From: Mesodorylaimus sp. YZB2_4
Taxonomy: Eukaryota; Nematoda; Enoplea; Dorylaimida; Dorylaimidae
Length of the DNA: 64,000 nt
Reading direction: 5' to 3'
Assembly: GCA_030248295.1 (NCBI GenBank)
Contig: JASANH010001361.1
Location: 62,001-126,000 of the forward strand
Below are positions 1-64,000 of the stretch, piece by piece; position 1 is the first letter of the stretch; each line of letters begins with the position of its first letter. A program made the position numbers and the translations under genes. Under the pieces are notes generated by a model, which had not been told where the DNA came from, ran no database searches, and saw only the letters and a program-made list of their open reading frames with translations.

Positions 1-3000
1 TGACCACGTTCGAGGTGCTGGTTGTGGCGGTAGACAAACTGGCTCGAAAATCGGAAGTTGAAGCGCCGGAGATACTTGTTGGAACAAGGCTCGTGGTAGA
101 CATGTCAGCAGTACTTGTTGTTTGTGTATTAATAGTTGCGGCGGTGGAATTTATTCCTGTGCTGGATGTGCTGATTGTCGACGGGCTCATGATAGACGTC
201 AACGTGCTTGGTGTGCTTGGGCTGCTCGTGGTCGTTGTTTCCATAGTCATAGTCGTACTGCTAGTTGATGAAAGAGTGCTTGTAGTTAAACCGCTGCTTG
301 TACTGGCTGCTGTTGCCGCTGTGTCACTTGTTGTTGTCGCTAAAAAATATCCAGTCGTCTTTGTTAGTTGTCTACTAACATTACTAACTGGCATTATCTA
401 AAACCTGAAGCGAGCGAGCTACAACTTGGCCAATGGCCGTAGTTGCGCTTACTGACTACTGGAAGCGCTTCCTGGCTGATCATATACTGCAGCCAAGGCC
501 ACATGCATTCACCAGGGGCATAATATATCGTGCTTGCCTTTAACTCATCTGCTCGACCAAACAACACCCTTTGAAACAAAACATAACTCCGTTGTGTCCA
601 CATTCAAGGCCTTTCCCAAATATAACTACAAAAATATCCCAAGATTCAGCACGCTGTTTTTTTTTTGTTTTCATGTTGAGCAGAAATAGTAACAGTGACA
701 ATATGAAGCCCCCACAAGGTATCAGAAAAGAGTCGAGTCGAGGGTGCAATGGGCCACATTGCCTTCCCGTTGCTACATATTACTTATTTTGCGTATTTTC
801 TCAAAAAAAGACCCACTGGAGGGAGGCGGGTATTTTCTCTATTGAGGTCCATGAATGGGGGGGGGGGGGGTAAATCGATGTGGGATATATTTGTGGGTGA
901 GCGTATTTTACAGGACAGAACAAAAGCTGCATTTCCAATCGAAAAATACAGTACCTACTCACTTTGTGGGTTAAAGTGGCAATATCCATTTCTGGTCATT
1001 GCTGTTGGCAGATAGATGACGACAGTATTTGGTCTCGAATAAATTAATCCAGTAGTGTTGCATGTGCTGCTATCCACTGGTGGAGGAACGTCGCTGTCAT
1101 GAGAGATGAATGCCTCGCGTATTTGGTTGAACATGGGATTATATCGCCACCACGTGTAGTAGGGTGTGGCAAATTCAGCCGGTGCTGCAAGCCCATAGCC
1201 TATGATTCCGATGAGTGAGTAGTTGGCTGTATCGCTGGATAAACTCTGCATCACATCAGTGCCAACTACAGCGAGGTTACTCGGTGGGTAGTTCTTGATA
1301 TTTTGCATATGATAAATGGGGACTGTTCTGTTCGGAACGTGAACAGTGTATGCGTAGGATAAATCTTCCAAATGTGTCGCATAGCCATATAAGAGAAAAT
1401 GTTGTTTGTTGGTTGATGTGAACCGATGAGTGCATGTGACAACGTCCGTTGATGTCCACTAACAAGTAAGCAAAGGTACTGCAGTATACTTTTCTTATTA
1501 GAAATTTCTGGTTAAAAAATAATATGAAAGAATAAATCGACAATCCCAATTCCAGATTTTCCAATTGATTATATCCTGGGTGACGGGAGGTGAAGGAGTT
1601 AAACAAGTTGCAGTCAGCATGATTCTCGAGTCACTAACGATAAGACTGACAGTGAGTGTGCCCATCAGCGCCCAGCAACCTCATGGTTGAGAAAGAAGAA
1701 ATAACTTACAGTTATTATACCACTTTTGGTCGACAGCAAAGCGCATGGTAATTCGGTGACTGAAAAAAACCAGTACTTTGCCTTGGTTTCCTTTTGTTAA
1801 GCAATGCCTATTGACTACGCGACGACTATACGAAGGGGGTTTCGATACGTTCGTAGCCTGACCAAATTTTAACAAAAAACCGCACAGCGCCACTATTCCT
1901 GACTATTATTTAAAGCAATGTGATCCTCGATGTCGCTACGCTCAAGTACAAGTATCTACAGTACCATAAATCTGATAGTCGTACCTGCTCGAAGGCGAAC
2001 GAGGATTCACAGTAGGGATTTCAGGGGAGCGCAAGGACCCGCAGCTCTAGGAACCAGAAAATAGGCAATGGATTAGTGTTGTACCCTAGACTCTTCTGGC
2101 AGCGATTCAGGTAACGATTTGAGAGATGCAAAAGATTCAAAATAAGGATCTCATCCGTATCACTTACCGTTGCTAGCACTGGTCTCACAAACCGTTTCAG
2201 TCTTCTGCGATAAATACCCGTAGTTGCAATAGTCCATAGTAGTCGAGCTTCGACCTTTGAATCTACACGCAGTTGGTTCCTTCACGATTTTGCCCGCCGC
2301 GATTTCCAAACATCTTGAACCAAGCAGGGAGCAGTTTGCCTCGTCACCAGTATCCATTGAATACAATGGCGCGGTAGCATTCGGACTGTTACTGACATCG
2401 AGCCAGAAGTTATCTTGGTTTTCTTTCCTGTGTCAACGTTAGATCATTGAATTAGTCAGAGTTGTCTGAGCAAGTGTCATTGCTGTATTTGCCGTTTTTC
2501 ATGCTATCTGATGACTGCGCCAGCCAGTCTGCTGGCGGAATTCATTCTGCACGGTGCGCACCTGATAATCTTACAAAACACAATTATACTTTACTGTAAA
2601 ATAAAATGGCCGCTGATTCTGATCACATCGGGCTGCTTTTTAACATGATTCGATCACCGACAAGAACATCATTCCATAACATCGAGATTTTCAGTTTGCT
2701 CCACCTGTCCTGCTTTTGAAGCTGTATCTGATCGGCTGATCAATAGTCCATATGAATAAAACAAGAGCGGCACGTGCCTTTATTACTGCAGGCCAGGGTC
2801 AGATACTGCTACGGCTAGGACCTAGTTCTTCTGAGCAACTGTAGGTTTCGCCTGTCTGACCCTCTCACATCAGTTACTGACTTCTACAGTCTGCCGGTGA
2901 CTGCGACTAGTGCGGCCTATCCATAGTGTGGAGCGTTCAGTCGTACTGTGTATGTCATTCGTATCAGAGGTGGGTATCACAGGGGTAAAGTTTAATGTTG

Positions 3001-3548
3001 TGGTCATTCTGTGCATCTTAGTCGCATGTAGGGGCTCTGGTTTGCTAGCGAGTCAACAGATAGTAGTTGTCGGCAGGACACCGTCAGCAAGGCGATGAGT
3101 GATGCGCACGTGTTATTGGCCCTGCTCTCTGATGAAGGCCCCTACTGCAGCGGCTCTCAATGTAAGTGCAAAGCATACGGCGAGGATCAAGAATCAGTAC
3201 ACAAGCACTAAACGAGGCAGTCTAGCCAGCTGTATAGGACTTACGAGTAGGCGGCCAAAGCGTTGATTTCGTTCAAATCTCTCGCAGCAGGCAACCTTGC
3301 TTCGTATTTCGCGCATTGAGTCCGTGCATCAGCCCATGTATAGGATGACGTAAGTTTCAATATGGTCTTGATTGGAATAATACAGTAATCGCCAGACTGT
3401 GTGTATGTCGACGGACAGTTCGAATATCCTACCGGTACTTGCGAAAGCAGACCTAAAATCAAGCATATACTGTATTAGCTAAACGCGCCGCAAATTTTTG
3501 ACCTTTACCAATAATGCATATTCTGTAGACGGAGGGTCCCAAGGCCAT
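1..3548 (-). CDS. CTLD - pseudo-aspartic-peptidase - mucin protein, 3' end beyond window
   Basis: Six exons with matching phases: 3548-3509, 3452-3245, 2427-2168, 1759-1710, 1458-963 and 339 to past base 1; at least 464 residues. Exon 1 opens with a signal peptide (MALGPSVYRICIIGLLSQ). Exons 2-3 encode a C-type lectin-like domain: CPSTYTQSGDYC, the helix motif TWADARTQC, then DNFWLDV and late cysteines. Exons 4-5 resemble the N-lobe of pepsin-family peptidases: LLSTKSGIITW where DTGSS..LWV is expected, a flap-like FLLYGY, and NYSLIGIIGYGL like the family D-G-I-L-G-L motif. The catalytic Asp is Ser, so I infer no activity. Exon 6 is almost pure Ser/Thr/Ala/Pro and runs off the window. Exon phases at the CTLD match the paralogue at 6477-22016, so a DEG/ENaC C-terminus may follow, but that is unseen. 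The CTLD is well supported; the peptidase likeness is moderate. Confidence 0.6.
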
Positions 3549-4445
3549 AATGAATCTGTCACACCGAGTCCACTCCACTCCCGCCTTTACAGTGTCGAAA
3601 ATAATTTATCTGCCAACCTGCTTCACTCAGCGCAGCGATTAAGTGAGATCAATTCGCGCTATTGCAGGCCAAGCATAATCGAGCATACTCATACTCCCAG
3701 ATTTCTATTTGCTTCAATTTTCTTTTCTGGCTAGAAGCTAATTTTCTGTTCCCAAATGCTTTATGTTGACGCTGTGAATGCTAAGAGCACCTGTTATTAA
3801 GTCTCTGACGCGTGACTCTAATGTCGTTTCTGCTAATTGCCTAAAGCCTCTTTTGTAACTAGTATTGATTCCAAATTGGATAATTTACCGTTTATACAAG
3901 ACCGCTTTGTTGACGGCTACTGTTGCTATCAAAATGGTTTCTGGAATGTGCTCTGATAAGCGTCATCACTCATCATGGTTTATCGGTTGGTAAATCGAGC
4001 ACCAGATGCAAATCGAGAACTCGTCAGGATTAGGCAATCAGTTTGTCGGTTTACAGTCCTACCGTATCGTTTTCAAAAACTTCGGCCCCAGGAGCGAAAC
4101 CAGGAGGTGCAATGCAGAAGGTCGACGGCAAGCCTGGGGACAGATCTTGGTGGGATTTTTGGTTATGCTCCATGGAACTCTCAAGATGAACGGTGCAGTG
4201 AGGATATTGTGGAAACTATCGTCAAATTAGCATGGGACAAGATCAGTCCGCTTCTTTACTTGTCCATGACAAAGAAAACATGTGGCAGTCTGGTAGCAAG
4301 CAGCAGATGACAGGGAGCACGTGGTGCAGTATATTTGCTGAATACTGTAAGCAGCTCTGGTTAGGGGCCTGTTAATAATGGAGAAGAAGACCAGGAGCAA
4401 AAGATTTAGAATAAAGTGGTTTACTCAATTTATATCACCATGCAG

Positions 4446-4540
4446 AGCCGCGGTGGCTCATTGTTGGTTGGTAGGTGTTGGCCCCTGATTGCTTGGGCCA
4501 GCAATCCTATCTGGGACACCCCAGATTCATTCATACACAA
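4446..4540 (+). repeat. tRNA-derived SINE head, family 1
   Basis: Begins GCCGCGGTGGCTCA followed by a GTTGGTTGG stretch resembling a polymerase III A box (TRGCNNAGYNGG). Related sequence occurs in reverse at 5160-5275. It is too degenerate to fold as a functional tRNA. Confidence 0.45.
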
Positions 4541-5071
4541 AATCGTCAGTGCCCTTAGAAACGTATGAAACTCGGAGAAAAAGAACTACAAATTAAAATG
4601 TTTATCAGAAATCACAGATCTAAATTTTAAAAAAGTCCGGAAAAGCTACATCACTCGGCAACTTGTTCCATAGCTCAATAGCTAAATGTTTGTAAGAATG
4701 ACAAACAAAAACCAATCCTTGTACGATTCATAAAATGGCATAGGCGTTGCAAGACTTTTTAAAAATTTTCGTGGGTTGGCGCCGCGCCGCCCCAGTTACC
4801 CCACGGGACTGCCAACCCGTTTTGCCTATAGCCGGCCGTCAGTCTTATAATGATAAGAAAGGCCGTGAGGTGACACTCTCACGGCAGCTACGCTCTGTGT
4901 GTCTTCACTAGGAGCACCTCCACACGAGGGCATCCTGTGCCAGCACCAGCGTCCCAAGATGATTTGGGACGATACCAGGCGAGAAGGGAGCGACCTTCCC
5001 GACTGGTGTCCGTGAAACCGGTTTCCTTATTCTCTACTCGTTTGGCGTCCGCCATTTGACGGTACCACGTG

Positions 5072-5548
5072 AGTCGCCCAGAGCCAGTTGTGCAGGTCAA
5101 GCGACGGACTTACTAAATCGCCGTCGAAGACTGGTTCTCACTTTGAGAACGGGCTTGCTAACGTATACTGCCGTCCTCAGCTGGGACAGAACTGCGGCCT
5201 CCCGGTCAGGGTTGCTGGCCCGAGCAATGCGGGATCAACGCCTTGACCAACTGAGCCACCGCGGCTCCAGGCGTGACTAGATGATGGGGTTCCGAGATCC
5301 TTTCGCTAGTGCGGAACTCCGCCCTATGGGCAGAATGGCCAGAAATTGGGAATACCATGCTAGCAATTATGCATGCAGCAAACTGACAAGCTTTAAACGT
5401 TTTTTGCGAGCATACAAAGCTGACTAGCCAGTTGATGCAAGGTTCTGTTCCAGTTGAGGTTTAGTGAGGCTGTTCTCATCGTCATAGTGGGAACTGGTCT
5501 TCGACGGCGATTCATGAAGTCTGTCGCTGGCCCTGCACACCTGGCTGT
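5072..5548. repeat. Inverted repeat, arms of about 120 bp
   Basis: The left arm (about 5072-5195) and right arm (about 5430-5548) are reverse complements over most of their length. The clearest shared block is ATCGCCGTCGAAGAC near 5117 and its complement near 5500. The loop carries a reverse copy of the GCCGCGGTGGCTCA tRNA-like head (5160-5275). A foldback-type element is likely; no terminase or transposase is visible. Confidence 0.5.
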
Positions 5549-6476
5549 GGACGACTCAACCAGTTCGGTCAAGTATAACACGCTCCAACCAATTACGTCC
5601 TGTCTGTGGTTAACGCCTCCTGATTGTGAGTCTAGGCGCCTTACTCTCGTCAGGCGAATCCTTGGGGCGCGTAGGTGGTGCCGCGGCGCGGGGAGCTGAC
5701 GCACTCCGCATTGAACCAAGGGCAGCAACCTTGCTTACACCTCTAGTAGTCTAAGACTAGTGAAACATCAACCCGAGAGGTTGACGATGTTCCACTTGTG
5801 CCAATTGATGGGCGCACTGCCAACTCCGAGCATTTGTTATACTGGTCACCTCACCCAGAGTTCCGCATTGGACTCTTATCATGACTGCTGGCCGGCTATT
5901 GAGAAAACGGGTTGAAAGTCCCTTGGGGAACTGGGGCGGCACAGGGCTACACACCCAAAAATCTTGGCACGGTTGCGCTGGAGATGACTTTATGCTTTGG
6001 TCGCGTGTTTAGCAGACGAATGCGTAGTTGATGACGTTAATAGAATTGGCTGGCCAATCAGCGGAACTTTGATCTGATTTGTGTACTGGAACTTTACATG
6101 TATCAGAACGTTGAATCAGGATAGATCTAGTGGCTGCGGATTGCATAAAAATGATTTGTCATTGTGGGGAAACAAATAGATATTGTGGACTGGAAAGAAG
6201 TGCTAACATTGAATATGCATAATGTTTTCATAAAATATTTTAGGTGACTTGTTTCCAGTGGCAATATGTCTGATTTCCACTTCAGCCATCAGTTATATTT
6301 ACGAAAGCATAAAATGATTTCCAGTTCACTGCACTCACCAATAAATGACCCTAATGCAACACTTCATACACGAAGAGGATACTGATGTGAAATATCTGAT
6401 GAATACCACTATGCGGTAAGCACGAAAAGCATACTGGTGCGGTTAATTTTTCAGCCAGAAGAGTCCAATGCTTGAA

Positions 6477-9400
6477 TTATGCGACAGGTTCTTTCGACTT
6501 AATTATTTTCACTTTTTTCGTTTGGCGGCGGAAGGCAGGGAACACCAATTCCAGTGCAAGAATGAATACTTCAAATACTGTGACCATGCACATGCCATAG
6601 AATAAACCAAGTACAGTGTTCAGTTCAGCCCACACGTCAAGCAGCTGCGTGAAAATGTACCCATCTAGTCGGTAAAATTACAGAAAACACTAGCTTACTG
6701 TAAATGCTGAATGTTCTTCCAAGTTGATTTCCGACAATCGACTGTAGAATACTTGGACAAATGCGAAAGTTTTCCTGGTCACGATTAAAAGTGCCGCGGG
6801 TGCTTAGTCGGACTTCACCTGTGTTAACTTACTCAATATATTCCTCGCAGGTTCCATTGACTGTCAGATTTTGTTTTGCACGATCGCAAAATAATCTCTG
6901 CAAGATACTTTAGTTTTACTCCCGCTCGCTATACAGGTCTACTGTACAGTAGGAAGTCTCAAATCAGAGTTATTTTTACAGTATGCTGTATTTTTTATCT
7001 AAAAGTTATTACTCAGCGAATGTTGAAATTAAGAAGCAAAGGGTTCTTTGGTACAGCTTTTTTTAAAACACCACATTCGATTTTCACAATATCTTCCTTT
7101 GGCCGAAGAAACTGCCACTGCTAGGTTCAGGGGATACATTCTTGTAAGGAACTTAACCGCCCTGTTGACCCCGGCAATTTAACGGGCATACATGGGGAAG
7201 AGTATCCTCATAATAGTAGGTCTGTAATACGACTGGGTCCGTATTACTGGAGGGAGTGACCGGTGGAGCTTTTGCACCACGCCAAAAAACCCAGGGCAGT
7301 CGACTAAGTCCTCCGACCTAGTACATGGCTGAAACGTCACCCTGACGGGTGACGCTCCCAGCTGCCGGCTCCGTGCAGAGTATCGATTGCCAGTCGAGCC
7401 TCTACAGGTCCACTAAGGAAGAACTCTGCGCCAGGAATTACTCCGTTTTAGTAAGAAATGAAAGAATCTCCTTGAAATCAGGCCACCCGAGGAAAAATTT
7501 TAGCATCAAAGCTTACCAAAATCGTATTGTTCTTGTTTATTTTCGACATTGTGACCTCAGCTTGATAAGCCGTATTACTTCAAAGCAAAATAAAATTCGA
7601 GGCTTGCTGTTAAGATTTCGCTCTTCTCACCTGCATGGTTCTTTGCAATCGCAGCTGACTTCTTTCAAGATATCCTCTTCCAAGCAGGTCATCAGGGTTC
7701 CCAGGCAAACCACTAAAAGTGATGGGATTATAACACTTGAGCTGGCAGATGAGCTGAAATGGGCTCACCATCTGACAAGTTGCAATATCGAGCATAATTT
7801 GGCTTGGCGTATTTTGGATCTGCACAATTGCAGTTATCCAGAGCGTATCGCTGATAGCAGTCACGCAGGCAGCCCTAAAAGTTCAGTCAGGGTATAGGCG
7901 CGAGATATAGTCATAAGGGCTGAGCCTACTTCGACTGTGTATACTCCATCGTAGTAGTATTCCAAGCCTTCCTCAATGGCGGTTTGTGCAACGCAGTTCC
8001 TTAGCCGTTTGATATTTCTCTGAAACAAAACAAGATGAAGAAATGCTGCTAACGAAATATGGAATCAGCAGCGCTCGGCTATGATTTCTTGTTACTCGAT
8101 AAAGTGCGATCGATGTTGAAGTTCCGGGGCTGACATAGAAGCCTTCAATTTCAGGAAATGGTGCCTCATTTTGGGGTTGAAGGCTCAAGCGGAAACCAGC
8201 TGACTGCGACATGCATAAATAGTCGTCCTGCATGTTTTGTAAAATCATGTTTAAGCCTAAGCAGATATCGAATATTAGTCAAAGAAACCAGACAAAACAT
8301 ATCATACCATATTTGGGCCCAACATTACGAGATTTCAGAACATCTGATTGTGAGACATCGTAATTGAATGTGAAGCAGTTGCCATATCGGGCTGTCTGGT
8401 CCAGGCGAAATTCCCTGGAAGAGGCACACAGACATTGTCGTGTGCATACGCGCTGTGAACTTCATCCTACCTTTCCATATCGCATGGTCTATGATCGAAG
8501 TAGCATCGACTAAAAGTTTCTTCCTGGGTGACTCCAATGGATCTTTGTATATCCTTTGGCAGTTGGATGTACATGTAAGGCAAAGCCTCTTGAAGTGCAA
8601 GTGCCCGTGCCAGTGGGTCATCTCCAGCAAGCTAAACAATGAGCACACTGCACAGATGCTTTACCATAATCACAATGTTGAGTTACCTCAAAATTTATTT
8701 CCTCAAGAAATACTGGATCGACAATGGGTGAGGTCGTACTTTTTGAAGATGCGGCTGAAACAGGAAACCTTTGTGGCATTTTAAACGCTGGCAAGACAGC
8801 TGCAAGTGGTTACCTGTTCCAGCAACTTGAGTTGATGTTGAAGGCGTCTGGATCAGCGACGGTGTGCTGGTGCTGACTACTGAAGTCATAGTCTCTGATA
8901 GGAAGATGGAGGGAGGGAAGGAGGGGATACGAGTAGGAGTGGGAGTAGATGAAGCGGTCGAGAATGGGTCAGATGTAGAAAGGGGGGATTCCGATTGCAT
9001 GATGATGCTGGTAGTATCAGCTGTTTGTAAAATGGATATGGTCGCTGTTGATGGCACAGCAGCTGTGCTCGTGATCACTGTGAATTGTGTTGTCGCAAAG
9101 CTGCTGCTGCTGCCAGCATGAGTCCCAACTGACAAAGTGGTGGATACTTTAGGAGTAGAGGGAGTGCTGCTGGTTGATGCTATAGTGGTGATTGCGGGGC
9201 TCATGACAATTGTACTTTGCTTGCCAGGGAAGATGGGACTAGTACTTAGATAGGACACGGATCTGCTAGGGGTATCTGTACTTGGAGCCGAGGACATAGT
9301 TGAAGTGGTCATTGTGAAACTGGTGGCCGACTCGCTAAGAGGAGTAGTTACAGTCGGGGTGTCAGGTGAGCTGCTGATTGAAGGAGAAGCAGTAGGACTG

Positions 9401-12400
9401 GTCACACCATTGACATCTGGGGCTGGTGATGAGCTGGCAAGACTACTGGTGGTAGGGTTCTTTAGGGTGGTAGTCAATGTACTACCGGGGATATTCATTG
9501 TTGGAGACGAGCTGAAAGAAGTGATGAGTGTTGCAGGAATCTTTGATCTGGTAGTCGATGCGCTTGGACTGCTTGGAAAAGCAGTTGTGGCGGATGAAGC
9601 GATGGTGCTGGTACTGACTGAAGGGGTAGCTGTAGGACCCACAGTACTGCTGGTCACTGACACGGGAGATGAGCTGGTAGGCGAAGATGAAGGGCCATAT
9701 GTACTAGTAGTAGTTGTACTAGAGCTACTGGGGGAAACCGCTGTGGCAGACGATGACTCGGATGATGACGTGATGGTACTGGTGCTGGTTAAAGCTAAAG
9801 TTGTTTGACGGGTTGTTGTAGTGGTGGCTGTACTTAAAGTGCTGGGAGGAGCCGTCGTGGTTGAAGATGAACTGGACACCGTGGTGCTGGCACTAGTCAA
9901 AGCCGAAGGTGTAGGGGTCTTTATGCTGTTGGTCGCAGTGGTTGGAAGTGAGCTAGTGGCGCTAGGGCTGATGGAAGTCGGCGTCGTAGTTGCTGTGCTG
10001 GGGGATGAGCTAACAGTAGCAGTGCTGCTGGTACTTGGTGAAGTAGATGTGGGGGTGCTTATCAAGGCTGTAGAGGAGGCGCTTGTGCCAAGTAAGGTAG
10101 TCAAAAAAGTTGTGTAACTTGTGGACTGGAGAGAAGTCGGCATCGTTGTGTATTTGGAAGTCGTAATGGATGCAGTGCTTGTTGTTGGACTGCTGGCGGT
10201 GGAGCTTGTTGTAACTGAAGGAAACATTGTAAGCTTGGGTGAGTCTGATAACGTTATAAGAGGTTAAAGACTAGGCATACTTGTTGGAGTCGCAGTTGGC
10301 GTTGTAACAGTAGTCGACGAAGCGGTTGTGCTCGTGGTGCTTGAAGTGGCAGCTGTGCTAGTCGAAGAACTACTTGTCGTACTGGTCGGATCTGTTAAAA
10401 GCCATGCACATTAAGTGGCCGCGAACCACCTTTCAAAAAATGTTGAAGAGGATTTTACGGACAAAGAATTGGACAAGCGCTGAAGCGGAAACTACAAAGG
10501 CCGCTTCCGTATTTAGCAGCATGACGTTTATGAGTCCTGAGATACAATTCGAGATTTATGCAGATATGCAGCAGACATACTCGTAGAAGTTGTAAGAATA
10601 GTTGTACTCGTTGTTGTGACTGGCAATGTACTTGTACTAGTGTTGCAAATGACGACGGTTTTTCAATTTGACTTTGACCATGACTTTGACAAGGATCTCG
10701 AAAAATTTTTTACTTTGACATTGACTTTGACAGGGGTTAAAAATTTTTTGACTTTGACTTTGACTTTGACTTTGACGGGGCAAAAATGCTTAATTTTGAC
10801 ATGGACATTGACTCAAAATTGTCCTTTCGCAAAAATTTCAAAAAGACTCTCTTTTTCCCACCACGTAGCTCGAGCACGCATGCCGCCCCTCCTTTCCACA
10901 GCCATCGCACAAGTCTGGGGCGGAGGTTGGCTACGGCCGTGTCTGTCTGGCTGGACAGGACGACTCCTAATCTCGTTCAGTCTTCCTTTCGGACTAACAT
11001 TGGGCTGGCGTGCTCTGGAGTAAACAGTATTTTTTGAAACACTGAAAATGCACAGGGTTTATCTGGTTATGCCAAGTACAGTGCTCTGAATCGTAGATAC
11101 AGTACTGCTAAATATTTCTGCCAGGAAGGTTAGGCATGCAGTGAGCATAATCGCGCGTCCAAGGAGGTATTCAGCAGGAGCGATCATTATAACTGTTTTG
11201 TGCCATGCTACCGAGTACTTTTTTGTGGAATCTAATAGTTGACTGACTGGACTAATCTTAGCAAGTTTGCGGATAAAATTGTTAGCGGATGCTGACTATG
11301 GAGGTCGGGATACCGATCCTGACATTGAGGCATCGAGATGTTGCATATATATACGCTAAGTACACTCTGATCCATCGCATCATATCTTGCCAGAGGAAGC
11401 AGAAGATATTGGCTCAGTCATCAGCAGACAACAGTTCAGAGGCTGACAACAGTAGCGATAAAGAGGCAACAGCAAGGCTGACCTTGCTGGACGTGTATCA
11501 AAACTGCTAATGTAGTCATTAATTTCACCTTACACGTATGTAATGATTAAAAATTGTCCTAACCGTAAGGAAAAGCTATAAAAAATCTGGATGCCTAAAA
11601 CGCGTGCTTTAATGCGAAATGTAGGCTCATAGGCAAAAAAAAACAGAAAAACGCAAAGAGTCCCAATCCCAGTCCCGGTCCCGATTGGGATTCCCCTGAT
11701 CCAGATCTACCCCTAATGACGACATTTTACTGTGCAGGTCACTGGAGTGGAGAAATGGCACAAATAAAATATTGTGGGGCTGCAGCGCTATGAGACTTCC
11801 CTGAATCAGTCTGACCTGCAGATGCATCAAAGAAGTATCGGCATACAACCAGTCTTCGAATAAACTGGCACGTTGGTCTGTTCATCATGATACAGTATGC
11901 AGAATCTTATTTTTGACGTGAGTCCGGGCGTGGGTCTCAGTGAAAAGAAAGAGCGTCTCCTTTCCTGGAAATTCTTCAACTTCCCTGAGCTTCCTGTTGT
12001 CTGTCCTTGATTGAGTCAGGTAACTGCATGGATTGCTTCTTAAACTTTCAAACTGAAGAGCTTGAGTAGAAGGTTGTTTTGTTCAAAAAGGAAAGCCTAG
12101 GGTCAAACACTGTCTACATTGGAATTCTTTTTCATATTACCATAACACTGGGTGGACCATCTTGCTTCACTAATCCTGTTGGCCCTTTCCCTCACACACA
12201 TAATGTTTGGGCCCGTTGGTTTTGGTCCGTTTTGGCATGTGGTTTTGGTGCTTATCTGAATGCATTTATTGGCGCAGGAAAAAGTAAAACTCTGTCTTCG
12301 CAAAAAGATTCTGTGAAACTGAAACAAAACCCGCCTTACTCTAACATATATACAGTACAGTTATCACAAACTGTAACAAATCTTCTCAAAACTGTGAGGA

Positions 12401-15400
12401 AGTGGCTCAACATGTTTTGAAACGACATGAGAACAAACGATTTGAAACGAGATACAGAAATTGGTAGGGAAAACCTTACTCGTAAACTCTTGGTCTTGGC
12501 TAATGGATTTGACTAATGCATGCGCAAAATGTCAAAATTTTTTTGACTTCTCGCAAGATTTTTGACTTTGACTTTGACATTGACAGGGGCCCACAAAAAA
12601 TTTTTGACTTTGACTGGGGCCAAAAATTTTTTTGACATCGATATTGACTTTAACGAAATTTTGAAAACATACGATTTTGACAGGATTTTGACTTTGACGT
12701 CAATTGCAACACTAACTTGTACCTGTGCTAGTCGAAGAGCTAGTTGTCGAAATAGTCAGAGCTAAAAACCCGTACGTATAAAATGGCCGCCAGGGACTTT
12801 TTATGAAAATAAGTTTAAGACGGCGTTACGGAAGCGCGGAAACGATAAAGGCGCTTATGTTTAGCGGCGTAATATTTATTTGTCTGAGAGAGATAAGAGA
12901 TTCATTCAGCTATGCAGTGGACGTACTTGTAGAAGTTGTTGTAGTGGTTGTGCTCGTGGTTGTTGTGACTGGCAATGTACTTGTGCTTGTGCTAATCGTA
13001 GAGCTAGTTGTCGTATTGGTCGGGGCTGCAAGAAATATGTACATCGTAGTGGCGAAAAATAATTTTTTAACAACGCATCAGCAGGCACGGTAGTGCCTGC
13101 TTAGACCAGCCAACCAGACGCCTAATGCTAAAGGACCATTTTCACCGACTAATAACTCGAGAACGATTTGACGAGAATTTTTGATTTTTTGCACACATAG
13201 CAGAATCGGCCGAATCTACAATCGTGCCAATTTTTATCAAAATCCGTCCGGCTATTGTCGAATTCCAGGATAGGCGATTTCTTGTTCAGGGGGGAGAAGA
13301 CGAGGAGGAGGAGGAGGAGGAGGAGGATAAACATCAGCCTAGAGCAACAACCAGAGGTCGTACAGGTGTAAATATTAGTTTTTCTGAAAGCTTGCATCTT
13401 CAGAATCTGCCTTTTGGCATTCGTTTTTTGAACGCTTTAGTTTCGAAAAGGTTATTCCAGAAAATAATCACTTTTTTGGCTTTTTCAACCCGTCGCTTGT
13501 CGAGTACTCAACAGATTTTGATAAAAATTGACGTGGCAGCGGATCTGACCTATCTTGCAAAGCGTGCGAAAAATAAACTTTTTTGGTGAAATCATTCTTG
13601 AGTTATTGACTACCGAAAGTAGCTGGCTCTGGTGTTTCTGTTTTTTTCATTTTCGGCGCGCAGCTTAGAAACATCAACTGAACGGGTTGAGGTGCAGCGC
13701 TATTGATTGGCTAGGCTCACTTAGCGCGCTTTCACGAAGATGGGTTTGGTGTATATACACCAAACCCATCTTCGTAATTTATTACCAGCAAATTCTTTGG
13801 TGTATATACACCAATAAATTTGCTGGTGATAAATTGAGAATTTGTGAACGAATATAAATGATGTGGAAAGAGATTCCATGGTCAGGACATGTTTCATTAG
13901 ATGTGGAGGTAATATTGCTGAGGAAAATAGGAGCTAAAAATAACTTATAAAACTTGCGGATCCTAAGTATTCAGTTTCAGCTTCTGATGGAATACTCTGA
14001 GGATATAGAACTTAAGACCACTCGAGCATGAGCTAGTCCTTACGAATTAGAAATCCTTACGAATGAGCTTTATTGTTTTTCATGCCGCCTGTATATCTGA
14101 GTACATATGCGAAAAAATGCGCATTTCATGAGCAGGCACGGGTGAGAGTTTCTGACTATGAAATGGTCGATCGATCTGTAGGCGGTCTTTACGAGTAATT
14201 TCATGGGCGCGGGTTAACGTTCCGCTCTATGTTTCTGTTTTAAGAGGTTTGGAAGAAGGTGTATGACAGTCAAGTCGCTCAATTCTCTCAGTTGTAGGAA
14301 CAAGTGTTTTGGGCCAAACTATAGTTTCTAGCAAAAAACGAAAAACGGTTTTATTATTTCCAAAAAAGTCTGTTATGACAGACTCAAAACTTTTAGGCCA
14401 GCCTATGCACACAGTGGAACCAGGGCTTAGGATGGCTGGTCTACTCGGCCACAAGAAAAAGGGAAAGTGCCCCAACAGGCAGTGCACACACAGCTTGTAA
14501 TTGCTCGCACACATATACTGTATGTATGTATGCATTGATATGTCAGCATCCAAGCCACAAAGCTTGTGTTCGGTGCATGTACTGCTGCTGTTCAGACAGG
14601 CTCCCCAAAGGCAGCTGTGCTGTTCCACACAATTAACCTGCACACTGCATGCTAAAGCTGTAGCGCTGGGAGCAAAGTGATATTGCTTATCGTTACATGC
14701 CTAAGCCTCGATGAACACTGTAAAATCTTTCCCCTTCTTCCAACTTTATGTTCATGCTCATGGTTTATCATATCAGTAATGACACACTCTAGGATAAAAG
14801 GGCACATGACACAAAATGATTTACCTGGCCGCGAGTCGAACACTCCCTAGTAATGATACGAGCAAGCGCTACTACGCATAGCCCGAGAGTTAGACACTCC
14901 TAGCCCACTTTGAGGACCACGAGCACAGGATCGTGTGGCCCTCTACCAGGATCAGTCGTCCTGTTGATATTCATGCAGAAAAAGCAGCTTCTGCTCAGAC
15001 ATTTTTCCTAAACCGTGGTTGCGCTTAGCAGTGGCCGAGTAGACCAGCCATTCTAAGCCCTGGTTTCACTCTGTGCATTGGCTGGTCTAAAAGTTTTGAG
15101 TCTGTCATAACAGACTTTTTTGGAAATAATTATATGAAGTTCCAGTACCTGTACCCTTTACGGGTGCGTTGAAAGAAGTGTCACAAGCTAGCCACCAAAC
15201 TGGCTTTTCAATGTTTAGCGGGGCCCCCCCCCGCCCGGCAACCTCCCGTTTCACACCATCCTCCCCTCCCCACATACCAAAGCACTTACCTCCTTTTCAT
15301 ACGAAGCACATACCTTTACCCAATTAAAAAAACAAACACACTACATAAAGCGACACAATTTATACTTTTCTCACACTATAACCAAGCCTCTATTCTTTCA

Positions 15401-18400
15401 AGATTCATGATTTTTTCTGCATCGGGCTCGTGGTAAATTTTTTATCAGGGAAAAACACAAAAACCCTAAATACTTATAACTTCTCCCTTGTGCCCGCGAG
15501 GGGACCCCAAAACATTCAATATTCTCACTGTCCCCCCCTCCCCCCACCCACATACCCCCCCTCCATCCCCACAACACTCAAAAATATCTACCTTCCCCCC
15601 CTACACCACCTCCACTTCTTTGTTGTGACAGCTCTAATATCCCCTCTCTCTCTTCTAAAAATAAGAAAAATATCAAAAAATCAAGAATCCTTTTTCTTTT
15701 TCCCGCTGCACTCATAAATCCACCTCCCCGCGCACCCCCCCCCCCCCCCCTCCATCCCCCAAAATAAAAATACTTATCGCTGGTTCTCCTACGCCCCCTC
15801 TCCCACCACCACCAACCCCCACACACGCTCAATCAAGAAAAATTAAATCCCAAAACCCCTCACGCAGCCCCACCTACCAACAGATCAACGAGCGGAGGAG
15901 CGGAGGACGGATGAAAAAAATACACGGGACCACGTTTTGATAGAAGATATATGTAAGTTGTAGTTGGCAGGCTGTTCGAATCGGACAACTGATACTGCTG
16001 AAGGTCTTTAATATTGGCCGACGTGAAATGCATTGAACATCGGGCTGGCCTAGTAGTATATACCATCATGATGGAATTTGATGTAACGCTGTGCTAAAAA
16101 ACGATATAGAACTAGATGGATGCAGGGCAATATTTCCAGTAATTATACAGTAAGTGATCCGAGAAAATTATTCGAGATTTCTCGATAATTCATATTATTT
16201 TGTTCATCTTTAGTTGCTTCAGAAACATTCCCATGTAGGAATCAATTTGACTAGTTTGTTTTCTTGGTCGTGTAAGAGACGACACCCTGCCTTACCTGCC
16301 TATTGTCGGACTTGCCAGTCTTAATTGGCGCACAATCAACTCGCGTGGCTAAAAGAAATACTGCCAGATTCTTACGAGGGAACATTTCCGACTCTCTTTC
16401 GCAAATCAAAACAAACCTTTGCATGAAAGCAGTATACAGGCAGGGATGAATTTTGATGCTGATAATTTTTCCCAATGGCCCCTGGTTGACCAGAAAATGA
16501 GCACATGTTCGAGCACTCACACCGCTTACTCCCGAGTTTTCTGCCGAACTAGTTGAGCGCGCGCCCATGAATCGTGATTCCCCCAGTTGTGATAGATGCC
16601 TTCAGTGGTTACTCTATTTGCATAGGACATCTTGTGTGCACAGAGGCACAGACTATTTGTCTCCCTCCCTAGTCAGGGCCGAGCGAGGCCGAGAGGCCGA
16701 GCTGACTCGTTTTTCTAACATGCGAGGGATTGGTATGACTAGTCCTTGGACCCGGGCATCGCCTATATAAAGGCCCTGCTCCTTGCCTAGGGGATCAGTC
16801 AGTCTAGATCAGTATTCCTCGACGACCCGACGTTTGCAGCTGGCTCCTTTGATCCTGCGTGAGTCCCCTTGGTCCGGCGTAGTGGACGCTGACAATAAAC
16901 TATTCCGATACCTGGGCTGCGTGGCTTGATTCGAACCTTACACCACAACGCAGTTGGTTGAGTGTGTTAGCACGAGAACCTGACTGTTTCACAGTTCAAC
17001 TCTTACTCGAGGCGTAATTATTTTAGCTTTTTCTCCTCCTACCGTGGTCGAACATGTGGTCATTTTCTGGTCAACCAGGGGTCACTGGGAAAAATTGACA
17101 GCATGAAAATTCATCCCTGCCTGTGTACTGCTTTCATGCAAAGTTTTGTTTTGATTTGCGAGAGACAGTCGGGAGTGTTCTCTCGGCACTATTTTACTTT
17201 CATGACAATGTTTGCAACGAGGGGGGAAGACACGGCTAACAGAAATCGAAAACAAGGAGAAATGGCGAATGTGGGTAAAGTAAAAAAGGGCCGTTCCCTT
17301 GTTAGAGCTTCAACAAATTAACCCAAATGTCCTTCATCCGGCAATAAGACCTATGTTCAAGGTATTCAACTTTTTATGCTTTGAATTTTTATGAGAAATT
17401 GGCTCATCACAATATGCTACTTAAAGGAAAATATTTAAAAATATCTGGGAAGTCTCATCGAGAATTATTGGCTCATCATTTATTTATCACTGGACACTCT
17501 GTTCACAGATTAGTTTGTGTGGTTTATCAGGTGTATGAAGAGCCATAAAAATTCCAAAAAGCAGTTATATGAAGGGATATCACAAAATACGAGTATAACC
17601 TGTTCTCTTAGAGAATATACACACCCTTCGCGGTACCGGCTTGTGAACTGCTTCGCCTGGAAACTATCAACTTCAAATGACTCAACTCGTTGATATTGTT
17701 GTAAACTAGCAGCCTTATGATATATCCAGTACCAGTATCCTCCAAACCCTAGTTAGATAACTTACCGTTCGATGCGCTGACTGTACAAACTGGACGATTC
17801 ATGCCATTAGGATAGTCTGCAGAATCGCATTTGCCAGCGTCTTTAAACTTGCAGTATATAGTTTTTTGTGTTGTGTCGAGCTGAGAGCATATCGCTGAGT
17901 CCCAGAAAGGCTCGTTGTTGCAGTTCACATCTTCACCAGTGTCTATGCGAAATAACGAAGTGTTTTGAGCCGTGTTTACGATGCCAACGATCGTGTCGTG
18001 ACTATGTGCTCTGAATAGGAACAAAAACACTGTATGTTACTGCAGTGAAACAAAGTTCGAATGTCAGTATTAATTGACAAGGCAACGGAGCATAATTTTT
18101 TCCAAAATCGACTTCGCTGATTAGAATATGTAGTTGACCTCGGATAATTGCAACCGCTCGGGACGTCAAAAAGAATTGCAATGAGCTGAAGTTGCAATTA
18201 TCCGATATTGGAATTACGCGAAGTTCAGATGGATTTTTGAAAAAAAGTTGCAAATACGCGAAGTTTTCTATGCTATGCGCACATAAGTCACTACCAATCT
18301 TTATTAAGAGAGGGTTTCTGACAGACTCGACCCGTGGCTGGCCAGTCGACTTTTTTGACCCTCCATTTTTTATTTGCTCTATCGGAAGTACTTACAAAAC

Positions 18401-21400
18401 TGATTGTCTTGGCCGAAGTAAAATTTTTCTAATGTGTCTATATATGGTAATATAGGCACATTAGACTATAGGCACACTTTAGAGGTGAAAAATGGTCACT
18501 TTTGGTCGAAAAATCAAAACTTGCGTATTTTTTTCGGCCAGAACACTTTTTGAAAGATAAAAATGACCGTCACAGTTCCAGGAATCCGAATCTTTTTTAA
18601 AATTAGCCTAGATATAATCGTTAAGGACATATTCAACAAAACCCGTTGGTGATCAGCGATTATCAGGCACATTATCGATTATGGGTGAATTATAAAAGCC
18701 AAGTCTCCTTGTTTTCTCCATTGAAATAGTAGCCTAGGGTCAGCACATTATAAAACAACCTAACTTTCCGCACTGCGGACCTCAGTTGTTGTGCACATGG
18801 CCGATAGCTGCGCCCTATCTCGCCAATTTCAGCTAAATGATCTACAATCCTAGCTTCTGTTCGCTCGCACTGATCACTAATAGCCGATCTTGTAGCCCTT
18901 GAAAAGAGCTTTCGAATGCTTTTTACGCGTCCAATTTTGTTCTTTTTTACCCAAGATATTGAAGAAAACTCCAATTCGGAAAGGAGTGCCCGCGAGACTC
19001 GATTTTTAAAATTTCCCGCCTATGCACCGCTTATGACATTAAAGTCATACGCTGCGGCTGCGTACTCTAAAAATCGCGAGAAAATATATATATCGCTCAC
19101 TTTTTCAGTATGTGTCAGTCTAATTTTGCACTGAAGAATCTGTCTTTTATTAAAAAAAGAAAAGTGTTAAATTTTCTGGCGATTTCCAAAGTACTACTTT
19201 GAAAGTAGCCAGCCAACCCCGCTCTTATGTCATAAGCGGCGCGCTCGCGGGAAATTCAAAAATAGCGTCACGCAGGCACTTATTGCCGAATTGGAGTTTT
19301 TTAATATCTCGGGTCAAAATGAAAAAAATTTGTCGGGGAAAAAAGCATTTGAAAGCTCTTCTTAAGGGGTGCAAGATAGGCCATTACTGATCAGCGCAAA
19401 TGATTACCAAGTGAGATGATCGATCAGGATTAGCTAAAATTGCCGAAATGGGATGCAGTTATCGGCCATGTGCACAATGACTGTGGTCCGAAGTGCGAAA
19501 ATTAGGGTGGTTATATGATGTCCTGACTATACATAGGCTACTATTCCAGTGAAATAAACAGGGAGACATGGCTTTTATAATTCGCCCATAATCGATTATG
19601 TGCCTGATCACGGCTAATCACGAACGGTTTTTGTTGAATATCTCATTAACGGTTATAGCTAGGCTAATTTTTAAAAAAGATTCGGATTCCTTTAAATGTA
19701 GCGGTCGTTTTTCTATTTAAAAGTATTCTAGGCCAAAGAAAGCAAGTTATGATTTTTTGACCAAAAAGCGACCATTTTGTACCTTTACAGTGCTATATTT
19801 CCATATATAGGCATATTAGAAAAAATTTTACTTTGGCCAAGACAATCAGTTTTGTAAGTACTTTCGATAGAGCATATAAAAAAGGGGGTCAAAGAAGTCT
19901 ACTGGCCAGCCCTGGGTCGAGTCTCTCAGAAACCCTCTCTTAATGCTTTCAAAAACGTTTTGTCAGGGAAACATTTTCTTAGTCACATAGTTTTGACTAA
20001 TCGAGTACAACAGAAACCTCTTCTCTTCCTCACCAATCTTACAGCAAAAACAGTTGGCAATTTTAAAAGCAGCATATGCAGACAACTAACTGCCTAGGCC
20101 AAAGGGCGGGAAGTCTGAATTTGTTGTCGAAGTCTAGTTAACCGTAATTAACATTGTAAGAGAAAATTGCAATTATGCGTAGTAAACTCTGCCTTGGGGT
20201 GATGTCAGAATATTGAAAAATGAGGTTGAAATGCAGGTTCAGCCCACGTTTTATTTTGGGTAGCCAAAATTCTGAACCTCCAGCGTGTGCAAAAAGTTCG
20301 AAATTCTTTCTTACAAAGGCGGGACGTGGGAAATAAAAATTTCGACTTCTTAAATAATTGACAAAGGGGTCTAAAATTCTGGCTGCCCCACTGAAAAGAA
20401 GGTGCTGAATCTGAATATCATACTCTTTTTTCAATATTTCGACATCGATTCCAGAGTGTGCTTCTCTTTAACTAATCCGCCGGGATCATGTGCTATCTGC
20501 GATTAGGAACACAACCTGAAATTTCAGGTCTATTTTCGGCTGTCTTTGATTTCATATCGATGGCGTCTGAAAAACAGCTTCTCTTGAAAGCAATGATGCG
20601 GGAAATCGATGATAGCTAAACAAGACTAGAATCGACCGTTGATCCAGATCTTTAATTACTAATATCTTTCAAGAGATTAATATCGATATCTACAGTATTT
20701 CTGTATCTATATTTTTTTGTCGTTATCTTCATCTGCAGTAATCTTTTGACGGTTAAGATATTAGTAATAAATCAATATTATCTTTTCCTGGAGCTAAAAA
20801 TTGAACTCAAAATATCTCGGTTTTTGATTGTGATGGCTATTTTTTATCATGCGACGAAATTTTGATGAGATATCTTCAAACTTACCAATTTTTTCTACAA
20901 AACACTTGGTTATGCGAGTTGTAGCTATTTTGCTGTGCACTAGTACGGCATGAAGGGTTTTTGCTCCCGCGCCTGCCCCTACCATCACTCCCGCTTCCCG
21001 CTGGCGACCTTCTCTGTTAGGCATTCCCGGCCACTATCGCCCGCGGCAGACGCCTTACCCACTCGGCCACGAGCGAATCCTCCCCCACTGTCATAACCTG
21101 GGCCCGCTGAAATCAAATGACCCAGGGTAACAAAAGAGGATTTTAGCACTGATGCAGTTTTTGAAGCTTTATGGGTCGGACCGTGTGCTTCTCTTATGGT
21201 GCAACAGACATGATACAGGGCAATAAGCCAGGCTGTGAGACGACCAGCTGACGGCAGCTTTTCTATACTGTATTCACAGCGATGCTAGTGCATTTTTTGT
21301 AGTTTTGAGCAATTTTTGAACGCACAAAACAAAAGTGTGAATAAAAGTGTTCTTTTCTCCCAGAAAGGCCTCAGACCCAAATCGACTAATTTATTAATTC

Positions 21401-22016
21401 AGCTTTTGCAAAGCGGAAACACGGAAACCAGAAGCCGCTAAGCTGTTATCCCCAAGTTTTAACTAAGGGCCTAGCAGACGCTCTCTCGGTAAGTACTATC
21501 TGTTTTCTTTGGGAGTGTACTCGTGGCCTGTGCGGTAACGTGGAGGGCGTGTATATTCTCAAAGAAAAAAGGTTTTACAATGAGGTGATTTAAGGTAGAA
21601 ACTTCTTCCTGTGACAGCAGTGCGCATTGGCACTGCCAAGTTTTAGCCCGATCATATGTTTAAACAATATGTATTTTTCAATATTCAAAAAAGAGTACGT
21701 ACTTAACGAAGTCAACCATAGCTTTATGTGATACGTTGTCCCTCACGACTGGTATAGTAGCTTCAAGCATCGCGCATAGCTTCCGGGCCGTAGGAAAATT
21801 CACATCGGGCGGCGATGATAAAGTCAGCTGTAAGAATGGCGATGTCACATACGCAAAACAGTAATTTCCATGATGTTTGTAACCGGTCGGACATTGAAGA
21901 TTGGCATATTCCAGCGCAGAAAAGAACACTAAAATTCAAAAGTTTAGACTTGCATGTCGCTCACTCATTATGCTCTTACCAAATACACGCAACAGAATCA
22001 TGCCAGACACCCGCAT
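6477..22016 (-). CDS. CTLD - mucin stalk - DEG/ENaC fusion protein lacking TM1
   Basis: Exons: 22016-21980, 21928-21703, 18010-17766, 13025-12927, 12761-12723, 10391-10281, 10214-8814, 8754-8687, 8631-8471, 8414-8308, 8256-8096, 8019-7930, 7874-7769, 7712-7631, 6907-6833, 6774-6699, 6644-6477; 3252 nt, 1083 residues, all phases compatible. Order: signal peptide (MRVSGMILLRVFVFF), CTLD (CPTGYKHHGNYCF, FPTARKLC), about 550 residues of Ser/Thr mucin, then DEG/ENaC ectodomain with FSRCYFDHRPCD, YGNCFTFNYD, GPKYG, GCLRDCYQRYALDNCNCADP, ARYCNLSD and SCDCKEPC, then a membrane helix (LGLFYGMCMVTVFEVFILAL) and a basic tail ending KEPVA. No N-terminal cytosolic domain or TM1 was found. The G-x-S filter of TM2 reads G-M-C, which argues against a normal channel. 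The join into 6907-6833 uses a weak acceptor, so an exon may be missing there. I infer a single-pass surface glycoprotein or decoy subunit. Confidence 0.68.
7325..7400. repeat. ACATCAACCCG-type hairpin repeat copy
   Basis: GGCTGAAACGTCACC, a short loop and GGGTGACGCTCCCAGC form a stem, followed by GAGTATCGATTGCC. This matches copies elsewhere in the window. It lies in the long intron between the last two thumb exons of the DEG/ENaC part. Confidence 0.5.
10581..10636 (-). pseudogene. Relict half of a mucin exon
   Basis: Encodes Thr/Ser-rich sequence (LPVTTTSTTILTTST) ending at a good donor in phase 1, like the intact exon at 13025-12927. Its upstream half lies at 12761-12723, on the other side of the TA-flanked element. 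The only nearby acceptor is in the wrong phase, so I left it out of the mature transcript. Confidence 0.5.
10640..12712. mobile_element. TA-flanked DNA element with 15-bp terminal inverted repeats
   Basis: Left end GTGTTGCAAATGACG and right end CGTCAATTGCAACAC are inverted repeats matching at 14 of 15 positions, each flanked by TA. That is the target duplication used by Tc1/mariner-type elements. Both ends carry TTTGAC short tandem repeats in the same orientation (10660-10815 and 12555-12700). No transposase is recognisable, so it is non-autonomous. It sits inside what was a mucin exon of the fusion gene. Confidence 0.6.
13734..13775. repeat. Perfect 42-bp palindrome
   Basis: The 21-base arms are exact reverse complements with no loop, centred on GGTGTATATACACC. 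The arm starts ACGAAGATGGG. It directly abuts a second palindrome with the same centre. Both lie in the 4.7-kb intron of the fusion gene. Confidence 0.85.
13776..13835. repeat. Near-perfect 60-bp palindrome with the same core
   Basis: The outer arms AATTTAT and ACCAGCAAATT pair with AAATTTGCTGGT and ATAAATT around the same centre, TGGTGTATATACACCA. Small mismatches and one-base offsets interrupt the arms. Confidence 0.7.
14356..15133. repeat. Inverted repeat, arms of about 100 bp
   Basis: Left arm about 14356-14455 and right arm about 15031-15133 are reverse complements, including AGTCTGTTATGACAGACTC and the block ending GGTCTACTCGGCCAC. The loop holds tRNA-like sequence near 14830-14940 (CGCGAGTCGAACACTCC). 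Non-autonomous foldback element in an intron. Confidence 0.6.
15220..15860. repeat. C-rich, G-poor low-complexity tract
   Basis: About 640 bp in which the plus strand is rich in C, T and A and almost free of G, with many CCCC runs and a 16-C run at 15735-15750. No coding pattern is seen. It lies in the intron of the fusion gene. Confidence 0.6.
16310..17260. repeat. Inverted repeat with LTR-like insert in its loop
   Basis: Left arm about 16310-16515 and right arm about 17042-17260 are imperfect reverse complements. Examples are GGTTGACCAGAAAATGAGCA against TCATTTTCTGGTCAACC, and TTTGCATGAAAGC against GCTTTCATGCAAA. Between them lie an LTR-like segment (16588-16942) and a degenerate tRNA-like sequence (about 16945-17030). 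Confidence 0.5.
16588..16942 (+). mobile_element. Possible solo LTR
   Basis: Starts TGTGATAG and ends CCTTACA. A TATA box (TATATAA, 16764-16770) is followed 120 bases later by a polyadenylation signal (AATAAA, 16894-16899), the U3-R-U5 order of an LTR. No internal region or second LTR is present and no clean target duplication was found, so the call is tentative. Confidence 0.35.
18305..19943. mobile_element. Foldback element, arms of about 700 bp
   Basis: The left arm starts TTAAGAGAGGGTTTCTGA and the right arm ends CAGAAACCCTCTCTTAA. The arms read as imperfect reverse complements almost to the centre near 19120. Shared blocks include CTGGCCAG and AAGTACTTACAAAACTGATT with its complement. 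No ORF resembles a transposase. The element is in the intron between the two CTLD exons and could fold into a large RNA hairpin when transcribed. Confidence 0.65.
20195..20470. repeat. Foldback MITE-like repeat, copy 1
   Basis: GATGTCAGAATATTGAAAAA near the left end is mirrored by TTTTTTCAATATTTCGACATC near the right end, and AAATTTCGACTTCTTAAATA lies in the middle. The same ends and middle recur at 56235-56540. Confidence 0.5.
21010..21085 (-). repeat. tRNA-derived SINE head, family 2
   Basis: On the minus strand it reads CGTGGCCGAGTGGGTAAGGC, a clear A box, followed by GTCTGCCGCGGGC. It belongs to the family seen at 39.1, 43.1, 51.3 and 52.4 kb. Located in the intron between CTLD exons. 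Confidence 0.45.
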
Positions 22017-23450
22017 TGTTTAAATATTTTTTGCAAGAACCATCCGCCTTCCGTTTCTCAGAAAGTCTTATCGCATACGGGCTGAAATTTTGGATTCAAA
22101 ATGGATTCACGAGAGGCAGGTGCACGGTCTAGCAATCTCTCCTATGCTGTAGCTGAGCCAATCTGTGCCAATACCACCCTTTACTTCAAGCGCTTTCCAT
22201 AAGCCTCACGGCTTGGCAGCTACTGTATGCGCAATTATACCAATCAGTTTAGGTATCGAATAATGGGTCTGACTTTGGTGCTAATCGATTTCTACGTAGC
22301 TTTCCATCGTTCCTTGGTGTTTAGTGCCACCCTCAGCAACAAAGTAATTTGCAAAGGCGTATGAATCAGCCACCGAGTGAATGTACAGGCTTGTAATGGC
22401 ATTTTCAAAATTTACTGACTCTAATTGCCTGCTGTTAGAATTTAAACGTTCGAAATGCCTCGAGGTCTCCAAAGCTGGCTAGAGGAGAAGTCGCTGCTTT
22501 GGCAAAAGGGCGCTGAATCGTCGACAAAGTCAGAACAGATAATTTTTTCGTATTCAAACATCAAATGGCGCGAGTACGCACATAGAATATACAAAATGCG
22601 TAGGTGCCTGTCAATAGTTCTAACTGCATTGCTTGTGTATTGGTGTATACAAGTCGGTAGTTACACCAGTCAACATCGAATAGCACTCAAGAACAATGTT
22701 TAGGAATTTTATCTTTAAAAGTTCCCGTTTTCTTCCTTCGCCTTCTCTCAAAAGAAGACTTTTGCGCCATATCACGCCTTATTTACAGTACGACCTTATT
22801 TCAATGCACCTACCCCTCATTTTGCCAGAGCATGGTGAATAGGCTTTGGGTTGAAAATGCTCCTGATATAAACGAAATACTGTATACTCGAAACCTTCAG
22901 CGCAAATGCTGATCGTTCCGACCGTATCGCTCAATCCTCATCATGCCTTGGGTGAGAAGTCAGAAAAGAACAGACTCGTCAGACGATAGAGACAGTTTAA
23001 AGTGCACATGCTATCAAAAAAGTCACGATAAGAGGGAGTTCCGAATGTTGCTTCGCATAAACAGCTGAAGCATTGCCTCCCTGACGTCGACAGCCCCGAG
23101 CATCAAGGAGATTGATGCTGGACATGAGAGCATGACAGATACACTTTTTGTCTTTTCTGTCTTCTTTTTGTAACCAATAGAAGAGATGCGTGGCAGAAGT
23201 GGCACACATGACGGTTACAGGACTTGATTCACCCAGCTGTAAGTGAACACCCACTCTTGCCTGCAGCGTGAGGTAGACGTCTAACCAACTCACAATCAGT
23301 TGTGTAGCTAGGAGGGTGCTTGGGTGCTCGAACGTCCCCTTCTGTACATCATGTGGCCATAGGTATGGCGCTTTGTGGTGTTCATAATTCACGCTTTGTG
23401 GGCTAGCGATAATCCGCGACGGGGAGGCAGAGGCGACGGCTACATGGCTA

Positions 23451-23514
23451 CAAGGCTATCGCTTGGATGCACAAGGCTATCACTTGGATGCACAAGGCTA
23501 TCACTTGGATGCAG
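23451..23514. repeat. 21-bp tandem repeat, three copies
   Basis: The unit CACAAGGCTATCACTTGGATG is present three times with minor changes. No function is suggested. Confidence 0.75.
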
Positions 23515-24087
23515 CATCCAAGTTGATATCAGGCTTGGCGTTGATAATATGATTAGACAAAACCATATTCGCAGATTACTGTTTCATCAGCATGCACACA
23601 CAGTTTCAAAACTTCGAAGCTTAATTTGAATACCATTGTAAAAGGTGAATACAGTTTGCTTTTAGATGCCGGCAAAAGGCGACCGCGCTAATCCGATAAT
23701 GAGCATTTTGTAGCCCCGCTGGTACTGTTATGAACCATCACAAATTAGGCTTTGCTCTGATCGAGAGTGCCATATTTTCGTAAAAGGCATGGAAATGCTG
23801 AAAATGCGAAAGAATACAACACATGGGCAGCAGCCACCAGGAATCTTTCAAAAAGTCCGTTCCGTTTAGGTTACAAAAAATGAACGTGTGTAACACTAAC
23901 GATAAGAAGGCAGACGCACTGTTACGAGCATTGCTCTAATTTTATAGTATTTCTATTTTAGCGACGCTGATTGGACCACTATCAATATTATGTTTTCAAG
24001 CTATCGCATACACATCAGATACATGTCACATAGCGGCTTATTTTTATTGGAAAAACAGAAATTATGAGGCTCCGCAATATATTATTT

Positions 24088-24574
24088 CTAGCCACGCAGT
24101 GGACACCTATGTCTGGTTATAATAAAGAACAATGTCACACAGAGAAAAAGACCACGTGAACAGTTCCAGCCAGGCAGGAATTGCCAGCTGATCTTGCCTC
24201 CTGTCTCCTCGCTGGCAATACTTAAAGGATTGTCATTGATTTCGCCAGTAGCTTGATCTTGGAAGGAGCATATCAATCCCAAAACGGGAATGACGTTCAG
24301 TCGTTCGCCCAGAAGTTTTCTGAATTAGTAAGCAGCCATTGCAGACTGCTCGTCCAAATTCAACTGCGACAATTGCTTTCAGGTGTTAACCACTTTCTCT
24401 GGGTCGAAAATAAGAGCGGTGACAAACTGGGGCGTAGAACCCATTTCGATCAATTGATGGCTGTGCCGATCGCTCAAAAAACTTTTCTGTGATCGTCACC
24501 GCCAGCTTCAAGTCAGTTTCGACTGATGGTGAGGCGGGGAGTATCCAGTCTCCCATTGGATCGTTATAAGCCAT
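24088..24574 (-). CDS. Hypothetical ORF pair, unrecognised
   Basis: A frame starting at 24574 opens MAYNDPMGDWILPASPSVE and contains VCHRSYFRPRES before a stop near 24386. A second open frame continues to about 24088. No family is recognised, and the donor and acceptor that would join them are too close together to be convincing. It may be a small gene, a pseudogene or chance. Confidence 0.2.
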
Positions 24575-26496
24575 TTTTCGATACGCAATGGATGGAGTCT
24601 ATGGAGACAACTTACACTTCCTCTTTTCGAATTTCACTGACAGAATGAGCATCCGCTTCCCTTTTATATCACATACTCCTCTTTGACTCTATTTGTGCCT
24701 CCTTCGCGCGCGAAAAAAAACATTTCGCTCTAAACCAGCGTTTTTGTCGCTTTCGGCTAAAACTCATGTTGTTGAATGCAGACTCATTGCGACACGTCTA
24801 CTTTGCCGCATAGTCGTCTAGCCACCTCCGCTTTCCACAAATTAAAATTGGTCTAAAATTAGGATCGAACGACTGAAATAACATTTCCTGCAGCGCCACG
24901 TCGCGATTGTGTTGCGCCACAAACTGAAACTGTTATTGTAACATAGAATCGTGGTTTCGGGGTAAATCGTTAATTGCTGGTATTGTAAGGGGCTTATGAA
25001 GTGGTTACGCAACTTGCTGGCCGGAAACTGGTTTTTGACACCCGGTCATTTGATTCTGCCGCGTTTCTGGCACTGGGTGAGCTTGGTCACTTGATTCTAA
25101 TCCCAACTCATAGCCAGCACTTATATGTGTACGCGCACATCACGTGACTATGTACGCACGGTATATGGCCAGACGGTTTGCTCCATTCAGAGAAACGATA
25201 ACCTGCACATGTGTCTGTATTTATGAAAATGCACTTTAGATACCCCTTACTCTACACACTTCTGAAAAATCAGGCTTCTTCGAATTCTGCAAATAACCAC
25301 ACCTTATTGGTAATGTTCCAAGGCAACGCCCGATGAAACAAGTATCATCCTGAAATCGAAACGGGGAGAAGTTCTGGATTCAAATTTCCTGCATTCGATT
25401 TGGAGTATTATTTTAAAGAAATTTCCATCATGGTGCCACATGCCTGAAGAAAAGACAGACTAACGAGGGAACCTCGGATTGTCTTCTTGAATTTGAGATC
25501 AGGCATGAGCGCGAAATATTTTAGGCTGCACTTACTGTTCTTGCCGATTTCACCAGTCTGACGCTGTGGGTGGGCTAAACCAAGTCCGGTCCCACTGAGT
25601 TGAGAATTCGGTGACGATAAAAACAGAGGGGCATGGTCTGGTACAGGATCTTATTTTGGTCTCCCGATTGCATGGGGTCCTTCGATTGGTTCAGGTCTTC
25701 AGTTACGCATATGAGCTAACCCGAGGCATTTACAGCTCGTTTGTTACTTTTGACCGTTTTTTTTAGCTTAAGCGCATCGAATGTGATTTTAGCAAATTTT
25801 AATGGTTGGGTTTTAACTATAAACTGGATAGAGATATCAAAGCGCGAATAGACCTCCAATTCTGTGCCGACTTAGGTGTTTCCGATAGTTTCAGCTCAAA
25901 AGTTTGAGGCGTCAGAATCATCTCATCTTAGAGTTCAAAGCAAATTTACCAAACTAGTTTGAGACTAGATTTTTGACTCTTTTGAAGCAATTCACCGCAT
26001 ATTACAATTAGAACCTAATTTCTCAATAGCACCTAACGTGGCTTAAAATGGACCCATGTTCAGTGACCTCATTCTTCCTACTTCGTCGTACTGTCTTTTC
26101 TGTCTATGACAAAGACTTGTCTCGTGTCTTCCCTGGCCACCATACCTTGTATGTGCACACGTACATGAACACAAGTCACGAGTCTTTAGTTTCCGACCTG
26201 CGATGCGCATTTGTGGTAAACACGAAAGTCCAGTTATTGCTCTGCCATTCGAACGAAAACTATGCATTTAAGGCTAGAGGGAAACTGGATTGGAGATTCC
26301 ATTGCGTATATGTTCATGGAAAGTAGTTTCTTAAAATTGGAAGCAAGGGAGGGCGTTATTGTTCGTTTTTTTGATTAGTTCGTGTAGCAGCCTATCTTTG
26401 AGCCCTATACTTTACCGTGTACTATTACCGTCAGAGCTACGGTGTGTGTGCCAGCAGCGGACCCAGAAGTGTGCTTGATAATCAGAAGACTCAGCA

Positions 26497-29400
26497 ATGG
26501 CTGGCGAACTCAGAGTAATTAGTCCCGACCGCCGTGTTTCGTTGACCAATATTAGACGTCTGGACAGTAACATCGATGCAGAAGCGGCAGAAAAAGCCAG
26601 GAATGCCACAAATCATCGCGCCTCTTTCTCCGACCCTCCTCCGCCCAGCGAGTTCACATCAATTGCGAAACGAAGTTCCATCGACAAATCTCTGCGAGAT
26701 ATTGAAATTGATGGATGGCGTTCATTATTCAAAGCCAGTTCATTGCCAGGTCGTATATTTTGGGCTCTAATATCAGTTTTATGCCTTGTATTATTGGTCT
26801 ACGAAGTGGTGGCCGTGTTTGTGAATTATTTCACGCGACCATTGAGCACGAGCTATCAAATTGTGACCAACGAAAGTATGGTTTTCCCAAACATTTACAT
26901 CTGTCCTATGAATAGCATTAATTGGACAGCTATCGATCAGGATAAAACTTTATTACGGTACGCTTTCCAGTTAAAACAAGTTTACGGAATCATCGACTAC
27001 GAAGGCAACATCGGCAAAGCTTCAGCCAGGGCATTCGCATTCAATTTTACTCTTTCAGAAATCCGTGAAAAATTTATGAGTTTCGGCTATGACGCGCAAG
27101 AATTCTTGGTGGCTTGTGGTTTCATTCAAAGTTTCACCAGTTATCTTCGTTGTAGCGAACTGATCAAGGATCGAGTGGATGGCCTGTACGGGAAGTGCTA
27201 TCTGCTCTCCTTAGGTCCCGACCACACGCAAACTACGCCAGGTCGTGGGCTGACAATCACGTTCAATCTGAATAAACATCTTTATCCCACTATTCCCGAA
27301 TTCGCCCCCGTCACTGAGGGGGTGGCCTTTTACGTGGGCGACGAGTTGGTGTATTTGAGACCAGGCAGTCGGTACAATATCGAGATCCGAGCCGAGCACC
27401 TGAAGTTTATCAACGTGCAAAGAGGCACCGTAGAATACCGTTGCGTGGGCGATGGGGAGAACTACGTGGACTATTCCATCATCAATCGAGATAGGCTCGA
27501 TTATAATCAGGTGAGACAGAGGACAGTGTAAAGTACATAGATGTAAACCTCATACATCGCAGTCCCCAGTCGCAACACAACAGGGCTTGGTGTAACCCTC
27601 GTGCCTGGCTGGCCATGGCGAGTGGCAGAGAGTGATCGGGAAATGTCAACCTCTCCGGTTGATGTTTCAGACGTACAGTAGGTATAGACCATTTCACAGG
27701 CTTCGTACATTGTGAAATTTATATATCATTCTGCTAGGCGCTTATGACAATTTTACATAGACAAAACTTTGTGATTTTAAAGCCTAGTTGCTTTGACAGT
27801 AATTTCCTGACACTTTTCCTGATTTACGGCTTTAATTTTTTTATTTCAAAAAGTAGCCAGAAGTTGTTGCTATTCTGTTTAAATTAGCTTTCAACGGCGG
27901 GACGCGCGCAAGCTTTGAAATGAGGGATTTTTCAACTATGTGAAACTGTCATGAGCGTCTTGCAGCGAGAAATTCAAATTTTGCGTTGTTTGAGATCTGT
28001 GGAATGGTCTATAGTCGCAAAACTTGTCTGCTCTAGTCGGAGTTTTTGTCCCGCCGAGTTCGGTCAGCCGCATTTCCTCTTGCGCCTGTCAAGCTTGGCT
28101 ACATTGGGATAGCGTGCGGGCGGGTACAGGCATATTGAGGTGCCGTTAACCCCCCTAAGAACCAGTAATTCCTACTCCCACTCCCCCCGTGGAACATCTA
28201 TTTTCCTGCAGGAAAAAATGGTATAGCCCAGCAACTCTGCTGTCTTGCCATGGAGAACAGGGTAAACGTGAGAAGCTGCTCTTGAGTGAATTCCACATAT
28301 TGCTAGGGAGTCTGAAACGATTTTAGAAATGAAATCATTTTATCTTTCGAAGAACTTGCAGACCAGAATGCGCAGTAAATTTTTGTTTCCCCTCAAATGC
28401 GTAGTTTTCCCGCCTGGGACCCGTTTGAAATAATAACTATCCTTGGACGATTACCCTTTGAGCGTTTGCGTGTACCCGAGGGGACCATGGTCATAGCGCA
28501 GCATATCGTCTCGTGGAAGCCATGCTGACGGAGAGGATGGTCAATGAAATAAGGTTGGAGCATTTAAATAATTCAACTCCTTTTTCTAAGCTTTGCAATA
28601 TCTCAAAGTTCGAAAGAAAGTATTCAAAGTTTCAAAGAGCTTCGAAAGTACTTCACTTCAGAATGTGCAGTACAGTAGGTGTGGCGACAAAGACTTATGT
28701 GGACATGGGCTGTATTCGGTACTCCAGTGGTTTTCCTCTTGATAAAACACTCCCATGACCGCTCGATACTCACATCCAGACGAGGCAGAAACCTGTCGGG
28801 TTGATGTTTCTGGTTCTAATGACAAGGAGGCCTGCCTGTTCCGCTCCCAGCGTATCCTGGCTATCCAGGCTGCAACATAGAATTGAGCACGGCTAACAGA
28901 AAACAAATCCCAACTATTGCTTATACTCACGATCAGTGTACTTATTTCAGCGCGACTGCATTCGGGATTGCTACGTTCGCGAGTTGTGGTTCGTGTGCAA
29001 ATGTCTTCCGATCATGGATCCTGCAGATGTCAAGCCGGAAATACTGAATGGCACTGCACCAGCCATGATCTGCGATGCTTCTCGTATGCGAGCGTGTGTT
29101 CGACCGCAAGTTGACAACGACTCCACAGTTCGAGAGCGGGTTGAACATTGTAAGTCGAGATGCTATCCGCCCTGTGATTTTACCCGACATCAATTAAAGG
29201 TCAGCGACGCGCCTTTGCACGCTGTGGGATATAAAAGAATTCTGGATCAGATGAACACGACCATTGATAATTTCATCGATGTCTCCATGGCCTACCCTGC
29301 GCTCGATTACACTGAATTTCAACAAGATATTTCGAAAAGTTTTGACGAACTCGTGTCCGATCTCGGTGGCCAAATCGGACTGTGGATGGGTGCCAGCATG

Positions 29401-29529
29401 GTCACCATTATACAAATACCATTCCTACTCACCACTATGTGCATGTATAAATCGTTCAGCAAATACGGTGCTCTGAGAGGGGTCGTGGCCAAGCAAGCCA
29501 GAAAATTAAATCTACCGAATGCGGCATAA
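26497..29529 (+). CDS. DEG/ENaC (degenerin/ASIC-type) sodium channel subunit
   Basis: Two exons, 26497-27510 and 28951-29529, joined in phase 0; 530 residues. Family knowledge: these proteins form trimeric, often amiloride-sensitive cation channels gated by ligand, acid or stretch. Visible features: a cytosolic N-terminus of about 85 residues, TM1 (ISVLCLVLLVYEVVAVFVNY), post-TM1 FPNIYICPMNS, a cysteine-rich ectodomain with YGKCYLL, RDCIRDCYVRELWFVCKC and CKSRCYPPCD, then TM2 with GLWMGASMVTIIQI containing the intact G-A-S selectivity tract. The conserved pre-TM1 His-Gly motif reads Asp-Gly (EIDGW). The acidic residue usual after the filter is Gln. The promoter should lie in the empty stretch upstream. 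An AATAAA signal is at 29612-29617, 83 bases after the stop. Confidence 0.88.
27575..27690. repeat. ACATCAACCCG-type hairpin repeat copy
   Basis: Contains CTGGCTGGCCATGGCGAG, GAAATGTCAACC and GGTTGATGTTTCAGAC, a reverse-orientation copy of the dispersed family. It lies in the DEG/ENaC intron (27511-28950). A partial copy is also at 28785-28812 (AGAAACCTGTCGGGTTGATG). Confidence 0.5.
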
Positions 29530-29611
29530 AGTATATCCTGCGGGGTCGCGCCTTGTAGAATGTGATAACAGTGATAACATTAACGAGTTTATTAATATGC
29601 AAAATGAAAAC

Positions 29612-29617
29612 AATAAA
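29612..29617 (+). terminator. Polyadenylation signal AATAAA
   Basis: Canonical AATAAA 83 bases downstream of the DEG/ENaC stop codon on the coding strand. Confidence 0.6.
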
Positions 29618-29771
29618 TTATAGTTTCATTTGAAATTAGAATTGCATTATAAGTTTTAAATTATAAATACTTTTTATTCCCTCAATTAATTAGTGAAAAC
29701 AAATGCAAGAAATTGGTTACCTGACTACTTTAATGCATCACTGATAACATTCATGCTTATCAACAATCACA

Positions 29772-32700
29772 TCAATCTTCGGGCAGTTCAATCGATTGGC
29801 TATGGTGAAATATATTCAAAGGATCCCACTCCTTTTTGACCCGTCTCAACCTCTCGTAATTATCCTTGTAGTACAAGTGCTGCCAGTCGACCAGGTCCCC
29901 ATCAGGGTAGTTGACGAAGCACCCGTCCATCACGTCGTCCGCCCTCGGCCCTTGCTCTCCGTACATGGCATTGTAAAACTGTCTCGACCACTGCAAATGC
30001 TTTGCGCCATCTCTGGCTTCGTACCAGACCGTGCCGTACTGCAGCTTTATTGCGGCTCGTCTGTGGGGGTATGCTGTCCCGTTCTCTGGAATGCGACCGA
30101 CTGCGCAGCCGTAACTTGAGATTTGGACACTGCCGTCAACCACAAACGCGTAGGCTGGATCGGTCATGTAATGCCAGATGGCTTGGCGTTGGTGTATTGG
30201 CATGGGACCGACCATGTAGGCTGAACCGCGCTTGTGATAACTGCCATCGTCAATCCAGGTGCTGACTAAAGCTGTGAGCCTGAAAGTGTCAGGCTGGCAT
30301 GCACTTCTTTTTGAAACTGATCGTGCAGTGTGGCAGACAGTGCAAAGGTCCTCCAACTGTGTATCACATTTCATACTCTTGTTCAAGTCACCGTCACCAA
30401 ATGCAGGTGGGCACGTTTGGAACAGCAGCCTTTATGCACTCTCTGACACTCTAGAAAGAGCCTCAGATCTGGCATTCTCGAAGAGGACAGGTCCGTTTGT
30501 TATTTAAGCTGTCTTTCCAGTTCTTCTGGATAGAATGTACATTCTTCCTCAGTCCTTGAGACTTCGGTCGCGTATCCCACCTACCATTGTAAACTAAGCA
30601 CACAGTGACAGCACTGCAGCCGAGTTGGCCAAACCCTTGGTTTTAACACCTGCCTGCTTCAAGCCAAGTACAGCATGTGCGCTCGTTGCATGGGTATGAA
30701 AAAGTAAAATTTGAAAACTAATTTGCAAATATTGCTAACATTTCAATGACTCGTAAAAATTATTCACGAACTGATGGCTCGCGACCGGAACTCACAACGT
30801 TTCCACATTTTGGCTCTACAGTCTTCTCTCCAGGGTACAAAACCAGACCCACGGAATGCGTCACAACTTTTGTTCTTATGGCGCTAATAAAAACTTATCT
30901 CACAGCACTTTCCAACAATTGCAAATCATTGCTTTAGATCTGATATTTCAGATGAAGAGTATAAAAGGTTATCGTCAAAACTTTTTTAGTTCACCCTCCC
31001 CAAACACATTTGGTTTGCTAACATCACCCCTCGAATAGTCTCCCCGGGGTAGTGTTGGACACTATGTACTGTGTGGACACTATGTACTGTGTGGTGTATG
31101 TGGCTTAGGCCATCCCACGGACACCCTGTCATTATGGTTTAGATGGAAGAAGCGGGAAAGGTGGGAAGAATGCTCATTAAGAGAATTACATTTACTGCAA
31201 GGGTGCCTGAGCTGATTTTTTGAGTACAAATAACATTTTTTACAGAGCTATGCCTCAAGTAGTTTTCCCGCCCCTCAAATGCCCCCGCTTCGGCCCATTT
31301 CAGATAATCGTTTCGCCAGGATGTTAGTTGAGTACTTACGGTATCTTGACTTGACTTTTATGTTTATTTTAATAAGCATTTGTGGAGGCAGGTCTGCTCA
31401 CGGTAGAAGTCTCCTTGGTGCCCGATGGAAGGTTCAAGCCAAGGCCAGCTGGAGGGACGCCTGAAGCACCCCAGGCGGTCGTCATTGTGCGGTGGCCTGC
31501 TTCGAACTGTTCACTTTTTCCCGCTACCTACACACCAACTGCAAGAAGTGTATTATATGTACATGCTAAATTTAACTTTACCATATTCCAGCGAGTGTAG
31601 TTTGAAAAAGTGGTGTCCGCCAAGTGGCACTGATTGTGAGCGCGGACCTTACCCTTTCCAGAGTAGCACAAGGTCATTTTAACGTACATGGCGCATCAGT
31701 CTGATCAGGACTTATGCGATGTGTGGTCTTTCATACAGTCTCTGCCCCTCTGCCTGAACTGCCCTTCCCACACACTGGCTCTCTTACTGTACCCATACTG
31801 ACCTGTAGTAGGACAATTCCTCGCACGTCACATTCTTCGATAGATCCGTCCCATTGACACCGATGATGTCGAAGAACTCCTCAGCCAGATGTGTTCTTCC
31901 CCCCATGACCATAACTGATAACGATAATGACGCCGAGTCACGTTGCCTCTGCACGTACAAACTGGAAACCAGATCGCAGTATTTGTTACCCACGAAACTA
32001 GTGTTCACAAAAAATCCAATGAATTTATCCATGAAATCCAAAAATTGTTTGTGATTCATTTCATCGACCAATTTCCAACTAACGTGATATTGATGAACAC
32101 GAGTCGGGGACTGAGGCAAGCCTCGAAACCCAATTTTTGTAATGACACCAAAGTTCTGCGCTCCGCCACCGAGTAATGCCCAAAATAGATTCTTCTCCTT
32201 GTCACTGGTTGAATTTCTTCCGACCAGTACAATACTGACATTGCCACTTCGGTCGACGTGTACCAATTCGATCGATTCCACATAATCGATGATCATCCCG
32301 TATATTCTAGCCAGCCATCCGAACCCGCCACCAGCCACGTGACCACCCACTCCCAAATCCAAGCACGAACCTGCAGGAGCCGTCAAGCCATACTCCTTGT
32401 AGAGCGTTTTGTACAGTTGAGCTAACCTGACACCGGACTCGACCCAAATGGTGGCATCGATTGGTGATCGATAGATCCTGTCCATGGCTGACATATCGAT
32501 CAGCACTCCTCCCGTGTTGTTCGACCAGACGTCCTCGTAGCAATGGGCACCCGATCGAACAGTTGGTCTCGCATTAGTTTCCATGGCATGACTCAAAATC
32601 GAGGCCACTTCTTTGCTATCTTTCGGGAAAACGATGTAAGCCGCGTCCGAGACGAGCCTTCTGTTGTTGGCGTGTCTGCTAAGATCATCGAATCGAGGGT

Positions 32701-32848
32701 CTGAGCGAGTGATAAGAGCACATTTCTCGCCACACGAGTAGCCATTATTGACCAGTGCAGGGCCCAGAAAACGGGACGTGCACGTCTCCACATTGCCTGC
32801 ACCAATTCCAAATAAGGATATAAGAAACACAAAAATGTAGAGCGCCAT
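29772..32848 (-). CDS. Secreted berberine-bridge-type FAD-linked oxidase
   Basis: Two exons, 32848-31803 and 30279-29772, phase-matched; 517 residues. I chose the Met at 32848 because it begins a signal peptide (MALYIFVFLISLFGIGAG); a Met 14 codons upstream (32890) is also in frame. Family knowledge: PCMH-fold FAD oxidases with a C-terminal BBE domain and bicovalently bound FAD. Both attachment sites are visible: His in RSGAHCYEDVW, and Cys in PAGSCLDLGVGGHVAGGG. The BBE domain ends YERLRRVKKEWDPLNIFHH, matching the family N-Y-x-R-L...D-P-x-N-x-F-x-x motif. Length is normal and no frame is broken, so the enzyme should be active. Substrate unknown; carbohydrates or alcohols are usual in the family. 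Such genes are common in plants, fungi and bacteria, so acquisition by transfer is possible. Confidence 0.88.
31052..31100. repeat. Short tandem duplication in oxidase intron
   Basis: GGACACTATGTACTGTGT is repeated twice in direct tandem within the 1.5-kb intron. Nothing else is recognised in this intron. Confidence 0.6.
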
Positions 32849-33349
32849 CGAAACTTGGCAGTTGTTGCTGACAACAGAGTTCGCTTTCACCGGAGTTCTA
32901 GAATAACAGCCGATGTTTGCGCCTGTCTATACAATCCATTTATACGCCAAGCCAACACGCTCATCTTAAACGTGGAAGAGAACGAAACCGGTTTGCACGC
33001 TGTATGCTTAGGAGAAAAGGTGTACACCATGTTGATGGAATGAGGCCTGCTGAGGCCGTATTCATGAACGCTCGCTGTAATTACGGTGAGGTGACCAGAG
33101 AGTTTAGTGTGAGGTGACTATAAATACAGTGAACTTAAATGGAAAAAACCCAGTGAGCTCACCATAGTTTCTCGTGAGGTGACTCGAGCAAGGCCTAAAA
33201 TTTTACTCCCATTCATGAAAGTCACCGCAATAAAATAAGGTCACTAGAATTTAAGGTGACTGCAACGAGCTTCAACAGCGCGCAAACCGTGGTCTAATGC
33301 CCTCAAACTCATAAGATTTATTTTGGAAAATCCTTTCTTATTTTGTAAA

Positions 33350-34354
33350 ATGGGTAATTTCACTGATGAGGAAGAAAATGAAATCGCTGATTTTTTTTTG
33401 CGTCATAAAGATATCTTTAAATCGGCTAGTCGGTCGGCAAATTCGAACCAAAAGCGAAATCAATTGTATCAGCGTCTTCTCAGTCAATTAAACGCGAGTA
33501 GCCCTGGCGATCCTCGTACGATAGATCAATTAACCTCAAAAATTCAATATTTGCAAAGAACGACGAAACAGAAAGTGTCCGAAATCAAGAAGTCGCAAAA
33601 CAAGACTGGGAGCGGTAAGTCAAAAATATCAAAACTGTCCAACGCTGAAGAAAAAATTGCGGCTGCATTTGGAGAAACGCCAGGATACGCTGGCATGCTA
33701 GGTGGAGAGGAAAGTGGTGGGGAGAACCCGTACGAAGACAAGGGTATCGATAAAGACTCCATGGATGACCAGGATGACCAGGATCTCGCGTATTTGGATA
33801 CGTCGACCCACATCCACAGCGGCAGTGTCTCGCCAGCGTTGCACTCCGAGGGCAACAACTTGCCAGTGGCCAGTTTGAAAACGAAGAGATTGGCATCAGG
33901 GCTCAGTGATGACGAGGACCAAGAACCGAAGAGGAAAACCAAGCCTAAGCGCGTGAATTTAACAATGAAAAAATCGAGCTTATTAGATAGCAGCATCGAA
34001 ATTCGTCAACTACAACAGCAAGTATTACAGGCCCAGTTAGAAGCCGCGAACTCAACCATTGATGCCAATGCTAAATTCCAGGTACTCCTGGACCGGGTGG
34101 GTACTGTTTTCGATTTGATGGAAGAGCATTACCGACGTGAGCCAACGATCGTCATTCAAGCTTTACCCGTACTAAGTGCTCCTGACCGCGCCGTGGACGA
34201 AACTAATCAGGTTGCTGGTGATATGGCCCGCCACTGCCATAAAAACGGAGAGCCGCTAAAACTTGATGTTGAACACTTAAGGAATGTCGACGATGTGTGT
34301 TTCTTCTCAAATCGGCTCGCAAAAGCGTGCACAGATCATTTACACCATCTTTAG
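33350..34354 (+). CDS. Harbinger Myb/SANT-like DNA-binding protein, altered C-terminus
   Basis: Start chosen at MGNFTDEEENEIADFFLRH, the same ATG retained in copy B. Residues 1-75 look like the trihelix/Myb-like domain of the second Harbinger protein, which in known elements binds the ends and helps nuclear import of the transposase. This is followed by acidic and basic low-complexity stretches (KRKTKPKRVNL) and a glutamine-rich helix (IRQLQQQVLQAQLEAANS). From about 34219 the frame crosses the deletion junction and reads antisense through transposase sequence, so the last 45 or so residues are not original. Confidence 0.75.
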   Translation: MGNFTDEEENEIADFFLRHKDIFKSASRSANSNQKRNQLYQRLLSQLNASSPGDPRTIDQLTSKIQYLQRTTKQKVSEIKKSQNKTGSGKSKISKLSNAEEKIAAAFGETPGYAGMLGGEESGGENPYEDKGIDKDSMDDQDDQDLAYLDTSTHIHSGSVSPALHSEGNNLPVASLKTKRLASGLSDDEDQEPKRKTKPKRVNLTMKKSSLLDSSIEIRQLQQQVLQAQLEAANSTIDANAKFQVLLDRVGTVFDLMEEHYRREPTIVIQALPVLSAPDRAVDETNQVAGDMARHCHKNGEPLKLDVEHLRNVDDVCFFSNRLAKACTDHLHHL

Positions 34355-34481
34355 TGAAGCGGTATCGTTGTAAAAAGTCCTTGTCGTCATATTCGTTGAA
34401 TGCATCGAAGCGAGGTCGAAATATACTTGGGCGTCGTTGCTCAATTAGCCCCAAATCTCCGTCGAGGTCCAGAAAATCCAT
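34206..34481 (-). pseudogene. HARBI1-like transposase remnant (N-terminus only)
   Basis: Starts MDFLDLDGDLGLIEQRRPSI and matches copy B through GSGGPY, then breaks at the deletion junction near 34219. The whole catalytic DDE domain is missing, so it cannot be active. Confidence 0.85.
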
Positions 34482-35006
34482 TTTCGCTTGTTCGCAGCTT
34501 ATTTAATCACAACTTAAAAGAAACAGTTCGACGATAAAATTTTTGAGGTGGTCTAGACCACCTCAGGATTTTTTCTTGTCACCTTATAGAGTTGGCTTTA
34601 TTTTCTTACGACTGAAGTTTCATGAATGCCGTTTTTAAGTCAAGCTTGATTTTTCTGAGCAGTGACATCAACTTGGTCACCTTAAAAGTTTCATGAATGA
34701 CAAGGTTTTGTCACCTCACTGTAAGATGGTCACCTCATCAGAAAGCTCACGAGGAAACGTTTCATGAATACGGCCTCTGGGCGTAACATTGCGACTAAAA
34801 CTTGCTCTGCCACGATTACAGGTACGAACTATGACCCCTTTGACACACCTCCGGCCACACCATCACAAAAAGGTGGCATAGGTGCAGTCCTGGTCCAGTT
34901 ATTTACGCGATTCAAACAAGTGACAACAAACTGAAATGGAAAAAAGCCAGAAGTCAAATGAAAACAGGAATGTCAATTTGAGAACACAGGGAAAATCGGA
35001 TCGTAA

Positions 35007-37941
35007 TCACACACCTGATCCGCCAGAACCAAAACGACGATCGAAATCTTCATATTGAGCCAGTTGTTCTTTGCATACGCTCGGACGCACTAAAGCCAAA
35101 GATGCCTCGAAATCGTGCAAAGCGATCGGAGGTAACTGAAAGAGAAGCTAGAGCCAGTGTTGATCTCATGGGTAACGCAGTGACTCCGCAAGCACCAATT
35201 TGATTAGAAATACCAAGAAACAAACACAAAACTTTAGACTTGAGCGGGAATCGAACCCACTCTTCTCGGATCCAAAAGTCGCAGGTTCGAGTCCCGCTCG
35301 ATGCTAACATTTTTGTACCCACTTAATCACCATGTTGATGCACCTTTGCTGCAAGATGGTGCCGCACGCGAGTCAGGGGTCCCCCTTCCTTACCAAACAT
35401 CATACAACTTACATCATCCGTTGACACCGCCGCCAAATCCATCACTCTCCTAACTGGCCCAAGGGCCGCCTCTTGACACATTTTTTTCAAATCGTCGCAA
35501 GAAAATCCTATAGCAAAGAATTCTTTAGAGCCGCATCCATCAGACACGCAGTGCAAACTTACCATCAGTCCTTTCCGCAATCGATCTCATATCCTCCTCT
35601 TCCAAAGAATGAGACTCCTGTTTCAATAAGCACTGCAACATTTCCATCCGTCCGCTCAGATCCGGCAATGGTATGTACAAGCGTTTGGTGAGGCGACGTC
35701 GAGCAGCATCGTCCAAATCCCCTGGTCGATTAGTAGCACCAACGACGAGAACACGTTCTTCCGCGAAAGTTTTAGCACCATCCTAAAAATCAAAAATTTA
35801 TCAGCGGGGATCCATATGCACAAGGGGCGGAAAATGATTCCAGGGTTTCCAGACGGAAGTTCAATTTTCTCCATGATTATTTTCACTGCCAACAACTACA
35901 CCAATTTTAACCGTCTTACTGATTTCTAGTATGATCCACAGCAACACAGAAAAGGCGGGTGATTAGAAAATTGAAGACTCATGCAGACTTCTACAATTTT
36001 CCATGATTTTGGCCCGAAAATTTCATTTCCCACATTTTCCAGGCACTTTTCTACAGCCTTCTATGAATCAATTCCAGAAAAATCAAAACTTACCAATTCA
36101 GTGAAAAATTGCGTCTTCAATCGACGAGTCGAATCGTGTTCTCCATCGACTCTATTCGACAAAAGTGCATCGATCTCATCGATAAATACTACGGCTGGCT
36201 GATGTGCACGTGCGCTTTCGAAGAGAGCGCGAACCAACTTCTCATTTTCTCCAACCCATTTCGATGTTAACGAACTGGCACTGATGCAGTAGAATGTAGC
36301 TTTCGCTTGGCTAGCAATGCAACGTCCCAGGGTCGTCTTTCCCGTACCTGGAGGACCAAACAGCAGCAATCCTCGCGGCAATGCACGAAGTCCAGTGAAG
36401 AGTTCCCTGAAACGAGTGTTCTGACTGACCAGCTGTGAAAACATTACGCTTGCACGTCATGCGCAGACACGTACTACACCCCACAGATAATGGGATCAGC
36501 GAAATGTGGATAATAGATAGCAGGTGCCACTGTCGGGCGAGGTTGCAAATCCCCTCATCCAAACCAAACCACGCCAAGCCCACACATGTTGCATCTGCCC
36601 GTTCCTTTTCTAGATTAGAACATGGTCGGGCACAGATTTGGGCATGTGGAGGCCATCAGCATCGTTTAGACTAAAGGAATCTTACAAATTATGACATTTT
36701 AGAGAGTCGTCTGCTGCTTTTGATTTTAAAGGCCCCTAAGCCTCTGTATGGCCTCACGAGTTCGACCCAATAGACTTCCCACAGATGTGGTCAGGGCGCC
36801 TAGGCGACTGGAGATATGAGAGACCCATCTCTACATAGTTCTAGGAGCTTGAGACATCAACCCGACGGGTTTCCGCCTCGCCTGGAGGAGCGTATCGAGC
36901 GGCCTACGAAGACAACTGATACGCTGTATGTGGCGGTCAGTAAAGGCAACTAGATGCACTACTTTCTCCACAGGCCAAACACCAACTACCCTGGGGTGAC
37001 GACTCCCCAGCCAGGAACTCTGGATATACAGACAAGCCCAAACCAACTTACGGTCTCATCATGGGCCAGACAACGATCTCCTGAATGATCTTCTTGACTC
37101 GTCCCAGTCCAGCTATGTCATCCCACTTGACACTGATGGCAGTCGTATCCATGATCTCCTTCTCCACCATACTCACCAGCCGTTCCGATTCATCTTCCTC
37201 GTCCCGACTTGTCCCGCCTGGTTTATGCCCTCTGCCACTTCCCTTCAGTTGCGTCGGACGTGTCTCGGCTGGCAGTTTCTTCGAACCCGGACCCGCACCA
37301 TTCGCTTGGCGGACCACTGGCGATGAGAGTCCATTCCTCGGCTCCTCGTAGTCGTCGACGGCGGACAGGGACCGAGCGCCGTCCACCACTGACTTGTACC
37401 CGGCCATGACAGCGTTCGATCTCCTGCTGCCTCGTAGTTGCCCATACACTGCATTCAGACTGTAGGCCGAACTAGTTGCGTGGCGATAGACCGCCGCACG
37501 GTACTTCTTGCCGTTAGTCGGACCCTCCTTGGAACCAGCTTCGTTCTCACCCTCGCCATTGCCACCAAGAGCCTCGTTTAATACTCCATCACCGTTCGAA
37601 TCATCCGCATGACGTTTCTTCGCTGGATACTTTCGACGTTCGTAAAAATTGGCAGCCGTATCGAAACCAACATGACGTGTCTCAGACGGATCCTCCTCGT
37701 CATCGTGATCACCATGCCACTGACTTTGACCAGTGCCACTGCTGACACTGTTTTGACTATTCCGTCGATCCGAGTACTCACCATCGCTTTGCATTTGACT
37801 CGAGCCGCCTTCAGCACCCTGGCTTTGACCTCTTTCCATTCCTCCATTTCGGGAACCTGGACTATGAAACGCAATTTCTCTTCCATTGTAGTCACTGGGA
37901 TCGCCAGACTCGTTGGAATTTTCCGACTCGATAAAGCTCAT
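35007..37941 (-). CDS. FIGNL1: Fidgetin-like 1 type AAA ATPase
   Basis: Five exons: 37941-37052, 36406-36094, 35782-35563, 35507-35413, 35135-35007; 548 residues, phases consistent. Residues 1-270 are low complexity and divergent. The AAA module begins at about residue 275 ([20 protein letters not shown]). It has Walker A GPPGTGKT, the pore-loop region [12 protein letters not shown], Walker [11 protein letters not shown], sensor/arginine segment [20 protein letters not shown], and a Vps4-type C-terminal helix ([20 protein letters not shown]). Known roles of this subfamily are RAD51 filament disassembly in homologous recombination and, in relatives such as fidgetin and spastin, microtubule severing. 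The [12 protein letters not shown] and DGEHDSTRR signatures favour FIGNL1/fidgetin over katanin. The ATG lies only 150 bp after the RUVBL2 stop on the same strand. Confidence 0.88.
35228..35303. repeat. Palindromic tRNA T-arm-like element in intron
   Basis: CTTGAGCGGGAATCGAACCC and GGTTCGAGTCCCGCTCGATG are inverted copies of a polymerase III B-box sequence at the two ends of a 75-bp unit. A related element is at 38262-38361. Confidence 0.55.
36845..36905. repeat. ACATCAACCCG-type hairpin repeat copy
   Basis: GACATCAACCCGACGGGTTT followed by CCGCCTCGCCTGGAGGAGCG, matching the copy at 55765-55800 in reverse. Within the FIGNL1 first intron. Confidence 0.5.
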
Positions 37942-38091
37942 TTTCGCTTTCGCCGGAAAAAATAATTGTCATCACCCAGGACAAATTCTAATCACACAAG
38001 CACAGTATCATCGGAGACCGAGCTACCACGTCAAATATTCCCCCAACTTAAGAAAACAACCTTTTACTTAAATCATCATTCCACAATTCCC

Positions 38092-42567
<4,476 letters not shown>

Positions 42568-42893
42568 AGCATCGCCAGCCTGAAAAAGAATTATGCATTT
42601 TTTACCACTCTAACTCTTTTTATATTCCAAAAACTTTACCATTTTTACGAAACCTGATGATTAGAAACGAAACGAAAAAACGTGGAAAATTTCAGAGGAA
42701 TCAAAAGATCTGGACTTCCTCGAAAAATAGCGAGCTTGACCGATTGTAAAAAAGGCGCGAAATCCGTCGACTCGTAGGTTGGCGCTTTTTTGCAGACAAC
42801 ATTTAACGAGCTGCTCACCTCATTACAGTCTCAGCTCTCGCTCTTTCGGTCTGATTACTGTAAAGTGTTTTCTGGACTTTTCGTTTGACGAAA
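42568..42893. promoter_or_regulatory. Shared divergent promoter region of RUVBL2 and MED19
   Basis: Only 326 bp separates the RUVBL2 start codon from the MED19 start codon, which point away from each other, so both promoters should lie here. No TATA box is obvious. An untranslated RUVBL2 leader exon may also be inside. Confidence 0.5.
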
Positions 42894-44243
42894 ATGGCGG
42901 ATTTTGAGATGATGCAAACTTCTCAAAATTCGCCATTGATTAATCAACAGAGAATGATGAGCGAAGCTCCTGGCTCCGTACCGCCACCGCCAGCTTATCC
43001 TGGACATGGTGGTCCTCCGAATGCGAGTGGCGCTGGTTTGTTGAGAACGAAAATCTCCTTGGGCAGGAAACCGACTGTGATCATGCCTTTTCTACTAATG
43101 AAGCCAGAACTGCCAGGTAATTATCTTATTTCTTAATTACCGGCCTCGTGGCCTCGTGGGTGAGGCGCTTGCCTCTCACGCCAGGTGCGCAGTTACGAGC
43201 GAGCGTTCGACTCGCGGGCCGGTAAGTCATTTCGTGTAAAATGTGTGTCTTCACCATCGAGTGCGCATAAGCGTTTGGTCATCTGGTAAAAGATGAACAT
43301 GAAATGTCTTGTACAGCAAATTTGATAGAGTGCAGGGATGAGTCTAGATCTTGCGTTGTTTGGGTTTTTGTCGGTGGTAGGCTTCGTTTCGGCTGAAAAC
43401 GAAACCAAGTACAGTACTTAGAGCACAGGTGTTTTTTACCAGCTCCAAGCCCGATCAACGGCAGTATGAATCTCCTGACGTACTACGGTCTCGATCATGC
43501 TCTTAATAAGTTCTGCGCTCCAAATCGGAAACTAAAAGAAGAACTGAGCGCTTTCTTGCCTCACTTACCCGGCAATATCGACATGCCTGGGAATCAGGAC
43601 AACAGGTCAGTCTCTTGTTCTATTGATTATTCGATTGCTCAAAATTTCCGTTTTAGTTCTCTACGATCACTTATCGACAAGCCGCCCATTTGTGGAAAAG
43701 AAATTCTACCATTGTCGACAAGTGCGCTAGCAGGATTCAAATTACAGCCTGGATCGGTAGAGAATTTTAGTATTCATCGAGTCATTTCCTCGAGTTAATT
43801 TGTTCTAGATTCCTGAAAACTATCGAGTATTCGCAGGCGCCCTCGGCCCACCTCGATCAGGTCATTCATCGACAGGTGCTCGTGGTGGCGACGAGAAGAG
43901 TGGCCATCATTCTCGTAAGAAGCACAAGAGAAAGCACGAACGGTCATCTCGTGGAAGTGAAGATCGTCCGGCAGACGGTGGCGGCCGAGATGATAAGGCA
44001 TTCGAGCATACTACGAGCTCAGCGGGTGGCGGAGTCGGTTTAGGAAGCGAAGCTGCAACTTCGAACCCAATGTCAATGCCTGGCGAGACGGAAGAGGGAC
44101 GAAAGACCAAAACCGATGAAGGTGGTGGTGAAAAGAAGAAAAAGAAAAAGAAGGATAAGAAACGAAAGGTAAGATCCTGCGTGACTGGAATCTTCGAGCA
44201 GACACCTGGAATTGGTTCCCGACTATTACTGAAATGGAGTTAG
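42894..44243 (+). CDS. MED19: Mediator complex subunit 19
   Basis: Four exons: 42894-43116, 43443-43605, 43657-43756, 43809-44243; 306 residues if the last exon reads to the TAG at 44241. MED19 belongs to the Mediator head/middle interface and links gene-specific activators to RNA polymerase II. Conserved core: LLRTKISLGRKPTVIMPF, GSMNLLTYYGLDHALNKFC, FLPHLPGNIDMPG, SLRSLIDKPPICGKE and LAGFKLQPGS. A Lys-rich tail (KKKKKKDKKRK) is typical of animal MED19. A good donor (CGAAAG, then GTAAG) occurs at 44168, so the final 25 codons may instead come from an unrecognised terminal exon. Intron 1 contains a SINE. Confidence 0.92.
43138..43300 (+). repeat. tRNA-derived SINE, family 2
   Basis: A box CGTGGCCTCGTGGGTGAGGC and B box GCGTTCGACTCGC, followed by a tail with CTTCACCATCGAGTGCGCAT. 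The tail recurs near 39980. In MED19 intron 1. Confidence 0.55.
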
Positions 44244-44735
44244 ACGGGATGTGGGTGTTTATGCAGTCTCCTGCTTTGCCGGCATTGTCATTTCCCGCAA
44301 TTTTTTCAAATTTGAATCTTCCCTAAAAGGCCTATTTATTTCCTTTTTGTTTTCGATAATTCACTCAACAGGCTCAGTCCTCGTGGGGATAGGAGTAAAA
44401 ATTGCGCAAGGGGGCCATGCACACAGCATTAGATGTAAGTTCACTTTCAGAGGTCAAGAAGTCCCGATCATGGCTCAGCTAATGTCAACAATCCGCCATC
44501 GGCATCTACGTATTCTACGTCGGATTTGGTGGATTTCTGATCGAGTAGTGCGCATGAATTCTGTATCTTGTCAGTGCACAGTAAAATGTGTGTAATCTCC
44601 ATGGTCTGCCTTTTTGCTGAACTCCATCTACTTTGAATTGGTTCACTTCCTCTACGTATTTGTAATTGGTTTTGTGCGAGAGGAATTTTTATTTTAACGA
44701 TGTTTCAGAATTGCAAAGTTGCTCACGAAATAGCC
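44244..44735. other. Intergenic between MED19 and MIA40
   Basis: Just under 500 bp with no recognised gene. It should hold the 3' end of MED19 and the MIA40 promoter; no clear signal for either is seen. Confidence 0.4.
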
Positions 44736-45873
44736 ATGGTATTTCGACAGGCGTTCGCGTCTTTGGGACGACTTTTTGTGCAAAGAATGGCCTTGGTGCC
44801 GATTGGAACAGCGGCAGGATCTTATTGCATGCAAGATGGTAAGTGCAGCCCTCCGATGGGAGGATGGGACAGAAATTCCGACTGCAGCTAGGCAAGTCTT
44901 GTGACTGTACTTGCGACTGAAACTAGCGTTCCTTTGGGATCGGGATTTTTAGGGTGCTTTTTCCACTTTTCATTCTCTCTAGTTGACCTAAAACCCACCC
45001 TGAGGAGCCAAAAACTGTTTCTTTAGAGATCTTTGAGATGCTTTCTAAATCAGGCATGCAAGAAACCGGAGAAGTAGTCATTAGTTGGCAAACAGACTCG
45101 TTTTTCTTATTTTCTGCAGCTTCCCCTTCTCCACAACATTCAATCCTGACTATTTTATGTTGGGAGGGGAAATCCCGACTCGGATCGGATTGGGATACCG
45201 AACGAACGCTAGCTGAAACATTAACCCGAGGGGTTAATGTCTCGCAGCCAAGGGACAATAATCCTCTCGCACACCAGGGTGAAATCAAGCTCTCAGCATG
45301 ACCCTGGGTGGGTTGTCACTCTTTCACGATCATCAGGGTCGGCCACGTCACTGATGGAAGCTTCGGGGGGGGGGGGGGGGTCTGTCTCCCAATTGCTAGC
45401 TGGTACCCGACTAGTGGCCTGGTGCATCAGTACTAATGTCGCTTTTAGGAAAGGATAAAATTATTTTCGCCACGGCTGAAGACCATAGCATACCACCCAG
45501 AAAAGAAATCGTAGAACTGCTAGCAGTGACTGAAGAAGACGAGGAACCAGGTATGTGAGCTAAGCTTGATCTGGAAACAGTGTTTGTAGTCCAGGTTTCC
45601 TTTTCAGGTTTCATTCTCCCCAGCGGCGATATCAACTGGCAGTGCCCGTGCATGGGTGGCATGGTCAGCGGTCCGTGCGGCTACCAATTTCGGCAGGCAT
45701 TCACGTGTTTCCACTACAGCAAAGCCAAACCGAAAGGATCCGATTGTGTTGAGTTGTTTCGAGAAATGAGTTTCTGCATGGCCGCCTATCCTAAGCTTTA
45801 TCCCTACGGCGATAAGGACGAGGGCAACGAGGACGACGATGAGGAGAAGGTGGACATCCCCTTCCTGAAGTGA
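44736..45873 (+). CDS. CHCHD4: MIA40/CHCHD4 oxidoreductase
   Basis: Three exons: 44736-44838, 45449-45550, 45608-45873; 156 residues. MIA40 introduces disulfides into proteins imported into the mitochondrial intermembrane space and is re-oxidised by ALR/Erv1. Visible: the redox CPC motif ([10 protein letters not shown]), twin CX9C cysteines ([11 protein letters not shown] and [11 protein letters not shown]) that make the helical hairpin, and an acidic tail. The family usually begins MSYC; here SYCMQDG is preceded by 28 residues ([18 protein letters not shown]...) with Arg and hydrophobics but no acidic residue, like a mitochondrial presequence. Met18 at 44787 is an alternative start. Intron 1 carries a dispersed repeat and a 16-G run. 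Confidence 0.93.
44985..45215. repeat. Dispersed repeat, copy 2
   Basis: Shares ordered blocks with 41980-42300: ACCCACCCTGAG, TTGGCAAACA, GGGAGGGG and CGAACGAACGCTAG. Directly followed by the hairpin repeat at 45218. Confidence 0.5.
45215..45250. repeat. ACATCAACCCG-type hairpin repeat copy
   Basis: AAACATTAACCC and GGGTTAATGT form an uninterrupted stem. In MIA40 intron 1. Confidence 0.55.
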
Positions 45874-45905
45874 TGACACTCTTGAAGATTCTAGTTATAT
45901 TTTCC

Positions 45906-46292
45906 TTACCTGTTCACTGTTTCGAATTTGGAATTCGGTGGGTCGATGATTGAATCAGGTTTTATGCGCTGTAGGGTGCCCGAACGTGAGTTGATAGAGA
46001 AGATGATCTGCCGACATCGACGATTCAGCAGGCCAGGGCCGACTATACCGTTTTTACAGTATCCGTACTTGAGACTGCAGACCCGAAAATCCATCTCAGC
46101 AGTATTTTGACAGTCGAATTTAAAAGATGCGCAGAACTTGGAGTCCAGTAAGTCAAGGGATTCCACGCATTCCTGGTAGGGATGGACCTGAAGATGAGCA
46201 GCACAGCGAGCTGCTTCGACTGAACTGGATTTTGAACCGAACGGGCACTTTACACTGCGGAAAGACAAAGCCATGATAATAGAGCTCAGCAT
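45906..46292 (-). CDS. Putative small secreted cysteine-rich protein
   Basis: A frame of 128 residues starting MLSSIIMALSFRSVKCPFG, which looks like a short signal peptide. Eight cysteines follow (KCPF, RCAA, ECVE, FCAS, DCQN, VCSL, YCKN, RCRQ), enough for four disulfides. The frame stays open upstream to 46427, so a longer N-terminus or a preceding exon is possible. I recognise no family. It is convergent with MIA40, ending 33 bp from its stop. It may be a single-exon gene or one exon of a larger gene. Confidence 0.4.
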   Translation of the reverse strand: MLSSIIMALSFRSVKCPFGSKSSSVEAARCAAHLQVHPYQECVESLDLLDSKFCASFKFDCQNTAEMDFRVCSLKYGYCKNGIVGPGLLNRRCRQIIFSINSRSGTLQRIKPDSIIDPPNSKFETVNR

Positions 46293-47007
46293 AAGTTGAG
46301 GCCATTCGGCATGGTGATTAGCCGGTGGTGGCACTGTCTGCATCGATCCCTGCACTGCACTGTTGTGGGATAGTACTGATGAATCAAGTGCAAGTTTCAT
46401 CGCTATTCCAGTTGGGTCTATGCTCAACAGAATCTGATGCAGAGTTCAATGATTTTGAAATTCCAGAACCCTGTATGCGAGAGACTTTACTGCGTCGAAT
46501 ACAGCTTCTCGTAATGTAAGGGTCCTGCCTGTGCTCATCGATTTCCCACCATTCGCGTGTGTGTAATTACCGAGTAAGAAACATCAGAAAATACGAGCTT
46601 TGGGCATGGGATAGTTCAGGGAACAAGATGGAAAACAGATGGATTGTGCTTAATTCTACCCTACATGGACTCCACCTTATCCCACCTATGGAATCCACCT
46701 GGATCCTGTCTGTAATGGATTTGTAATCCAGATGGAATCCACGTGGAACTGAAGGGTTTGGGGAATCTGGGTGACCACACGGCTGTACTAAACTGCACTG
46801 AAAAGTAACCCATTTTACTAGCCCGCTTCCTGCATAGATCGCCTACCAAGCTGGCCTTCCAGCTGCTGTCATAAGGCTAAACAATGTATGCGCCAAAGCA
46901 GAGCTAGCAGTACTGTCGCTGAAGCCTAAATACAATCGGAAACAGTGACTCATTCCGAAAAATATCAGTTTCAGGGTCGACCGAACCGGCTTTTGTAGCC
47001 TAACCAG
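46293..47007. other. Intergenic, nothing recognised
   Basis: No coding pattern, RNA gene or clear repeat was recognised. Confidence 0.4.
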
Positions 47008-48392
47008 AGGCCGTATTCCAGAAGCGTTTTCCAGCGAGATTTTGCAGTGAGGTGACTGGATTCTAGTGAGATGGCTGCGTTTGCTATTACAGAAACAATT
47101 ACAGTCACATAGTTCCAGTCACTGAGCCCGATAACACAGTCACTGCGCAAAAAATAGCTAAAAAGCTATTCCATAAAACTTTGTCGCTTGGAAAGTCCAG
47201 TGAACTATCGAAGGTGGCTGGGAAAAATCTTCAGGTGCTCTCGATCGCCTGAAACTGTTTTCCAGCGAGCTTTTACCCTATATAAAAAGTAGAGTTTTGC
47301 TGTGAGGTCCCAATGGCAGAGCAAAGAGATTTGCCGGCGGTCAATGCGAGGGTTGATTTTTTCAGGTTTTCAATGTAAGTAAGGAGGTGCGGAAATTTTA
47401 GGACCACAGATAAACAATTCAGACAATTTCAAAAGTGTGTAATTCCCCAAATGATTGAGCACATGTTATCGATGTAGCAAGTGCGTCTTTAGCACCAGTT
47501 CGGATCTGACTGTGGAATAAAAGAAAGACTGATCGTTTTACATCCGCATACTGTACTGTAATGTTTGTTTCGCATGATTTTCTGCCTGGCCACAGTGGTA
47601 TTCAGCTTGGTTTTGACATCGATCGGGCGATCCAAGTAGTAGGTGGTCAACAGTCCAGGCAATAGACAGATCCTCTGCACTTCAAAAAGAGGCAGAGCTT
47701 CCACCTTCGATGACAATTTACACGTGATAAGCACAGGTTCAATCTCCCACCCAGCTCCACAAGCATAAAATCGTGTAGATTCCCTTATACCTCACAGGAG
47801 AAGTTCCGAGGGGCTGGCTACACTCCTGTGCATATACTCTTGAGATGGAACAGTCGTACTTTTGTTTGGCACTTGGAGCTCTCCTAGAAGCGTCATCAAA
47901 AAGGAGAGGAAGTCATGTAAGAAGGTGCAAAAATTCAGAAAAATGAATGTACGCCTAAGAAGTGCAGGAGTAGGAAGGAATAAACGTGAGGGGGGGGGGG
48001 GGGGAAGATCGAAGAAATCATGACCTGCAATTTATTTTCTCTACTTTTACCTGACATTCACACTCATCTCTCTACAGCCGCTTCGAACACCCCTGAAATC
48101 ACTATTGCGGGGATGCACTCAGCGTGGGTATCTATGTAGAAACCGTAGGTGACAGCAAATGCACGCGGAAGTCGCTGGAATATGCGAGCCTTGTCACCAG
48201 AAAATCACAACGACCCTATTTTGTTTCTGGAATAGGCGCAAAAAGTTAGGCCTTTCTACAGTCGCCTTAATTGACTTTCACAGCGAGCTCAGTGGAATAA
48301 GTCACAGTCACCACATTGGAAAGTTACAGTCACCTCGCTGGAATTTTCCTTTCACGTCACTATTTTCCAGAGAGCTTTCTGGAATACGGCCT
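47008..48392. mobile_element. Harbinger-type element C, degenerate
   Basis: The ends AGGCCGTATTCCAGAA and TTCTGGAATACGGCCT are inverted repeats flanked by CAG (47005-47007 and 48393-48395). The first 11 bases equal those of copies A and B, so the families are related. The interior is different. It contains a 15-G run and a short minus-strand frame resembling the end of a Harbinger transposase. Confidence 0.8.
47489..47734 (-). pseudogene. Possible transposase C-terminal fragment
   Basis: A short frame with LLPGLLTTYYLDRP followed by KLNTTVARQKI resembles the W-L-L-T-P...N...R segment near the third catalytic residue of HARBI1-type transposases. The evidence is the motif order only, supported by its location inside element C. 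Confidence 0.35.
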
Positions 48393-48637
48393 CAGGACCA
48401 GCAGACAAGTTTGTAGCAATTCAACAGCGGGCTCGATTGCAGAGAAGATCAAGAGACATTCCTACTTCCTAGTTCATGAATGTCCTTTCACCAGGCTATG
48501 TAACTAATAAGTTTTCTATTCTTGCACCGTCAGCCAGTGCGAAATAATACGGCGCGCGGGTTGGCCCTGGTTCGGCGGCGTTAGGTGCTTCGGTTGAAGC
48601 CGGTATGTTGGAACCACCAGGTCGTTTTTAAAACTTG

Positions 48638-49855
48638 AGGCCGTATTCATGAACGCTCGCTGTAATTACGGTGAGGTGACCAGAGAGTTTAGTGTGAGGT
48701 GACTAGAAATACAGTGAACTTAAATGCAAAAAACCCAGTGAGCTCACCATAGTTTCTCGTGAGGTGACTCGAGCAAGGCCTAAAATTTTACTCCCATTCA
48801 TGAAAGTCACCGCAATAAAATAAGGTCACTAGAATTTAAGGTGACTGCAACGAGCTTCAACAGCGCGCAAACCGTGGTCTAATGCCCTCAAACTCATAAG
48901 ATTTATTTTGGAAAATCCTTTCTTATTTTGGAAAATGGGTAATTTCACTGATGAGGAAGAGTCGTGTGTTGATCCAGGCCACTTTGCCACGATATTCGTG
49001 AATTTTAGTCGATAATCGCACACAACTTGAACATTGATCGAGTAAAAATTCTTCCTGTTCAAATATTGCTCAGGATGTTCGAATGGTGGCAAAACTGCAA
49101 TATGCGTACCGTCAATACATCCAAGCACTCCAGGAAATTTCGCAATATTGTAGAACTGGCGTACGCATTCTTGTGCATGGTCCCCTTCAGGAATTTTGAC
49201 ATAATCATTCAATCGTCGACATAACGCTGTTGACACCGAAGTGAGGACACGAGAAACGCTTGGTTGAGACAGTCCCAAGCTATCACCGTCCAACAACTGA
49301 TATGGCCCGCCACTGCCATAAAAACGGAGAGCCGCTAAAACTTGATGTTGAACACTTAAGGAATGTCGACGATGTGTGTTTCTTCTCAAATCGGCTCGCA
49401 AAAGCGTGCACAGATCATTTACACCATCTTTAGTGAAGCGGTATCGTTGTAAAAAGTCCTTGTCGTCATATTCGTTGAATGCATCGAAGCGAGGTCGAAA
49501 TATACTTGGGCGTCGTTGCTCAATTAGCCCCAAATCTCCGTCGAGGTCCAGAAAATCCATTTTCGCTTGTTCGCAGCTTATTTAATCACAACTTAAAAGA
49601 AACAGTTCGACGATAAAATTTTTGAGGTGGTCTAGACCACCTCAGGATTTTTTCTTGTCACCTTATAGAGTTGGCTTTATTTTCTTACGACTGAAGTTTC
49701 ATGAATGCCGTTTTTAAGTCAAGCTTGATTTTTCTGAGCAGTGACATCAACTTGGTCACCTTAAAAGTTTCATGAATGACAAGGTTTTGTCACCTCACTG
49801 TAAGATGGTCACCTCATCAGAAAGCTCACGAGGAAACGCTTCATGAATACGGCCT
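48638..49855. mobile_element. PIF/Harbinger-type transposon, deletion derivative B
   Basis: Same ends as copy A, flanked by TTG (48635-48637 and 49856-49858). Positions 48638-48960 and 49298-49855 match copy A at equal lengths with only a handful of substitutions. Copy B keeps most of the transposase and has lost the Myb-like ORF after its first few codons. Confidence 0.9.
48829..49560 (-). pseudogene. HARBI1-like transposase, C-terminally truncated
   Basis: Starts MDFLDLDGDLGLIEQRRPSI. A helix-turn-helix-like region (LSQPSVSRVLTSVSTAL) precedes the DDE domain, with the first Asp in GCIDGTHIAVLPP and the second in KWPGSTHDS. The deletion junction at 48960/48961 follows at once, so the third catalytic residue and the C-terminal third are absent; the last 30 or so codons come from the other end of the element. 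Predicted inactive. Confidence 0.88.
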
Positions 49856-50348
49856 TTGATTGCAATATCATTAATTGCAGTCGATCTCGCCAATTTGAAT
49901 TCTGGATGGAATCATGGCGAAAAAGAAAGGCGATATTATTCTACAATTTTTGAGGCACAATTCCCGAGAATATTGATGATTTGTGTGACGCATATTACTG
50001 ACTTCTCGCCACTTCACACTGTCCTCGCTGGCTGGGTTGACACTTTACACTGCCCGCTGCCTATGTAAACGCGCTCCCTCTCGGGTTCGGTAATTACGGT
50101 CGACTGCTCGTCCACGAATGATGGGCCTTGGCTGCACAAATGTGGGTCTTGTTGCCCAAGCCTGCTGGCCTGTATCGGAATTCCCTGGCTACGATGTGAC
50201 CACCTCTCCGTGGCGCAGCTGGAAACTGGTCTCCCGATCAAGTCAACGTCACACGAGAGAACTAGCGACGGGCGACTGGAGAAGCGGTCAAGACGAGGTG
50301 TTACAACTCACTCTTTTCCAGGCTGACTTGTAATGATTGCCTTTTCAG

Positions 50349-50543
50349 ATAGCATTTTCGAGGCGAAAACCTGCTTGGCCGATAAACGGTGGAACCTACT
50401 GGTCAGACTCCAGGTAAGCAATCTCTTCTGTTCGTAGTCCTTCACGCATTCTGAACCCTCATTGGCTTTCAGAAACGAACAACGATCGTCTATCCTCGTC
50501 GTCTCTGGCCCGCCAACCTGAGGAAACTGAGCAGTCAGGAAAG
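50349..50543 (+). CDS. Two exon-like segments, possible KATNIP upstream exons
   Basis: 50349-50413 reads SIFEAKTCLADKRWNLLVRL after a TTTTCAG acceptor and before GTAAGC. 50473-50543 reads KRTTIVYPRRLWPANLRKL after a TTTCAG acceptor. The two join in phase. No family is recognised from this sequence alone, and linkage to KATNIP is inferred from position and strand only. Confidence 0.3.
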
Positions 50544-51269
50544 GTGCAGTTCAAAAATGCGTTCAATCCTATGAATCTCTACAATCCAGCTCCAACCATG
50601 TCCCATCAATGCCGTTGGTCGATGCGCGTCTTGGAAGAAGTCGCGATCGACAGTGATTTCGATCAAGATTTCGTGTCTGTGCTCCTATTGGTGATTGCCT
50701 GTGTCCGTGTCTGTTCGGTCATACCATAGGGTAAGTCATTGGAGCGACCAGAAGAGAGTGCTATTAAGATGCAGGTTACCTTGCGTAGTGGTGTCTCACG
50801 ATGTCATGCCAGGTCATGTTTAGGTTCGAGTCATTCATGGTGACACAGCAATCGAATCGGAAGCCGAAGACAACGAGCGAAGGACTAGACCAACGGACTG
50901 ACGTTTCGTGTTTACTGTTATTTGAAATCAGTTAAAGGTAGGATCTTCTTGACCAGGAACGCATTATGAGAATCATTCTCCTCAAATGTGCGTTCAATGC
51001 ACTAAACGGAAGCGATACAAATGTCCAGATGGTCCGAGTCTGGTTATGTTCGGCTGCAGAGTCAGCACATGAAAAATCTCTACCACAGATCAAGTAGGAC
51101 ATACCAAATGGTAAAGCCAGGATCATAAAGTGCTACAGTATTGTATGGCCATAAGTCTCAGCGATAGCCCATCTCACCTCCCTTTTACCAGCCCTGTCTG
51201 CACTTTCTGACACCCTCTTCTACCCGCGCTAGGGTATGACCCAAGGCTGCCTGATGGCGCCACTACTGA

Positions 51270-51400
51270 CTGGGCTCGTGGCCTGGTAGGTTAGGCGTCT
51301 GCTCCCACGCCGGGTGCGCACTTACGGGCGAGTGTTCGACTCGAGGTCGGGCTTATCATTTCGTGTGACATGAACTCTACAACATCGAGGTTTTTGGTCA
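51270..51400 (+). repeat. tRNA-derived SINE, family 2
   Basis: A box CGTGGCCTGGTAGGTTAGGC and B box GTGTTCGACTCGAGG. The 27-C run follows 20 bases later. Confidence 0.55.
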
Positions 51401-51766
51401 TGTTTTCAGTCGGTTTGCTTACCCCCCCCCCCCCCCCCCCCCCCCCCCAGTATGGGCAGAGAACTCTTCCGCAATACGCTGCGTATTGAAGTATAAGTTA
51501 TGAGCGCTTCCCAAGAAACACCTCCCGTTCGACCTGTCGATCTAACTCCCACCCTCAGCCCGCGGTGTAGTGTCCTTGTTGTAATGCGCAATTCACGTTT
51601 GTCGACAAACCTGGCCGTCGATGGCGTGGCTCCATGGCAACACGGAAAGCCAGGCCTGGCCACCATCATTCCACATGTTGCCGCCATAGGAGGAGCTAGC
51701 TCTACCGTACAAGTCTGTGCCATGGCTGTTTTCTAAAGCTGACCGTGAGACCAAGTCGATTGCCAG

Positions 51767-54700
51767 CGCCTAAGTGAACTTGATGATTTATGTATGGCTG
51801 AAAGAGAAAATTCGGGTTTACGACTGACCGAATTCTCGAGCCACGATGGCGAGTGCTTGTCATCCCCCCGATTAGAACAGACTGACATGTTGGAGAGGTC
51901 GTGGAGATCTTTACACGACTTCGATCGATCCCACGTCGGGCGCATTGACGCGGGTAAAAAATATACTACTGCTAAAATCATGACTAAACTGACGAAGAAT
52001 TGTTTCTAGCGGATCCGAAGGAGGTGGTTGAAAATAACGGACACGTTAATGATGGACAAGAATTATGGAAGTAAGAGAATGATTAGAATAATGCCCTCGA
52101 GAGCACGTAGGTGTTTCAGGTTTGGAGAAGACTTTCTCATTCCTGAATTGCCGACAGGTTCAAAGCTGACATTGAAAATCCGAAGCACGTGGGGCGATCC
52201 GTATTATGTCGGTTTGAATGGAATAGAAGTGTTCTGTTCGAGTGGACGCCCCGTCAATATCGAGCAGGTCAGTGCTGACGGGGGCCGCGAATCTTGCGTG
52301 CCTACTGCTTCATCTGACACTGGCCCTGAATAATCACAAGCTTATGCAGCTCTGTCTCACTGGGCTTGGGGTACTTCGTCCATAGCCGAGCACTATACAG
52401 CGCACTCGAGGGATAAGAAGCACCCCAGGCGGGAGTCGAACCCTTCCTTGTAATGCGCTCCCAGCGTGAGAGGCAGCCGCCTTAGCCACTAGGCCACGAC
52501 CCAGGATATTTTGATGATGCTCTGCTTCACCTCGGGTAAATATTCTATGGCGTTCGAATACAGTCATTGATGTCGATGTCTTGGTGCATGCCGACATGCA
52601 TAACGTCCAGTGACGCCCTCAATGTGGACACTTACCTGTGTGCGCCTCTTGGGAATCGTCGGATAAGGGCCAGCGCCAACGCTTGACTGGCCTCCTTTGG
52701 AGTGGGTTCGATTCCCACTCAGTGCCCAATTTGTCGTGTCCTGCTTTTTAGCTGCTGATTCGCGTCTCTCTTTCGAACTCTCATTTCCTTTGCAGAACAC
52801 TTTTATCGTCAGAAAATATTTTGACTCATTTTTTAGATAACTGCTGAACCGAAGGACATGACTGTCATACCGAAATTTGCAGACGATCCCAGAATTGTCA
52901 GCAATCTGATCGATGGCGTTTACTTGACCCGCGACGACATTCACCTTTGGTTGACACCATTCAAGGGCGGACGAAATGGCAATCAAATATTTATACAGTT
53001 TGAAAATGAATGCCAAATTGCAATGATTAGGATTTGGGTAAGTTTAGGTTGAGCGGATGGCCTCGTCCGGGTTCGATTCCCAGCGATGCGGGCAGATTTG
53101 CAAGACAAGCTCTCACTGACCTTGTGCGCCAGCAGGCTATGTGCGCTGTAGGTGTTCCGAGTGGGGAGACAGTCTTGACAGGACAGAAGAACTGGTACCC
53201 TGGCTGATCCCCCTGTGGTCCCCATGCTTAGATGCTGGTCAACAGAAGACACCGGCAGTAGAAGACCTCCGCCCGCAGTAGAGTTCAGGTTTTGCCTTCT
53301 GCCAGCAGAAGGGTGGGCGCACGGAATGGAATCGGAAAAGATCCAAGGCCCTTCTTTGATAGACCACAGACACAGTTGGCAAAATTAAATTTCCCAAGAA
53401 TCTTGGCATTTCTTTGCTCATGGACAATTTCTTTTTGGCAGAATTACAATAAATCCCGGATTCACTCTTATCGCGGCGTTCGACATTTGGAGATGCTGCT
53501 GGATGATCGAGTCATATTCAAAGGCGAAGTATCCAAGGCACCCGGAACTTCGTGCGCTCAGACGGAGGAACTAAGCGATGTGAGTTAATTTGCAGTTCTT
53601 CCGGCTCTTTTAAAAAATCATAAGGCTGTCTGTGGTTGTCATGGGAAATAATCAAACTGAAAGCTCAGGATTTATAGAGAATTCAGTTAAAGATAAAAAA
53701 TACTTTTTTCCAGACCATTCTGTTCACAACTGACGATGCCATTTTGGAAAAGCTAATGAAACATGACAGTAATCTGTTCGGGAAATGTTCAATAATGCAC
53801 CTGCTCAATTCGGACAAGGAAGCTGAGCCAGTGGAAGACAGTGCGGCCAGGAGACCTTCCACTGGAAGTCGTCAGGTGAGTGGTGTCAGTCAGCTTTTCC
53901 AGCATTTTTCGCTGCGCAAGGTAGGATTTTCCAGACTCCCAAACCTATTGTCCGACAAAAAGCTGAAGAGGCGGCGCCCAAACTTAGCAGCATGGTCTCA
54001 GTCGAGGGTGGGTTCATGGTCATGAAGGGTAGAAGTAAGTTTTCGGTCGTTCTTACGCAACCCAATGGAAATGAACCCCTTTTCTCTAGAATTTACGTTG
54101 GAACTTTGCCGAAATTGGGGCGCACCGGATGCGATTGGCTTGACTGGTTTTCACCTGTTGGATCGCCACGGGCGGCCGTGCTTACTCGTGGCCCAAATGC
54201 TGTCATGTAATCAAAAGAAATGCGACCCATTAGGCAGGTAGGTTCGTCTGAGATGGCATCCTCTATGCTTCCGTAAAAGTGCTCCTGGGACTACATACAT
54301 GCTCTGACAATTTTCAAATTTCTGGGTTTTGAGAAAAGTTGCGAATGCGTCATTTTCCAAAGTGGAGTCTTTATTACCAAAACGTTTGGTGATCAGTTTC
54401 AAAAAGATTCTCAGTGAGTATTGCAGCCAGCGCACTTAGGCGGCTGGAGATAGTCGAGACCGAAGTCTCAATGCAAAATACTCCGACTGGTGGAAGGCAA
54501 GTCTCGCGACTATACCTGCCCTAGAAACATCAACCGAAGAGGTTGACGTCCCAGCCAGGGGAGCGTATCGATTACTCCCAACCGCTAGGGGTGCTGGCTG
54601 CAGTATCGACCCGATTGGGCAAAGGAGACTGGTCAAAAACTTGATCCCAAAATTATCTTAAACGATCTGATGATATACTGGGAGGGGGGGGGGTTGGTTT

Positions 54701-57700
54701 GTACACCCCTGATAGCGCCCCACATACACTACATAAACAACAGAAATCGGCACAGCTGCTGCGATGATTTTTTCAAGGATGAGGAATTTAAATTGATCAG
54801 CTTGTGTCGATGGCTCAACCAGAACTATCTGCTCAAACTGCAAAAGCAGCAGCGAGGTTTTAAGGGTACTCGGCTTTCTGTGGGACCAAGCCTGGCAGGC
54901 GTAGGAGGGAGGTTGCCGACAGAAGTCGACGGGAATGAAACTCCACTTGGATCAGGCAAGTCTTGCGACTATACCTACGGCTGAAACATCAACCTGAAGG
55001 GTTGGCGTCTCCCAGTCAGGGGAGAGTATCGATTACTCTCTCCCACTCGCCATGGCCTACCAGGCGGGGGGGGGGGCTACACGCAAGCTACAAGACTGAC
55101 TATCAGTACTACTGCAGTAGTATTTGTGACTTTTATTAACTTAGCCGCTTGAGGGCGCCTAGAATTCTTGGGGTGTGGCTCGGTTGGGGGGGGGGGGGGT
55201 AGGAGTCAGGCCTCTGGGTGAGACCAGTGCTTTCCCTTGCTCGATTGGTTTTAATCTAATTGTTCTGAATTGGTGCGGAGGCACTCTTCGTATTCGTCTA
55301 ACCTATGCGTTTGGCAGCATGCGGTGTGGGCCCAGCGCCAGCCAGGAACTGGGGTTAGTATGCTCTCAGAGGGTCTCTGAGGTCGTCGTTTCCTTTGGTT
55401 CATACTGGAAAAGTCCAGGGGTTGACTCCAGGGCAGGTACTTGATTTGCAGATTGGTCTGTGGACAAGATCTACAGTAGGACTGGTGAGACATGGTCTTG
55501 CATTGCTGTGCTCCTAAAGGATCCTCTGGTGTTGACTGGTCTTCACTGCGCCATCGGCAGTGGTACTATTCACCAGCGTGGGCCTTAGGACCGTAGCCAG
55601 GCTAGTGTGTCACTGCCAAGAGTTGTTGCAGGCACCAAGGGTCATCAGGGCATCAGGGTCTGCAATGGGTATAATAAGCCTCTCTACCAGTGTAGTAGGT
55701 GTGTTTGGCCTGTGGAGGAGGTAGTGTATCTGGTTGCCTTCGCTGGCCGCTCGATACGCTCCTGCAGGCGAGGCAGAAACCCGTCGGGCTGATGTCTCAG
55801 GCACCTACGACTAGGTGACCTGCCTGGAGGGTTTTTGAGTTCATCCGCTCCGCGGTATCTTCTCCAATGTAGGGCTATTCCGCCTATTACACCAGGCTTG
55901 AGGTACAGAAGACGTTGGACCCCTCGCTTGTCAGGCCGGAGCAACAGTCACGTGGGCGTAGAATATCGAATAGCCGCAACAATATTGAGTCTTATCTTTG
56001 AGTCCCAATCAGCTGTGGCTAGATTCTTGGGTATTGCTTGTGACGCGCACTCGAACGCAGCAAGCTCTATTGCTATCAGCTGTCCCAGGTCCTGCGTGGT
56101 TACCGAACCCAACCGCAACTGCCAGATATGGGCATGCAATCTCGTGCAAAATCCTAAGGAGGGTGGGGGTCGACATTAGCCAGCTTGTATGAGTATACAG
56201 TTTTCATCCGTACAAGACCCAGAAGCTGGCGAATACGAAGACGAAGTACACTCTAGAGTCGATGTCGTAATATTGAAAAAAGAATATGGCACCTATTCAA
56301 ATTCAGCACCCATGTATTATTGGTGTAGCCGAAATTGTGGACCGCTATCTCAATTATTTAAAGAAGTCGAAATTTCCGTTTCCCATTGGTTCCCCCTTTG
56401 GAATCAAGAATTTCGACTTTTTTGCATTTGTGCCGGAGGTCCAAAGTTTTGGCTACCCCTATAATACGTGGGGTGCTGAATCTGAATATGACATCTTTTT
56501 TTCAATTTTCTGACATCGATTTTAGAGCGCACGTCGTCTTTTTAAAATGGTATTTATTCACTAGATGCCACTTCAGTGTCGTAAGCGAGGCGTTTTCTGT
56601 CAGTAACTAAAACATGTGCTGAGTCTTGTCATGGGTGTTGTGATTTGAGCAAGCGGGTGACAGTTCTGCTTCGCTCTCTTGCCAGCGGGTTCGGGCTGAT
56701 CTTACAAGCGAGCGGTCCAAGGTCTTCAATAGCCCAGGCCTGGTAGAAAGGCTTATTCCTGCAGAGTGTCGATCACTAAGACCCCGACTCCTCAACAAAC
56801 CCCTCAGGCGTGTTTGCCGCGCCTCCCAATGGTGCCTGCAGCTGCTCTGTGCAATGATACTAGCAGGCTGCTGGTCGAATGCACCCAGTCCTAAGATGCT
56901 TACGCTGGCGAACAGTTCCGCAGGCGGTGGCGCAGTAAAGACTTCTGGCAACATCAGAGGATCCTTTACGAAGCACAACAAAGCACGACGATATCCCACA
57001 GTCCTAGATGTTGCTCACAGACAAGTTCGCAGATGAACCAAGTACCTGCCCCGGAGTCAACTCCAGAACTTTTCCAGTATGAACCAAAGGAAACGACGAC
57101 CACAGAGGCCCTTCGAGAGTATGCTAATCGAAGTCCCTGGGTAGCACCTGGCCTGCCCCACAGTTCCGCCAATGGGGTGGACAGCACAAGGGGGTGGCTC
57201 CCCATAAATTCAGAACACAGATGGAATCGAATCGAGTGAGAACAAGCTAGGGAGAGCCCCGATCTCTCCCGGCAGCCCGCTCTTATACTGCCCTGGATCC
57301 TTACCGAGCCACACCCCCAAGAATTCCAGGCGGCCCCAAGCGGCGATGGCCACAACAGTCTGGAAGCGCCCACCCATGCCTGCAATTTTCACCGATGACT
57401 TTCTAGATTGATCAACGACCGTAATCTGACAACTGACCAAGGGGATATGTGGCTGTGCAAATTTGATCACTCGAACTTCGTCCGAATCTCTGTTCGATTT
57501 CCGCACATTGTAGCTATTTTGGGACTTCGGATATGGAATTATAATCGGTCATTCGAGATGGCTTACGCAGGTGTAAGTGGATTTATTCTTCACCCTTGGG
57601 GAAGACATCGCGGAGTTTAAAAATACCACCAGGAGACAGCCTATGCTGGTTTAGGAGCCTACTCGACAAGTTCATGGCTTCTGGGTGTATGTTTTTCCAG

Positions 57701-60034
57701 TTTATTGTGAGCCAAAAGCTATTGTTACATTCAAGGGCGGGGCCACAGACACGACCTAATAAAACAATATGGGAGTACGTATCCAAAACATGAGCCTATT
57801 CCTAGAAATGTCTTCAATCAGTGAAATACAAAAATGAGTCAAAGAACCAAGCTCAAGCTCTTCTTCGAGACCTTCATTAGCTATTTTTAAATTTGGCGAA
57901 GGAAGAAGGAAGCCACTTAAATGTTTGAGACGACCAGTTGCCCCACAGACCAAAATGCTAATTCAGCTTGCCCTCACTGGCTTTCAGGCGCAGGTGCTCA
58001 ACTTTTACGTGGAAGATGAGGCTGTGATGCGGGATGTGCCACTGGTCAAGGCACCCGGCAACTTGCATTACAACTTTTGTCAAGACGTTATTTTTGGAAT
58101 GGTTAGCGCACCGGCTGCAAATGGAGTGGAAACCACAACTGAGGATGGCGAGAGTTTTCGCGGCGTGACTGGATGTGAGTAATCGAGATGTACAGCCTGT
58201 GCATCCTGAGATCCTGAGGGTGTGTATGTGCAGCCTGAGATCTTGATGCCAGCAGGCAATTACAGAGTGTACGTGTCTCATACTCACTCATCGCCCCAAC
58301 AAATACATGCAGTCAAGGAGCGAGAGACACAGGAAAAACATACACAGATTAAAAGCGCATTGTAGAAATGTCAGAATGAACACGTGAAAAACCTCCAAAA
58401 ACAGTCTCAGCGGGCACAGCATTCCATAAAACAGTCTCTTTCTTTCTCTGACACCTCACTTTGCCCTCAAAGTCCATTCAATAGTCTTCAGAGTTTCAAT
58501 TTTAGTCGTTTTCCAACTTCAATTGCTCTCGACTTGGGGCGACGAATTTTACATGGGACTTAATGGAATCGAATTATTTGATGAGAAAAGAAGCCCAATA
58601 AAACTGCAGGGTCGAAGTAAGCACTTTGCATACGCTGTACAATCCAGACGATTGCAGCTCGCTTTATCCTAGACATTGCCGCGTACCCCGAAAGTGTCAA
58701 TGTGTTACCAGATGTGAAAGAGGACGTGAGGACCAGTGATAAGCTGATAGATGGCCACAACGAAACTGATGACGTGAAACACATGTGGCTTACACCGATT
58801 TGGCCTGACACAGTAAGTCGATATGACTGCTCTTAGAAGGGTCAGATTACAATTTACGAAAACATTGAAAATGTAAGTTCTGACCCGCCCTGACCAGAGC
58901 CTAAGGAAACATGATTCCTAACCCAAAAGTCATAAGCCATGACTCGCTGAAATCCCTGGCGAATAAAAGTTTATGAAAACTTGAAAAATACAGGAGATAT
59001 AATCAGTACGCGGTCATCAGCGAATGCTATAGCACTGAACTGCACACATGAAAGAGAGGCACGGCAGCGTAATGTGGAGACTAGCGGATGCTACCACATG
59101 TGCAGGGCCAGTTGAAGTAAAGACGCGACCATATTGAGAGGGTTGTAAGAGTGGTGCTCGCCAGATAAGATGCTTCTCGAGCGTGCGACCCTGGCCCCAC
59201 TGTCCTGGCTGATCGTCTTCCACGTACATGGCAGCACCACACGCTTGAGAAACATTTTATCTACAGCTGACAGTGACCTGCCGTCTGACTGTGAGTCCCT
59301 TTCATGTAGGTAGTTGCCCTGCCATGTGCTGACGGCCTTTCTTTTGCACTGGTTATTTCGCACTTGCTCCTAATAGATCAGGCCCAGCAGAAAAGTCTGT
59401 TTCCCCGTTTCAGCTCAACCGTGTGTACATCGTCTTTGAAAAACCTACAGTCGTTTCGTCCATTGTCTTTTGGAATTACACAAAAACGCCAGCCCGGGGA
59501 GTCAGGCATGCTGTGGTAAGTACTGTAGATCAGACAAGGATAAGTATGGACCACATTGTACTGACAACAGTATACCTAAAATAACTGTGGCAATCGCCAG
59601 TGTCTTTTTGAAGAAGCCATCAACAGGACAGCTGCATGTGCAATTTGTGAGTGTCTGACAATCTTGAGTGACTTCTGCACAAAAAACAAAGGAGGGTTTT
59701 CAAACCTGATCAATTCCTGAAACATCACCTCAACAGTAAAAGTCATCTGTATTACGTCAAGTAGTGCCATTGTGAAAAGCACTGCGAGATATACAGTATT
59801 GTTTTCCCTTGTGGACATACACGCCAGTGAACAAGCAATTCTACACCTCGGTTTTCAGTTTAAAATAGGCAGGTTCCAAGACAGAAGCCCTAAACTCTGC
59901 ACTAGCTGATCAGGGGCTGAGCACTGTTTATTCCGTTCCAGATTCTCGTGGACGATGTCATCGTACAGTCGTGTGAAATTTCAAAAAGCGATTCTGGCAA
60001 AACAGTTTCAACGATGGTCTCATTGATTAGTTAA
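51767..60034 (+). CDS. KATNIP: Katanin-interacting protein (DUF4457 repeats), 5' incomplete
   Basis: Fourteen exons: 51767-51953, 52010-52070, 52120-52267, 52837-53037, 53442-53579, 53714-53875, 53935-54034, 54090-54237, 57407-57572, 57988-58174, 58506-58616, 58673-58812, 59414-59515, 59942-60034; 647 residues, all phases fit. The product is a ciliary basal-body and microtubule protein that binds katanin; human mutations cause Joubert syndrome. Three repeats of the DUF4457 pattern are seen: STWGDPYYVGLNGIEVF...LIDGVYLTRDD...IRIWNYNKSRIHSYRGVRH; NWGAPDAIGLTGFHLLD...LTTDQGDMWL...LRIWNYNRS; and STWGDEFYMGLNGIELFD...KLIDGHNETDDVKHMWLTP...FWNYTKT. The first exon is open upstream of its Met, so the N-terminal half is probably in unresolved upstream exons. 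The 3.2-kb intron 54238-57406 is repeat-filled. Confidence 0.85.
52360..52505 (-). repeat. tRNA-derived SINE, family 2
   Basis: On the minus strand the A box reads CGTGGCCTAGTGGCTAAGGC and the B box GGGTTCGACTCCCGCC. The body includes CTCGAGTGCGCTGTATAGTG, as at 39100. In a KATNIP intron. Confidence 0.6.
54495..54615. repeat. ACATCAACCCG-type hairpin repeat copy
   Basis: GCAAGTCTCGCGACTATACC, then AAACATCAACC and GGTTGACGTCCCAGCCAGGG, then GTATCGATTACTCCC. One of the two most complete copies; in the long KATNIP intron. Confidence 0.6.
54955..55050. repeat. ACATCAACCCG-type hairpin repeat copy
   Basis: GGCAAGTCTTGCGACTATAC, then AAACATCAACC, GGGTTGGCGTCTCCCAG and GAGTATCGATTACTC. The most complete copy; 340 bp from another copy in the same orientation. 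Confidence 0.6.
55141..57347. mobile_element. 2.2-kb inverted-repeat element in KATNIP intron
   Basis: Left arm about 55141-55600 and right arm about 56865-57347 are imperfect reverse complements. Matches include GGGTGTGGCTCGGTT with AACCGAGCC-type sequence, CCAGTATGAACCAAAGGAAA with its complement, and AAAGGATCCTCTG with its complement. The loop carries a hairpin repeat (55765-55800) and the foldback MITE (56235-56540). No transposase was recognised. Confidence 0.6.
56235..56540. repeat. Foldback MITE-like repeat, copy 2
   Basis: GTCGTAATATTGAAAAAAGA near the left end mirrors TTTTTTTCAATTTTCTGACA near the right end. TTAAAGAAGTCGAAATTTCC and AATTTCGACTTTTTT form the inner arms. Related to 20195-20470. 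Confidence 0.55.
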
Positions 60035-63008
60035 TCTTGAGATACACATATCTGAGGATGGAACTACATACAAGCTTTCGCCATCAATGTTTCTTACATT
60101 ATGTCTACTAAAATATGCTATGTTTACTCGATCGCTTTAACCCCTGGACTCGTATTATTTTGAATATCCATTGAAGGAGTCTTTTGAGGGCCGTTTTGAG
60201 ACTTCTTTGAAACGCAGCTGCCATGAATTCAGTTTACAAAAACCAAACAGCTGGCTGCATTGCACAGGTGCTGCCTTAATCTGCACCTGTTGCCATTACC
60301 ACCAGCACATGGCATCGACCTCTGAAAACAGGCATTTCTGGTGTCCACACCTCGGTTGCAAACGTGCCACTCGCCTCTGGTGGTCTGACGTGACCTGTAT
60401 TCTTCTTGGTATACAAAAAAATCGAAATGTGAAAGAACCCTCATTAAGGGACGCGGGATACAGTGGTATAGGTACCACAGTGTTGTCTCTCCTCAGCGCA
60501 GTCGAGGGGCTACTGCTCTACGCTCTCTACAGTATTTGTTTGGGAGCGCTTATGCATGTGCAAAATTAGTCGAACATCAAACGGGAACCTCTTCTTGAGG
60601 GGGTTTAACAACGAGTAAGTTCGGTTGCGTGAAAGTTGCCATGAAGACCATGATAACGTCGTTGATCAGGCAATAAGAGGCAAGCACTACAGGCAAATGG
60701 ATCAACTCAGGCGGCATGCGACCCCCCATTCACTGTAAATCCGAACTTACACTTACGCGCATTTCTTTGAGTTGGGCGACTCTATAACCCTGCAGCATAT
60801 CTCAGGTCATGTCAGACAGTCTAATGCTAGCTTGCATACCCCGAAGGAAATATCTACAATTTTTACTTATTTTATTAATTGGCCGCTAAAAGTTTGAGAA
60901 CCATGTAAAATATGTATAAGAAGCCTGAAGGAGCGCATGCATGGCACTAACGATACGCGAAATAAAGGATCCACCGCGGGACATTCAACCCTGTATAAAC
61001 TTGGGAGTTTGGCTAAAGTTTAAAAGGTTAGGTTTCTGCGACCAAAACGTTTAGGTGATGACAGTTTCGGCTCGACCCGCTTGAACATGTGCAGTAGAGG
61101 AACTGCCGAAAACCTCCTGACCCCATAATTTACCTCCAGGATCTGATAGTACTCTATGCAGGTACGGTATGGCACAGTGATTCATTTTATTGCAGCTGCA
61201 GATGCTTGTCTCACGTCACTACAGCCTGTATGAAAAGTCAAGTGGCTTCGGTGACTGCCTAGAAAACGCTTGGAGAGTTGAGGACAGGACAGTCCTCCCA
61301 GGATTTTCAAGGGTAAGTTCAGCTCTGCACGTAGCTTTCGAGGGATCAGATCACCCTTCTGAATGCTGTAACAGGCATGACCAGCCACGATACTGCAGTA
61401 GTGTAAATGTATTGTGAAACACTGAAGGCTTGCTTCACAAGTTTCTAGGGAGAGTTTGATGATGTTACAGCAGCGCCATTCATTGTAATCGCGCCGTTTC
61501 TATTGCGCTCGATAGAGACGCGCAAATGGAAAAGTGCGAATGATTGCGCAATCGACCGCGGTTTGACACCTAGCCACAATCGTTTTAAGCCAAACTAGAA
61601 AATTTCGAAAATTTTTCAACTCGATTGAAGGTTTTGCAGTCGGTAAAACAAATCTCTTCTGGCCGCAAGAGCTACAAAATTACTTGGGACGACGAGAGTG
61701 TAACAACCGAGCCTGTGTCAACCTGGCATTCCGCAGAAGGAACAAAGCTCTTCACTGCCATGCGTAGTAGTAGTGGTTCCTGGTATTCGTCTGATAACTA
61801 CTCAGATGAGCCAATCGTACTTATTTACGAACATTCATTCATATTTTAGTCAGTGCCCAATCACGTACAGGCAATTTGGGGATACGAGACACGATGAAAA
61901 GGAACTGCAATAAAATCAAAACGTCATCCTGGAAATGTGACTATGAAAAGCATCGTACGCAGAAAAAGCACAATTCTCAGGAATGCTATTCCACAAGGAG
62001 ATCGCAGAGTGGATAAAGCATTGTCGATAAGATTCAAAAAGTGCCTCGATACAATCAGATGATGCACCTCGCACGTACGACTACTGGCACGTAAGTCAGT
62101 AGTCGTATGCGCGAGAATGTCTTACAGGGCCTCGCTTTTACTGTATGACTGGTGGCCAGCTGTTGGCAAAGCCGAACTTCATTCAAGTAAAAAAAATTAA
62201 AACGGAAAGAAGTAAATTGAATTACGTCATGAAGAAAACTTCAGCCATGCCATTTGCGGCCGTAATGGGAGTGGTCATGTCATATGCCTCGGTAATATTC
62301 ACCTCGGGACGATCCCATATCGATCGTTTCTCTATAGATTCTACTGAAACTATTTCTATTATGACTGCCTATTTTTGTGCTCTTGCCCACTCAATTGTGG
62401 CGAGTCTATTAAGACACAACAAAATGAGTCGCCTATCAACCTACTGGTTTCAAAGTAAGCCGATGGAGTTTATTGTGATTCGACACCAGTTCTTCATTCA
62501 TCCAATATACAGTATGGCATTTCTCATGGTCCTAACTCACAGTGCCGTAAAAATGAGTGGCTTATTTCATGTTCGATTTGTGCATAATAGTACAAAAAGT
62601 GAATACCGTGATTACTTTTTATTCCCTCCCCCCCCCCACTTTTTGCTTAGTTTCCCATCAAAGAGTCCGTTTCGTTGTAATTTATCTCTCCGAATTAGGT
62701 TCTCCGGGGTAGTGTGGGCTATTTATGGGCATCCCATTGTTATGTTAGAGGAGAAGAGGATGTAGGAGAACAATTTTCGCACACTGCACCGCTCTGACGA
62801 TGAGTTTAAGAATAAAACCACTCTTTACTTAGAAGAACTGATGGCAAAAGTTTCCCTTTTCAATTTCCCCTTGATTTTAGATCCATTTGGATAACTCCCA
62901 ACCTCTTACCCATAAAAAACTTTTTCCCACGGATTTTTAAAAATTTGCAGCATTATTACACAATCTTGCTGCATTAGCAAAACCACAGTTTCAGATAGAA
63001 TATAAATT
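60035..63008. other. Intergenic, no confident gene
   Basis: About 3 kb between the KATNIP stop and the convergent LicD gene. A 206-codon plus-strand frame at 62145-62765 has hydrophobic stretches but no recognisable domain, and it runs through a C-tract, so I do not call it. Nothing else is supported. Confidence 0.4.
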
Positions 63009-64000
63009 TTAATTAATATATTCCTTCCAATCTCTCCTTGACATGGGCGGCGTCTCGTTCCACTTAGTCCCATAGGCGCATCGGATGTGCTTCATGAAAT
63101 CAGGGACCGCTTTGAATTTCCGACCCGCAATAGTGACAATTTCGTAATTATCCTTGTTGATCTTGCTTCCAGGGCACTTATATAGGGCAAGATGGCGTAG
63201 GAAATATGCATCGAGATAGCCAGTGGCTCTCCAATGGCTGTGCGAAAACTTTGCCTTGCCTGACAGACCAGATTTAATTAGGCGATCAATCTGGAAACTA
63301 CGATCGGCTGCTGTGATCTGCTCAGGGATATACGGCAGAGAGGTCAAACGGATCGGACAAGTTGGGAAGGCGCGCAGTGGCTCAGCATGCCCATCGCCTT
63401 TCCTAAAATATATTATCAAACACTATTTATTCCCGAGCAATTAGGTGCCTACCTGTCCAAATGCGAATATCGCCTTTGACTAAATTCAAAAATCTTAGGC
63501 CACTCTTTAGGCTTTTCAAGATCGATCAGCACGTCAGCGTCTACAGTCCATGGAATCACATCTGCCGATCGAACAGCGCCGAGCAAAGTGCCAAAGACCA
63601 ATCGGTAGTCAATGTTCATTTTGGTCTCCAACACGTCCACAATGTCAAAGAGCACTTGACGAACCCAATTCGAACAATGAATTGGTGATTTCGCCGTGAA
63701 CGCATTCTTCGCCCAAGTGCACCCCAGCCAGTGCTCTATCTGTCTATCGGATTGGTACAACACCAATCGATACAGACCGTAGAAAGGGGGTAATAAAACG
63801 AAATTGCCATCCCAGATCATTCTGAGATTATTGCAAGTCAGGTGGTCTGGTATCGGCACTTGATCCCTGACTATCCGAATATGGGGACAATAAGCTGATC
63901 GACCACTCAGTTCCAAGAACAGTGGAATTCTGCCACTCAATCCTAACTCAATCAACTTGGAATTCGATTCTTTCATTTCCTGTATGAAGTCAACTTTTAT
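63009..64000 (-). CDS. LicD/fukutin-family nucleotidyltransferase-like protein, 5' incomplete
   Basis: Two exons visible: 64000 (open at the window edge) to 63453, and 63402-63009; 305 residues counted from the Met at 63976. A TTCATACAG acceptor-like sequence just upstream of that Met suggests earlier exons. LicD domains carry out phosphosugar or phosphocholine transfer; the animal relatives FKTN and FKRP add ribitol phosphate to alpha-dystroglycan in the Golgi. Signature: FGTLLGAVRSADVIPWTVDA followed by DVLIDLE. This corresponds to G-T-L-L-G-x-x-R...I-P-W-D-x-D-x-D-V, with the first Asp of the acidic cluster replaced by Thr. A conserved C-terminal half follows (GRKFKAVPDFMKHIRCAYGT and a final DWKEYIN). 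Confidence 0.8.

Follow-up and report, generated by a model that had tools for sequence, protein, structure and literature searches.

Results

Genes at the locus

The window, the whole 64,000-nucleotide stretch that was analyzed (Mesodorylaimus sp. YZB2_4, contig JASANH010001361.1, positions 62,001 to 126,000), includes the following genes.

1..3548, minus strand: tandem paralogue of the next gene (exons 3548..3509, 3452..3245, 2427..2168, 1364 [or 1322]..963, and 339..1)
22016..6477, minus strand: the gene studied here
26497..29529, plus strand: complete DEG/ENaC gene (Pfam), head-to-head with 22016..6477 and 4.5 kb from it

Exon modelling of the gene at 22016..6477 gave 17 exons and one optional exon, with the frame open throughout and every modelled internal border GT/AG and phase compatible. 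The product has 1087 residues without the optional exon (12761..12723, 39 nt). The initial annotation had joined 17 exons of 1084 codons in phase; that joined architecture is supported at the sequence level, with the counts revised as above. Both gene ends that it gave, its exons 10214-8814 and 8754-8687, and its intron 17766-13025 were reproduced. So was its order of parts: a signal-peptide-like start, a C-type lectin-like domain (CTLD), a mucin region, a DEG/ENaC ectodomain, and one C-terminal membrane helix (TM2). The exons are as follows.

E1, 21980..22016, minus: start codon and start of the signal-peptide-like stretch (MRVSGMILLRVF), with hydrophobic residues 3-21
E2, 21703..21928, minus: remainder of that stretch and first half of the CTLD (beginning CPTGYKHHGNYCF)
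E3, 17766..18010, minus: second half of the CTLD, with a gtaagt donor after SASN|G (phase 1)
E4, 12927..13025, minus: Ser/Thr mucin cassette, phase 1-1
E5, 12723..12761, minus: optional short mucin cassette, phase 1-1
E6, 10281..10391, minus: mucin cassette, phase 1-1
E7, 8814..10214, minus: main mucin exon, 1401 nt
E8, 8687..8754, minus: junction exon, from the mucin tail AASSKSTTSPIVDP into FLEEINFE
E9, 8471..8631, minus: DEG/ENaC finger up to SRCYFDHRPC
E10, 8308..8414, minus: DEG/ENaC, RYGNCFTFN
E11, 8096..8256, minus: DEG/ENaC palm, EGFYVSPGTSTSI
E12, 7930..8019, minus: DEG/ENaC
E13, 7769..7874, minus: DEG/ENaC thumb, GCLRDCYQRYALDNCNC
E14, 7631..7712, minus: DEG/ENaC, SCDCKEPC
E15, 7517..7577, minus: DEG/ENaC, NTAYQAEVTMSKI
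E16, 6833..6897, minus: DEG/ENaC
E17, 6699..6774, minus: last palm strand, KTFAFVQVFYSRLSEINLEEHSAFT
E18, 6477..6644, minus: TM2 (NTVLGLFYGMC), basic tail, and stop

The exon model was combined with Pfam for E2 and E3 (for E3 also with the paralogue), with composition for E4 to E6, with Pfam and solved relatives for E9 to E17, and with Pfam and hydrophobicity for E18; E7 and E8 come from the model. The protein sequences used for the DEG/ENaC part, the CTLD, the plus-strand gene, and an FAD enzyme were identical at every residue to those encoded by the window's exons. Introns from E7 onward are 51 to 76 bp long, with the 619-bp E15-E16 intron as the sole exception. The introns bordering exons 6774..6699 and 6644..6477 (58 and 54 bp) are in line with this family; borders at 6751 and 6664 for E17/E18 were rejected because they would give a 34-bp intron. 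Three stretches of the model exceed a hydrophobicity of 1.2, starting at residues 1049 (2.16), 3 (1.64), and 617 (1.39; in the mucin). By eye, the putative signal-peptide cleavage site looks weak.

We also applied a codon-bias test, based on 529 training codons and leaving out E18, which contains the stop. In the modelled frame, the scores of E4, E6, E8, and E15 were negative and that of E7 was 0.002, and E4 and E6 each have another open frame that scores higher. Codon bias lends no support to E4, E6, E7, or E8; overall, the test is uninformative and partly against the model.

The CTLD and the mucin stalk

Neither of the two CTLD exons matched Pfam in raw frames. The joined CTLD matched Lectin_C (PF00059) at 4.8e-4 and 21.3 bits, just below the cut-off of 22.6, a borderline score for the putative domain proposed in the initial annotation. 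The CTLD of the tandem paralogue scored 31.8 bits. Alone, the CTLD of the gene at 22016..6477 had no convincing PDB match; a profile built from both CTLDs had Klrb1b as its best match (0.0021). EPN/QPD and WND are the sugar/Ca2+ motifs of CTLDs. None of these three strings occurs in the CTLD of the gene at 22016..6477, and none was seen in that of the paralogue on inspection by eye. Therefore, sugar binding is not predicted for either.

The paralogue has a signal-peptide-like start, a CTLD, an extra domain of about 120 to 134 residues, and a mucin region, and it continues past the window edge. Its exon phases match those of the gene at 22016..6477. The extra domain had no PDB matches, and its single-sequence fold was unusable (mean pLDDT, 38.4).

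The mucin region, put at about 550 residues in the initial annotation, has 549 (28% S, 30% T, 10% P, and no Cys), with S and T together making up 58%. Its join to the DEG/ENaC part, also claimed there, is well supported. E8 opens with AASSKSTTSP in the mucin frame, and the introns around the joint are short (66 bp for E6-E7, 59 bp for E7-E8, and 55 bp for E8-E9). For the proposed join between CTLD and mucin, which spans a 4.7-kb intron (17766-13025), the evidence comes from exon phase and the tandem paralogue.

The DEG/ENaC module

The DEG/ENaC part matched Pfam ASC (PF00858) at 6.1e-54, and its best solved relatives were ENaC beta (4.4e-32) and ASIC1 (1e-27). It has the EGFYVSPGT palm motif and 18 cysteines, one of them in TM2. 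In an alignment read by eye, all 13 ASIC1 ectodomain cysteines past the FPAVTLC cysteine were matched. One of them corresponds to ASIC1 C194, whose partner strand is missing here. This hints that the strand may be supplied from elsewhere.

However, the match covers only profile positions 141 to 454 of 455. The initial annotation was right that a DEG/ENaC ectodomain is present, but it understated how incomplete that ectodomain is at its N terminus. The model contains neither TM1 nor the FPAVTIC first palm strand, and no upstream copy of either was found on the minus strand within the window. A Pfam scan of the minus strand over 24.8-14.8 kb returned no families. We searched the 2173 open reading frames of at least 20 residues with a profile of the ASIC1 and ASIC5 N termini. 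It found the plus-strand DEG/ENaC gene at 8.4e-8; the next match (0.21) was also on the plus strand, and the best minus-strand match among the best 15 scored 0.91. A three-sequence N-terminus profile gave only 0.15 for the plus-strand open reading frame found at 8.4e-8. As a control for a mid-helix split, the first 28 residues of a control stretch ranked 21st, with an E value of 12. Thus, the internal TM1 exon that had been named as a possible oversight was not found, and a TM1 split mid-helix could be missed by this search. A TM1 exon within the DEG/ENaC part or between it and the mucin was rejected on the size of the introns from E7 onward, and one in the 619-bp intron was rejected because most of the ectodomain is encoded 5' of that intron.

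In E18, NTVLGLFYGMC stands in place of the pore motif GGQxGLFxGAS, with GMC at the GAS belt. The plus-strand gene has GGQIGLWMGAS, in which GAS is kept. The change to GMC is a substitution of the belt, not a deletion. ENaC serine-to-cysteine mutants at the GAS-belt site conduct. In one study, deletion of the belt abolished DEL-9 and UNC-105h currents (PMC10424705).

The pattern S-[ST]-x-HG had no minus-strand matches, and the model has no N-terminal cytoplasmic segment. The missing HG is no argument against a channel, because the full-length plus-strand neighbor also lacks it. The DEG/ENaC part is about 20% identical to that neighbor over the aligned part and is therefore not a recent copy of it. 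A search of viral contigs with 256 residues of the DEG/ENaC part gave one pattern match and no relatives.

Discussion

The initial annotation implied a channel. This reading is not supported: TM1 is absent, as is the first palm strand, and the belt reads GMC. Lacking one of the two membrane helices and important pore residues, the product is probably a membrane-anchored mucin with borrowed channel parts. Specifically, we favor, with a probability of roughly 0.58, a type I membrane mucin that crosses the membrane once and bears a DEG/ENaC module truncated at its N terminus, rather than a self-sufficient channel. The signal peptide would place the N terminus outside the cell, and the divergent CTLD would sit at the tip of a Ser/Thr stalk that we expect to be extended and to carry O-glycans. 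This stalk would lead into the cysteine-rich module (finger remainder, palm, and thumb), then TM2 and the basic cytoplasmic tail. The module looks as though a CTLD-mucin gene had captured it from the 3' region of a DEG/ENaC gene. With a changed GAS belt and neither TM1 nor the first palm strand, the protein is not expected to form a sodium pore by itself. Its most likely role would be in membrane-anchored adhesion or sensing, and it might dock onto full-length DEG/ENaC subunits via the palm and thumb.

One refinement, which we consider somewhat unlikely, is that the protein joins full-length DEG/ENaC subunits in one assembly and uses its CTLD-mucin arm to pull on or gate them, in loose analogy to the N terminus of polycystin-1, which activates the PC-1/PC-2 channel. 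The palm and thumb elements that make subunit contacts are retained, and a full-length DEG/ENaC gene lies head-to-head nearby. However, trimer packing also uses TM1, and the low identity to that neighbor points away from a recent copy. The likeness to polycystin-1 is an analogy only; its membrane part is unrelated, and it is not known to have a comparable mucin stalk. Polycystin-1 carries a CTLD on a long ectodomain. An N-terminal fragment of it acts as an agonist of the PC-1/PC-2 channel, and activation is reported to depend on the CTL and TOP domains (PMC7728438).

Separate genes, one encoding a secreted CTLD protein (E1 to E3) and the other a mucin-DEG/ENaC protein with its own first exon, would fit the long intron between CTLD and mucin, the stop at 17749 that is reached 17 bases past E3 if E3 is read through unspliced, and an AATAAA at 17484 (1 of 11 in the spans scanned). 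This is improbable, however. Both paralogues keep the gtaagt donor that follows SASN|G, and the other one also has a phase-1 mucin exon, with one extra-domain exon between CTLD and mucin. Between 17.7 and 10.3 kb, four of six candidate signal-peptide starts have a phase-1 donor, and none of these donors is gtaag-like.

We give still less credence to a true DEG/ENaC subunit whose TM1/palm exon lies upstream of the CTLD, making the CTLD and mucin a giant finger insert. The matched cysteines, including the one whose partner is on the missing strand, would suit such a subunit, and the finger tolerates insertions, as in ENaC. Against this, no TM1 or FPAVTIC-like strand was found upstream on the minus strand within the window, E1, like the first exon of the paralogue, has the look of an exon encoding a start codon and signal peptide, 26497..29529 is already taken by the complete plus-strand gene, and the GAS belt is changed. 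A decaying gene or assembly artefact is very improbable: the intronic mucin cassettes include a degraded copy (around 10589-10642) and the pore motif is changed, but the modelled exons maintain an open frame and matching phases, the structural cysteines are retained, and introns have a uniform size around the mucin-DEG/ENaC joint.

The membrane mucin that we favor can be set beside known systems. It resembles membrane-anchored mucins in having a signal peptide, a long Ser/Thr domain, a single transmembrane helix, and a short basic tail. The typical membrane-proximal domains of such mucins are SEA or EGF, whereas here the domain is DEG/ENaC. It resembles DEG/ENaC channels such as ENaC beta and ASIC1 in its finger-to-TM2 ectodomain, cysteine pattern, and palm motif, but it differs from them in lacking TM1 and the first palm strand, in having GMC for GAS, and in its added CTLD and mucin. 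EGAS-1 to -4 likewise join an extra extracellular domain to an ASC domain, and EGAS proteins (one printed as "EGAS-12") were listed among many members with no current above that of water-injected controls (PMC10424705). EGAS proteins carry EGF, whereas this product carries a CTLD and mucin instead; Pfam scans found no EGF family in the raw minus-strand frames, nor in the CTLD and DEG/ENaC sequences after exon joining. Among the titles and abstract openings listed for this architecture and near topics, none described a CTLD-mucin-DEG/ENaC protein.

In the usual view of DEG/ENaC mechanosensors, the pulling is done by extracellular partners that other genes encode. At this locus, a single predicted chain combines the lectin-like tip and mucin arm with a DEG/ENaC ectodomain, and the first membrane helix is missing. 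We tentatively suggest that a DEG/ENaC ectodomain with TM2 may have lost its part in pore formation and been co-opted by a lectin-tipped mucin as its membrane-proximal domain, giving a non-channel receptor of DEG/ENaC origin that may dock on full-length subunits and gate them via its glycosylated arm. The locus would offer a natural test of whether DEG/ENaC ectodomains serve any purpose besides conduction and whether half-subunits are able to regulate full ones.

Structure of gene 1

We rebuilt gene 1 from splice sites and reading frame, which gave 18 exons. Exon 12761..12723 is optional, and the product has 1087 residues without it. The exon borders in the initial annotation proved correct. 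A 3'-end model with a 34-bp intron was dropped; exons 6774..6699 and 6644..6477 give introns of 58 and 54 bp and encode KTFAFVQVFYSRLSEINLEEHSAFT-LLDVWAELNTVLGLFYGMCMVTVFEVF, whose alignment to ENaC beta and ASIC1 runs into and through TM2. The region's gene content is that of an animal, and its features are as follows.

22016..6477, minus strand: gene 1, encoding a C-type-lectin-like domain (CTLD), a mucin and a DEG/ENaC module.
1..3548, minus strand: tandem paralogue of gene 1 in its CTLD-mucin part, cut by the window edge.
1364 or 1322..963 (acceptor uncertain), minus strand: paralogue exon 3' of its CTLD, encoding an unknown domain.
26497..29529, plus strand: DEG/ENaC gene, complete in two exons and encoding 530 residues (Pfam ASC 6e-55, positions 6-452).
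32848..31799, minus strand: FAD-binding oxidoreductase (Pfam FAD_binding_4, 6.7e-24) whose start is hydrophobic, more exons likely towards 29800; it is reminiscent of berberine-bridge enzymes and unusual in animals.
about 35000..41200, minus strand: two genes, one RUVBL (TIP49) and the other an AAA gene ending in Vps4_C.
43436..59521, plus strand: MED19, a CHCH-domain match under the cut-off, and DUF4457 exons, presumably of the katanin-interacting protein type.
33353..33580, plus strand, and 48940..49116, minus strand: matches to Myb/SANT and DDE_Tnp_4, which may be Harbinger-type transposon remains.
13151..19944: inverted-repeat pairs in both large introns of gene 1 (7 of the 12 with arms of 66-144 nt, 71-95% complementary), probably MITE-like elements.

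At 549 residues, the mucin is 28% S, 30% T and 10% P and contains no Cys. Small cassette exons E4, E5 and E6 are repeats related to one another and to a degraded copy at 10589-10642. The 1401-nt main mucin exon ends in phase 1, and the 68-nt exon 3' of it encodes AASSKSTTSPIVDPVFLEEINFE. Therefore, Ser/Thr-rich sequence spans the splice before the DEG/ENaC module starts, and the mucin-to-DEG/ENaC junction of the initial annotation was upheld. A test of codon bias did not support the mucin or junction exons. If the intron after the main mucin exon were retained, the frame would stop at 8695, and we speculate that a secreted CTLD-mucin isoform would result.

The CTLD and its tandem paralogue

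The CTLD of gene 1 scored 21.3 bits for Lectin_C, under the 22.6 cut-off, and had no convincing relative in a PDB search (best 0.67). However, a tblastn search within the window revealed another copy at 3.4 kb, which exceeded the cut-off (31.8 bits) and on its own had a C-type lectin as best PDB match (0.024). The two CTLDs are 28% identical, and their joint profile had eight PDB matches up to E 1, mostly C-type-lectin-like chains (top 0.0021). The paralogue shares the plan of gene 1: its first exon ends in phase 1, its CTLD exons have phases 1-2 and 2-1, and its CTLD ends SASN|G at gtaagt. Its extra domain had no Pfam or PDB matches, and 3' of this a phase-1 mucin exon passes beyond the window edge. 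The paralogue supports the CTLD-then-mucin order across the 4.7-kb intron of gene 1; being visible only up to its mucin exon, it bears on that order and not on the DEG/ENaC module. The gene 1 CTLD has no EPN, QPD or WND motif, so its ligand could equally well be a protein or a sugar.

The DEG/ENaC module lacks TM1

The claimed DEG/ENaC ectodomain and TM2 matched Pfam ASC strongly (6.1e-54) but only at positions 141-454 of 455; nothing corresponds to the profile before position 141, where TM1 and the first palm strand would lie. A PDB search with the module returned 29 distinct sequences with E up to 0.1; ENaC beta ranked first (4.4e-32), and ASIC1 reached 1e-27. In the ASIC1 alignment, we counted 13/13 ASIC1 ectodomain cysteines 3' of the FPAVTLC cysteine as matched.

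The plus-strand gene lies head-to-head with gene 1 and shares only ~20% identity with the module over the aligned part, so the module was not copied from it recently. The closest PDB match of that neighbour is ASIC5 (1.2e-23), and it has TM1, FPNIYIC and the GAS belt, a pore-letter motif in TM2.

A missed internal TM1 exon, which the initial annotation had allowed for, was not found by four kinds of search. Introns at the mucin-DEG/ENaC joint are 59 and 55 bp, and those inside the module are 51-76 bp plus a single 619-bp intron. Therefore, TM1 could only sit 5' of the mucin. Motif scans of the minus strand beyond 8600 gave nine loose FPAVTIC-like matches, none judged 3' of a membrane helix, and none of seven hydrophobic stretches that a hydropathy scan of this strand gave at 22016-10391 was followed by such a motif. 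Pfam matched only ASC in the minus frames of 15-6 kb and 0 families in the three minus frames of 24.8-14.8 kb, so that scan also missed the CTLD exons. A profile of ASIC5 and ASIC1 N-termini, run on 2173 ORFs from both strands, recovered the plus-strand gene as positive control (8.4e-8); the runner-up was on the plus strand (0.21), and the best on the minus strand (0.91) overlaps exon E10. With the plus-strand gene joined to the profile, the same runner-up ORF came next (0.15). Control pieces holding TM1 only or the first strand only ranked second (0.0053 and 0.039), whereas the first 28 residues of the control alone ranked 21st. Therefore, a TM1 divided mid-helix could escape.

A changed pore motif

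The TM2 motif reads NTVLGLFYGMC in gene 1 and GGQIGLWMGAS in the plus-strand gene. DEL-9 and UNC-105h currents are reported to be lost when the GAS belt is deleted, and in chicken ASIC1a the N-terminal HG motif interacts with this belt, stabilizing the pore (PMC10424705). The changed belt and TM1 loss together would be consistent with release from pore function, although GMC is a substitution and the DEL-9 and UNC-105h changes were deletions. ENaC mutants with cysteine at the equivalent site are reported to conduct. The absence of HG from gene 1 says little because the full-length plus-strand gene product also lacks it.

A putative membrane mucin

Gene 1 most likely encodes a type I membrane mucin for which the 3' portion of a DEG/ENaC gene would supply the anchor and membrane-proximal domain. 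We found no CTLD-mucin-DEG/ENaC protein in the literature searched, a weak argument for novelty. The nearest named domain fusions are the EGAS proteins (EGF plus ASC); PMC10424705 places these, along with many other members, among proteins whose oocyte currents did not exceed controls. A works-like comparison is polycystin-1, whose N-terminal fragment activates the PC-1/PC-2 channel; a section heading there states that the CTL and TOP domains are needed (PMC7728438). The gene 1 product would hold its CTLD far from the membrane, could serve in adhesion or sensing, and might possibly dock onto full-length DEG/ENaC subunits.
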